Positions 1-64,000 of a stretch of DNA of 64,000 nucleotides are shown here, piece by piece; position 1 is the first letter of the stretch, and each line of letters starts with the position of its first letter. Below the pieces are notes generated by a model. It saw only the letters and a list, made by a program, of their open reading frames with translations. It was not told where the DNA came from and did not search any database. The stretch lies in contig NC_049992.1 of NCBI RefSeq assembly GCF_000003815.2, forward strand, positions 5,034,481 to 5,098,480. Direction: 5' to 3'. The position numbers and the translations under genes were made by a program. This DNA is from Branchiostoma floridae (taxonomy: Eukaryota > Chordata > Leptocardii > Amphioxiformes > Branchiostomatidae).

Positions 1-113
1 TTGGATTGAGTTGGTGTTTTCAAGCAATCACGAAATGATGTGACATTTCTACATTTCTACTCGTTTGGATGAATCAACTTACAATACTGATAAATCTGTG
101 TTCCTAAACGTAG

Positions 114-324
114 GTAACACTTGCTTCAAAGCTGCAACAAAATGGCACGTTGATCCTGGAATCCAGTACTCCATGGAGGGCCACACTCTATGAGGAAAAC
201 AACTCGGCGTTTGACGAGGTCATAGTCATTGGCTCGATCGCGACTACAACGTATTTGCCATTTAAGAACAGCAATGTGACCGCCAATGCCTTGCCGTTAA
301 AAGTCACATTTCTGTCCACCACTG
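114..324 (+). CDS. Gene A stalk exon
   Basis: The acceptor ends at 113 and the donor GTAAGT follows 324. The exon is 211 nt, phase 0 in and phase 1 out. It encodes a Ser/Thr/Asn-rich segment with N-glycosylation sequons (NGT, NNS, NVT). The closely similar exon of gene B is at 20347-20551 and shares NGT, ESSTPW, TLYEE and TYLPF blocks. I recognise no named domain. Its place right after the transmembrane exon in gene B suggests a stalk. Confidence 0.75.
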
Positions 325-3300
325 GTAAGTAATGTTAGTTTGAGATCAGTTTACCGTTTCGTTAGCCTCACCCTGTCCATAACTATCTATTTTGTTGGTG
401 ATGCTCTTTTTGAATTGATGATAAGGGTCTAGTTTTTTTTTTTCATTAAGCTCCTTACAAAAACCCGGATAACTGTGCCAAGAAACCATGCCAACACGGT
501 GGACACTGTGTGAACAAAGATGGCGGCTACAAATGTACCTGCTCACCTGGATGGACTGGACAGAACTGTCAGGAAGGCGAGTCTTTTTCTCGAGTCAATT
601 AAGATTTGAATAATTGCTGAGCTTTACCGTGTTCCTTCCTCTTAAAAAATAACCCTAATTGATTTGAAACAAGTCGCGAAAACATAACCGGGGAGAAAAC
701 TTTAACTAGAATCTTCTCCTTTCACATAGTATTCAAACGTCACCAAGACTATTTTCACCTTCTCCAATAAGGCTATATTTTCGGACATACAATTTTGTCA
801 AGTGGCTGAGGTCGTATGTGTGCATCACACGAGTCGTTGTGGATGGATCTTCATCATGGGTATTCTCAGTCAGTTCACCGAAAACAGGTCTATATTTTTT
901 CATCAACATAAGACTTCAACGATTGTATCATGATTTAGCCATAACATCATTTCCTTCTGTTTTCAAACGTTAACAGACATCAATGAGTGTACCAGGAACC
1001 CATGCCAACATGGACGCTGTGTAAACAAAGATGGCGGCTACAAATGTACCTGCTCACCTGAATGGACTGGGCAGAACTGTCGACTAGGTGAGTTCCCTCT
1101 CTCTGGTACATTCATTAATGTTGTTATTTCTCTATCCATTTTTCCTTTCTTTCCTATTCTTTCTCCTTCTTGTTGGTTACTTTATCACAGAGTTATAGAT
1201 AAGTGCATGTAAGGCTTTTGCAACGTTCTAGCTTCCAATTTGCCCGCTGCTGCAAAGTGTGACGTTACAACTGGATGGACTGGACAGAGCTGTCAGCAAG
1301 AGTACTTTTTATTGCAAGGGGGATAAGGTTTTAATTCATTGTCAAGTATTTAGTTCTTTACCTCTTTTTTATTCATTCTCAATTATATACAACAAAGATA
1401 CACAAATGCATAAGATATTATAAAACATTTGAAGTGGTACAAGGATGCAATTGCTAACACATATTCACCTAGAAACATCCATTGCTATATACTTACTTAC
1501 ACATTGTCAACTAGATGCAGCTACTATTGTAGAATATTAACAATACCACTTCCTGACCATTTTCAATACTATACCTTTCTTATTAATCTAAGCACATTCG
1601 GATTATTCATATACCCATTGTTTAGCCATATGGACCCCCATAGCTAGATACTCGTATTTTTAATGGTGGTACTCTTTTTTCTTTGATTTGACAATTAAGT
1701 TTTTGTCGTCATTTACCTTCTTACAAAGACGTGGATGAGTGTACCAGGAACCCATGCCAACATGGACAGTGCTTGAACAAAGATGGTGGCTACACATGTA
1801 CCTGCTCACCTGGATGGACTGGACAGAACTGTCAGCAAGGTGAGTTCTTTGTACATGCTGTTTTATTTCTTCCACATTCAACATCTGTCGTCTAACAGCC
1901 AACTGCTCATAGTTACACAATATTTAATTCATTACACAGATATTGACGAGTGCGTGGAGAAGCTCTGCCAACATGGACGATGTGTGAACAAAGATGGCGG
2001 CTACAAATGTACCTGTTCACAAGGATGGACTGGACAGAACTGTCAGAATGGTGAGTTCTTTTTTTTCGTACAGACAGTCTGTTAGAAATTTGTCCTTTCT
2101 TTTCTGTGGGAAAGCGTGTGTGACAGAATGTCTATATAGAGCTCTTTTTATCTGGTTAAATGTTTTGCAACCTCTAACCTACACCAGCAATTTTATTGCA
2201 TACTACAACGTTGTGCCTAAACTTTCCAGTAAATAATTCACAGTTTCATAAGTAAAAACGAATTGAAATTGAACAGGATATGAAACATCGTCTATTACAC
2301 ATTGCTTAATGATACCGAAGAAGATGCAAACTCCAAAACAAAAAGCTTGGTGTCATTGCTTGCCGTCTGGATTCAGCCCTGCACAGTGTGCCCGAGCTTT
2401 TGGATAATAAACTGTTTAGAGAGCTTATGCCACTAAATTCCAGCCAATTCTTTCTCCACCTTTATTGATAACAAGAAATTCTCCTATTAACTTCACAAAA
2501 CACACCCATTACAGTAAAGGTGGGATTATTTGTCTTCCACTGTCATCAAAAAAGAAGTTGACGAACCAAATGACTTAGAATCTAGAGTTCGCCTTTAGAC
2601 TAGAGTTGACACTTGCTATGTTGTTATACACTTTTGTCTGTACCATTTTATGTTACCTGCATTTAGCTCACGGGCAAGAATGTGCATTAAATCTATCATT
2701 TCCTTGTATGAGAAACACGTACCTCTAACTACTGAAGGCTTATTCCATCCATTACCGATTACTACAGTTGTACAGTGCCCCAGTGAGTGGAACAAATACA
2801 ACAGCCACTGCTACAAACTGATGACAGTCGAAGTCAGCTGGCCTACAGCGAGCTCACAATGCAAACGCCATGGCGCAATTCTTGCCTCTATCACTGACCA
2901 GGCCGAGAACAACTTTATTGCAAATCTGCTCTCGAAATGTGGGTAACAGTTTTTGCGTGTTAACGGTGAAGATGTTGTATCTCATAGGTCTGAAAAATAT
3001 GCAGACATTCTTATAAATCCTTATCACATCTCTCTGAAAGCTAAGACTGATTACAGCTGCAGAGTGTCTAAAACCACTGCAGCATCAGAACATAGTGAAT
3101 TACTACTTGTAGAGTGACCACCTTAACAGACTTCCAGAAAATGGTCAAGTAAACAAGTCACAGATCCTAATGGTTATGTCAAGTTGAAAATAAGGCAGGA
3201 CCACTAAAACTTTGCGCCTTTTTTAGTTTTTGATTTTTTATCTATTGTAAACATGACAAACAACTTCTGGAGAAATGTTCATTGGATACATTTGAGCGCA

Positions 3301-5464
3301 GATCAAATTACGTAATTAGCTGCCTGGAACCCTGACCACATGTGCACACGTGGCTTAGGTTAGGAGCCTTCGCTGGCACTGCGAAGTCAGCAACGCTCGA
3401 CGCAGGGTGTGCTTCTCAGTCGTTCCCTTAAACAACAGAGACTTTCGCTAGCTCGACTATTTCAACCATGAGCCCGAGAAAAAAGAAGTCGAGAAAGTGC
3501 ACTGGGTGTGGAGAACCCGTGGCCCTACACCCGCCAGGCACAAACGGCCGCTCCTGCCAGGGTATACCGCTAAACCTCGAGGCTCAACTCTCCGGCGGAG
3601 CCTTTTTTAGTTTTTGATTTTTTATCTATTGTAAAAATGACAAACAACTTCTGGAGAAATTTTCATTCTTAGAAATGTCTTATCCTTGAAGGAATGACAA
3701 AAGCCCTGTATGCAAAGAGATGGTTAGTCTTTTAGACTTGGATCCATCCACGTGCAAAGCTGGAAAAGAAGTAAAGAAAAAAGTCCCCCCCCCCCCCCCC
3801 ATAACTCGAGTCGACGCTGGTTGCAACTAACGTAGTAAGGCCCCCTTTCCACTAGACGGCGATCGTGATGCGCTCTCACTGCGACCTAAATAGGATATGT
3901 GTAACCTTCGCTTTCACACTGGGTATATTGTACAAAACGTAAGCGTGACTGATAAGACAACAAAACACACAAAGTGTAAAAACATTCGTTTCTTTTCTAT
4001 ACAATTCATTTAGCGATCTGTCAAATTTAGGTCGCAGAGAGAGCGCGGCGAGAGCGCCGTCCCATTGGAAATGGAGTATAATAGACTAGTACTGTTGTAC
4101 TTTGATTGCAGTTACTGATAACAGGGATGAACCGTTAATCTGGCTGGGTCTGTATAGAGATTCTGAAGAATGGAAGTGGACAGATGGGTCACGTATTGAC
4201 TACAAAAACTGGGCTCCGGGGGAGCCGAATGACAGTCAAATTGACTCGGATTGGAAGGGAGAGGACTGCGTCTCAGTGTATTCGAAGGTGCGTGCTTTTT
4301 CGCCTTTTGTTGGAGTAAAATGGCCTTATCGTCACTGTGTTTTCATTCCTGTTTATCAATGTCTATCTAAAGAAAGCTATCTTTAATACTTTATCTTCGC
4401 ATAAACATATGCTACTGCATGGGAGGGGGTGGTATTCCTTAGGTCGGGACGTTAAGCCGTGGTTACTGCTCTGGACTAGGGCTGGGTACCGGTACAGAAA
4501 ATTCAGGTCCAGGTCCGGTTCAGGTCCAACGGATCAGGTCCAGGTCCGGACCTGAACCTGGACCTGATTCAGTATGACTCATACCAATGGTCCACTTCAC
4601 TACAAAGAAATCTGTTTGGTGGAGTATTAGACCTACACTGGCGTTTTAAAATCCTACAACGCTAACTGCAGCTGTACGATGTCTGTAAAACTTGGTTGAA
4701 ATTACTATAAACTCTACTCTACTTCACTCTTGTTATTTTCTTCCACTGCAAGCGCCAAAACGTGTGAATGCCTTATAAAATAATCTGTTAATTTTCTAAT
4801 CGGTCCAACATCCGGTCCGCCTAATTTTTTCAGGTCCGGTTTTTCTGGACCGGTCCAATAAGAAAAACCGGTTTTGTACCGGTACGCTGTACCGATACCC
4901 AGCCCTACTCTGGACCAAAAGAGCTAAGGGAATTTCGTTGGTACAGTGAACCTAAAAATGTGCATAGGGACCGCCTTTTTTTACGACCAGTGAAAGATGA
5001 GCTCTTCGGTATGCTTAACTGGTACAATATCACTTTATCTTTCTTTTACTCAATAAGGCATCTTTGTAGACGCTTGCGATGAATTAAGAACAAAAGTTTA
5101 TCCAATTTACATATCATTTTGAGCAAGGATATACATATTCCTTGTCTAAAGTTTAAAACAATAATTACCATGAAGTAGATAAAGACTACTTCATCAATAA
5201 TCAATTAATCATAAAGTAGGCGTAGTTGCTATGTTGCGTGCTCTGCATAAAAGAGAGAGCATTTGTGGCTTTGTGTAAATGAGAAAGAGTGCCTTTGTGG
5301 AAAAAACGGCCATCTATGTAGATGAACGTTAAATATTTTATGTTTCACCTCTTTGACAGACCGGAAAAAATTGGCTCTTTGGAAAAAAGAGGCACGCGGG
5401 ACAGTGGAACGACTCCGGATGCGACTCTGATGACTACCCCTACATTTGCGAGAAACCAATTTAA
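114..5464 (+). CDS. Gene A: EGF / C-type lectin receptor, 3' part (5' exons before the window)
   Basis: Eight exons join in phase: 114-324, 451-576, 977-1087, 1729-1839, 1940-2050, 2768-2938, 4112-4287 and 5360-5464. They total 1122 nt, or 373 residues plus a TAA stop at 5462-5464. The first exon is a ~70-residue N-glycosylatable stalk. Next come four EGF domains (about residues 71-223) and one C-type lectin domain (about 224-373). The stalk, EGF and CTLD exons match gene B on the opposite strand, including identical lengths for two CTLD exons (171 and 105 nt). By analogy with gene B, a cytoplasmic tail and a transmembrane helix should lie upstream of base 1, giving a type II membrane receptor; that part is inference. 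All internal boundaries up to the CTLD are phase 1. No F-type lectin, pentraxin or kringle exon was found between the EGFs and the CTLD. Confidence 0.85.
451..576 (+). CDS. Gene A EGF domain 1 (GC splice donor)
   Basis: The exon gives a six-cysteine EGF module with [19 protein letters not shown] and [10 protein letters not shown]. The C-x-N-x4-Y-x-C-x-C stretch fits the Asx-hydroxylation pattern of calcium-binding EGF domains. It lacks the usual DINEC start and has a Pro-Asp-Asn-Cys start instead. The exon is followed by GCGAGT, not GTGAGT, so the intron appears to use a GC donor. Confidence 0.8.
977..1087 (+). CDS. Gene A EGF domain 2
   Basis: This is a 111-nt phase 1-1 exon after a TAACAG acceptor, with donor GTGAGT. 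It starts DINEC and carries the [12 protein letters not shown] calcium-binding EGF pattern. In the C-terminal loop the usual PGW is PEW. Confidence 0.85.
1258..1304 (+). pseudogene. Decayed EGF half-exon in gene A intron
   Basis: The bases from about 1275 match the 3' half of the EGF exons, with a TGGATGGACTGGACAG core and then an AGCTGTCAGCAAG-like end. The cysteine-encoding stretch before it is scrambled, no 5' half or acceptor is visible, and the donor GT has become GA. It is the remnant of a fifth EGF exon. Confidence 0.7.
1729..1839 (+). CDS. Gene A EGF domain 3
   Basis: This 111-nt phase 1-1 exon is flanked by an AAAG acceptor and a GTGAGT donor. It starts DVDEC and has six cysteines and the Asx-hydroxylation pattern (CLNKDGGYTCTC). 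Confidence 0.85.
1940..2050 (+). CDS. Gene A EGF domain 4
   Basis: This 111-nt phase 1-1 exon has a CACAG acceptor and GTGAGT donor. It starts DIDEC; the first loop is VEKLC where the other copies have TRNPC. It is the last EGF before the CTLD. Confidence 0.85.
2051..2767 (+). other. Gene A intron between EGF 4 and CTLD; no feature seen
   Basis: About 0.7 kb, AT-rich. No F-type lectin, pentraxin or kringle exon could be found here on either strand. Confidence 0.6.
2768..2938 (+). CDS. Gene A C-type lectin domain, exon 1
   Basis: This 171-nt exon is phase 1 on both sides (acceptor CTACAG, donor GTGGGT after 2938). It encodes the N-terminal CTLD half: CPSEW, HCYKL, a tryptophan helix, QCK and the ASI loop. 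The HCY cysteine can pair with the CPSEW cysteine, so this is a long-form CTLD. Confidence 0.85.
3217..3667. repeat. 67-bp direct repeats flanking an inserted gag-like fragment
   Basis: Bases 3217-3283 and 3601-3667 are the same 67-bp sequence with about two differences. Between them lies unrelated, GC-richer DNA that includes a short coding-like piece (3468-3617). The structure is an insertion with an unusually long flanking duplication, or a local tandem duplication around an insertion. Confidence 0.7.
3468..3617 (+). pseudogene. Truncated gag-like zinc-knuckle fragment of a retroelement
   Basis: An ATG opens a basic peptide (MSPRKKKSRK) followed by CTGCGEP and a later cysteine, then runs into the flanking repeat and stops at 3615-3617. 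The basic start followed by C-x2-C-GEP resembles the first protein of tyrosine-recombinase retroelements (DIRS/Ngaro type). That family link comes from memory of the pattern and is uncertain. It is a remnant only, 49 codons long. Confidence 0.4.
3786..3800 (+). repeat. Poly-C tract
   Basis: An uninterrupted run of about 15 C bases in a gene A intron. Confidence 0.8.
3838..4080. mobile_element. Small TIR element (MITE) in gene A intron
   Basis: The left side (CTTTCCACTAGACGGCG, then CTGCGACCTAAAT) is mirrored on the right by ATTTAGGTCGCAG and CGCCGTCCCATTGGAAATG. The element is ~240 bp and non-coding. It ends about 30 bp before CTLD exon 2. No clear target duplication. Confidence 0.6.
4112..4287 (+). 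CDS. Gene A C-type lectin domain, exon 2 (EPN motif)
   Basis: Acceptor GATTGCAG; donor GTGCGT after 4287; phase 1 in, phase 0 out. It encodes WLGL, WKW.DGS, NWAPGEPND and EDCVSVYSK. EPN is the motif of mannose/GlcNAc-type calcium-dependent C-type lectins. Confidence 0.88.
4477..4907. mobile_element. hAT-type MITE with perfect 8-bp target duplication
   Basis: It begins TAGGGCTGGGTACCGGTAC and ends with the near-exact inverse, GTACCGATACCCAGCCCTA. It is flanked on both sides by the same 8 bases, CTCTGGAC (4469-4476 and 4908-4915). An 8-bp duplication is typical of hAT elements. The interior is a palindromic AGGTCCGG/CCGGACCT-rich sequence with no transposase. It sits in the last intron of gene A. 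Confidence 0.85.
5360..5464 (+). CDS. Gene A C-type lectin domain, last exon
   Basis: This 105-nt exon opens phase 0 after TTTGACAG and ends with TAA. It encodes GQWNDSGC and YICEKPI. WND is the second calcium-site motif of the CTLD and the two cysteines complete the conserved disulfides. The matching last exon of gene B (8762-8866) is also exactly 105 nt. Confidence 0.85.
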   Translation, partial: TGKNWLFGKKRHAGQWNDSGCDSDDYPYICEKPI

Positions 5465-5879
5465 CAGCTAGAGTTCCAACACCTCTAAATCTAAAATTCC
5501 AAAATCTAATAATATCGAGGTCTCATCAACATCTACAAATGTACTACGTATGAAGGCAATCCATCCAAGTATTCACACACACTAACACATGTGAACGCTG
5601 CGTAAAACACTAACGTCCTTGGCGAATTTAATAGCAGTAACAGCGTATTTAAGTAGAAAACTTTCCAACACGAGTCACGTAACTTTGGTGATTGATCACT
5701 TGAATTCTGAATATGACCTAAGCTTGTGTATGACTACAAAAAAATCGATAATATTACTTGTTGTATTGGACAAACGTTAAGCTCTGTCGTATGTTTGTTC
5801 ATAACCAACACATGTCAATTTGCAACCTACGTGTGGTCCAATGCATGGATTCTGTAATGCAAGTTTATACCATGAATTC

Positions 5880-6266
5880 ATAGGGTGCCTATAGTAAGTA
5901 TGTGCACGAATTTTATGAAATTCGTGTGAATTTTATGAAAAAAAAAGAACACAAATCACTATGCGAAGACGTGTGAATCTTATGTGATACGCACGAATCA
6001 CTATGTGATACGATAATCTTTATAAAATTCGCACGAATCTCATGAAATTTGTGCAACACTGTTATTGATGGAGCATGCGGACCTGAGTGAGTGAGTGTTA
6101 TTGACAAGTGTTTTGTCATTGTACATGTTTAATTCCATTTGTATTGTCTCTGCTTTTGTCAGCAAGGCTATCCCTTTGTAATAGCCACCGGCTAGTTGGG
6201 TAACCCTGGCTGTGCTTGCTAAACAGCCAAACCAAGAGATAAATTCGTGCAAATGCTTAGGCACCC
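5880..6266. mobile_element. TIR element (MITE) with internal ACGAAT palindromes
   Basis: The ends AGGGTGCCTATAG and (inverted) CTTAGGCACCCT are followed inward by GTGCACGAAT and its inverse TTCGTGCAAAT. Several short inverted copies of CACGAATTTTAT and GCACGAATC lie inside. No transposase; target duplication not resolved. Confidence 0.55.
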
Positions 6267-7680
6267 TCGCAATTAGAAGTGAATATTGTGGGTGTAGAGC
6301 ATATAGGGAGAGGCAGTGAATACCACGTAAGGTATGCAGCCTGATGTAAATTTCTATATTTTGTATACTGTTGAGTTTTTACTTTCTCGTTGGAATCAGT
6401 GAAGAATGAAATGAACATGTTTTATAGATGGTAGGACGCTTCTACCAATACGAGAGCTATGTCCTAAGTTGAGAAAAGCTAAGGAGAAACATCAGCAAGA
6501 TATTTTTCGGCTTCAAATTGAGGACTTTGACAATGAAATGTGTTTTATTTCAGCTTGATGTTCTAATTGAAATAGTTGTACGTGTTAACTTAGTAATCTG
6601 TAGAGATATTTGTGTATGTATCTTGTGCACTTTATGTAATATACAAAACGTGTTTATGGTACTGCTCAATACATACAAAGAACACATGTCGACAGTCCAC
6701 GTATAGATTATAATATTCAACGGTTTCTGAAACGAATAGCGACGAAATTAGAGCAAACGGTTCAGATGATTGGGTAGAACAATGTTTGCAAGTTGGATGT
6801 ATGTACTTGTGAAGGCCGACGAAGTTACCTACGGAGACAGTACTAGTATGCTCGACGTCGTAGCTTAGTATGAATTTTGCATGCGTATTTTTCTTAATCT
6901 TTAGATTCTATTGCGCATTTATAGATGCTATTTACTTCTTGAAGTATAGAATAAGGCCATTAAACCTGACAATAGAAAAACATGACAATGGCAAAGGTGT
7001 TTATAAGTACGTTTCTATTAGAAGTATTCTATTAGTATTCCTTTAGAAACATTACAAGTATTCCTTTTAAAAGTATTACTAGTACTCATTTTAGAAATAT
7101 TTAATTCCTTTTGTAAGCAGTACAAGTATTAATTCAGAATGTCTGAATGATGCATGTAACATCTGTGCTCATTTTCTGAACAGAAATCTTAATTAAACTA
7201 AAAGCTTCACTGAGGACAAGGCGTTTCAAATAGAAACTCCTTAATTTAAATTACACTCGGGTCTAGCCTGCGAGGCAATCGACTAATTTGTAAGACTCAT
7301 TAGTATAGTAGAAACAACAAATCACAGCTCTTTCATATGGAATCAAATCTTCAGTCAAACCGAGCATTTCTATTAGCAGACAACATAACTTTCATCTTTA
7401 GCGAACGATTGTAAAATAAATTTCATTTCTGTTATCATTTGAAGGGCCGACAATAAGTCACGAGTATGTTTTAATTCATTTGACGTCTCTTGTTTATTTT
7501 TCTCAGCCTTGAAATGTAACCCTGCTAGCTGTCGTTTATCCAGGTTGTCGTTATTTGACTGTAATAATTAAATACTTGTTCAAAAGTACTGTAACTTTGG
7601 TCAACTATGTCTGATCATTACCTCTGTGAACAACAGACTACATTCTTTTATTTAGTTCTTACTAGAGCTCCCTGTGGAGT

Positions 7681-7795
7681 GAATGAATGAATTAATTAAT
7701 GAATGGATGGATGGATGGATGGATGGATGGATGGATGAATGAATGAATGAATGAATGAATGAATGAATGAATGAATGAATGAATGAATGAACGAG
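7681..7795 (+). repeat. GAAT/GGAT tetranucleotide microsatellite
   Basis: A compound simple repeat: GAAT units, a block of GGAT units, then GAAT units again, broken by a few ATTA units near the start. Confidence 0.95.
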
Positions 7796-8761
7796 AGACG
7801 CTATTGTACTCGGAAATTGATGCTCTTACAAGCTTAGTGCACGCCTTGGTAATTAAGCAGAAGCACGCATACAGTGAATGATATTGCAAAGTGACCTCAT
7901 ACTAGGCCATACCAAATATAATGCATGTCCGAGAACAATAAATAATATTGATGCACACAAGGTTCAGTGAAAACTGTTAATGGGTGATATGATACCTGTA
8001 GCACAACCATTAGTAGTTGTACCTGTGTAAAATTTTCTCCTGTTACATTTGGCGCATTTTGATGTCAAAATTGACTTAGCCTTCTTTTAGGAAACAATCG
8101 TTCTGTGTGCAATGATACGAAAAACCTCCCCCTGCCGCAGAAACTGCAAGGAAACTTGCTTCCCTATGTGCCACCAGGCACTACACACGGGTTACAACAA
8201 CAAAATGGTTACTTTCGGCATTTTGTACCTCCTACAAAACATGTATAGTTAAACATCGATGTCTCTACTTTTGATGACAAATACCTCTTGTCATCATACA
8301 ACTTAACGCTTTTCACATCTTTATTATTATGCAGTTTCATTCATCCATATAGTAGTGTATAGCATATGCATCTTTTTTGTTTCAATTTTCATTACTAGGT
8401 GTCAGTTTGATAAACATTTGCAACTAAGAAGTTACCAACTGCTTCCGGACAGTAACTGTTTCCAATCTGAACTAAACTGAAGAGTCTAAAATACATAGTC
8501 TGCAGACGTTAGTTTTATATAGGACCTCATTAAATTCAGAATCTGTTGCTTTTTTCTGTGCAAACAATCTTTTTCTAACATTATGTATTATCAACTAAAT
8601 ATATTCTTGATTATTCAAATAGACAAACTCATCTGTGACATGACAGTGACCTTTGACATCTACTAGTGCTAATGCTGATTGTCACTACATAGTGATTTTG
8701 GCTAACATTTCTGCACACTCCTGTACCGGTATATTTTTTTTTTTTTACATCCGATAGGATG

Positions 8762-8866
8762 TCATGTTTTACGTTTCTTGCAAAGGTAAGGCTTTTTCTT
8801 CCCGCAGCGTCTGTCATTCCATTTTCCGCTTGCCCGCCTTTCTGTATTTATCGAATTGCTGCCACT
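8762..8866 (-). CDS. Gene B CTLD, last exon (WND motif and stop)
   Basis: On the minus strand the acceptor TTTCCCACAG is followed by 34 codons and TGA (8764-8762). They include GKWNDRRC and PYLCKK, giving the WND calcium motif and the last two conserved cysteines. The exon is phase 0 and 105 nt, the same as gene A. It is too short to show up as a long open frame and was found by comparison with gene A. Confidence 0.8.
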   Translation of the reverse strand, partial: SGSNSINTERRASGKWNDRRCGKKKPYLCKKRKT

Positions 8867-11800
8867 CTGTGGGAAATGTTTCATGCAGAAGATTGTTAGT
8901 TTCTACACATCAGTAACTTTTCTGTTCACTTGTCATTTTAGTCTTCCTTGTCTAAGGAGGAAGAAATCAAAGACGAATGCTTCATTTTTATAAACCAATA
9001 AACTGTCTTTGTACTTAAAAGAGGAACACGCACCTTGGAGTACATCACCACACACTCCTCTCGTCCACAGATCCAGCCTGCAAAGTTGTTAGGCTCGCCA
9101 GAGGCCCAGTTTGTATAGGTGAGTAAAGAGCCATCCAGCCAGCTCCAAGATTGTTCATTTTTACGCAGTCCAATCCAAACACCTTCAGTAGTAGGGGCTG
9201 CAAACAAACGGAAAGGGTTTTTAACATCGCGCCTCAAATTTGTTTTGTAACAAATTTTTGTCAGGCCAAGTCAAACAAATTATATTCAGTTTTCTTCGTT
9301 GAATTATAGTAAATTGTATTTTGGGAGTTCAGCATAACACCGAATGCTTTTTATGCACGCATATAATGTGAAGTAGCATGCATGTTTTACTTCTTAAAAC
9401 TAATATCTATTGGAAACAGCACCCTGTTGTGGGGTTTAGGACTCTTTTAAATCCGTCTGTTGATGACAATGATTATTTGCTACTCACATGTTGAGATGAG
9501 ACCTTTGATGAAGTCGTTCTCAGCCCTGCTTGTGATGGAGGCCAGATGTGCACCATATTGTTTACACTTTAACTGTGCATCAGATCCGCTGACACAGTCT
9601 GTCATCAGCTTGTAGCGGTGGTTGTTGTGTTCCGTCCATCCATTTTGACATCGTTTGGCTGCAACGAAACGTAACTGTAGTGAGTTCACACCAAAAGGGA
9701 TACTATATAATAGATGGTTGCAGGTAAAGGTGCGCTCCCACTGCACTCGCGACACTCTTGCGTCGCTGCGGGTTTCGACAACGCAAACGTAACCCCATGG
9801 AACCTAGAGGTGACGCGAGCGAACCTAGAGGTGACACAAGCGAACCTAGAGGTGACACAAGCCAACGCGACGGTTTTTTGAAAGTTAAAAAATAACGCAA
9901 TTGGCAAGATGCCCCAACAGTGACCCAATCACCCAAGAGTGACGCAACAGTGACACAACAGTGACACAACAGTGACGCCAGCATGCCTTCAACACTATCA
10001 AGGTTATATTTTGTCTATTTTGCACCAAGTATCAAAAGTAAACATCCTTTTATAACTGAAAAGCTATTTTGAATACATTTTGGATATCATTTTACAGCGG
10101 TTTTTGATTAAGCTACAACAGTGAGATTTCCACAAAACTTAACTTGTATCCGTATTCAGACTAACTTAAAAATATATTTTGTTTTATTTGATGGGAAATA
10201 GGCCAGAATTCTATACTTGTAAACGCCAAATAAGTAACTGGTATATCGATTCATAAACCTACAGATGTGGAGAAACAGAATACCGTACAACGTTGAAAAA
10301 GAAAGTATATCTATGTTGGATGATAACGTTTGCTTCTGAGTTTGCGATACAAACAATGTAATCATCGCCGGTAGCCTGCCGCAGATTGAACACTAAACTT
10401 GCAAGCAGTCGGACCCATAAGCCATGTTTTTCCCCATGCCTTTTTACGGTTAAAATAAAGGTTGTTTATTTGTGTTTTGATCTGACCACACACGAACTTG
10501 CCAAGGTCAGCTTTACGAGTAGCTAATTAGTTCCAGGCAGGCGGGATAGTCCGGGGCATCATTCCCGGACTGCAGACAGTGCGTGCCCGGACTGCTGACA
10601 GAACGTGTAGACGCGAAATGAAATCATGGCCGCGCTTATCCGCGCCGGTAAAATCTCCAACAAGCAAGACATCGAAGACTACCTCGCTTACACGGTGAAG
10701 GTGTCCGAGCTGTTCGAGGTATACGACGTACCGTCTGCCATATTGTACGACAACCAGTACAGGATCCTACAGAACCGTAACGGCTTTCGCCGGGGGAGGG
10801 ATTCCGAGCACTTACACTGCCGCTTTCTGCGGATCCGGACGGCGCCCATGTCAAGGCCATATATATGGCAATATATTTGTTTCAAAAATACGGGAGCTAT
10901 ATGCGTGACGTTTTTCCTAAAAATCCGACGTTTATCCGACGTATTACAAACTAAGTTATTGATAAATAGATGTTACGTTTGCCGCACGTTAGTGTGACGT
11001 TTCTGTAATACGTCGGACGTCACGTATTTTACGTCCATGTGACGTGAATTTAGGAAAAACGTCACGTATATCGCCCGTATTTTTGAAACAAATATATTAG
11101 CATAGGCGTACGTTAGATTATCGTCATCAGGTAAACGATATTGCAAGTCAGACGATTTTTTTTCATACGATATCGTTCTGGCATGTAAAAGATTCAAATG
11201 TCGAGGAGCAGATGTAGTACAGATGAGAGGAGGTCATAACACAGACCTTAAGGTTACATAATCAGACCTTACCACAGACTGGTACGTCACATTCTTCGAA
11301 TCTCGTGCTGGAGTCCGTGGTGTAGCACCACACTCCGGGTTCACCGTCCGGATTCCGGCAGTAGTTCTGCTCCAGTCCGGATGATGGGTGATTACCAGGT
11401 GTCCTGTCGTGTCCATGAGGAGTCTGGCTGTCCCAGCGCTGACACGTCTTGCCTGTTCTGGTCACGGCGACTGTTCCTCGGTAGGATGATCCGTCTCCAA
11501 CCTGGCAATCTCCTGGTTTATGTGATTTAAAAAGACAGTATTTGATACACGCTGGTTTAATTTTGAAGTGGGGTGTAAGCTAGTCTGGAATGGGAGGATA
11601 TGGTTGATGACAGGCGTGGGGTAATAACACATAGCTTCATGTGCTACCGTGTGGTGATTGCGTTGTATCGTTACGTTTTATCGTCTCTTTAAGGAATCTG
11701 TCGAAACAGAAAAACAAAACAAAATTGAACTTAATCTGTTCTGAAATTGGAATCGTTCATAAGGCCCATTTCGTCCTACAGAAACGACGATTTTTTCGTG

Positions 11801-14800
11801 CTATAATTAAACCATCTTTTTCATACAAAATTTTGAAACGGATATGATGTCATAATCGATATCGTTTTGCGTATATGATATCGTCTCGGAATAAAAACAT
11901 CACCATACTCCATTGTACGCAGCAAAATTCACTTTGCTAAGATATCGTTATAAGACGTACCTTAGATTATCGTAATTATGTATAACGAAATTTTGACGAT
12001 ATTTTTTTCATGCGGTATTTTTCCGGCATCTACATTCTATTTCTAAATATCGTATCACGAAAGGTGCGCTATAACGTCTGCATGTACATGCCAGAACGAT
12101 ACCGTATGGAAATGCATCGTCTGAATTGCGATATCGTATACGTAAAAGATATCGTTTGGGCCAGAAAATACGTATATCGTAGAAGTATTTTCGCTATTTT
12201 AAGGTGCGTTTTTAGATATTTTGACAAGGAAATACAGTCAAACCTGCCCAAGACGACCACCGGGGGACCGGAAAAAAGCGGTCGATTTGGACAGGTGGTC
12301 GCTGAGAAGAGTATCGACACAAAACATGCCCGATGCAAAGTATAAATGGTTTCCGTTGTGTAGTGGCAAATAGCAAGCACACTGCATGCACACAAAGAAG
12401 CGAGGTCGATTGTAAATCTAACCCCAAGCTTTTACCGAGCATTTATACGATACAGTGTTTTAAAGCTCAATATTTGTACACTAACGTTTTAAACAGTAAG
12501 GAAACTTTGATGCTGTCAGTGACCATACAAGCCTTTATGCGTCGTTCTTGATCGCCGTATCTGAAAGAACTACGGTGTACCTTTCGAATTCGATGCCCGG
12601 TAACATGCATTGGCATAATACCGGTCATAAGCCTTATACCGGTCGATTAAAAATAGTGGAACTTAAAGAGATCTACACATGCAACAATAGTTATTTCTGA
12701 GGTATGCACACTTCAGACATCTAGGTGTCCAATACATAATTTACAAAGCATCGATAACAATGCATTCGAAGACAACAAGGCCAAAAGTTATCAGGTCATT
12801 TTCGGGGCAGGCGAGCTCGTCGTGGGACAAACACACTGTCACGTTCATCGCCAGATTTGTAGATAATAATCACATGTGCTCACGGCACAAGACGAGCATG
12901 ATTCAACAGCAATCTTGAATTTCTTTTGGTGACCTACAACTCGTGTAAAAGTGTGAGGAACCGTTGCATTATCGCCCGGATCTACGGCTGAATGGGTCAA
13001 ATTGAACGTACGCCGCCATTTTCCCGCCATTTTCAATGCTACGCCTACGGCCAGCATGCAGTAAAGTTTTACGTCATAGCGGTTGTGACGGACCAAAATT
13101 AAATGAAAATTCTTGTCAGTATACGCCCATTTTCTCATGACTTTTTGTATGCTCATGCAGATTTGTTGAACAGGAAAGAAGGTACAACAGAGGATGTATA
13201 AAGGTACATAGCGGCAGTTAATTGTGCCGTGTTTCGTTCGGCCGGTATAGTGCACCCCCTTCCAACCACGCGCCCGTTCTCCGTGCAATTCCGCGGTGTG
13301 TTCCAATTATGTTTTTAGCAGGACCAGAGAGACAAAATAATTTACACAGAAGAAGTGGCAAAGGTAAGCTGTAACAGCAACATGTAACTGGAGAAAATGA
13401 TGCGTTGATCATTTGCCAAATTAGCATTGCTTGAGAAATTGCAGTAAACCGACCGGTATTATGCCAATGGATGTTACGTCCCGACAGCGGGTGAATGTAC
13501 AGTACAGTTGGACAAAAGCACTCACACAGATCTTTCTTAAAAGGGTATGAGCTACACAGATCTTTCTTAAAAAGCATGAGGCTATATACGTTTCAGCATT
13601 CGTTCACTTTACAATGATATAGATTTTAAAAAAAAACTTCTGTTACAACTACATTCGGATTTTCTCACAGCGAAATTTCCTGCCATATTACAGTAGACCG
13701 CCCCATTGACCCACCCATTGACCGCCGCCATCCTTATTCTAAACATAACTTCATAATGGCAGTCAAAATCCGATGCAAACTGGCCGATTTCGGCACAAAA
13801 TCGTGCTAGTTGTCATCAAAAATCGATGAAAACCTCAATTTTGAAAATGATGCGGTCGTTATGGGTCCCAATTTGGGCCGGTCGCGGTCGCGTTGGCCAG
13901 GTGGTCGTTGAGAAAAGGTCGCTTAATGCTTATACGTCAATGGGGAAAAAATCGGGACCGAGAAAAAACGGTCGAAATGGCCAGGTGGTCGCTGAGAAGA
14001 GGTGGTCGCTCGGGCAGGTTTGACTGTAATGCCATATGTGACACGGAAATGACTCCATATACGGTATTTGACCTCTCCAAAATTTGCCCCCATACAAGAA
14101 TGGTCATACACTCAATTTATATTTGCAGCATCATATAAAGACGTTTTACTGTTCATTGAAGGTACCTTTTAGTGCTGTTGACATGCAGACCCACAGCTTG
14201 CATAGCCACTTCACCGTGTCAGCTAAAAACATAACCTTCTTGGCGAAGGTAATACGTTGGGTACGGTACTTACCGCAGCGATATTCAGCATTAGTAGTCA
14301 GCCCAAAAACGTTTACGTCAGTGGTTTCCCAGTCAATCACGTTGCCATGTTGACGACAGGAGTCTGTCCCTATCTCAGCTGGAGTCAGCACGCGGTCCCA
14401 GAGGTTCAGCTGCGACAGTTCCCCGATGAACGCTTGATGTGGCTCGAACCCTCCCCCAACTGTGTCTTGGTCCTGTGCAAGGATCCATGTTCCACCACTG
14501 CGCACTTTCCCCCCTACGTTAAGCCTCGAGCCGGAAGCGTGACGAACGCCGTCGACGAAGACCTGCCAGGCTCCATCGGTGCTGCTCCAGGTGGCACATA
14601 CGGCATGCCTTTCACCATCCCAAACAGGCAAGGCACCAAGGGGGGCAGTGGGTGTACCTTGTACCCACAACTGGAAAATATGTTTCAAGGACATGGACGG
14701 TCATCTTTGAAATTACAGCATGTATTGCTAAATTAGTCTTGAGAAATAAAAGAGTGGCGAGTTAGATAGCAGAGGTTTGTGATTGACAACTTACTTCCAA

Positions 14801-17800
14801 TCCCTTCCCTGCTTTATTGAAGATAAGTAGCTCATTGTCATGTTCTTGTACAGCATAGCTGACCACACCTGCATGGCTGGTGGAACTCATGTCGGTACGC
14901 AGTTCCAGACATAAAGTAAAACTTGTTAAGTCCTGGGCCAATGTTTTCCCCAGCCTGGCGTAGTTATTGACGCTTCGTGGAGCCGGAAAGGTTATCTCTT
15001 GCAAATAACCTACTGTAATTGCTGTAATTGACAGGAACAATTATATATCTTTATCAAGTATTTACGGAGTTCCCGCCAAATACCTGGCAGTTTGCAGGAG
15101 TTCATAAAAGTAACGGCTCAAGTCTTGCCATCCGCGGCAAATAGGTGTTATGAAAGTAAAGAAACCCTTTCAAACAATACATGCATTATCTACAATGCAG
15201 GTAATTGTAATTCCTGTGCAAGTATATACCGATACCAATACATTGTGTCTGAGTTTTGTCAAGTATGATAAAAGATCATTTTGCAATTTCTCATTAGAAA
15301 AGACGCGGGAAAATTTGACACGTTGTTACATAACTTCCGGGCAAAAGCCTTTGCTTCTCAAAATATCCGGGAGATTTCGATATCGATTTAAAGATGTCGT
15401 CAAATAGACTAACACACCAATGGGATCAAGGTGAACTGCAAAAAATCACTTATGTTTCGAAAGCCAAAGCGATCCCTGCCATTTTGAAATGCTGAAATAT
15501 CTGAACCTAGAGCTCCACGACCCCATACCTTCGCCAAATGATCCTAACCTTTACAACTGGTGTATTAATTGTCTGTCATTAATTATGCAAATAAGGTTCT
15601 CATTTGCATAAAAAATATTACTTGATCATCTCCTCCATCAAACAGACGTACACAATCTGTGTAAGAAATAAGGCTTTTATTCATCTGATAATCACGCAAA
15701 TGAGGACCTCATTTGCATAAGTAATGTTCAACGATGTTCACCTGTACATAACTGCCAAATGCTACAAGTGAGAAGTTCCCGTCATCTACAACAATGACAT
15801 TATAATAGCATTTTCTTATTGATGCAAATGAGGTATATATTTTGCATAATATCTATCTATCAATATTCTTCTCCTTCTCCGTTACAGATCTCACATGTTG
15901 CAATGGTCCTTTAATGGAACTGAGCGTGCTTACACGATTTTCTAATCATTTCTTCAAATTAAGTACCAATTTGCATAAATAATATGTAATTATATGAAGC
16001 ATCAATTAATCCATTTAAATACCAAAAATCATAACAAACCATCAACTCCTTTCAAAGTCTTACACTAAACCTGCCCTGCAGTTCAGAACATGCCGCTAGG
16101 GGGCCCAAACCTATACTTCTTACTCTCGGCATCAAGAGCTCTCTACCACTCAAAAAGCATAGTTCTGTATCCTGAGCAGGTGCATTAATTTGTATCCATA
16201 ATCTTTGTTCACACAGTGTCCATGTGGCATGGTTTCCTGGTACACTCATTGGTGTCTTTGCAGTAGGAAAAAAAAGAAAAGTTGTAGGTCTTTGGAATAT
16301 TTGGAATTGTTTCCAACATCGCCCCCAAGAAAATGTTGATACATTTACCTAGTAAGATACGTGTACTAGTATCTCGGTCAAAATTAAGATGGGCTTCGAT
16401 CATAAGAAATAATGTACGACGCATGTTTCTAACAAAGAAAAGGACATGATAATGCTCCGGAAACTAACAGACAGTATCAAGAACTCGCCTTGCTGACAGT
16501 TCTGTCCAGTCCATCCAGGTAAGCAGGTACATTTGTAGCCACCATCTTTGTTCACACAGCTTCCATGTTGGCATGGGTTCCTGGTACAGTCATTGATGTC
16601 TATGTTGAAGTAATGGATATACCCATCATTAAGAAAGAGAGAATGAAGAAAAAGGATAAAAAAAATCAATAATGCCTGAAAGTGAATCGTAGTCACGGAA
16701 AAAAATAATCACCTTCCTGACAGTTCTGTCCAGTCCATCTAGGTGAGCAGGTGCATTTCTAGCTATTTGCCAGATTTGTTATATTTCAGCCATACCATAG
16801 GCATGGTGAATTATATTTTATTCGTAATGCTTCTTCTTTCTTCCTTCTTTCTCCTGTCAAATCTTCAAAGTACGCTATCTCAGTCGTTCCTGCACAGAAT
16901 GACTTGGAATTTGGCACAGTAGAAGAGTGGGCCAATACCTCGATGTCGTTTTTTTTCTTCATTTTGTTCATATCTGCCTCTAAAATAGTTTTATTGAGGT
17001 TTTATGGTCATTTTTATACCAAAACGGTATATTTTGCCCCCCTGCGCCCTGGTATTACAATTGAATGACCTAAAATTTGGTATAGATAGGCATTAGATCT
17101 TTGATAAAATGATCCAAGTACAGTTTTTGGCATAGACTACTTTAAAATGCTTAATTTCAGCACTTTCCGAGGGGAAATTGGTTTTCTTTCGGCCGCCTGC
17201 CGTGACCTTTCGGACGTTCACCCCACAGAGCCCCACACCTGCTACGGATCGACTGCACACCAACATCGTGCTTAAAACCTGCCTGCTTTGTGTTGAATTG
17301 GAAGTTCTATACATTATGCCACGACCATGTAAACTAAATGTAGTAAAGGCCTACCTGAAAATACTTGGACTTCGCACAGGGTAAGTATACGGGAGGATCC
17401 GGGAAGACAGACTCCCACATAGCGACCCTTCATCCCCTGACAAGAGACGGAAATGGACGGCTGGTTCAAGTTGATGTGATGATCACCTCCACACTTGGGG
17501 TTGGTGCTGACCTGGTCGGAATTCCCGATGTGGATGTTGAAGGGGTTGAGTCGTTTAGCACAACAGTCCTGGCGGTTAAAGATGACCACTCTGTAGATAT
17601 TGGAGACAGAAAATACACAATGGCACCTTAGTTTGATACGCATTGTATGTTCACTGACAGGTAAATATTCATGGTACTCCATAAAACCTGCAAACTTTGA
17701 TAGATCCTCAGGCACTATAATTACTTATACCAAGTATGTGTTCTTTTAGACAAGTAGTCAATCTATCATATTTTATTAGTGATGGATAATAGATCCGGAA

Positions 17801-20800
17801 ATATGCTGTAAACGTACCTGTCAATCACATACGATTGGCCGAGATCCACCCACCAGGTTGGATTTGTCTCTCCCGGGTCACCTACAGTGTGTGTACAGGA
17901 ACCAGCAGTGTAGTCAGTATTGGTGTTCCCGTCTACGGCACGGCTGGCAACTCCGTCCCCAAGAGTGCTTGTTTGAAACGCCGTCTTCCCCAGGGCGACA
18001 TTGGCACCTGACCCAGGGGAGGGGACTGTCATTAGCAGTGTGGTACTTGCATCGATGACTCAAACTGAACAACAGCTTTCCGTCATAATAACTACAAATA
18101 AATGTCTGCCTCGTGCAACATTAGGCCATCCCACATTCAACATACTACCCCAAAAAGATAGAAAACTGCGCCTTTATGCTTAATTTAAAGTTTGTGTTGT
18201 TTCAAATCTATCTCACATCTATCAGATTACGTAGGGTCTACTGGCGGGATCTGTCATCTGACCGCACGTATAAGAAAATCTCTTCGTGTTTGTTCAACAA
18301 GTGGACAAGTAGTGTGTAGAACATGTCTAAAACTAGAGTTCGGCGACCTCATACCTCCATGAATATTTAGAGCTTTAGTTAATTTCATGCAAATGACTTA
18401 ACATTAACATGATTTATGCATGGTGTTGTTCATCATTGGATAACGTACAGTACACATGTGACAAGTAAAATTCCCAATTCAAATCATTAATCATTAAGTT
18501 GTTTTGCAATTTTTGCATAAATTATGCAAATAAGTTCCTCATTTGCATATTTGATATCTGCATATGTTCCACCGATTATATGTAAGTATTACATTTATCG
18601 AAGTCCACTTATTGCAAATAATGGAATTATACAATTTCCTGATTGATTATGTAAATTAAGTCCTTATTTACATAAAATGCATATCATTATGAACCTTCTT
18701 TGCATAAGCTACCTGCATACCTAAAATGCAGGCAATCTGCAGTTCCTTTCTGCAGTTATCCTCTTTGGAGTGTCTTGACAAAAACGCCCCTGCAGTTCCA
18801 CAATTGAATGTTAGGGGACTGAAACTTGCCCCACTTTGTCATGACGCTAAAAGCTATCTACCACCCAAATGTCACGACCATATCACGTACGGGACAAGAG
18901 ATACATTGAAAAAATTGCTATTATAGAATATTCTCATTAATTATGCAAATGTACTAGAATAACAAGGATGAAAAATCCACGATGACGCCAAAGTGAATGG
19001 TAGTCAAGAAAAAAGTAATCACCTTGGTTACAGTTCTGTCCAGTCCATCCAGGTGAGCAGGTACATTTGTAACCTCCATCTTTGTTCACACAGCGTCCAT
19101 GTTGGCAAGGTTTTCTGGTACACTCATTGATGTCTGTGTGACAACACAAAAAAACCATTTGGTTCAATGAATTTTTGCCAGCAGCGTCCAATTGTAGAAA
19201 TTGGACAAATAGAGTCAATAGTACGCTAGGGGAGTCGGCCGGCCAATAGTGGTGAGGATAATGATTCTACTGGTCGGCTGACTCCCCTAGCGTACTATTG
19301 ACTCTGTCCAATTTCTACATTTAGACCACCGATCCACGGAGCCTGGTAGAGGCTACAATTGCTGAGCTTGGGCAATAAAGACAAAGTCAAGTTGATGAAT
19401 AAGTAAATGGGTTTTGAACACAGCTGTGAATCTTAAGACGAATGACAATTAAATCCATTTCAAACCTTGGTGTTGCGGTAAAGGAAAGTCACCTTGCTGA
19501 CAATTCTGTCCAGTCCATCCAGGTGAGCAGGTACATTTGTAGCCGCCATCTTTGTTCACACAGCGTCCATTTTGGCATGGGTTCCTGGTACACTCATTGA
19601 TGTCTGTGTAACAACACAAACAGAATCATTTTGCTTAAATGGACTTTTGCCAGCAGCGCCCAACTGCTAGGCATCAGGCAAGGCAAAGTCAATCTGATGA
19701 GGTAGTATTTGGGGTTTAAACACATGCACAGCTATAAAACTGACGAATGAAAATGAAATCCATTTGGTATTGCGTAAAGACAACGCACCTTGCTGACAGC
19801 TCTGTCCAGTCCATCCAGGTGAGCAGGTACATTTGTAGCCGCCATCTTGGTTCACACAGTGTCCATGTTGGCATGGGTTCCTGGTACACTCGTCTAGGTC
19901 TGTGTGTTTAAACAAATGTAGCAGTATGATACATAGATATATCTTTTGTTAAGAAAGAGGGAGTGAAGAAAAAGAAAAAAAGGATTAAAAATCCATGATG
20001 TTTGCAAAGTGAATGGCAGTCATGGAAAAAGTAATCACCTTGTCGACAGTTCTGTCCAGTCCATCCAGGCAAGCAGGTACATTTGTAGCCACCATCTTTG
20101 TTCATACAGCGTCCGTGTTGGCATGGATTGCTGTTACACTCATTAATGTCTGTAAAACAAAGGGGAAAAAAGAAAGGATTTTTACTCTACTCATCTAAGG
20201 CGTAATGAATAACTTTAATGGCAAGAACACTATAATCAAGTTTCATGCAATTGAATAAAGAGTATTGGCAATAACATTAATGTGTACTCTTGGGGCTAAA
20301 ATAAAGGGTATCTGAATAGTGTTCAACTCAGTCAAATATTACTTACCCGTGGTTGTCCCTAATGTGACTACCATTGGCATGGTGTCGGTGGTCACACTGT
20401 TGTTCGTAAATGGCAAATACGTTGGAGTCGAGTCGATAACTGTGACCGTCCCTAATGCCGAGTTCTTTTCTTCATAGAGTGTCGTCTTCCATGGAGTACT
20501 GGACTCCATGATCATCGTGCCATTTTGTTTCAGCTTTGAGTCAAGCACAACCTACATTCAGAAACATGCACAAATTTATCCGTATGGTAATTAACGCATT
20601 GCAACCAGTAGAAATTATCACACTATATGATCAATAAGGAACTAATACTAGTAACTAATTATAACCTAGTTGCAGAGGTCGACTTGACCTAGCTTTTTTA
20701 CTCGCACAGTTGTTTTCTTATTGCTTGTTGGGTTCTGGTTGCTTTATCATAATATAAGGACTGAGTTTAAAAACATCAACGTCCGGCGAAGTCGACAACG

Positions 20801-23800
20801 GAGACTGCAACTTATGTTCCCTCAGGCTACTAAGGCTAAGGTCCCAGAAAAAAGGGGCGCTTCCAGACAGTTCACAGGCTTTTCTTTTGGCGCTTTTGGC
20901 CGTGAACCCTACGTAGCTCCGGCGTTTTCGGGACCGGTCGGGCACCGGAATGTACACACCACTAGGCACCAGTACAATTGGGACCATAGACTGAACAAGA
21001 AATTAAAGCTTACCCTTCCACCAAAAGTTATGTGAGTTGCCAGGATGACAGCGATGACCACTGACGTGACGAACAGAAGTCCACATCCCATTGCAAGCAA
21101 GCAAAAAATGTTGGACTTCCATCTGCTCCACATTTCCACGACACGCTCTGAGATAAACAGGAATGGTAGAAAATGCATTCTGTGTCAGTATGTATCAAAG
21201 ACGTTAAAAGGGGCGTCCAACCTAAGAATCCGTTTTGCCCACAACCCCTCGATTTTTTCCTGTTCAACACTCTTTGTCGCAATAGCAATGGGCCAAACAA
21301 GTTAAGAGCCATTTTGCCAGTGAGATCTTTGCATGTCAAAAACAAAGATACAGTAGAAGCCGTTTAATTGCACACCCCATTTGCCAGCGCATTTCGTGCA
21401 ATTATCAGGGTGGTGCAATAACGCTACATTATACAGCTGGACCACACCAAGTTTGTGATTTGGGGATTCCGTGCAAATAACGGAAGTGTGCGTTAATCCG
21501 TTGTGCATTTAACAGGCTTCTGGCTCGTTCTCATTGAAATGTCAAAAACGATGTCGCCTGACTTTACGACTTGATATTGAGCAAATTATAGACAGCATGA
21601 CTGGTCCCTTTGTTTTTCCACAACCCCTGTAATGTTTTACAAAAGATGCACCACAACATTCATATTGGTTCATGGCTTTGAAGGTTATTATAACCTCGGG
21701 TGGGATTTCAACCCCTAAAAAATGGCTGTCGCCTGAAAAGATACGAAGAATTCAAATAGTAGCCAAAACGGAACAATTCAGTTCCCCAAATGATTGTTCG
21801 GCAGATGAAACCAGCTACCAAGGCCCTCTGTCCGATCACGTCAGATCGCTACTGTCATTGATCTTGGAGGCTGTGTGAGGAGGTTTATGCCTGTCGCCAA
21901 ATTCGGTAACAAACGTTACCACCACAAGTACGATGGTTGCCACGGTTATATTATCCACGTATAAGACTAGAAATGGCCGATTTTGTGACGCTTTACAGTT
22001 TTTCTGGTTTTCTGAAGAAACAGAAAAAGGGTCATTGACTGCCATTTGTATCCCACCTTGCTTACAAAATGTTGTACAGAAATGACTGTAACAAACGTTA
22101 CCATTGTTTGATGCTTTCGAAGCATTCTGTCTGACCCGGTGCAAAAATGCTGCCCACTTTTTAAATGTCCCTAGGGACGTCAACTAATGTTAATCCTTTT
22201 GAAGAAAATGGGTTAAGTTTACTGTTGTAACAAATGTTACCGGTAAAATTTGTTACCTGTCCTGTAATGCATTACCAATGGGACCGAAAATAATAAGTTG
22301 CCATTTTGTGGCTATGCTTAAAAGAGGAATTTTCCTAAACAACCAGGTAGTTTTCACTGAAAATAAAGCCGATTTATTTTTCGACCAAGAAAATGCCATT
22401 TTTGACATTTCAATGAGAACGAGTGTTCTGCTCTATTGGCAAAGGTTAGCAATCGACGGGTACAAAGTGCGTGATAGTAACGGATGAAGACATTAGAAAA
22501 AATAATAATACAGGTCCCACTGAGCCAATGGCTCAGCTTGTATATCAAGCGTTCAGAGACATTTATCCTCCATGAAATAATAGGAGCCTGTTTAGACTGA
22601 ATGCAAATGTCTTCTATGTTTACATAATCCATGAGCAGTGACATTAATGTTTAACAAACGTATTATAATTATGGAATTCTGCATCGATTATGCAAATGAG
22701 GACCTTATTTTCATAATAAGTGTCTGTTAATGAAGCACCTGCCCTTAATTACATATGCTTTAAAATCTTGTAATGGGAGAGCAGTTACATTATAGGATTT
22801 CTCATGGAGTTTTCAATTCATATCTATCGATGTTCCTTCCTTTAAAAGTATAAATGGCATAAGTTTGAATAGTCATGTCATGGACAGCAATGATTTTATA
22901 ATATTTCCTCATTTATTATGCGACTTACATCAAGATTTGCATATTTATCATTTAATTAAGTCAATTATCATGTCAAGTATCTTCATACCAAAAACGACTG
23001 AAAGCAGGAGACTTTAGATCTAGAATGGCCCAAAGCGACAAAGATGTTTAATTTAGATAATGGCATAAACTACTAGCCCTATATGTATATCTAGCTGTAC
23101 TGGCATTAGCTATAGTCAACATATATAGCCAAACAAAAGCAGGGGAGGTAGATATATCTAAGGAGATGACTCTGCAGTTCCACAGTGGCCTGCTAGGGGG
23201 TTCAAACCTACACCAGTCGTCCCTTATCTCAACACCTTTCTGTCACCTAGAAATCAACACCCCGGCACGTCCGGGAACAAAGATAAGGACGTCCTGCTGC
23301 ACTACCAAGGTCAACCACCAGACTAAAACGCCCTAAAACGCATTAGAAATTGTCGGGTTCACAACACCTACTCACGTACCTAATCGCAATCAATCCAGAT
23401 GTCCTTGAAGCTAAGCGGGTTGTGCCCTTAGCTTAAGAAGTTAAGATATTCGACCAGAGACGCACACACAAACTAAGCTGCAGATCCACAGCATGCCAAC
23501 TAGGAGGTCCCAAACAAAACAAAAAAGGTGGTAACTGCACGAAAGCCTTGGATTACGACCGAACTACTGGAGGCAATCAGTCAAAAAACGGAACTCTACA
23601 ACACCTTCAAGTCCTCTCCAACACCAGAGAACTGGAGAAACTATACTCAAACCAAGAACCGCCTAACGAAAGACCTACGCCGAGCGGAGGCTGAGTACTA
23701 CTCCACCGTTAGTGACAGACTGAAAACTGCTGATGGCGCCCGAGCCTTCTGGTCTGTACTCAAACAAGCAACAGGGAAGAGTAAATCTGGCATTCCTGCA

Positions 23801-26086
23801 CTCTCCGTAAATGGCATCGTCCTGGACAAAGACAAAGATAAGGCAGAAACCCTTAATGACGTCTTTGTCAGAGTCACTAAGGAAGCTACGCATCCAAACT
23901 TTACAAGCAGGCTCCCTAAGTTCACTGATGAAGTACTCTCTACAATTCACGTCTCAGAGGAAGAAGTCCTGGGTGTGCTGCAAGGATTACATCCTAACAA
24001 GGCTCCAGGCCCCGATGGAATAACCAACCGACTCCTTAAGGAGGGAGCACCAGCCATCAGCGCCTCCCTTTGTCAGCTTTTCAACTTGTCACTCGCTACA
24101 GGACAAATACCAAAAGACTGGAAGCAGTCAAACGTGTCGGCAATATACAAAAAGGGTGATCGGACTGATCCATCAAACTACAGACCGATCGCACTTCTGC
24201 CCACCGTAGCCAAAGTGTTGGAGAGAGTCGTTCACAACCGCCTGTACACTTACCTTACCGTCAACAATCTGTTAAACGTCAACCAGTCTGGTTTCAAAAA
24301 AGGGGATGGGACAGTCCTACAACTCCTGCGATTGGTTGACAACTGGGCCAAGTCCATTGATGACTCCAATGTCTCCTGTACGGCCGCCGTCTTTCTGGAC
24401 GTCCGTAGAGCGTTCGATACTGTGTGGCACGATGGATTAACGTACAAGCTATCGCGTTACGGAGTTAGTGGACCACTCATCAGCTGGTTTAATCACTACC
24501 TCACAGACCGCCAGCAGCGTGTGGTCATTAATGGTGCTACGTCGTCTTGGAGGTACACGTACGCGGGCGTCCCACAGGGCAGTATCCTTGGCCCGCTGTT
24601 ATTCTTAGTCTACATAAACGACATCAAGGACTTACCTTGTACATCGGACATCAACAGTTTTGCTGATGACACGTCTTTGTCAAACTCGGGACCGACGGCC
24701 GAGCAGGTAGCCAGCACCACAAACTCCGACCTACAGCTTGTTTCTGACTGGTTTGATGTCTGGGGTCTAGAACTGCATCCAGGGAAGTGCAAGGTTATTT
24801 GCATCAAGTCTGCACGAAGCAGAGTTGTACTTCCTCCTATCTACATCTCAGGCCAGCTCATCGAACAGGTTCCCTTCTACTCGCATCTTGGTGTCACCTT
24901 ACACCAGGCTTTGGGCTGGAACGACCACGCACAGAATACTTCCAGTAAGGCCAGAAAGGTACTTGGATACCTCTGGAGGTTGCGAGGCAAGTTGTCCAAG
25001 GAAGCACTGGAACTGGCTTACCTTACCCTTGTGCGACCTAGGCTGGAGTATGCCTCCATCCTCTTCACCAACATGAGTGTAGCCGCCTCCAAAGTACTAG
25101 AGCGCGTACAGTACCATGCAGGCCGCCTAGTTACAGGTGCAGCGCCAAGAACACCCTACTCGGACGTGCTTCAAGAGCTTGGATGGGACAGGCTCTCAAC
25201 TAGGCGAGACTATCACCGTCTAGTCATCATGTACAAACTGGTTACCGGCACTGTACCACCCCACCTGCAACCACTCATCCCTCAAACAAGACAAACCCAA
25301 ACCCAGCTTCGTCTGCGAAACTCTTCACACCTCCATATCCCTCGCTGCAGAACTACAACATACAGCAACAGCTTTATTCCATATACCTCCAGACTGTGGA
25401 ACAACCTACCAAACCACATCACCGACTCCACCACTTTCCCACAGTTCAAAGCCCGTTGCAGAAGCCACCTCCTGTCAGGATTTTAATATTAAACCCGTAT
25501 GATAGTATACTGACCTTCCACCTACTCCAATCTTTTAAGTTAGCTGACAAATGGTATAGATCAATCTGTATAGTTGCATGACACCTTTTAATCATTGATT
25601 ATTTTATTGTATTATATTGTATGACTTCTTTGTATGTTCGTCCGTATTTTTGTAGGTTCTGCCGCTACCAGCCCAAAGCTGCCTAGGCAGACCCTTGTAA
25701 TGACATGTCTCATCGTCAATAAAGAAAGAAAGAAAGAAAGAAAGGTCCACTTTTACGTCAATACCTATCTTCTCTGTCTACAATGCGCTTACGGTTGCAT
25801 CAAAAGGGTGTACTCAATGCTGTAACGTACCTTTAGATCTGTATGCAAAGCTGACTTCCTTAGGATCTTTGTAAGCATCCTCTGGTTTGTCGTAGTCGTG
25901 AGAAGAAGACTCCTCCTCATACGCGTTGTTTACTTCCTCAGGCACTTTGTAGCCGTAAGCACCCTCTGGGTTTTTGCAGTTGTGGGAGGAATGACCTTCC
26001 TCATACCCCTTGTTGACATCTTCAGCCTTTCGGTAAGTGTGTTCTGATTCATGCGATGGCGTGTTCTCGCCAATCGCCATTCCTGC
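8762..26086 (-). CDS. Gene B: type II membrane receptor with EGF, F-type lectin, pentraxin, kringle and C-type lectin domains
   Basis: Sixteen minus-strand coding exons chain in phase: 26080-25831, 21147-21014, 20551-20347, 20149-20039, 19899-19789, 19603-19493, 19133-19023, 18025-17818, 17590-17355, 16599-16489, 15012-14795, 14670-14274, 11512-11273, 9658-9488, 9197-9034 and 8866-8762. They total 2883 nt, exactly 961 codons from ATG to TGA. Approximate residues are: cytoplasmic tail 1-83, membrane helix 97-120, stalk 129-196, four EGFs 197-344, F-type lectin 345-492, EGF 493-529, pentraxin 530-734, kringle 735-814 and CTLD 815-960. There is no signal peptide; the helix follows an N-terminal hydrophilic tail, so type II topology is predicted. 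An acceptor-like CAG just before 26086 suggests a non-coding first exon upstream. Function is inferred: a surface receptor for glycans or phospho-ligands on microbes or cells. Splicing needs transcript support. Confidence 0.82.
9034..9197 (-). CDS. Gene B CTLD, exon 2 (EPN motif)
   Basis: Acceptor TTTGCAG, donor GTGCGT. It encodes [21 protein letters not shown] and EECVVMYSK. The EPN calcium/mannose motif is intact. It is four codons shorter than the gene A exon. Confidence 0.88.
9488..9658 (-). CDS. Gene B CTLD, exon 1 (altered cysteine pattern)
   Basis: This 171-nt phase 1-1 exon has acceptor GTTGCAG and donor GTGAGT. It encodes [21 protein letters not shown] and ASITSRAEN. Compared with gene A, the conserved HCYKL has become HRYKL, and the tryptophan of the first helix is lost. 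A new cysteine appears six residues later (MTDCVS). The N-terminal disulfide of the long-form CTLD must therefore be missing or re-paired. Confidence 0.85.
9716..10245 (+). repeat. Interspersed repeat, copy 1 (second copy at 60437-62990)
   Basis: It starts near CCACTGCACTCGCG and holds three tandem 21-bp units (GAACCTAGAGGTGACACAAG type), a run of AGTGACACAAC units and a long unique tail ending near GTAAACGCCAAATAAGTAA. The same sequence recurs, about 90% alike by eye, at 60437-60869 and, after an inserted LINE, at 62906-62990. Confidence 0.8.
10626..10860 (+). pseudogene. Coding-like retroelement fragment, antisense in gene B intron
   Basis: An ATG at 10626 opens a frame with [20 protein letters not shown] and later a YDNQYR...GRDSEHLH block. 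This pattern resembles the first protein of tyrosine-recombinase retroelements. It is GC-rich compared with the flanks and ends where a TIR element begins. Family call is tentative. No intact neighbouring element genes are seen. Confidence 0.4.
10870..11098. mobile_element. Foldback/MITE with ~50-bp inverted repeats
   Basis: The arms are 10870-10922 and 11049-11098. They share AATATATTTGTTTCAAAAAT, CGTGACGTTTTTCCTAAA and their inverses. The centre repeats TACGTC/GACGTA motifs. It lies in the gene B intron between kringle and CTLD. Confidence 0.75.
11273..11512 (-). CDS. Gene B kringle domain exon
   Basis: A single 240-nt phase 1-1 exon (acceptor AAACCAG, donor GTAAGG) encodes a complete kringle. 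It starts [12 protein letters not shown], then has [26 protein letters not shown] and ECDVPVC, so all six cysteines are in order. Kringles are disulfide-knotted ligand-binding modules best known from clotting and fibrinolysis proteins. A kringle beside a CTLD and a pentraxin on one membrane protein is unusual. Confidence 0.92.
12235..14025. mobile_element. Non-autonomous DNA transposon, pogo/Tigger-like ends, TA target
   Basis: The left end starts CAGTCAAACCTGCCC and the right end is its exact inverse over 15 bases, followed by near-matching GCGACCACC. Both sides are flanked by TA. Sub-terminal copies of GGTGGTCGCTGAGAAGA lie at both ends. CAG... ends with a TA target suggest the pogo/Tigger group (inference). 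No transposase frame is visible. The element fills most of the gene B intron between pentraxin and kringle. Confidence 0.75.
12608..13469. repeat. Inner inverted repeat nested in the pogo-like element
   Basis: CATTGGCATAATACCGGTC (12608-12626) is exactly mirrored at 13451-13469, and the match extends a few bases outward (GTAACAT). It marks an element nested within the larger one. Confidence 0.6.
14274..14670 (-). CDS. Gene B pentraxin domain, exon 2
   Basis: A 397-nt exon (acceptor TTTTCCAG, phase 0; donor GTAAGT, phase 1). It contains HAVCATWS, an exact fit to the pentraxin signature H-x-C-x-[ST]-W-x-[ST]. [14 protein letters not shown] aligns with the calcium loop of classical pentraxins (QEQD in C-reactive protein; here QDQD, a conservative change), and FEPHQ keeps the next Glu and Gln ligands. 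It ends [10 protein letters not shown] and YRCG. The calcium site looks competent by residue comparison. Confidence 0.92.
14795..15012 (-). CDS. Gene B pentraxin domain, exon 1
   Basis: A 218-nt exon (acceptor AATTACAG, phase 1; donor GTAAGT, phase 0) with [26 protein letters not shown] and [13 protein letters not shown]. The Asp-Asn pair in HDNEL corresponds to two calcium ligands of C-reactive protein. Its cysteine (TLCLEL) pairs with that of HAVCATW in the family. Confidence 0.9.
15540..16050. repeat. AT-rich interspersed repeats with ATGCAAAT/ATTTGCAT cores
   Basis: Several units of ATTAATTATGCAAAT, then GAGG...CTCATTTGCATAA, each semi-palindromic. The same family recurs at 18500-18680, 18925-18955, 22670-22960, 40060-40240 and 45220-45260. 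It is usually near a TGCAGTTCCACA...CTAGGGGG(T/C)CCAAAC box (16075-16110, 18775-18830, 23175-23210, 23480-23515, 40350-40390). Probably one non-autonomous element family. Confidence 0.65.
16145..16255 (-). pseudogene. Decayed EGF exon (frameshift) in gene B intron
   Basis: It starts as a normal EGF exon ([10 protein letters not shown] after an AAAG acceptor). It then loses one base in the CAACAT segment, which brings an in-frame TGA. The rest (GGATACAAA, CACCTGCTCA, CAGAACT) is still recognisable but has several indels. A dead EGF repeat. Confidence 0.8.
16489..16599 (-). CDS. Gene B EGF domain 5 (GC splice donor)
   Basis: This 111-nt phase 1-1 exon starts DINDC and keeps all six cysteines and [12 protein letters not shown]. 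The exon is followed by GCGAGT, so a GC donor is needed, as for EGF 1 of gene A. It lies between the F-type lectin and the pentraxin. Confidence 0.82.
16711..16765 (-). pseudogene. Decayed EGF half-exon in gene B intron
   Basis: Only the 3' half of an EGF exon is present (KCTCSP.WTGQNCQ) with a usable-looking GTGATT donor. There is an in-frame TAG just before it and no 5' half or acceptor. Confidence 0.75.
17355..17590 (-). CDS. Gene B F-type lectin domain, exon 2
   Basis: A 236-nt exon (acceptor ATCTACAG; donor GTAGGC; phase 2 in, phase 1 out). It carries [12 protein letters not shown], which keeps the F-type lectin fucose-binding pattern R-x-D-C-C-x2-R, including the vicinal cysteine pair of eel agglutinin. 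It continues with [10 protein letters not shown] and LTLCEVQVF, the usual end of the fold. Confidence 0.92.
17818..18025 (-). CDS. Gene B F-type lectin domain, exon 1
   Basis: A 208-nt exon (acceptor ATGACAG, donor GTACGT; phase 1 in, phase 2 out). It encodes [27 protein letters not shown] and [12 protein letters not shown]. The histidine in SCTHT is the expected third fucose-binding residue. There are 29 residues between it and the first arginine, against 26 in the published family motif. Fucolectin / discoidin-like fold. Confidence 0.92.
18026..19022 (-). other. Gene B intron between EGF 4 and F-type lectin
   Basis: About 1 kb, AT-rich, holding the TTTGCATA repeat family (18500-18680, 18925-18955) and a TGCAGTTCCACA box. 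No extra exon found. Confidence 0.6.
19023..19133 (-). CDS. Gene B EGF domain 4
   Basis: A 111-nt phase 1-1 exon, donor GTGATT. It starts [15 protein letters not shown] and is nearly identical in DNA to its neighbours. Confidence 0.9.
19195..19318. repeat. Inverted repeat (foldback) in gene B intron
   Basis: Arms 19195-19243 and 19274-19318 share AGAGTCAATAGTACGCTAGG and its inverse, with a ~30-bp spacer. Stem about 45 bp with a small bulge. It lies between EGF 3 and EGF 4. Confidence 0.85.
19493..19603 (-). CDS. Gene B EGF domain 3
   Basis: A 111-nt phase 1-1 exon, donor [21 protein letters not shown] start, with Asn in place of the His found in the other copies; all six cysteines present. 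Confidence 0.9.
19789..19899 (-). CDS. Gene B EGF domain 2
   Basis: A 111-nt phase 1-1 exon, donor GTGCGT. It starts DLDEC, and the calcium-binding pattern reads [12 protein letters not shown]. Confidence 0.9.
20039..20149 (-). CDS. Gene B EGF domain 1
   Basis: A 111-nt phase 1-1 exon, acceptor TTTTACAG, donor [16 protein letters not shown] start, [12 protein letters not shown] pattern. Confidence 0.9.
20347..20551 (-). CDS. Gene B stalk exon
   Basis: A 205-nt exon (phase 0 in, phase 1 out; acceptor AATGTAG, donor GTAAGT). It follows the transmembrane exon directly, carries NGT and NNS sequons and aligns with the gene A exon at 114-324, which is two codons longer. No named domain. Confidence 0.8.
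21014..21147 (-). CDS. Gene B transmembrane exon
   Basis: A 134-nt exon (acceptor TTATCTCAG, phase 1; donor GTAAGC, phase 0). A basic stretch (MWSRWKSN) precedes about 24 hydrophobic residues ([22 protein letters not shown]), then THITFGGR. Basic residues on the N-terminal side and glycosylated EGF/lectin modules downstream predict a type II helix with the N-terminus in the cytosol. Confidence 0.85.
21352..21520. mobile_element. TIR repeat, CAGTAGAAGCC...GGCTTCTG
   Basis: It starts CAGTAGAAGCCGTTTAATTG and ends GTGCATTTAACAGGCTTCTG, an imperfect inverted copy. A related left end is at 56185 (CAGTAGAAGCCAGTTAATTG). Confidence 0.55.
23485..25745 (+). mobile_element. 5'-truncated non-LTR retrotransposon (CR1/L2/Jockey group)
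   Basis: A long open frame (23528-25486, about 652 codons) with no ATG at its start encodes reverse transcriptase and C-terminal parts only; the endonuclease is missing. Visible motifs are [48 protein letters not shown] and a late RLWNNLP box. After the stop come ~230 bp of 3' tail ending in tandem GAAA units (25722-25745). 5' truncation and a simple-repeat tail fit target-primed reverse transcription. It lies antisense in gene B's first coding intron, ending about 85 bp from the tail exon. The uninterrupted frame points to a fairly recent insertion. Confidence 0.9.
25831..26086 (-). CDS. Gene B cytoplasmic-tail exon with start codon
   Basis: ATG at 26080-26078 and 83 codons to donor GTACGT (phase 1). 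The tail is acidic and tyrosine-rich and contains a ~27-residue internal repeat: GYEEGHSSH...PEGAY and AYEEESSSH...PEDAY, each followed by EV. No classical ITAM, ITIM or NPxY is present. The start was chosen because it is the first ATG after a TTACAG acceptor and its frame joins the transmembrane exon in phase. Confidence 0.72.
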
Positions 26087-26502
26087 CTGTAACAAAAGGT
26101 GTCCCCTATTAAATCAGTCCCGTCATTTTGTTTTCCCAATATACATAATAAATATAATTAAGTTTAGTTTGGTTTCGTTTAATTGCAAGTTCTTGCCCGA
26201 GGGCTAATTGCAACATGGGACATACAGAATACATAGTAAACATACATAATATAAGACTTTGGTATAGATAACAATGGTGACAAGTGGAAACAAGTAACTA
26301 TTCTAGCAAAAATATGGACTGCTGAGCGCTACGATCGAAGCATTTGCAATTGTGGTTTGATTTCTTTTCTGGAAGCAGTGGAAGACGAAATGTCCCACTT
26401 TTTCTATGATGAGTGGGTTATGCGATGTTAACAGGGCTACAGTTTTGTTTTCGTCAGTAAACAATTGGAAAAATTGTAACAAACATTCATAGCTTCTTCA
26501 CT

Positions 26503-26700
26503 TACAGTCAATGCAGAAATGTTCGCGGCGGGTTAATGTTCGCGGTTTTCGCGGTGGACTTAAAACCACCGCGAACATTTTTCCATGGCAGTATGAGATT
26601 ACAGCACATGGTGCTGCCGCGAAATTAAAAACACCGCGAAAAGTCCCTTTTCCCGCTACCGCAAAATTAAATCGCCGCGAACTTAAATGCATTTACAGTA
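26503..26700. mobile_element. TTCGCGG MITE, copy 1
   Basis: It begins TACAGTCAATGCAGAAATG and ends GCATTTACAGTA, with inner inverted pairs of GTTCGCGG/CCGCGAAC and CACCGCGAA. ~200 bp, non-coding. Second copy at 31744-31955. Confidence 0.8.
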
Positions 26701-27184
26701 TTCTGTTAAACCAGCAACAAACTAAGACAGAGACGGCACACCATTTATGGAAAACAACCTTATTGGCGAATGTCATGAATATATGGAGACAGTATGTGGA
26801 TTGAACTATACATATGTCGCTGAAAATAGCCCGAACTACTAGGATACCACTTTCACGTAATGTTCATAATTCGTGCAATATTAATATTGCCTAATATGAA
26901 ATAAATGGTTTCTGTACACTTTTGCTCAAAACAATAACGAATTTCAAAGACCTTCAAAGAAAACAAAAATAATATATCTCTTAACACCGTAGCAAGTCTC
27001 GTGTCATTAAATGCTATTTCACAAAAGCCATCAAATTTTCAAAGATCCTTTTAGATGAAAAAAAAAATTAAAATAAATTCCACTATAATATTTCCGTACT
27101 GAATTCGCCTCATCTGGCATAAACTCTAACCACCGTGCTTGAACAAAACACCAGAGAAACATGAAGTAACCTGCAGCTAGTCAG

Positions 27185-28525
27185 CAATCGGTCCTACGGC
27201 TCTAAGCTGGGTTTGCTCGGTCAGTGTAAGCTTATACCCGCCTGGCTAACTACGCCCTCTCCGATATTAATTGTCACTATAACTGTAAGTTGGGTTTATT
27301 GGTCAGACCCTGCAAGCTTCTACCCTTCCTGGCCAACTAACTACTCCGATGATAACTGCACCTACAGCTGTAAGGTGTGTTTGCTCGGTGAAGGAAAGCT
27401 TCTATCCCGCCTGACTAACTACGACAACTCCGCGATCCGGTGATAATGGCTCTAACGGCTGCAAGCTGTGTTTGCTCGGTCAAGGATAGCTTCAACCCCG
27501 CCTGACTAACTACGACAACTCCGGTGATAATTGCTTCCATTGCCGCGGCTGTAAGCTGGGTTTGCCTCGGTCAAGGAAAACTTCTATCCCACCTGGCTAA
27601 CTACCTACTCCAGTGATAAATGCTCCTACGGCTGTAAGCTGGGTTTGCTGGGTCAAGGAAAGCTACGACAACTCCGGTGATAAGTGTTCCTACCGCCGCG
27701 GCTGTAAGCTGTGTTTGCTCGGCTGCTGTTGGCTTCTATCCCGCCTAGCTAACTACGATAACTCCGGTGATAAGTGTTCCTACCGCCCCGGCTGTAAGCT
27801 GGGTTTGCTGGGTCAAGGAAAGCTACGACAACTCCGGTGATAATTGCTCCTGCCGATGTATGCTGGGTTAATGCTCGGCTGCTGTTGGCTTCTATCCCGC
27901 CTAGCTAACTACGACAACTCCGGTGATAAGTGTTCCTACCGCCCGGCTGTAAGCTGTGTTTGCTCGGCTGCTGTTGGCTTCTACCCCGCCTGGCTAACTA
28001 CGACAACTCCGGGGATAATTGCTCCTACCGCCGCGGCTATAAGCTGGGTTGGCTCGGCTGCTGTTGGCTTCTACCCCGCCTGGCTAACTACGACAACTCC
28101 GGTGATAATTGCTCCTACCGCCGCGGCTGTAAGCTGGGTTTGCCTCGGTCAAGGAAAACTTCTATCCCACCTGGCTAACTAACTACTCCAGTGATAAATG
28201 GCTCCTACGGCTGTAAGCTGGGTCTGCTGGGTCAAGGAAAGCTACGACAACTCCGGTGATAATTGCTCCTACCGCTGTATGCTGGGTTAATGCTCGGCTG
28301 CTGTTGGCTTCTATCCCGCCTAGCTAACTACGATAACTCCGGTGATAAGTGTTCCTACCGCCCCGGCTGTAAGCTGTGTTTGCTCGGCTGCTGTTGGCTT
28401 CTATCCCGCCTAGCTAACTACGTATACGATAACTCCGGTGATAATTGCTCCTACCGCCGCGGCTATAAGCTGGGTTGGCTCGGCCGCCTTTGGCTTCTAC
28501 CCCGCCCAGCTAACTACGCCCTCTC
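27185..28525 (+). repeat. ~90-bp minisatellite, about 15 copies
   Basis: The unit runs GATAATTGCTCCTACCGCCG, then AAGCTGGGTTTGCTCGG, GCTTCTATCCCGCC and TAACTACGACAACTCCGG. Copies are about 90 bp, with some deletions, and drift at ~10%. Because 90 is a multiple of three, long open frames appear in several frames; I do not regard them as genes. Confidence 0.9.
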
Positions 28526-29391
28526 CGATGACATTTGCATCAGGCTAACAGTACTGCATCTTTGGCAGAGACTGAAGATAAGAACATTCAAGATTCAAAG
28601 AAAGGAAAGGGAATCTAACAGCTATGGGTACCTTAGTTTGCTGCCAGACAACGCTCTCACCGTCGGAACATCCCGATCGAGTGAAATGTACGTGTGTATC
28701 GCTGCTATGATTTCTGACTTAAACGGCAAGGGTTTTGTATGAGATCTTGTGGCAGTGGTAAACACGAAAACAACCCTAGACTAATTCAGACGCACATCTG
28801 CACATCAAGAAAATGTGCAGTTACTGTATGCTTATGTATCAATCAAACTCTTACCAAAGAATCCCGGCTCAACGGCTATACCCAAATAAGGAGCGTATTT
28901 AGCTGAATTCTGAGAATAAGGCTTTCAAAGCACCTTATTTTGGCTGGGACGATTTCTTGCAATATGCATATCTATATTACGTAATTGCAGGTTTCAGTTT
29001 TGGGCGGCAACCTAACTTTCACAACAGGCTACGAGGGGACCTACACCACTTCTTCCTTAAACTGGCAGGAATCTGAGTCTCTTGAGCAGAACCGAGGTCC
29101 AAAACTGACGTTGACTATCCGACATTCACTCATATACATGTACCACACCTCACCACAGTTTATTCAGAGGCTCTTAAGCTGACAAATGTCTAGAAACACA
29201 AATTCACATAGACGCAGACACGGACAGATACACACAAGACGTGTTCTACTAATATCTCTAGCGTAACATGGTGAATTACGGTGACTATTCGTCGTAACAG
29301 TTACTGTTGTTCTGAAGGTTTGCCCCTCATTTAGACTGAGAGAAAAAGCAATTATTTGATGAAATTTATAAAATTCAAATGGTACGTTAAG

Positions 29392-30764
29392 CCCCGGTCA
29401 CAAGAATCGTACGACGTCCTTGCGATGGCATATTCCGCATATCGCACGATGATCGCAGTGAATCGCAGCAAAATCGTAATCAAAATCAGCCATCGCAGAG
29501 CATCGGATGATGTTCAAAATTTTTCCAGCGTCGTACAATTTTTCACTTGTGTCTCTTCTGAATAGCCGAATGACCGCTTTTGTGCTTCTTTAACCAACCA
29601 AATGTAAACCTAGCTGTTGAATACCTTCATATAATGTCTTTCACTTTAAAAACAAATCAAAAGAAACGTTAACCATAACAACAAGAGTCTTATAAACAAA
29701 GGTTCAAATCAAGCACAAGTACTGGTATGATTATCTCGGCCTGCTTGCCGGCTCTACGAGTCAGGCTTTTCCGAAAATCATATTCAGGAAAAACATATCA
29801 TAAGCATTATATCATAAGCCTACCTTTCTGTTGGAGTTGTCCCCATGGTTACGGTTATGGTAAACTGACCAGAGACCGGCGAGAGATGAGATTTGATCTA
29901 TATTATGAACCCACGAGTATGTAGTAATCAAACAAATGTATGCATCACCGGTGTGTGATACGGAATCCGCCACGGGGAAATATTGCCTTGAATGCAGACT
30001 CTTCTACGGGCCGGGCGCGCTGTTTTCTAGTTGCTATTGCCAACAGTTGCGACTGATATTATAATAGTTTCCTTTTTCGTCAGCATCGACAATATCGACA
30101 ATATCGCTCTGCCCGGCTCCGCCTCTTTGGCCACCTTGCCCGGGCAAAACCACCTCCCGAACCTGTCGTCCTGCTGAGAGAACCAAACCCCACTACCTGG
30201 TCCCGCCCCAGAGGACGACCTAGACGCACCTGGCTCGACCAACTGGCCAACGACCTACAGCAGACTGCCGGCCTTTCCATCGCCGCAGCCTGGGAGGCAA
30301 CCAGAGACAGATCAACCTGGAGATCGGTATGCAGAGGCGCTACGCTCCTCTTCGGAGCAAGCGCAGCTGAGTGAGTGAGAATCGACAATATCAGGGGAAA
30401 CTGAAACCATGACCACGTGCTAAAAATGTATGAATCTTTAAAGTCATCAGAAGACAAATGAACGTAAGGAAGTCTGATATGGGGGCAATAAAAATCGTAC
30501 GACGATGGAGAAATTTTGAACATGTTCAAAATCTATTTCAGCCCTATTTTCGTCATAGGAGGCTCCCCGATTTACTATGATTTACCTGCGATTGACGCAG
30601 ATACACTCTTATGACCTCATCGTACGATGCACTACGCGCTTTGTGACCACGGATTTATATATTTAAACCATTGCTTCTGATTCTGCCCCGACTTACGACG
30701 TACTGCGCTTATACCAAGCATAAAACCTCCATCGCAGTCAATCGTACGATTCTTGTGACCGGGG
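29392..30764. mobile_element. TIR DNA element (~1.4 kb) with nested LINE tail
   Basis: The ends CCCCGGTCACAAGAATCGTA and the exact inverse (30742-30764) form 23-bp terminal inverted repeats. Inward are sub-terminal ATCGCA/TGCGAT and TCGTACGA words on both sides. No transposase is visible. TAAG-like bases border both ends, but a clean target duplication could not be fixed. Confidence 0.8.
30106..30380 (+). mobile_element. 3' end of a non-LTR retrotransposon, 12-bp target duplication
   Basis: The segment is GC-rich and encodes the last ~50 codons of an RT protein (RTWLDQLANDLQ, then AWEATRDRSTWRSV, LLFGASAAE and a stop), followed by GTGAGTGAG. It is flanked by ATCGACAATATC on both sides (30094-30105 and 30381-30392). 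A second left copy overlaps at 30084. It is 5'-truncated to 275 bp and sits inside the TIR element 29392-30764. Confidence 0.8.
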
Positions 30765-31169
30765 TCTAAGACACTACACATACGATATCATAACGTCGCA
30801 CTAGGCTTTTAAACATGAAAACATTGTTGTCAAATTTGAAGTAACATCTTCCTCCTCGACCTGTTTGCATAAAACAACAACATGCAGTGCTTTTAGCATA
30901 ACAGTATAGTTCTTTCATTCAATGCGAGCAGTTTTATAAACCTACTGGAGTACTTAAATCTCTATCGGGGGATTATGCATGATTTTTGTAGCCTAAATGG
31001 AAAAATAATATGTCTTGTTGGTCTATATCTTTCATTATCATATAGCTAGGCGCCGGGGACCAATCAGAAGGCCCCGTTCCATGTTGGTATGACGCCGTAA
31101 CACATATATTAGATTCCGGCCAGCCTGGCATGTATCGCTTCTTCCGATTGGTCAGAATTTGCGCTGTAC

Positions 31170-32720
31170 GATCTTGATGATATGCATTGGTGACTGGTCC
31201 TGTGGTCCTATAGACAGGTCAAGTAGTCTCACATGATGAAATTAGTTTGAGGGTTGGAACCAATTGACAACAACTGACAGACTGTTACATGTCTCGTTTC
31301 TGTAAATACTATGCCCCCCTTGGTGTTATATCTTGAAGGGACTACAGGTATACTGAGTCTTCTTGAACTGAAACAAATGAAAAGAAGAGACCAGAAACTT
31401 GGGTCCTCCATGAACATTTACTTCTCAGGACGATATTGAATTATTTTCATCTTCGTTGTATGGCATTGATGATATGCATTCGTGATTTTCCTGTGTCCCT
31501 AAGTAAATTGGTCTGGAGTCTAGAATGACTTAAGACAAATGAGTGAATTTTATACGTCTTCTTTCTGTATATACCAGGCTCCCTTAGAAATCAACTTCCA
31601 AATCTTTAGGGGCTACTCAGTCTTCTTGAAAGGAAATAAAGAAATAAGTGATTTTTAAAAAAGTGAATGAAAAGTTTGAAACTTTGGTCCTCGATCATTT
31701 ACTTCTACGGACAATATTGGAATATTTTCATCTGCGTCGTATATACTGTAAATGCAGAAATGTTCGCGGTGGATTAATGTTCGCGGTTTTCGCGGTGACC
31801 ACTTCACCGCGAATTTAAAACCACCGCGAACATTTTTCTACTATGATATTAGATTGCAGTCTATGGTGTTACCGCGAACTTAAATCCACCGCGAAAAGTC
31901 CTTTCTCCCGCTACCGCGAAATTAAATCCCCGCGAACTTAAAAACATTTACAGTATGCTGTTGATGATATGCATTGGTGATTTTCCTGGGGCGATACACG
32001 TGTCTCTTCACGTGAGTTCACATAAAAATTGGTCTGGAACCTGGAATGACTTGAGCAGTTGCAGGCTCAGTTGGTTATCTTGTCTTCTCTAGTCATCTCT
32101 GTCCATCAACTCTTCAACGTATGTCATCACACGCGAAGAGAAATATCAGCAACTGATCTGGCATCACGAAATAACGGACAGGATTTAGAATAGCAAAATA
32201 GCAGATAGAAAAGACTTTGGTGAACACCGTCGGCGTTTTCTTCATATCATCTTTACGGCATCAGATCTTTAAGGGATACTCAGTCTTATTAAAATGAAAT
32301 AAACATATAATAAAAAATGTGAATAAAAAGTTCGAAACTTTGGCCCATCATGACCATTTACTTCTGAAATCTACGGACGTCATTAGAATGTTTTTATCTG
32401 CGTCGTATGCTGTTGATGATATGCATTGGTGATTTTCCTGTGGCGATACATGTGTCTCATCACGTGAGTTCAAATAAGCAAATTGGTCTGGAACCTGGAA
32501 TGACTTGAGCAGTTGCAGGCTCGGTGGGTTATCTTGTCTTCTCCTGTCATCTCTGTCCATCTACTCTTCGCAAAAATCTCTCCTTCTTCAACGCGTGTCA
32601 TCACGGGCGAAGAGAAATAGCGGGAACTGATCCGGCACCACCAAAGAACGGACAAGATCTAGAATAGCAGATACAACAGACTTTGGTGATCACCGTCAGC
32701 GTTTTCTTAATCTTAACGCG
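31170..32720. repeat. Tandemly duplicated blocks upstream of the LRR gene
   Basis: Blocks begin with GATGATATGCATTGGTGA at about 31178, 31467, 31965 and 32415, followed by TTGGTCTGGA(A/G)CCTGGAATGAC. The last two are longest and closest (~450 bp each, to GGCGTTTTCTT/AGCGTTTTCTT). A MITE is inserted between blocks two and three. The array ends about 330 bp before the LRR start codon. Confidence 0.75.
31744..31955. mobile_element. TTCGCGG MITE, copy 2
   Basis: It begins TACTGTAAATGCAGAAATG and ends ACATTTACAGTA; same internal GTTCGCGG/CCGCGAAC pattern as 26503-26700. It lies within the tandem blocks upstream of the LRR gene. Confidence 0.85.
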
Positions 32721-33050
32721 TAACGGTATCAGATCAGATCATCCAGCGGCTGTGGGCGACTGTGCGACAAAACCTTGGCACTTCTTCAGCACTTCGGAAC
32801 AACTAAAATTGAGAGGTCAGACAAAAAAGTCTTCTTCGACGTGAAATCTCTTGCATTTAAACCTTTTCCCCACAGTGCATACTTCGGTACGTTTATACAA
32901 CTAGTGCATTCTGAATTTTTTTCGCAGAACGTTTGTGGGTGTCTATAACCGACTTGGATTACGAAAAAAATCCTTAAAATTTAAACTACAAGGTGACTGT
33001 AACATAGAAGAGCACTCAGATATTTTGTCGGCCGGAAGCCTAAAACTATA

Positions 33051-35435
33051 ATGTTTTTGCATTCCTTTTGTAAGGACACAGCTTTTGCCAAAATGGCCTC
33101 CAGATTTCAAAATATGATTAGTTTGTTTATTTTTCTTGCCGCGGCAACAACGGTAACCCCTTTTTCAGAAAATTCTAACTGTTTTCCGACATGTTCAAGA
33201 AGCGCTTGGTTAGTTTGCGAGCCCGTCATCAACGATCATGGCATTCATGCTAGCGCTGGTCCGTCAATTCCTGAAGCTGCCCGTCACATGTATAACATGG
33301 AGTGTCTTTCTTGCAATAGCAGCTACAGTCCATCTTCTGAGATGACAAACTTTCCAACAGGAAGCTGTTTTCCCGATACCAAATGGCTGGGGTTAAAAGG
33401 GTTGCAGCTGGGGAAATTATCGTCCAAAAAACTAGCTGTCCTCCATTCCTTTTCTCTTACACGCCTTGTTCTTAAAGAAGTGGGGATAACTGAGATAGAC
33501 CGGGCTTCATTCAAAGATTTCAGAGTATTACATTCTTTATATTTAGACCATAACATGTTAACGCACATCCCTAGTAAATGGTACAGCGACACACATGAGC
33601 GGTGGGAATATAAGCTCACCCATCTTTCAATTTCCCACAACATGATTGCCAGTTTGGGTCCCGCTTGTTTTCAGAACCTTGACGCCTTATTGACGTTAGA
33701 CCTACAAAACAACGACTTGAGGGAAGTACGTAGCCTATGGTTCATCGGTCTGAACAAACTAGAAAAGCTATACCTCGGTAAAAACAACATTGAAACGGTC
33801 TTACCCGAGGCGTTTGAACGTTTGGTAGCACTAAAAGTTCTTGACCTACGTAACAATGACATAGTGTATCTGCAAAGGGAAACAATTCGGGCTCTTGGAG
33901 GCATTGACAGAGTCGTATTCGGTGGAAAAAATTTGGCCCTGAAAGAAAGCGTTGTGCGGAACGTTTCATGGCGCGCTGCGTTTGAACAGTGCAACCCGGG
34001 GCCATGGGTGCAATGGGCGTCACTCTTCAGTACGCAGTGGCTGCGATTCGATGTGGCAGACATGGTTTTTCACATCAATTACGAAGAAACTGAGGAAGGA
34101 TTTGACATTGACTGGCATGGCATGTTGCCAAAGACGCACCTCACCCCTGGGCAAAAGGAGTTTCCCTGTCAGCGCCGTGAGGGAAGTCATCCGTGGAGTA
34201 GTTTTGTGGCTAACCCTCCCTTTGTCATCACAACAGCGAACAGTCAAAAAGATATGAACAAGACTTTTTCAGCTCAATGTCTTGAGGCATGGGAAGGGTC
34301 TGGTGGTATCAGTTTTCCTTTGAGGGGCGCGTCAAGTTTACGCCTCACAGCCGTAGAAACAAGTGGCAATCCATCTGAGAGTGTTAGCATTGTCGTAACC
34401 ACGCTGAAAAATCGAACTGTTGAAACTCTAAATGCATATTCACCAAACAACTGTAGCGGAGATGAAGCTTTTATAAAAGTAGCATGTTTTGTTATCGTTA
34501 ACGACAAAAGACATGACCTGTTTTTCAACGCGCCCCCCGCAAAGAAAGCAGGTGATGCGAAATGTTTTCAGTGGGAGGCTCTGAAAAATGAAACTGAAAT
34601 GGCAGAAATCACAACACACAGTTTGATGCTAGCCGCACAATCTGAGAATACTACGATAGGATCAACAGCCACTCCATTTCAATCTTATTCAGCCAACCCA
34701 TTCCAATCCACGCAGACTATTGTGATTACTGATACAGAAGGCGATACATACTTGTATATCACGGTTTCTCTCACAGTCGGTTCTGTAGTTACAGGGCTGC
34801 TCTTACTCATGCGTTTCCTTGTTTTGAACTGCTACCGAAAGAGAATAAATAATGGAAATGTAAACGACAGTAGACAAGGTCATCCGTTAGCAAACAGTAC
34901 GGCCTTAGCGGCCTTACAAAGCAACCCAATGTACCAAGGTAATACACTTCAAAACCAGAGTATGCAGGACTCTGGTCAAGCAAACGATAACATGTACAAT
35001 GAGATCAATGAGGATGAAGTGTATGTTCCATCTGGGCACGCTTATTGCGAAATTAAAGATTTAGATGCCAGTGGTGAACATACGCGAGTTGCGCACAATT
35101 CTCCTTGTGCAGATAGAGACGACGAAATAAATAGCGAAGACGTAAATGATACGTCAGGACAAGTATCACATAACGACAACCTTGAAGATGACTCTGTGAC
35201 ATTCTATGCAGCTACTGCCGAAGTTGCATTGCCCACAACTAGACATGATGCCGCTAACGCTTCGCTCTATAAGAAAGATGCAGAGACAGTAGTAGCCTGT
35301 GAAAACTATACACTAGAGAGTTTCTCTGACACTTCCAAGTCCGTAGACCAAGAGCAGACAGCTTATGAAATGACAAACCGTCTTGATGTGTCAAATCGCA
35401 GTGTCATTTATGATGTCTCGAGTAAAATTATCTAG
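33051..35435 (+). CDS. Leucine-rich-repeat transmembrane receptor, single exon
   Basis: An uninterrupted 794-codon frame. The better start is the second ATG at 33093 (CCAAAATGG context), which puts a hydrophobic signal peptide (MISLFIFLAAATT) first and gives 780 aa. A cysteine-rich N-cap (CFPTC) precedes about six leucine-rich repeats at residues ~135-290 (LYLDHNMLTHI, LDLQNNDLREV, LYLGKNNIETV, LDLRNNDIVYL). A large ectodomain with N-glycan sites follows, then a helix at ~566-590 ending in a basic stop (CYRKRI). The ~200-residue tail has NPMY (~624), then YNEI (~649) and YCEI (~665) twelve residues apart, resembling endocytic/PTB and ITAM-like spacing. Probably a type I recognition or adhesion receptor; no closer identity. 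The absence of introns may mean retroposition or a normal single-exon LRR gene. Confidence 0.88.
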   Translation: MFLHSFCKDTAFAKMASRFQNMISLFIFLAAATTVTPFSENSNCFPTCSRSAWLVCEPVINDHGIHASAGPSIPEAARHMYNMECLSCNSSYSPSSEMTNFPTGSCFPDTKWLGLKGLQLGKLSSKKLAVLHSFSLTRLVLKEVGITEIDRASFKDFRVLHSLYLDHNMLTHIPSKWYSDTHERWEYKLTHLSISHNMIASLGPACFQNLDALLTLDLQNNDLREVRSLWFIGLNKLEKLYLGKNNIETVLPEAFERLVALKVLDLRNNDIVYLQRETIRALGGIDRVVFGGKNLALKESVVRNVSWRAAFEQCNPGPWVQWASLFSTQWLRFDVADMVFHINYEETEEGFDIDWHGMLPKTHLTPGQKEFPCQRREGSHPWSSFVANPPFVITTANSQKDMNKTFSAQCLEAWEGSGGISFPLRGASSLRLTAVETSGNPSESVSIVVTTLKNRTVETLNAYSPNNCSGDEAFIKVACFVIVNDKRHDLFFNAPPAKKAGDAKCFQWEALKNETEMAEITTHSLMLAAQSENTTIGSTATPFQSYSANPFQSTQTIVITDTEGDTYLYITVSLTVGSVVTGLLLLMRFLVLNCYRKRINNGNVNDSRQGHPLANSTALAALQSNPMYQGNTLQNQSMQDSGQANDNMYNEINEDEVYVPSGHAYCEIKDLDASGEHTRVAHNSPCADRDDEINSEDVNDTSGQVSHNDNLEDDSVTFYAATAEVALPTTRHDAANASLYKKDAETVVACENYTLESFSDTSKSVDQEQTAYEMTNRLDVSNRSVIYDVSSKII

Positions 35436-35550
35436 AGGCAAGCCCGAACTCTCGGAGGGGCTTGTTGGGTAGCAGAAATGACATATTTAAAGTCTAATCG
35501 AATTGTCCACAAAGAAATTCCTCAGAACAGGCCTCACCAAAAAAAGAAGC

Positions 35551-35643
35551 TTGAAGACGATGGCTCTTTTGCTTTCTATGAAGCTACAGCTGAGGTAAGG
35601 TTGTCGACATCTAGAAACGTAACCGCTAATACTTCCCTCTAGA
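35551..35643 (+). pseudogene. Decayed duplicate of the LRR receptor tail
   Basis: About 115 bp after the LRR stop, a frame encodes LEDDGSFAFYEATAEVRLS, then TANTSL and a stop. This matches LEDDSVTFYAATAEVALP...AANASLY in the LRR tail. It is a remnant of a second copy of this segment, not part of the present reading frame. Confidence 0.7.
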
Positions 35644-36304
35644 TGGACAGACTCTAATCTTTGTAAATGGCAGGTTTCATTGATAATATGTAGGATTATT
35701 GGCGTGAATGTAAGTAACATGACGCCATGTGCGTTTTTTTCCTTAACATTAAGTGTTTCAATCTTGACAACTTTATATTTGTGTTGTGGTAAATATGAAA
35801 CAAACTTTTGGCATTAGAATATGTTTTGTACGTACTGTGCTGAACTGTGAAAATATAGTAAAAGATGGACAGATGTTTTTTTTCATCCATTGCTATTCAT
35901 CATGTCAATTCAATTAATTGCATCATGCCTAAAGGCTAACTGTATGTACAGTACAGTCTCAAGCAATGTACATAATACCATTTCTAACCAACTATAAGGT
36001 ACTACGTTTACTATTGTTGAGTTTAACTTTTTATTTGTATTTAGTGGTTAATAGATTGTCCTGCGTTCTGCATACTAAGCTTTGTTTTTATTTTGGTGGA
36101 AACTTAGTCTTTTGGAGATCTCCTAAATGGTAAAGCTCATGAAGTTGTTGTAAATGTATGGTAATAGAATTTTTTATTTTATTTTTAGGGTTCACGTATA
36201 TACATAATGCATTGTACGATATTTGAATCATTAGTTAATGTTTTGCTACTGTCATAATTGTGCACTGTATTTGCGTAATTCAGTGGATTTGTTGAAGGAT
36301 GCTT

Positions 36305-36310
36305 AATAAA
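36305..36310 (+). terminator. AATAAA polyadenylation signal, possible LRR gene 3' end
   Basis: An AATAAA within AT-rich DNA about 870 bp after the LRR stop codon, with no other gene between. Possible only; no transcript evidence. Confidence 0.35.
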
Positions 36311-38768
36311 TTTCTTGCATATGTAAATTTCCACTAGGTTCGTGTTTTAATGAAGTAATCAACATGTAGGGCATGTATCTTGCACCTGTAGTTTGTGGGC
36401 TGGCCGCAAGGTGTCACTTCAGCAGGTGAATGTTTAAATCACCAAACTATTGTCCAACCAATGATAGAAATCCTAGTTTGGTGGAGGGGGGGGGGGTCGA
36501 GGGGGGGGGAGTAGTTACTAAAACAATATGTACCTGTATCTATATAGCCAGTATAACCACCCTTCGGCGTAACACACCGGATCCAGCTTTGCAGGCAATG
36601 GGTAACACAAAACTCCACTATCAACGGTTGAGCTTGTACATGTCTGCTCATTTATCTATTTGCAAGTTCATGAAAACTGAAAATAAATACCTGTAGTTTA
36701 AGTGCATAAAACCCTGCAGAAACCTCAAGAAGGTTAAACATTAAAAACTGCAAGTTCAAGACTCTACTTTCAGCATGTCTATCCATGTATACATTCTTAA
36801 AGAACATCATAAAAACTAATCACGAATAAAATCATGACAAACTTTCCTGTTTGCATAAGACATCGTGAGACGTAGTGGTCGACTGATGGAACTGAAACCA
36901 AATGTGAAGAAGTCTATGATGGACATTACAGTAACTGTGCTAAAGTATAAACCTGCACATGTATCTATTCTGTAGTATAGCAATTAAAGCAATGGACACA
37001 GTAAAACCTTAGCAAACATTTTAAGAACAAAGCCACTTCATAGCAGTTACATGCATTATGGTTAACAAATCCTTTTGTCTGACTTTACAAACTTAGTACA
37101 GTTTAAAATTAATGGCTTGAAACAAATTTGCAATGCCCTTTTTACAATGCCCTTGCTCTCCTGACACACAGTCTATCAGACACACATATAGCCATTTTAA
37201 TAATTCATTGTACAAAATAATGCTCTTTTTGTGATACTCTTTTTACAGTGCTCTTTAACTCTCCTGACGATCTATCAGACAGACACAAAAATATTTCCAT
37301 TTTGATCTGCTCATTGTCCTGTAGTGGCTGTTGTCCTATGACAGTGTGTATTAAAAGACAGAAGGCTGTGACCCTAGAACACAGTCTGGTTGGTGAAGCA
37401 AGCAGAATTGAGGGGCCACTTGTCACCCATCCTGAAAAACAAATATCAGGAGCTTCAGTAAAACAATAATATTATGTCTGCAATGACTCACGTGTGCATT
37501 TAAGGCTAAATACTGCACTGACTTTACGGTAAGAATGTCGAGACTTTCAAAACCCTTACTTATGAGTGTTTAATGGGGAGAACATTAGCAATATTAACTT
37601 CTTTCATCAATCACATTACATGTAAACGCAAGAGATGCCGAAGCAGCGCAAAATTACCGGTATACAAGACAGTGACCAAGTGTCTGCTGTTAGAGTTAAC
37701 GTTTGCATGACTACAGAGATTTTGTTGACAGTCAAAATCTCTACAGGTAGAATGGTATTCAGCTGTAAGTTACAGAGCAAGGGAAGACGTCAAATTCCTT
37801 TCCAAAGGAGGGTTTGCGGAAAAGCCTGGGCCCTGCCTGCAGGCTAGCCAGGCTTAGTGACCCTTTTCGGGACCCAAGGGTATGCATGGAGGTTTGGCCC
37901 CTAATGAAATTTTTCAAAGCTAAAACTGGGTAACTGATAGTTCCAGAAGCAGGGCTCGAAATACTGGGTGCATGTGCACCCAGGTGCACCCAAAATTGGA
38001 GCTGTGCACCCAATTATTTTCTATGGGTGCACATAAGCAGGGTGCACCCAAATATTTTCTTACGTTTATGTATGTAAAGATATCAAAGTATACAGTATAC
38101 AATTTTTTACATCATATTCTTGACATCTAAGTGTTAGAAAGATAATACAAATGTCTATCATGGTACTTGTTTAAGAATTTGATAGCTTGTAACTAAGTTT
38201 TATCAATAGGTTATTACTTACATTTAAGTAGTGCACCCAAAAAAATTTTTGTGCACCCAATTTTTTAAGCTGGGTGCACCAGTGCACCTAATCTCAAAAA
38301 TGAATTTCGAGCCCTCCAGAAGGGAATAGTTTGGTCATATTTACAGAATGAACATGGACAGTATGTAGTTTCCTGTGGCTATATGGTCATCCACACCTAC
38401 AATAAATATGGTTGGGCCTATGGAATTTCCTTAGGGAAAAATTGGGTCAATGGTAATCCAAGACACATTATAACAACAGTTGATCTCCTGGAATAGGGGG
38501 TACATGGATTAAATTTGCAAAAAACTGTAAAACTGTCTGACCAAAGGCTTGAGTTGACATAAGATACGATGTCATGAAAGAATAATGATAAAGCAATAAT
38601 GATGAATTAATGACATAACAATGATAATACCCATGATATAATGATATGTATATAAAAATGATATGACATGTTAATATAATATGGGATGATAGATAAGGAT
38701 AGTTTTGGTTCATTAGGGAGGCTCAGTTTTTTCTGTGTTTGTGTATCTATAACTTCATGCTGAAAAAT
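36311..38768. other. Intergenic DNA between LRR gene and DOPA-dioxygenase-like gene
   Basis: AT-rich, with a G-rich tract (36484-36511), a partial tandem repeat around 37130-37290 (CAATGCCCTT/ CTCTCCTGAC words) and one hAT-type MITE (37951-38315). No coding exon recognised. Convergent gene ends. Confidence 0.6.
37951..38315. mobile_element. hAT-type MITE rich in GGGTGCACC
   Basis: Ends AGGGCTCGAAAT and ATTTCGAGCCCT are exact inverses. The flanking 8 bases are CCAGAAGC (left) and CCAGAAGG (right), seven of eight identical. The interior is palindromic GGTGCACCC words; no transposase. Confidence 0.8.
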
Positions 38769-41022
38769 TCAATAAAGAAGGAAAAACAAATAGTCTGACC
38801 AGAGCGCCCAGCGTGTGTGGTCGCTGACCTCCGCCCCTGAGTTGGGATGTACCAGGATGTCCTGGTCACCTCGGTTCTGCATCACCCAGGGCACCGCTGT
38901 GCAGACGGACAGGTGTCAATCATGGAGACAGGTGTCAATCATGGAGACAGGTGTCAATCATGGAGACAGGTGTCAATCATGGAGACAGATGTCAATCATG
39001 GAGACAGATGTCAATCATGGAGACAGGTGTCAATCATGGAGACAGGTGTCAATCATGGAGACAGGTGTCAATCATGGAGACAGGTGTCAATCATGGAGAC
39101 AGGTGTCAATCATGGAGACAGGTGTCAATCATGGAGACAGGTGTCAATCATGGAGACAGGTGTCAATCATGGAGACAGGTGTCAATCATGGAGACAGGTG
39201 TCAATCATGGAGACAGGTGTCAATCATGGAGACAGGTGTCAATCATGGAGACAGGTGTCAATCATGGAGACAGGAGGTAATGAATTAAGGGTTAATAACC
39301 TGCCCTGAGTTGTATACAGTGCCATAATTTATGGTCAGTTCCTATAACCATCAAATAAAAGACCAAGCATAGCGAGGTCGTTTATGAAGTGGCTAAGGAA
39401 TCGGTCATTAATAACCGTATACACCGAGCAAAAGCAGGTCATTAACCTTTAATACTATCATATAGATATTTTCATATATGATTAACCTATATATTAGCCA
39501 TGATGGAAGGCAGGGAGAGCAAGAATCTGTCCTGGCCAGCAAGAAAAAGGCTGGACAAACAAAAACTGGATCTTGTCTTTGTAATATGATGCACCCTCCA
39601 GCTCAGCTGAGTCGTCACAGCTAGATAATATTATATGTATGATAATTATAATGTTACTGACCCGCTTTCCTTTGTGTATACTGCCACGAAACATAGCCGA
39701 TCCTATAACCGGTTATAGGAATCGGCCATGAATTATGGGACGATATACACCTCAGGGCAGGTCATTTACCCTATATTGTCAACCCACTGAAAAAAACACT
39801 GGAGCCTATAAAATATACTTACTTTTTGCGTACCATTCCAGTGGGACAAAGACTGCCCAGTTTGCAGACACGAAGGGATCTGTGGGCCCAGTGTTGGTGT
39901 AGTCAACATCTGGAGTTACAATACAGGGAGACATTTAGTGAATAGGGTAATAAGATCATTATAAATTTTGGTGTTTTGTTAAAAAAAAATAATGAATTAC
40001 TCCATAAATCTGTGACTGACTTTAAATTTACATTGTGTAGCTGATAGAATGAATGACATTTACCTCTATGCATTAATTATGCAAATTAGGTCTTCATTTG
40101 CATAAAGTTATCTTTCAATGTTTTTTTTTTCTTTCTCAGCTACATATGTCACATGTTTGAAAAGTCCCATCACATAATGGGGTACTCGGTTTATAAATCT
40201 TTTTAATTAATCATATAAATTGGATTCTTACTTGCATGATTGTCATCATAATCAAATCAAATATTACTTACTATCTGTATGACAAAAATCATGATGATCC
40301 ATCAACCCTTACTGTCATTCAGTTTCAAATTCTGAAACCAGATAGGCTGCTGCAGTCCCAAAAAAAGCCACTGGGGGCCTCCAAACAATACCATAATCAC
40401 TCTCTGCTCCAAGTCCTATTTAGCACAGCCATAGCATGTCTAGAATTCGAGACATCAGTTTTGCTGCAGTATTGTAATATAATGTGCTGGGAGGCTAGGG
40501 GGCAAATTCAATCATAGACACGAGGTCTCATGAACTTGAAGACCTTAACTTACTCCATACTAAATGTCAAATGGACATTACAATCCATCCCGCAACTCTA
40601 TAGAATCATGCTGGTCTGTGACCCCATCATTCATACACACTGTACGTGCGACTACATGACAATATTGCATTGGAATGTTTGGAATATTACTCATTAACGA
40701 TTACTGACAATAGTGACATTAACCTACCAAACACACAGAGTCTACCCTGGTGAAACAGCCCCTCACACGGCTTGGTGTTGGTCAGGTTAAAGTGTTGAAT
40801 GAACCTGTCCATCAGCTTCAATGCGGCGGCGATACTGTCGTTGTTATATGCTATAAACATGCAGTGGATGTGGTACGACAGGAAGGGGGGAGGGGTGCCC
40901 TTGGCTCGGTACACGTCCAAGTTCACGTCCGGGTATTTTGTGGGGTGAGCGCTGACGTTACACGCGGCAACACACACACAGAACACCGCCAGTCTGAATA
41001 CAACGTTCCGAACGTCCACCAT
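38769..41022 (-). CDS. Secreted DOPA 4,5-dioxygenase-like protein
   Basis: Three minus-strand exons join in phase: 41022-40728, 39909-39823 and 38896-38769, totalling 510 nt (169 aa plus stop). Residues ~1-25 form a signal peptide (VFRLAVFCVCVAACNVSA). The family's metal-site pattern is visible: SYHIHCMF (His51, His53), RDxx-like spacing, CEGLFHQGRLCVFG, DPFVSANWAVFVPLEW, then ILVHPNSG (His144) and DHTRWALW. The DOPA_dioxygen family opens DOPA-type catechol rings in plants, fungi and bacteria. Substrate in an animal is unknown, and a secreted form is unusual. The last splice acceptor (CTGCACAG) lies beside a 19-bp minisatellite. Confidence 0.82.
38909..39274 (+). repeat. 19-bp minisatellite, about 19 copies
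   Basis: Head-to-tail copies of AGGTGTCAATCATGGAGAC with almost no divergence; two adjacent copies share a G-to-A change (AGATGTC). There are no spacers, so it is not a CRISPR array. It starts about 13 bp from the last-exon acceptor of the DOPA-dioxygenase-like gene. The open frames across it are an artefact of the repeat. Confidence 0.95.
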
Positions 41023-42659
41023 GTTGAAAAGTTAATGTTTAACTTGTTCAGAAAAACATTACATGACGACAACGTCGATGCGCCTACTTGCAAGTTCAGG
41101 AAAGGTGACTATTCTACGAAAGCCGGGAGCGACAATTGTTTTACCGTAACAGATGGGGCGGAGTTGATGTGCTACAAAACCGTGTTCAAAGCTAATCTGT
41201 AATGAGCTTAATATGTAGCTACAATTATATCTTTATAACATGAATGCCAAGCATGGGGTAGCTCCATGAAGTTGTATTGTATTTTGACCCTGCAATGTCA
41301 ACAAAGATCCGGTTACCTGTACGAAAGCCGGGAGCGACAATTTAAATCGTACTGATACGGCACGGGTCGGGGTTAGACATTGATGTGACACAAAACCTAC
41401 CGTGCAGGGCTACGATGAGCTTTGAACATGTTGACTATTAGTATGAAAGCCGGCAGTGGTATTTTTACCTTGGCCAAGAAGGTTATGTTTTCGGTAGCGT
41501 GTAACTTGTGTAATCGCGCGCGTGTGCCAGTGTGTATGTGTGTGCGCGCGCGCAATAGACTTTCTGCAACGTATGATCCACTGCTTGCCGAGTCACGTGT
41601 TCTAGTAGCAGTGCGTCACTCATCCCTTGGGAAAGACTGGAGATGAAGACTGTCGAAAATTTGGATGAGTGCATTTTTGTGTGTTTTTTTTAAAATAGGA
41701 GTTTAATGTTGATTCAGAACGACCATATACCATTTATGTTAACACTTTTAAACGTAGCCATATACCGAAACCTTGATAATATTATAGATAATAACAACAG
41801 AGTTATAAATACATGACTGCAGCGTGCAGCGTGATTTGATGATGATACTAAGCCATCAAACTGGAAGAATATAACTCTTGGTTTTCCGCAAATATATTAT
41901 ATATATTCTGGCCTACATAACGTTGTAGTGACAAATATGTCGAACAGTCTTTTAGAAATAAATATATTTCAAGTAGTTCAAGGCATTTGCCAAATAAAAG
42001 TGTGTCTAAGCAAATAAAATCGTAAGTCTCCCTTGTTCTAATTCTTTTCATCTCTCTGCCTTTCCCTAGGTATGCTTAGTATTATATATGATGCTAATTC
42101 AAATACAATGACTTGTATGTTATAATCTTATACATTCGATCATTTATAGGCAGCTGCAATAAGGACATATTTATTTTTTCATCGCAAACAACGACACCAG
42201 CTGCATTTCTGTGTCTGCTACACAGAATAAGGCCCTTCGCGGATACAACTTCGCATGTACAGGTCAAAGAAGAAGACCCCTTCTAAGTGCGTAAATAGTT
42301 CTGGTCTCGACAATGATTTTAATATGTCAAGACTCCGAACGTCATTTTGCATCACACTGTCCATTTTTTTTTGTTTATTTGTTTTAATTGGATCTCCATT
42401 AGGTTGACGTTATAAATAGTTTCACCATTCATCCCAAAGTACGTACATGTGACGTTACAATAAAAAATGAATGTAAGGAAAATTTGCCATCACCTGTGAG
42501 CTACGCGCAGTTGTATCCATGAACGGGCTTACACACCAATTCTACGTACTTCATTTAATTTTTTAACTTAAAAGTTTGTTCAAATAGATTATACAATCTT
42601 AGCAGTGCGTTGTTTTCCCCTTTCCTCCTATATATGATGGTCTATATTCGAAGTGATGT
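41023..42659. other. Upstream region of the DOPA-dioxygenase-like gene
   Basis: Holds a diverged direct repeat (about 41100-41210 and 41315-41420, sharing TACGAAAGCCGGGAGCGACAA and ATGAGCTT; a third start at 41440). A GT/GC alternating tract lies at 41514-41553. No exon seen; DDAH ends at its far side. Confidence 0.55.
41514..41553 (+). repeat. Alternating purine-pyrimidine tract (CG/TG)
   Basis: Mixed GCGCGC and GTGTGT runs, about 40 bp, a potential Z-DNA former. Confidence 0.7.
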
Positions 42660-45600
42660 CTAGAAGAGCACAGAACAGCAGGACAAGGCTGCGTCCACCT
42701 TCCTAAGCTCCCCGATAGAAACTGACACCCGCTTGAAGCCCGCCAGTCTCTCCTCAAAAACCTGGATCAACAGAAACAATCCACCAATGTCTTAATTAAA
42801 ATGTTTAGTATATAGGCTTTAGCCTATTCTCTATATACTGTCACAATTGCAAACCAGCGGCATTTCGCAGTTTGCTTTCTTAGCTTTCTTCTCGTGTCAT
42901 CGCTACACTGTACCGTTCCAGTACTACACACACGCCCTTCCTCTGGAGGTCAGAGCTTCCAGATCTTCGCTGGTGCATGGTTCGGGCAGGAGGGGGCAGA
43001 CAAGAAGGTGTTTCATGGTCTGCTTCTATCCGCAGTCATAAGTAGTCTGTTCATTTATGAGGGTCTTACATGTCTTTCTGTGCCTGTTCTGAGGACTAAG
43101 TTGGTCATGCCTTCCCCGCCTAGGGATTGGAAGGACATTCCTTAGGGGCGATGGTGAGTTCATGTGGTGCAGTCTGGAGGTCACAGGTGGGACCACATGG
43201 CCATCTTCTGAGGCTCCGTATAGCCACCGAGTTCTTTGACTAAGTACAGAAAACTATGTCTTGATCGAACTTTGCTGAAACGAAAAGTACGATACACAAG
43301 ACAACAAAACACAAAACAAATCTTCCATTTGTTCGACGTGGGGTGTCCGAACATCACGCAAGAATAAACATAGCAGTAGTTTGTTAGGGTAGACCGCGTG
43401 AAGGTAACCTACATCACAGGCAGTTTAAGGCCTGTGACACCTGTAGATTCTCAGTCGAGCAGTTATATGGCCATAACTTTTGATGTAACCATCTGTTTTC
43501 AACAATTTTTGGCCAGTTAACGTAATTCACCCATATTCAAAATATGATGACAAGAAAATTGTGGATCCTCAATATTTTGGGTTTAAAAAACCATTTTTTG
43601 GTAAAAAATAGGGATGCTATTAAAATGGGTCTGTGCCCACTATGAAATGATTGTCTAACTGAGTCATATTTTCTGGAGTAATAGATTATATCTCTGTGAC
43701 ATCTAATATGCCTGGGGATCTTGCCGCTATACCTAGGTAAGGCTCAATTTTGGGGCAAAAACAGAATTTTTCGACAATTTTTTGGTATTTTTCGTACAAA
43801 TATCTATACAGCCACGGAAATCAAAGATATTGCAAGAAGACCCACCTGATTTCTGAAGGTCTAAGGCTTAATGAACCTAAATCTGCCCAAAACTCGTAAT
43901 AAAACTGGTGCCCTGATGTGGGCAGGGGCCGACGAAACACTACTTACCCTACAAGAACTGCGCCCAAGTAAGACATGTTTGACTGTACGTAACATAAACC
44001 GATGGTAAAATATGAATGTTTTATGTCTGTATCTGTTAAATCGCTGTTGTATCAATGCGAAATTTCGCAAGCAGTTAGCCTTATAAGGCATCAGTCAACT
44101 GCCATACTATTATTTTGGGCTAGAAGTATCGATTTATAGCATTATTTTGCTGTTTACTTGAAGTATGAGCGCCTCGCTATTTTCCCGCCACTCCACACCC
44201 CGGGAGGTCGGAACCCATGTTCGGACTGTACCACTTGCAGCTCTCGCGGGGGTGCCCTTTTGTTAACCGCTTCTAGTTATGTCGATATTTGATAAATACT
44301 AGATCAATATCTTTAACACTCAATATTAATAAGTCTTAAAAAGTAGTTAGTGTAACCCATACATCGTAAGTTCCTGTTTTCGCAATGTAACATTAGGTAC
44401 TGACATTGGACCGTTCTAAAAACGCTCCGGCCCGGCGGGGTTACCTGAGGTCACGCAGTGGTTCGAATTTCATGTTCGACCAAAATTGTCACAGGCCTTA
44501 AAGTGCCCGTGATGTATTTTACGACAAATATTACTAGTTTTTTTATTTGACAACTGGTTAAAGGGTATCGTTGAAAAGGTTCATCAGTCACGTATGCATA
44601 CAGTTACAACAATTTTCATCAATCAATGACTGTTTTTGTAAAGGTACAGTACGTACATACCTCCCAAATTTTCGATGTCTACCAGTACATCATCGTCAGG
44701 GGAATGTGCTAGGGGGGGGGAGGGGGCAGATGATGCACGCAAACCTGACCTAGTCTCGTGTTCTCTCGCGAGAACTGAGACTAGGTCATTCCCCTGACGA
44801 TGATGTACTGGTAGACATCGAAAATTTGGGAGGTATGTACTGTACCTTTACAAAAACAGTCATTGATTGATGAAAATTGTTGTAACTGGTTAAAGGGTCT
44901 TCTTTTCTTCCAGTATCTCGTGACGAATTCTTTACCTTCATGCTGTTGGGCCCCTCCTTCTCGGTGCAGTGTATGACGGTTCCGTTGACGTGAATACAGT
45001 CCACAGCACTAGCACCGTCCGGCACCCACAAGGGCTCGTACTTGAACTCACTTTTCCGCTGAATAGTCTGAAAGAAAGAAAGCAAGAATTATTTTATTAA
45101 TCAATCTTGTAGGGTAGTCACATTGCCCTCGTTTGTCCCGAAGCAAAAAGAATAATTGTGGCAATAAAAACTATTGCCATATGGCGACTAACATGAAATG
45201 CAGTGTATTTATGAACTATCCTCATTAATTATGTAAATTAGCCCCTGATTTGCGCAATTATCAATTAATAATGTAAGACAACTCTGAAGCTATCTACATT
45301 TCAAATATCATGAAGATCCGCCAACCCATTCCCGAATTATTCCCCTCTGAAGGGATGATGCAACTTCACATGCCTGGGGAAAAAGTCCTAACATGCCTGA
45401 CAAATTTTGGGAATATTCTTGTCAAACGGACGCTCTCTATACCATTAGGCTAGCCCCTGAGGCGTTGCCAAAAAAAGTCATCCTACCTGCCAAGCTTTCT
45501 TGCCCCACTTGTTGTTGCCCAGTGCGATGATCCCGGGAGCAGCGCAGCAGGCCACGCCCTTCAGGTGGAACTCCGGCCAGGCCACCGGGATGGCGTGAAC

Positions 45601-47576
45601 TGGGTACTCTGGGAACGTGTCGGCCAGGGCTTTCCGACCCGCTTTGTTGGACATTTCTGACGCGCCAACAAAGAACTCCTTTCCTAAGGAGAAAAGACAT
45701 TATACTTGAATGTAAGTTCATCTGTGACGGTAGTCAACATTATGTTACAATTTTAACAGCTTTGGGTCATTTCAACTTGAGAAGGATCAGAGGACTGATC
45801 GAAATCTTGTTGGTAAGCGCTTTATTTTGTGTACGGATATAGAGTTTAAAATTGCAACATAATAAAGACGTGATACTTTTTACAATATTGAAATAATTCG
45901 GGCGTGCACTCCCGGCAAAAAAGACATGAGAGCCACAAGTGCAGGAAAATGGTTTGATAATAGTGCTCTGTCTCTAGAACTAGAAGCCATGAGTTCGACT
46001 TCAACTGTGCATATGCATGTGTTGCAACTCGACATGCACGCTACCGGAAAGGGTTGAAATCTTTATACTATAGGACGGTACGTTAAGGCGTATCACTATT
46101 GCCTGTCTTCTCTGTCACGACCAGTGGAAGAATAGCTCGTCAGTGACCTAAACTGGACTGATATCACTTCCAGTATCTTTCGGAGCTGCAAAGTTGCAAA
46201 TAGGACCAACCTGTAAAAACGACGTCACCCCCCTCTAGTGTTGCCTTGTCATCATCACGTATCCTGTGGACTTCCAGCCCCAAGTCTCTCAGACACTTCT
46301 CCACACAGTCAAGCTTAGGGGAAGAAAAACAAGCAGATCTTCATGTGTGGTGGTAATTTTTTAGTAGACATAGTAAACGTTTTTACACGTTAGGCCAAGT
46401 TGATTCAATTGTGCGCACCAATGTTTGTCCGCTTCCAAAAATAAAGTTTTTGACTGTGAAAGATGTATTGTAAATCGTACATACAGAATGAGCACATCAA
46501 TTGAAAAGAAAAATACTGAAGAATCTGTAGAAGACGGCATGTAAAATGGGGTAGGAAATTTCCAGAGCAGCCCTCGTAACCCCAGCCTCGCCTATTGAGT
46601 CAGTGAAGTCAAGCTTGCCTAAGATTGACGTTTATGACTTAGGGAGAAGAGATGCTGCTACAGTGGGCCGCTCTTCATCTTTATCATTAACATGAGGCTC
46701 TACGAACTAGATTTTCGAGCTGTTCTAAAAGGCTTTAAAACAGCTCTGAAGAACATACATGTAGTTATATCTGATCTCAAAAGTAATATTGGAATTTAGT
46801 ATGGAAAAGCACCTTTGTCTCTGATGTGCCTTACTATTCTTTTAATTTTTACGAAATACTATCCATACTTTGTAAATTTCAGTTTCATTGATTTTCGTCT
46901 TACTTATGATTTGATATATGATTTGACCTCTGACCTCCACCCCATCTCTTGACATATTGAGTTTGACCTTGGAACGTCTTCGACTTGAGTATGGACACCG
47001 ATTATGTTTTGACGCACCGGTTTTATGTTTTCTGTACTGTATGTTGTCCCAGGGTGTTCAAAGTTTGACTGATTGTTACCACGTTTTGTCCTGTATCTGT
47101 TATGTACATGTACATGACGATTGTACGCACTGTTGTAGGGGCTACCCATCTGTTTGAAGATGAAATAAATAAATAAATAAATGAATTTTGATAAATAATA
47201 ATAAAAAATAAATAAAAGATTTGATAGCACTAACCTCCCGTCTCCTAGGCTCTCCCTCTGGCCTGGTGACCAGCGCCCTGTTGCCGACCACCACACAGGT
47301 GTCCTCCACAAACGGGCAGTCTGGAGTGGACTCGTCCGCCGGTAGAACGGTCACGTCCAGTCCCAGGTCCCGCAGGGTCTGGGTGTAACGCGCGTGATCC
47401 TCCCGAGCTTTAGCAACATCAATTGGTTCATGTTTCTTTAGTGTTTGGTAGAATGCGTCTTCTTGGTACACTTTGACGCCTTCCGATTGGTCCCGAATGG
47501 AGTCCGGAATTTGCCGAACCAGGGCTCGGGTAAACTTCGGGAAACTGTCGGCCATGGTACTGTTGGGCTGACCCAT
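42660..47576 (-). CDS. DDAH: Dimethylarginine dimethylaminohydrolase (DDAH)
   Basis: Five minus-strand exons join in phase: 47576 (or 47555)-47235, 46313-46211, 45683-45487, 45067-44936 and 42761-42660. From the second ATG (47555) the protein is 284 aa, close to human DDAH1 (285). The first ATG (47576) adds MGQPNST. DDAH hydrolyses asymmetric dimethylarginine to citrulline and dimethylamine, relieving inhibition of nitric oxide synthase. Visible features are FTRALVRQIPDS at the N-terminus, DCPFVEDTCVV, LEGGDVVFTGKEFFVG, the FHLKG histidine (~181), WVPDGASAVDC and the C-terminal LSCCSVLF. The first Cys of the pair (~279) corresponds to catalytic Cys274 of DDAH1. Cytosolic enzyme expected. Unusual: CCAAPG where vertebrate forms have CSMAGP. 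Confidence 0.93.
42762..44935 (-). other. Last DDAH intron
   Basis: 2.2 kb. Includes a GC-richer stretch (42890-43230) of unknown nature and the large inverted repeat at 44552-44898. No exon recognised. Confidence 0.6.
44552..44898. repeat. Large nested inverted repeat in DDAH intron
   Basis: Arms 44602-44706 and 44787-44887 are near-perfect inverses over about 100 bp, differing by a 4-bp indel. The loop holds a second hairpin built on GACCTAGTCTCG and its inverse. The whole is flanked by the direct repeat AACTGGTTAAAGGGT (44552-44566 and 44884-44898). The right arm ends about 50 bp from the DDAH exon 4 donor. Confidence 0.9.
46900..47218 (+). mobile_element. Possible LINE 3' end with AAAT tail
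   Basis: A block ending GGGGCTACCCATCTGTTTGAAG, then ATGAAATAAATAAATAAATA and further A/T-rich simple repeat. The layout resembles the 3' end of the LINE at 23485-25745, which also ends in a short tandem tail. It sits 17 bp from the donor of DDAH exon 1. Tentative. Confidence 0.4.
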
Positions 47577-47822
47577 TAGACTGGTACGATGACTGGTAGC
47601 GAGGTATACGTAACAGCTGTTAGAAAGGAATAACATTTTAAAAAATCTTTCAATAGACAATATCTTTTATGAAAGATCTTGGAAAGCATACATTCTTAGA
47701 GAAATTTTGTATCTTGCATTCTTAAATCGTAAGGGCGAGGTAGTACCATGGAATGGCAGTGGTTGTTACTGTTCTATGTGGCAAACGTGGTGTGTAAATG
47801 ACACGGTGGCACATATAAAAAT

Positions 47823-48000
47823 GAAGCAGTCCTGGGACATACTTTATTGGACAATGGAATAGGTGAGACTTGGGTGTCACCTCATCGTAAAGTTAACAAT
47901 GTGGTGTAAAGATTCTTTCCCAAGGACACAGCAACGAAACCGGGACTTATTGGTTCCGAGTCAAACGCTCTAACTACTATGTTACACGATTCCTCTGGCA
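47823..48000 (-). mobile_element. tRNA-derived SINE remnant
   Basis: On the minus strand a tRNA-like head is seen: TAGTTAGAGCGTTTGACTCGG (A-box-like), then CCCGGTTTCGTTGC (B-box-like). It is followed by GTGTCCTTGGGAAAGAATCT and TTTACACC, a tail I associate with invertebrate tRNA SINEs. No intact tRNA fold; a degenerate copy. Confidence 0.5.
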
Positions 48001-48140
48001 CGAACTGCAGATTGGTGGTTAGAACAAATACCAGGTACTGCCGCAGGTGAAACAAAGAACAAAAGAGGCCGCTTGCCCATTGATAAGGTACATACTTTGT
48101 CTGACAATATGGCCGATTCGCCTGGCTGGACAATGGACTA

Positions 48141-48449
48141 GCCTGTGTTTATACAATCTCTCGCTGGCTGGGGTTAATGACCCCCTCACCTAGGGCGGCG
48201 GCAATACCATAGGGCCGGCCGCTAGGAGCGCGATTTTAGTCAGGCTAGACAATGGACCGATCCCGAAACCCCGCCCCCTGTTCTATTTCGAACACCTATT
48301 TTCTATAATACAGAATGGCGCATCTTGCCACATTTGGTACAAAAAACGCGAAAACGTAATCGTTTGCACATATAACTATATGTTGATAGATTTATCGTCG
48401 GGGAGGGGGTCATTAACCCCAGCCAGCGAGAGATTGTGTAAACACAGGC
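48141..48449. mobile_element. MITE with 47-bp terminal inverted repeats, TA target
   Basis: The arms 48141-48187 and 48403-48449 match at 46 of 47 positions (GCCTGTGTTTA...GACCCCCTC), with TA on both sides. The centre is GC-rich and contains no long frame. Confidence 0.9.
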
Positions 48450-50390
48450 TAACCTCCCTAATGACCTCAATGAAAAGTGGCCTGTAGGCCGATTTGAGCT
48501 TCTCTTAATTGAATAGACAAGGGTTCAAACAAACAAAACAAAATATAGGTCTAGCGCGGAATCAAAATATACTGTGGTATGGTAAGTTGTGAAAGAAGAC
48601 AATATGTTACATTAGGTATTTTGAAAACCAATTAAGGCCCACATTGTTTTGTTTGCATTGGAAACAGGTACCACAGCTTCATGGCGTAATGACACAGCAG
48701 ATTTGTTGCGAAGTCATTAGAAAACTAGATTATACCGATTAGAGGCTGTTTCCGAATGAATTAACAGTTTGTTCCAACCGGTACGCATGCTTACCCAGTC
48801 AACTCTATTCAGAACCTGTTAGGTGCATGTACTGGTCTTTGAACGAGCCCCATAAATGAAGACAAATGAAAAACCTTACCTTCCTTCGTTCACAGACTGA
48901 GATTCTTGCCGGGTTTTGTTGACACTCCCTGTTTATCTGCCTCATGTCTTTTAATGAGACACTAGCGCAGAGAAAAATGACGTACTGGAAAGGCACTCTT
49001 CATGCAAAGGGCTGTACCATTTTCATTGTGCCACACATGAAAGTTATGATATATACCTCAAAACTCTAAAAGTGACATATCTGCATGGCATTAAGTAACA
49101 ATTGACCATTTCAAGCCCTATTTCTACTATTATGATTAGACATAGACGGCAAATGGTGATTTTAAAAGGTTATTATCTCACGCAATTGTTACTTTTCTGC
49201 ACGGTCCCACCTTTGTCCTAATGTAATCCTCCGTATAGCCCACAGCGTGTAAGGTGTTGTGCTTAGTTGGGTCACTATATATTTAACCTCCTTGGTAAGG
49301 ACAAGGATAGGGCTGTACCAAGACTGGTGCTTGTCCCACGATCTCGGCCAGTTTTGTACTCTAACAAAACCTTAGAGAAGTGACAAATTTCAGCTGTTAA
49401 CGCAAGAAATCTAACAAAGGAGTCATATGTTACATTTCTTGCGTTAACAGCTGAAATTTGTCCTTTGTTCTATTTCTTGCCTTAACAGCTGAAATTTGTC
49501 CTTTGTTAGATTTCTTGGTTAACAGCTGAAATTTGTCACTTCACTCAGGTAAAATGAGTACCTGGCATCAGTTAGAGTTCTTCAATAAGGACATTAAACA
49601 GAGGTCCATTGTTCTAGGAAAGCCACACCTCGAGCAGGAAAAAGATTCCACTACACTTATCAGAAAGAGTAGGGGTTCATTTCGGTGTGAGCCAACTTTA
49701 ATTAAATCCTGTCCAGACATGCAGCTTGTGCTGTTCAGTACAAACCTGGTGTGTTAGCTGGCATAAGGTGGTATACCGGGTATGTAATGCAGTACAAACA
49801 ATACGACGAACAAACCGTCCATTTCTAACTCACTCACTCTAATTTCTAACACTGGAACAAAAATCAACTCGCTGGCACCATGGCGAAACAAAGACCGTAC
49901 ATCCTACGTTGTAAACACCAGAAACCTGATACTCCAGTGATGACGTTTTCCAACTCTAACAAGACATTTCAATTTACCTTCTTTCATTCGTATACTACTT
50001 ATTATAGTATAGAATATATCCTAAGATATCACTGATAAAAAGTGGACGTTGAAATACCTTCTTGTGTTCGTGGTTGGTTCAGAAACCGAGCGAGCCCCAC
50101 CCGTTCTCGTGATCACGGAACTGTTGTAATGGCGCAGGACAATGGGTTGTCACGTCCTGCACGTTCTAAATTCGGTATGCAAATGAAGCATTAGATCTAT
50201 GCAAATGGTAAGAAAGGCTTTTAGGATCTCACCGGTTATTAATTTCACATCTGTGTCCAGGTCTTTTGTTCGAAGATTCTCTAGGTTGAACAACTCCCAG
50301 TGGACTTTCTTTCCTTGGGCTGTGACGTTTGAATACAATTATTTTTGTTTAATTTTCGGCTCGTGACTTCTTGCTAATCTCCAAGCAGAT
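48450..50390. other. No gene recognised; contains an inverted-plus-tandem repeat
   Basis: Mostly unremarkable AT-rich DNA upstream of DDAH. The only clear structure is the repeat at 49377-49542. Confidence 0.5.
49377..49542. repeat. Three tandem copies facing one inverted copy
   Basis: The unit TTAACAGCTGAAATTTGTC occurs three times in direct order (about 49444, 49491, 49518), each preceded by ATTTCTTG. It occurs once inverted (GACAAATTTCAGCTGTTAA, 49382-49400). The outermost copies also share GAAGTGAC/GTCACTTC. Confidence 0.9.
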
Positions 50391-51385
50391 NNNNNNNNNN
50401 NNNNNNNNNNNNNNNNNNNNNNNNNNNNNNNNNNNNNNNNNNNNNNNNNNNNNNNNNNNNNNNNNNNNNNNNNNNNNNNNNNNNNNNNNNNNNNNNNNNN
50501 NNNNNNNNNNNNNNNNNNNNNNNNNNNNNNNNNNNNNNNNNNNNNNNNNNNNNNNNNNNNNNNNNNNNNNNNNNNNNNNNNNNNNNNNNNNNNNNNNNNN
50601 NNNNNNNNNNNNNNNNNNNNNNNNNNNNNNNNNNNNNNNNNNNNNNNNNNNNNNNNNNNNNNNNNNNNNNNNNNNNNNNNNNNNNNNNNNNNNNNNNNNN
50701 NNNNNNNNNNNNNNNNNNNNNNNNNNNNNNNNNNNNNNNNNNNNNNNNNNNNNNNNNNNNNNNNNNNNNNNNNNNNNNNNNNNNNNNNNNNNNNNNNNNN
50801 NNNNNNNNNNNNNNNNNNNNNNNNNNNNNNNNNNNNNNNNNNNNNNNNNNNNNNNNNNNNNNNNNNNNNNNNNNNNNNNNNNNNNNNNNNNNNNNNNNNN
50901 NNNNNNNNNNNNNNNNNNNNNNNNNNNNNNNNNNNNNNNNNNNNNNNNNNNNNNNNNNNNNNNNNNNNNNNNNNNNNNNNNNNNNNNNNNNNNNNNNNNN
51001 NNNNNNNNNNNNNNNNNNNNNNNNNNNNNNNNNNNNNNNNNNNNNNNNNNNNNNNNNNNNNNNNNNNNNNNNNNNNNNNNNNNNNNNNNNNNNNNNNNNN
51101 NNNNNNNNNNNNNNNNNNNNNNNNNNNNNNNNNNNNNNNNNNNNNNNNNNNNNNNNNNNNNNNNNNNNNNNNNNNNNNNNNNNNNNNNNNNNNNNNNNNN
51201 NNNNNNNNNNNNNNNNNNNNNNNNNNNNNNNNNNNNNNNNNNNNNNNNNNNNNNNNNNNNNNNNNNNNNNNNNNNNNNNNNNNNNNNNNNNNNNNNNNNN
51301 NNNNNNNNNNNNNNNNNNNNNNNNNNNNNNNNNNNNNNNNNNNNNNNNNNNNNNNNNNNNNNNNNNNNNNNNNNNNNNNNNNNNN
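50391..51385. other. Assembly gap (N run, about 995 bases)
   Basis: All bases unknown. Any open frame crossing it is meaningless. Sequence on the two sides shares TGCTTGGAGAT and its inverse (ATCTCCAAGCAGAT before, AGATCTGCTTGGAGAT after), so the gap may lie inside an inverted repeat. Confidence 0.98.
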
Positions 51386-51748
51386 CCACAGCAAGATCTG
51401 CTTGGAGATTAACTTCTTGCCCCATTAGATGAACTGCCAGAAGTCCTGAGGGAAAGTGGGATTTCTGAACATTTTATTTACCTGGACAAAAAGTGTTGCC
51501 TGCGTTGTTGTGAAGGGGAAGTTAATCAAGGATACAATGTGTCGTCTTCTCTGTGGATGTTTGTGGGAAGGTGGCCATGGCCTGGTTGTTATATTGTTCA
51601 TTTCTTCTTGTTAAGTTGGGGCTCAGAGAAAATACAATAACGCACACACAGGGAACTAGGGAACAAGGGAAACTGCATTGAGTCTTTTTTCTTCAGACAA
51701 CGATGTGAATCCGAGGTAAGTGTATGTCCGTTATGCCTGTCCGTAAGG

Positions 51749-51784
51749 CCAAGGACGTTATATCACCTCATATAACGTCCTTGG
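51749..51784. repeat. Palindrome around AAGGACGTTATAT
   Basis: CCAAGGACGTTATAT and its exact inverse ATATAACGTCCTTGG are separated by only a few bases. Half-copies occur at 52107 and 54855. Confidence 0.8.
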
Positions 51785-54309
51785 TAAGGCAGTTACTAAA
51801 TTAAGAAAGTTGTCAGACAAGTTACTAATTAGTTAGCTTGACACAGTAACAGGGACACATTAACTTAAGGCAAGAAAAGCTCCATGATTCTTCATTTCTT
51901 TTCATTTTTTTCACATCTTTAATAGGAATTGACCCTGGCATTCTATGATACTATTTTGCTTATCTTATAGCTAGACGCTTTGTACGAGTTACAGAATTTT
52001 TTTTTTTTGGAAACAACAGAAAGAAAATTAATGCGCGAGAGGATGTCATCATATGATGAAATCAATCACTGCACCGCCGAAGGTTCTTTGTTCGTTTCTG
52101 CAGCAAGGACGTTATATCAGGTCCTTGTCTGCAGCAAGCAACAGTCTGGCGTAATGGGTGACCTTGCTACGAGGGTGTGGGATTTCGGTTAAAAAAAATC
52201 GGGAAATTGGCGGGGGGATGTCCATGCTAAGGTTGATGTTCGCGCCCGCCCAACTCCTGTGGTAGCAAAACTTCCCTGGCAAATTATTCTCCCCAGCGAG
52301 GTCAGTGACCTGTCCATGGAAGCACACCTGGTGGACAGACAGCTGTTAGAGATACTTACTTTCTAACAGCGGGACGTCCTGTCTCATGGGGCCCCACATT
52401 ACCTGCGGCAGTTCTTTGTGCCCCACTACACACTGACAGTTCGCGCGATTATATCAAACATAATGAATGAATGGAGACCTTTCTTGTACATTTATGCTCT
52501 CTAACAAGCTACGTACAGGTAAACGTGAATAGAATACAGTTCCTATCTATTGTAAGTACAATTTGGTAAACTGGATATAAATCGTGTAATATAAAACTAA
52601 AACTATTAAGTATGCACAGGTTTAATCTACCTCACAATAATTGCTTGGAGATGGACGCAGTCAGATAACGAGCTTTCGACCTATAGACAAGGGGAAATTA
52701 GGCACTGTTCTAACTCTACTCCTTTCTTGCACTGTGAAGTGGGGCTAGCCCTAAACACAAACTGTAATGCGTTTTACGCTGAAATCATTCAGTCTTTTGT
52801 TGTTTCCACCACATAATTATATGTTGGGTAGATAAGTCTGTAGAAGGACGCATGAAAGTGCTACATGTACACATGTATGTAGACATGTACGAAGACCGTC
52901 GAAGTCAATAAGGCCGCTGCTTGATATCATCGCAACATATTGCCGGGTTGCTGGTCAATGATTTTGCCACATGGTTGTTTTGTATGTTGCATTTTTTTAT
53001 GTCCCATCTAACCACAACAACTTAAATGATAGCTGTGGGCCATGCGGAAGGGCGCCCTAAAGAATGGGGAAAGGTGTGAAAGGTCGTGTGTGAAAATAAC
53101 CTAAGCAAGATTTCAAAATTTTTCTGGACCTCTGCAAGGGATCACCCAAGTTCGGCGCTCGGAACACAGTGAAAATGCAAAAGGGAAGGGGCGGGACTTA
53201 TGCACGGCGCCCTCAAAAACCTTTTTCACTTAAAGAAATGTTATCAAACTCTAGATTAGCCTGCCAGCAAAATTTACCCCTGTCTTATTACCCTCAAAAT
53301 GTAAGAAATGGCGTTTCAGAGCTCGAGGGTAATACTTACAAATTCCTCTGGATCCCTTTTGACGTGACCGGACTCGCGCCTTTGATGACAGACATCGTGA
53401 TAATGTGTTTGGAGGGGGATTCAATTTTGTACTGTATTTCTAAATTGAAATGCCATTAAAGTTAGCTTTGTTTGTCAGCAAAATATTTCCCTCAAACTGA
53501 AGGAAAGAGCTTTTAAGAGGGTCAAGATTTCAAAATTTCCCCAGACCTACCTTACGATTCTTAGTGCCTTTGGCGCCAGACATGGTGTTCGGAACGTCGT
53601 TCTCAAAAACTTGAAACTCTCGTATTTTTTTTCATAGAAATGTCATTTAACCAGCAAATTTTCCCATAAAAAAGCAATGCAGGAAATCGTGGCAAAAAAG
53701 CGTAGCATTTCTAAAAGATCTTCTGCAAGTCTGCATTCTCACGCCCGCCGGCGAGCGCCGGCCGCTAGAGAGAGGCGACCGGTCTACCCCGCCGTGGGAA
53801 AATCAGCGTCACGCGTCGGCGCCCCCCTCCCCACTACAGTTTTGGTTAGTCGAATCGTGCTGTCGTTTTGGCTTTCATTTTTTCCCCAATTTACCGTAAG
53901 TTATTACCACCACAGAACCAAGAAAAAGTCCAAAATATATGTAAATTGAAAATGAGTTTCCGTCAAGTCCCTCAGGCCCGCGAGCATGCAATACGTAAAT
54001 TTAGGGGGCGGGGCGCGCGCCGTTTTGTGGCGCACATCTACTAGAAATCCAGATACAAATGCTTTTTAGGTGTTTTTTTAATGTCAAAACAATGAAATAG
54101 CTTCTATAAAGCAAAATGTATATTTATGCCTCTATGAAGCAGATATTTATCTCTCTATTAAGCAGATATTTTGAGCCATTCTGTTTTCCTTTTTTTACTA
54201 GGGGTGAGAGATCTGCTTCGTGATGAAAATCATGAAAAAGTATGACGCAAAGCACATTTCCAAATGGGAGCGCAGTGTTTTATTGGCGTCTCGAATATTT
54301 TTTTCAAAG

Positions 54310-54400
54310 TTGATAGGAGGGGGGAGGGCCAAGCAAAAATATTTTGACTTGGGGGGAGGGCCTAGCAAAAAAATTTTTACCTAGGGGGAGGGCCTAGCAA
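54310..54400 (+). repeat. GGGGGAGGGCCTAGCAA tandem repeat
   Basis: Three imperfect copies of GGAGGGCCTAGCAAAAATATTT-like units, then a poly-T tract. Confidence 0.7.
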
Positions 54401-57400
54401 TTTTTTTTTTACCCGACCCTCTGGCGACCGGCCCTCCCCCCTCACTAAACGCCGTGCGGTCCCTTAGTGGCAGTGACTGCCAGTGAGTTTTTATTCTCTG
54501 TGTCTGGAGCACAGTATTGGAAGGCTGGGCCCAATCTTCTCCTTGCGACGCCTTTTACCTCCCCAACCGAAGGCAGTTACCCACATTTACACCTGAGTGG
54601 AGTGGATTCTGACACAGGACCTTTGGGTTTGAGGCCAAACACCGGGTGTAGACCTGTAACAGACGTTATTTCTTTCCGAAATAGGCTATTAGTTGGAACG
54701 GTTTCGTCACATTGCCTTCTCTGTATCCATGGCACGGTACGTCATGTTAAAGTTATTATAGTAATCTGGAGTCATCTGGTTCTGCTAAACGGCAATTGTC
54801 AGTTTGGGCAAACCTCATGAATGGTACGTGGCACGATATCGGTGAAGTCTTTGTTCTAGCCAAGGACGTCTGATATAACGTCAGGGACAAAGGGTGACTT
54901 ACTTTTTTGAAAAGGTTGATTCCTCTACTTCATTATTTTGCATGATAACCATGTCAGATGCCCAGCTTTATAGGAATTATCACGTGATTTTGTGACGTCA
55001 CTCAAATCTATAGAACTACCAAAAATCGTTTATTACAAGTCATCAAAAGTGGTTTTAATAATCCCCAACCACATTTGATGAGTATTTCTCTGCACTTAGA
55101 TCATACAAATACCTGTTGAATATATTTGGAACCATTTTGAAATAAATTTAGACAAATTTCCACATTGGTTACCATGGCAACGGTGAAAAATAACATTTTT
55201 TACAGGAAAGTTGCTAAACAAGCCATTGTTGGATGCTTTTGAAATTTAGCCATTATCAAGGCATGACCAATGACACCGAACGATTCATAACTAATGTAAG
55301 GGCTCTTAGAAAACATTTTAGTTAGGTAAGAAATAAATAGAACTTTTTAGTATTTTAATCCATACTACAGTGTGAATTGAAAAATACATGTATATTGTTT
55401 TTTTGCTGTGTTTCTCCTGCCAAATCTTTAAATAAATGGATTCAACTTTTTCATCTTTGGGCCAAATGAGTTGCAATTTGGCATGGAGGTAGAGATAGCA
55501 AATACCCTCAGACTTTCTTCCTCTCTTTTTAGGGTTTTTAGTCATTTTGGGCGGAAAATATATATTTTGGGCCCCTGTACCCTGGTATTACAACCTAATG
55601 ACCTGAAATTTGATACAGAGGTGCATTGGGCATTTGCTCACAGGGCACTATGAACAATTTGTGCTTACATTACTTCAAAAATGAGTTATTTGAGTTATTA
55701 CACTGAACGATTCATAAACAGTGGTAGGGTTCTTAGTGGTTAGTTTAGCTCATTGGCTAGGTGCGTAAGAAAAGTAGACATTTTTAGCAAAGAAGTCAGG
55801 AGACAGAAATCAGGACACTATTTTGACATCTTGCCACTGTCATCTTGCATTTTCCAATGCAAACGTTTATCGATGTCTTGTGCCATCATTATGTTAAAAG
55901 TCCTCAAAATGACTTTTCGTTGTGAGTTGTAAGTCTGACTCAGTTACATATGGATGATATGGAGCATAATCCTAGGTCATCTTATCTTCTTTCTGTATCA
56001 CAACAACAAGACTCACATGCCTCCTGGCATATTTACAACAACGAGGCAATCCACAGCAACGATTCTGCAAGAGGGCTGTTCATAAAAATTAGAATCATTG
56101 TAAGGGACATATCAAATGCTGATTCAATGCTAAAATCTTAGGAATACTATTTGTTTAAAATCTGAGTTTCAAAGTGGTTACACAGTAGAAGCCAGTTAAT
56201 TGCGCGTCGGATAAACGCACACTTCAGTCAATTGCACGGAATCCTTAAATTCCAAACCAGCTTTCATTCACTCCATTGTTAGTGACTTCGCTTATCTGCA
56301 CGATGAAAAGTCACCAATAATGCACGTAAATTTGTCAAACATCGTCGCCAAATGGACTGAATATGCGTGCTTAAAATTGGCATACGCGGTACAATTAGGC
56401 CGATAATTGCCTGTGTAGAAGCGCAATACCGACAACATGTATGAAATTGTTATTGGGAGCAAAAGAAAATGATATTGTGGGAAGTCGTGGGCGGGTTCTG
56501 CGCGTGTCGGCGCCATAAAGAGACGCACGTCCGCCAAAAGCCGTCAAAGCCGGCATTATGATTTGGGAGACAACTTGCTGTGCACGTGACAAACTCAATA
56601 AAATTTGTTCTCTACCAGTCCATTGTCTATTAGCTGTACATGTATTTGAGATTGCGGGGACATACTTTTGCGCGAAGGAGAAAATATTTGCAGTGGTTTA
56701 AAGTTATTGGCAGTCAGTCAGAAACCACACTGCAACTCGGGTCCTATAGACGGTAATAGCAGTCGCTTTTGGCGGTACGGTACCTTCGGGATCAGCAATG
56801 GTAAAGTGTACTTAAATATCATATGGAAGGCTCTGTTCACCGAGCAAAAAAATGAAACGGTTCATCCGTTTGGCAAGCTAAAACGGATAAATTTGTCACC
56901 ATGAACGTTCCGTTTCATTATTCTTGGTTGTGAATACAGCCATGGTTGGGTTTGGGTTGCCAGGTGATTGACATTTTAGATGTAGAACTGTCTCCTGTGT
57001 TGCAGGGGCCTATGCCACCTTCAATAATGTATCAGGTTACTCTGATCCGACCCCTATTGTAGTAAACGTGTCACCTGCCATACGACATATAAGTCATCAC
57101 GCGCAAAAAGGTTGAAATTTGCATGTGCAACAATCTGCTTGAGAAATGAAGCTTATAGAATGAAGTAAAGCCTAATATTTTACAAAACGATACACGTTAG
57201 TAATTTTCCCATGTATTTGCGTCAAATTTAATTGATTTTGAAATATTCTGAATATTTTGCAAATTAACCTATTCCAAAAGACCTAAAAATCTGGGGCTTT
57301 TCAAACCCCAAATCCAGGTAACAGATGGAAAATCATATAATGGGGTCACATTTTTCTGCCTAAGAATTTCTCATTGCACATTTGCTGGCATGTTTCAAGA

Positions 57401-57476
57401 ACTTTATTTTTGACGCGCAGATTTTTAACGCGTGCCTAGATTTGAACGCACAGAAAACCCGTTCCCGGCTTTAAGC

Positions 57477-58803
57477 TAGGGGCACAACCCGCCGTACGTG
57501 CAAATACGTGCCAAAACGTCGGCAATCTTTTGGTGTCCGTAAGTGGTAAGTACCGTCTCCGTACGAGCTCGTAGGGAATTCGACGGATTTGAGAGCACGC
57601 AGACACGCCGTAGAAATTTAAGTGCATGCGGAACTTTCTCTGCGTTCGGGCTGCGGATTCGCCCTACGTACGTGCCAGTACGGGCGACGCACCTGCCATG
57701 TACAGCCAATGAGCGTACAACGCACTGGCTCCGTGAGTGTATTAAAGTTTTCTCACAGTCAATTGCTGTACGGACGGTGCACGTAGAACGTGCGTGCTAC
57801 GCACGTGGTGATTGCGTGTTCCGTGCTTAATTCGCGCTTCACTTGTTCACCTGTGAATGCCGACGCACAACACACCTGCACTGTAACGAGGGAGCAGGTG
57901 CTCCGCACGTACAACGCACGTGGCAAGCACATGGTTTCTGCAGTATATAGAGCCGAGTCGACGAAAGACTGCCAACCCGTCTCCAAGATGCGTAAGAAGA
58001 CGCAGAAGAAGCCGTCATTTGCATCAGTAGCTGCTTCGACCAGAGCCGCCCAAAAGAAAGACCTTGAAAGGTCGTCCTATATATACATCCCCGAAAAAAC
58101 TTACGTTCATCGCTCTTGAACGCACTTACACCATGCGAGTAAGGAAACCGCTTATTGGTCATTTTGTACATCATGCAAAGTCTGGACGCTTTCCTTCTGT
58201 CTTCAAGTGATGTCCACTGTAGATCTGTTTTCATTTTGGTAACACTAGCATCCCTGTTGTAGTTGTTTGTACAGAATCGGGCAGCTTGGTTCTGTAACCT
58301 TTCAAGTTTATCTTTGTCTTTCTTTGTATACGGACCCCATACTGTACGTTGCAGCATATTCAAGGTTAGGTCTTACCAGTGACGTGTATGCAAGTGATTT
58401 TACCCTGGCTGGGCATGCCAACAAGTTACGTTTGATCACTCCCAATGTCTGTTTAGCCTTGGTTGTTATTTTGTTAACATGGACACCCCACTTCAGCCCA
58501 GTTGTTAACGTAACACCTAGGTATGGGTGGCTTTTCGTGGTTGCTAATGTCTGACCACAAAACTGATAAGGGGACACATTTAGTGTGCGTTTGTTCGTTA
58601 TGTGCATGATATAGCACTTATCAGGATTGAACTGCATAAGCCATTTCCTTTGCCATTCTTCCAGGGTGTTCAGATCTTTCTGAAGAAGTTGTGAGTCATT
58701 CTTTGCAGATACCTCTATATGGGTTTTCAGGAATACGTGGCGGACGTGGCCTCCACAAAAAACGTACGGACAAATTGCACGTACGGCGGGTTGTGCCCCA
58801 GGA
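57477..58803. mobile_element. TIR element with GGGCACAACCCGCCGTACG ends, LINE inside
   Basis: The left end GGGGCACAACCCGCCGTACG is mirrored at 58773-58798 as CGTACGGCGGGTTGTGCCCC. The left part is rich in ACGTGC/GCACGT words and contains TATATAGAGCC followed by an ATG and a short basic frame (57988-58119, MRKKTQKKPSFASVAAS). That frame could be the start of a transposon protein. The right interior is replaced by an RT fragment (58135-58712). Confidence 0.7.
58135..58712 (-). pseudogene. Broken reverse transcriptase fragment (CR1/L2-like LINE)
   Basis: Two overlapping minus-strand frames make one RT C-terminal region: LQKDLNTLEEWQRKWLMQFN, PDKCYIMHI, HPYLGVTL, SLVRPNLEYA, then (after a frameshift near 58345) VWGPYTKKDKDKLERLQNQA and ARFCTNNY. 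Both the front and the end of the element are missing. Inactive. Confidence 0.85.
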
Positions 58804-60436
58804 TTTAACGATCTGTCCAGCTTGTGGGTTTGACATAAATGGGGGGACCAAAGAAAAATGCAGAAGAGCCACACTGGTCTGTCTATAGCTAGGTGTCCCT
58901 TCTTGGTAATCATTATGGAGATGTCGGTATTGTTTCCCTCAAAAGTTTTCCTCAGGCGATACGGGCATTTTGTTCGCTCATGAGAAGGCATTTCTTAATT
59001 GTGACACCAAAATATTGCATCGGTGTTTGCAAAAAATTAAATGCCGATAAATGTAATATATGTATTTGCAAAATGATTTTCCTCACAAATCTGTATTTAC
59101 TGCGTAATTAATATCACAGTTGATTTATCGTGCAGGTTTTAGGTCGTAACCACCTACTTCATACCATTTATGCATGTTGTTTAACTATTCATTAAATCCA
59201 GGCAACGTCCACATTGAAGTTTCTCCGTTTTATTCACCTCAGATAGATACAGGAAAGCAACATGATAATTGCTCTTTAAACATTTTTACACCATTCTGAC
59301 CAGCTTTATTTGACGACGTCAATGAAAGATGTTGATGAAATGTTTTGTCAACGTTTATGCACCAACAATAAATATTCTTTCATTCTGCAGGACATTTTGT
59401 CAGCTTACATGAAAACGTTCTCTATATTTTGCGTTAGAAAGCATTCTTTCCAATGCTTCATTTTTCAGTCACACCCCCTACTGTGTCTCCATTTACGATA
59501 GCCAAAAATGACAGTTTTTTTCGACCCAAGGCTTATATCATAGGCAGGAGTTACAAACGTTACCTGTAACACTGCACCTTATTTTCTTCGTAATAAAAGT
59601 TTCCCCTCGGTCGGCACTGGCAGTGCTTCCCGCCCACCCTAGTCTACTGCCACATGCATAGTTACCTCGTCATAATCAGACAATTCACGATCAGAAGCCA
59701 AAAAGATCGAACGTCAAAACAAAAGGCCGACGCTTGCCTAGCCCTGGGTCTGGGCAGGTGGAACGCCCAATAGCCGGGCTAGAGAAATAGTTAAGGTGGT
59801 ATCTCACTGCACTTGGGGCACGCTTGCGGCACTACTGGGTTCGAGATCGCAGATGTATTATTCACGAAATCTAGAGGTAACCACACCACTACTGAACCTA
59901 GAGTCGGATGCAAGTGCGACGTTTTTAACAATGTTACTTGGTGGGAAAAATTAGTGGGCCCTGAAAAATCTAGGAAATGATGTAACAAAATGTGATGATC
60001 ATCTTTAAATACAAATGCAAAAGGTTCAAAACAGCACATACCGTCTTTGAGATGACAAGTCGGGAATCGTTCGTTCTGTGTTTTTTTTTTTTTTAACCAA
60101 GAAACTGCAAGTCTGGAACTCGAGGTTATACCGACCAGCCCAGTTTGCGAGTTCGGAACCAATGCGGTTACCAAGGAAAAATGCAGAAAGACAGCTGGCG
60201 CCTGCGCCCAGACCGGTGACTGGGCAAATCTGGTGGTGTGTGTTTACATGTACAAATGAAAATCTGAACATTTGATTATCGTTTGGTCGTATTTGCCATC
60301 ATGTTACAAACAAATGTGACAAAAGAAAAATGCAAAAGAGCTGTCTATAGCTAGGTGTCCCTTCTTCGTAATTATTATGGAGATGTCAGTAATGTTTCAC
60401 ACAAAGATTTCCTCAGGCGATATGGGCGTTCTGTGC
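58804..60436. other. Repeat-rich DNA without genes
   Basis: A ~115-bp piece (58855-58970; AAAGAAAAATGCA, TCTATAGCTAGGTGTCCCTT, TCCTCAGGCGATA) recurs at 60318-60433, just before the repeat copy at 60437. Another repeat start, TCTCACTGCACTTGGGGCACG, is at 59800. No coding exon seen. Confidence 0.6.
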
Positions 60437-62990
60437 TGAAGGTCCACTCTCACTACACTCGCGTCACGCTTGCGTCGCTTCGGGGTTCGACAACGCAGAC
60501 GTGACCCCACGGAACCTAGAGGTGACGCGAGCGAACCTAGAGGTGACACAAGCAAGCGCGACGACTTTTTGAAAGTTAAAAAATAGCGCAAGTGGTAAGA
60601 TGCCCCAACAGTAACCTAAGAGTGACCCAAGAGTGACACAATAGTGACACAATAGTGACACAACAGGTATCATGCTATCAACAGTATCAAGGTTATATTT
60701 TGCCTATTTTGCACCAAGTATCAAAAGCAAACATCCCTTTGTTACTGAAAAGCTATTTTGGATACATTTTGGATATCACTTTACAGCGGTTTTTGATTCA
60801 GTTACAGCAGTGAGATTTCCACAAAACTTAACTTGTGTCCGTATTCAGACTAACTTAAAGATATCTTTTTCTGTTTTCTTGTCCACTGAAGATCTGTTTT
60901 CTTGTCCACTGAAGACTCACTGTATGAAACACTTGAGTGCCTTAGCTCATTCTCTAATGTGGCTGGACCCAACTTAAACAAAGCTAAAACAAAAGGACTG
61001 TGGCTAGGTATATGGAAACACAGAAAAGATGAAATAGCAGGTATCCAATGGCCTTCTGTAATTAAGTCTGACTCACTTGGTGTAAATTTTGGTCATAGCA
61101 AGGAACAATTAATGAAATTAAACTGGGATGACAAGGTAAAACAAGTTAAAACAGTTCTCAATACATGGTGCCAAAGGAATCTTACTTTATTTGGGAAAAT
61201 AACCATTGTAAAGGCATTGGCAGCTGCAAAGGTAACATATGTAATGAACATTCTTCCAACACCAACAATAGTGTTAAAGGAGCTAAATGCTGCCTTTTTT
61301 AACTTTGTGTGGAGTGGAAAAAAGGACAAAATTAAACGGAAAACCCTCATTGGCAACTATGAACAGGGAGGTTTAAAAATGCTAGACATACATAGTGTGA
61401 AAGATGCTCTCTTGGCGTCTTGGGTTAAACGTCTGCTTAATGGTAAGGGTTCTTGGAGACATATCCCTTTACACTACTTATCTTCCTTAGATATAGACTT
61501 GAATTTTGTGTTTCAAATGAGTTGCATTGAAGACAAATACCTGTGTAATGTACCCCTCTTTTATAAGCAAGTTATTTATGCATGGTACAAAGCTAAAAGC
61601 AATTGTGACACAAACCAGATTATCTGGGGAAACAAGCATATTGTATCAGGGGGGAAAACACTCTTGTACCCACATTGGATTAACTCTGGTTTTGTTTATA
61701 TACAGGATATTTTACAAAATGGTACTTTTATAAGTGACAGAGAGGTGTTCCGAAAACTTACCAAGAAACATAACTGGATGTGTGAATTGCTCATTGTAAA
61801 AAGAGCCATACGTAAAAATTGTTGTATCGAAAGAGAAACGTTAGAAACACCAGCCTTAGATTTTCCAAAAACTTCTGTGATATACCGAAACCTTATGTTA
61901 CAAATATTTATAGTTCCAAACTGCCAACAGAAATGGCAGACACATTTTGATATATACTCACTTAATTGGAAGAAGATTTGGAAAATGCTAGGCACAACTT
62001 CATGTAAAGAAACACAAATAGCAGAGCTTAATTACAAACTACTTCATCAAATTTTACCATGTGGTGAGAAATTAAGCAAATGGAGAATACAAGATGAAGA
62101 TGGTCAAGTAGTTGATCCTGTATGTAAATTATGTGACAGTGGTCATGTTGACAATTATAAACATATGTTCCTGGAATGTAAAAGACTAACTAACCTGTGG
62201 AATTTGGTACATACTTCTGTACCATTTAGCCCCGGTAACCCTTATATTGATTTTGAAGAGATGATACTGGGAAAGGTAAACCAGCCAATAAACGAAAATA
62301 TCCTGAAGAAAAGAATACGAATAATATCTATAGCAAAGTGGGTTATCTTTAAAACATGGATTTTTTCTAGAAAGTGCCCACGGCCAATTTCAGGCCATAA
62401 CTTATCTAACATCTTCAATTGTGAACTCAAAAACAGGCTTCATGTTCTGTAATGTTTACTTCTATGTACAATGTACTTAAATAATGATTTTTATGCTCAT
62501 AAAAAGCAACAACAACTGTTAAACCCATAGTATGTAAACTATAGTTCTAGTCCAGTCTAGATCTACTGTGTTATAACATACTGTAAACTATACTTTGTTA
62601 TGAAAGAAAAAGTTCCGAATGTTAAAAGTAACTTGTTGTTTTTGATAACCATCTACATGTATCATAATTATTCCATGACAATTGTGGCAATCATGTGGTG
62701 TATATTGGTTATACATAATAGCCTGTATAAGTACATGAGAGAAATGCTTATATAGACAATGATACTTCTTCCATGCGTATTACCTATTGTGTATTTCACT
62801 AATACTTCAAATTACTCCATGTACAATAGTAGCTTAGATACTCTGTTGTTGACAAATGTATTATTTGTTTTTACTAATAAAGCCTTGAAAAAAAAATTAA
62901 AAAAAAACTTAAAGATATCTTTTGCTTTATTTGATTGGAAATAGGTCAGAATTCTATACTTGTAAACACCAAATAAGTAAGTCGGAATTA
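60437..62990 (+). repeat. Interspersed repeat, copy 2, split by a LINE
   Basis: 60437-60869 matches 9725-10175 and 62906-62990 matches 10163-10245. The two halves are one repeat into which the LINE 60870-62905 inserted. This copy has two of the 21-bp GAACCTAGAGGTGACACAAG-type units against three in copy 1. Confidence 0.85.
60870..62905 (+). mobile_element. 5'-truncated Tx1/L1-type LINE with 18-bp target duplication
   Basis: A long open frame (60902-62452, ~516 codons) encodes the part of an L1/Tx1-type ORF2 downstream of the RT core: KTKGLWLG, LNWDDKVKQ, NLTLFGKITIVKALA, FFNFVWSGKKDKIKR and GGLKMLDI. A C-terminal zinc-binding box CKLCDSGHVDNYKHMFLEC follows. The RT and endonuclease are missing. 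After the stop come ~450 bp of 3' UTR, AATAAA and an A-rich tail. AACTTAAAGATATCTTTT lies on both sides (60852-60869 and 62906-62923), a perfect 18-bp target-site duplication. The 5' edge holds a ~24-bp tandem repeat (CTGTTTTCTTGTCCACTGAA twice), as seen after template slippage. Confidence 0.93.
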
Positions 62991-64000
62991 CGTCAGATAC
63001 CATCAACAACAAATGATGACTGATGATACAAACGACTGAATGACCATAAACAGATGAAAATCGCCATTAGAAAAATGGCCGTTGCCATGGCAACCGGTGA
63101 ACAGCACTTTACCCAAAACTTAGCCATTTTTGTATGTATGGACCAATGCCCTACTACTACCCCAAATGTTGAGAAAAATCAACATTTTGACTCGGCCACA
63201 TGGATTAGTTTATAGACAGTCTCTTGGATTACCCATGATGCATTGCGATATTCGCAGAAATTTGATAAAAAGTCCGTTGGGTGTAATTATTGAAATACTC
63301 GTAACTCCTGCTGGAATTGACGGATTTTGTTGCTTTAAAGCCCAAAATGCAGGTAAAGATGTGGCAAATCACGAAAACGTATCAAACAAGGCCCTATAGG
63401 CAGGCTGAATAAATGCCTGGTTTTGGAAAGTAAACAATGTAATTTTTACGCCAAAATTACCCCAAAAATCAGCCTTTAAAGATTCATAACTTCCTAAAGA
63501 TGCTAAATACCGACAAAAAACTTAATACTTTGTAATTCTTGTGGTATTTTTCACATGTAAACCAATTTTCATTGGAAATTATTGAATGTTTTACATATTT
63601 ATCTCGTCCTTTTCAATAAATGACCAAACGGCCAGGTCAATTTGGATGACGTCACTTGGTCACGTGATTACAGTAGGAAAGCTGTGCATGACAACTGGTT
63701 ATCGTGGCTTAAAATAAACTTTGGTTCCTACTAATACAAAAAAATCCATGATAGCACTTGTCCCTCTCGGTGGTACCAAAAACCCCTCTGGCCCATGGAC
63801 TATATGGAGGAAGGACTTATGTACGGGCTTAGGTAAATAGATTACGTGCCTCATGGGCTTGGTCATTTACAAGAATCGTTTATAAACGATTGTTAACAAA
63901 TGGAACTGACATATGACAAGGGACACGGGCTTTTTGTGCCACTCGCCTTCTCTACTTAGTCTAGAGATCTGCTACAGTAGGTCCGCCAAAACATTTACCA
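62991..64000. other. No gene recognised
   Basis: About 1 kb of AT-rich DNA to the window end; no repeat or coding exon that I can support. Confidence 0.5.

Follow-up and report, generated by a model that had tools for sequence, protein, structure and literature searches.

F-type lectin domains joined to pentraxins, C-type lectin domains (CTLDs), CCP domains and membrane helices have been reviewed (PMC5712786, excerpted text). The Xenopus protein Xla-PXN-FBPL joins a pentraxin to F-type lectin, and Drosophila furrowed and CG9095 combine an F-type lectin with a CTLD and a predicted helix. Xla-PXN-FBPL has multiple F-type lectin domains, and the Drosophila proteins have CCP repeats; the excerpt mentions no helix, kringle or CTLD for the former, and no pentraxin or kringle for the latter (PMC5712786). 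In lancelets, one clade of proteins contains a fucolectin, two CTLDs, CUB and ApeC, several carbohydrate-recognition domains among them, with no mention of a pentraxin or kringle in the excerpt of that report (PMC12373286). A study cited there ranks Branchiostoma floridae first among eukaryotes in the number of novel domain combinations. Lancelet domain pairs have reportedly been gained at more than 10 per Myr, 10- to 100-fold over the usual metazoan rate, and the new pairs show a 1-1 phase bias (PMC4284660, excerpt). On the cytosolic side, DCBLD1/2 are single-pass receptors with intracellular YxxP arrays and an outer FV/FVIII-type domain, in a CUB and LCCL ectodomain (PMC6029619, excerpt).

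The window analysed here is a stretch of 64,000 nucleotides of B. floridae DNA. One of its genes is predicted to encode a receptor that has the pentraxin and F-type lectin of Xla-PXN-FBPL, the F-type lectin, CTLD and helix of the Drosophila proteins and several carbohydrate-recognition domains as in the ApeC proteins, together with a kringle. Its likeness to DCBLD1/2 is a functional analogy only. Our preferred reading, with a probability of roughly 0.55, is that of one gene for a type II receptor, built by cassette insertion, with a multivalent binding head and YxxP signalling. The sequence-only reading had suggested that the protein was without precedent among described proteins known to it. 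As to the exact combination this is supported, as no open-licence full text was found in which F-type lectin, pentraxin, kringle and amphioxus occur jointly, and none of the paper titles listed names the architecture; as to kind it is not, given the precedents in the excerpts of PMC5712786, PMC12373286 and PMC4284660. The exact four-fold combination looks new, within a prolific and known kind of lancelet domain mixture.

Overall organization of the gene

The gene model was rebuilt from stop-to-stop frames and splice sites of the genomic sequence. It runs on the minus strand from an ATG at 26080 to a TGA ending at 8762, in 16 exons that add up to 961 codons, 960 for amino acids and one for the stop. 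The features are as follows (window coordinates).

25831..26080, minus strand: exon 1, cytosolic tail, 83 aa (gene model, residue count)
21014..21147, minus strand: exon 2, transmembrane helix (gene model, hydrophobicity)
20347..20551, minus strand: exon 3, stalk, two predicted N-glycosylation sequons (gene model)
20039..20149, minus strand: exon 4, EGF1, phase 1-1 (gene model, Pfam)
19789..19899, minus strand: exon 5, EGF2, phase 1-1 (gene model, Pfam)
19493..19603, minus strand: exon 6, EGF3, phase 1-1 (gene model, Pfam)
19023..19133, minus strand: exon 7, EGF4, phase 1-1 (gene model, Pfam)
17818..18025, minus strand: exon 8, first half of the F-type lectin, phase 1 start (Pfam, PDB matches)
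17355..17590, minus strand: exon 9, second half of the F-type lectin, phase 1 end (Pfam, PDB matches)
16714..16758, minus strand: relic of an EGF-like exon, second half only, outside the model (sequence match)
16489..16599, minus strand: exon 10, EGF5, phase 1-1; the donor after it is GC (gene model)
16173..16256, minus strand: EGF-like relic split between frames, outside the model (sequence match)
14795..15012, minus strand: exon 11, first part of the pentraxin, phase 1 start (Pfam, PDB matches)
14274..14670, minus strand: exon 12, second part of the pentraxin, phase 1 end (Pfam, PDB matches)
11273..11512, minus strand: exon 13, kringle, phase 1-1 (Pfam, PDB matches)
9488..9658, minus strand: exon 14, first part of the CTLD, phase 1 start (Pfam, PDB matches)
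9034..9197, minus strand: exon 15, middle of the CTLD, EPN motif (gene model, PDB matches)
8762..8866, minus strand: exon 16, last part of the CTLD, WND, stop (gene model, PDB matches)
8320..8325, minus strand: AATAAA, candidate polyadenylation signal, possibly by chance, 437 bases beyond the stop

All 15 junctions are phase-matched in this rebuild, and no stop codon lies inside an exon, in agreement with the sequence-only reading, which had proposed 16 exons in one phase-consistent frame from ATG to TGA. The region 8700-26100 contains no N. The introns are GT-AG, with the sole exception of the GC donor after exon 10. This donor (CAAG|GCGAGT, exon end at 16489) is located exactly at the junction between EGF5 and the pentraxin, and apart from the GC it matches what we take to be the splice consensus. 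Omission of the EGF5 exon keeps the reading frame. The same symmetry is found in the units that follow the stalk: EGF1-5, the F-type lectin, the pentraxin and the kringle are each in phase 1 at both ends, and the CTLD unit starts in phase 1.

The proposed order of tail, helix, stalk, four EGFs, F-type lectin, EGF, pentraxin, kringle and CTLD is borne out by the gene model, and its named domains by Pfam and PDB matches. All reported Pfam domains exceed Pfam's cut-offs: Pentaxin (4.9e-36), Kringle (1.2e-26), Lectin_C (5.2e-21) and F5_F8_type_C_2 (2e-20), with EGF_CA on five stretches.

Membrane topology and the cytosolic tail

A single segment has a 19-residue mean hydrophobicity above 1.6 (windows starting at residues 95-114), the best value elsewhere being 1.13. 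As this lone strongly hydrophobic segment comes after the 83-residue tail exon, a type II single-pass protein is the natural reading, and the topology proposed earlier stands on that ground.

The tail encoded by exon 1, which overlaps an 84-base tandem repeat at 25871-26025, has eight tyrosines, three of them in YxxP motifs: Y44 (YKVP), Y63 (YDKP) and Y70 (YKDP). The motif recurs in the related tails of the family described below, with at least one YxxP in 14 of the 15 tails, the receptor's own included. Together these 15 contain 44 YxxP, compared to a shuffle mean of 6.5 (maximum 15 in 1,000); the stretches are tblastn matches, mutually related, repetitive and in some cases partial, and the counts are therefore a family signature as opposed to independent events. 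ITAM, hemITAM and ITIM lectin receptors have cytosolic YxxL/I/V motifs. Such motifs are absent from the receptor's own tail and from the 14 related stretches (0, against a shuffle mean of 8.6). The abundance of YxxP, the absence of YxxL/I/V and the binding of the CRKL SH2 domain to YxxP sites of DCBLD receptors (PMC6029619, excerpt) suggest that the family tails may signal in a Crk/Abl-type rather than an ITAM manner.

The binding modules

The F5_F8_type_C_2 region, a galactose-binding fold, is an F-type lectin, as shown by PDB matches over most of the domain to MsaFBP32 (3cqo, 5.8e-56) and the eel lectin (1k12, 4.8e-19). The fucose site of both structures is matched in the alignment by His390, Arg420 and Arg427, and there are three additional residues between the His and the first Arg as compared to 3cqo and 1k12. 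The module has a His and two Arg with RxDxxxxR spacing, which we take to be the fucose-site motif.

The closest structures to the pentraxin are neuronal pentraxin 2 (4.7e-36) and neuronal pentraxin 1 (3.1e-34), followed by CRP (2.3e-25). Residues DN, QDQD, E and Q, presumably the CRP-type calcium ligands, align with those of CRP, with one Glu replaced by Asp. The segment HAVCATWS at residue 624, within this module, fits what we understand to be the pentraxin signature, HxCxTWxS.

The Pfam match of the kringle is full length (positions 1-79 of 79), with six cysteines, and its nearest PDB match is plasminogen. NPDGE, W, Y and R are found in the alignment, with Glu in place of the second Asp and Tyr in place of the Phe of kringle 4. 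Most residues of the plasminogen lysine site, which we take to consist of an acidic pair, aromatics and an Arg, appear to be kept.

The CTLD has EPN at residue 906 and WND at residue 942, presumably the mannose-type C-type lectin motifs, and in the PDB it is best matched by mannose-receptor family chains that have several CTLDs. Long-form CTLDs usually have an N-terminal cysteine pair. In the receptor this pair is incomplete, its second Cys being an Arg (in HRYKL); the CTLD has seven cysteines, two of them extra, and those at 818 and 836 might pair instead.

The earlier claim that each fold keeps its diagnostic residues is correct for most of these residues, but one N-terminal cysteine of the CTLD is an Arg and there are replacements in the pentraxin and the kringle. 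If the aligned residues have the functional roles that we assume for them in the four folds, fucose, phosphocholine-like and mannose-like ligands may be recognised jointly by the receptor.

The helix-stalk-EGF-CTLD family and the neighbouring paralogue

The genome to which the window belongs (513.4 Mb, 431 contigs, with the window in contig 14, C14) was searched for relatives. At E <= 0.01 the helix exon gives 33 matches, with itself counted, and nine of them fall in C14:4.86-5.06 Mb. In at least 17 of the 33, the receptor gene included, a CTLD match lies no more than 15 kb downstream and on the same strand. Among the CTLD matches listed (the best 150 of 1,166 candidates, E <= 1e-5), the CTLD is upstream of the helix in 7 of the 33, in or near tandem arrays, and on the opposite strand in one. 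This list is incomplete, since the CTLD of the neighbouring gene, seen by tblastn, is missing from it. Where a locus examined is long enough, the tail, helix, stalk and EGF exons are in the same order.

The receptor belongs to this family. It has the homologous YxxP tail, helix, stalk and EGF exons and the downstream CTLD. In comparison with the family plan, it has the F-type lectin, EGF5, pentraxin and kringle added ahead of the CTLD. One member of the family is located next to it:

1..4386 (with L084 from 4793), plus strand: neighbouring paralogue, adjacent, inverted, tail-to-tail (tblastn)

This paralogue is 74% identical to the receptor in the tail exon, 68% in the helix and 60% in the stalk (at window 114-323), and it also has EGFs as well as two exons that match Lectin_C, whereas the last exon of its CTLD was not seen. 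There is no match to the F-type lectin, pentraxin or kringle in it (tblastn of the window and L084).

Module relatives elsewhere in the genome

The lists of module matches comprise 150/151 matches for the F-type lectin (the best 150 of 479 candidates), the best 150 of 547 candidates for the kringle (119 of them used in the co-location with CTLD and helix) and 79 places taken from 136 exon rows for the pentraxin. Among the matches listed, the nearest relatives of the modules are on contigs other than that of the receptor: C9 for the pentraxin (85%), C2 for the kringle (83%) and C4 for the second F-type lectin exon (90%). Helix, F-type lectin, pentraxin and kringle are found together at the receptor locus only, again among the matches listed.

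Partial combinations, seen as match positions as opposed to gene models, occur at several places. An F-type lectin is followed by a pentraxin on C19 (L085), and F-type lectin, pentraxin and F-type lectin matches are in order on C9 (L086). At C7:11085434-11090301, CTLD, F-type lectin and pentraxin matches follow one another on the plus strand over less than 5 kb, possibly a second three-lectin gene. On the minus strand at C14:9121883-9134085, helix, kringle and CTLD matches are in order on one strand, possibly a kringle-bearing member of the family. Near 11.77 Mb of C7, there are helix, EGF and F-type lectin matches, with no CTLD among the matches listed.

Selective constraint

The modules were compared with their nearest three relatives each, after removal of self matches (>98.5% identity) and of matches containing stops; exon 16 has no relative among the loci compared and is outside the comparison. 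The dN/dS point estimates are below 1 in all 43 rows (0.04-0.88), with L055 and L086 standing for a single C9 pentraxin (so that two rows each appear twice) and three EGF rows being comparisons with EGF exons of the receptor gene itself (L049:293-183, and window:19604 twice). The least constrained exons are the tail (0.88), the first pentraxin exon (0.74) and the first F-type lectin exon (0.67). A pseudogene was considered and judged unlikely, given these ratios and the lack of in-exon stops.

One gene or several

The locus is real and coding, and probably a single gene. In the simplest history, its ancestor would have been a member of the local helix-stalk-EGF-CTLD receptor family, into which phase-1-symmetric cassettes (F-type lectin, EGF, pentraxin and kringle) would have been inserted between the EGFs and the terminal CTLD. 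The neighbouring paralogue has this plan without the F-type lectin, pentraxin and kringle, and the cassettes therefore appear to have been inserted before the CTLD. Such an insertion argues for a single gene, as does the downstream CTLD, which is the commonest arrangement in the family and ties the end of the locus to its start. This argument is stronger than that from the five internal introns scanned, in which there is no signal-peptide-like first exon with a phase-1 donor; with a chance expectation of just 0-0.1 from shuffles, the scan excludes only an obvious separate start.

The main doubts about one gene come from the GC donor, from the EGF relics and from the intron ahead of the kringle, which is 2.8 kb long with dispersed repeats; window 13000-14000 within it has at least 58 genome matches including itself (the best 40 of 2,205 candidates scored). 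These features would fit a helix-stalk-EGF-F-type-lectin receptor that ends near EGF5, followed by a separate pentraxin-kringle-CTLD gene, and the C7 locus near 11.77 Mb could be a receptor of the first type. Against such a division, every junction is in phase, the scanned introns offer no separate start, and the CTLD is downstream of the helix in at least 17 of the 33 family matches; we regard two genes as quite improbable. As each cassette, and each of EGF1-4 as well, is in phase 1 at both ends, it can be omitted in frame, and the GC donor after EGF5 could weaken that junction; one locus might then give several proteins by varied skipping, with the four-fold chain one isoform among them, perhaps a minor one. 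That the compared modules have dN/dS below 1 in all 43 rows speaks against this, and we consider it unlikely. Similarly unlikely, in our estimate, is that the gene is single but serves mainly in adhesion or developmental signalling instead of microbe recognition. The nearest structures to its pentraxin and kringle, neuronal pentraxins and plasminogen, would be in keeping with such a role, and the DCBLD receptors, which also have YxxP tails, are scaffolding receptors (PMC6029619, excerpt). On the other hand, tandem and dispersed paralogues with differing lectin heads fit varied targets, and the dispensable genes of lancelets show an enrichment in CTLD genes (PMC12373286, excerpt).

A possible mode of action

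In the preferred reading, of one gene for a multivalent type II receptor, the head would use several weak sites to bind microbial or altered-self surfaces that are polyvalent. The F-type lectin would bind fucose, the pentraxin calcium-dependent phosphate-type ligands, the CTLD mannose-type glycans and the kringle exposed lysines. Clustering of the receptor could let Src/Abl-type kinases phosphorylate the YxxP sites, and the phosphorylated sites may recruit Crk-type SH2 adaptors, leading to adhesion or engulfment and to a putative immune role. More tentatively, and with considerable doubt, we propose that lancelets have a type II family whose members share a conserved YxxP tail, helix and stalk, on which the lectin heads are interchangeable. 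The four-fold member, with its unrelated binding folds, would couple multivalent binding of microbes or dying cells to Crk-type engulfment signalling, a lectin-receptor logic distinct from that of ITAM.

The locus would be a clean and testable case of a receptor built from phase-1 cassettes, in which the neighbouring paralogue still has the plan that probably received the cassettes, and the nearest relatives of the modules, among the matches listed, are on other contigs. If it is transcribed whole, its product would be the first to combine F-type lectin, pentraxin, kringle and C-type lectin in a single chain, so far as the searches reach. The YxxP tails make signalling by the receptor family directly testable.

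Other features of the window

Ten of the 238 listed ORFs were examined with Pfam for further coding modules in the introns, and nine of the ten gave no match. The remaining one is a 660-aa open frame at 23504-25486 on the plus strand, antisense within intron 1 of the receptor gene, with a reverse transcriptase domain (RVT_1, 7.8e-35). Rfam has no match in the whole window.

Outside the receptor gene, an 810-aa open frame at 33003-35432 on the plus strand contains leucine-rich repeats (LRR_8, 6e-26), with no TIR domain reported in the frame. A run of 995 N is located at 50391-51385. An exon-sized frame at 47145-47666 on the minus strand matches eukaryotic DDAH (4.9e-6), and a tandem repeat at 38908-39274 has 19.3 copies of a 19-base unit with 99% matches.
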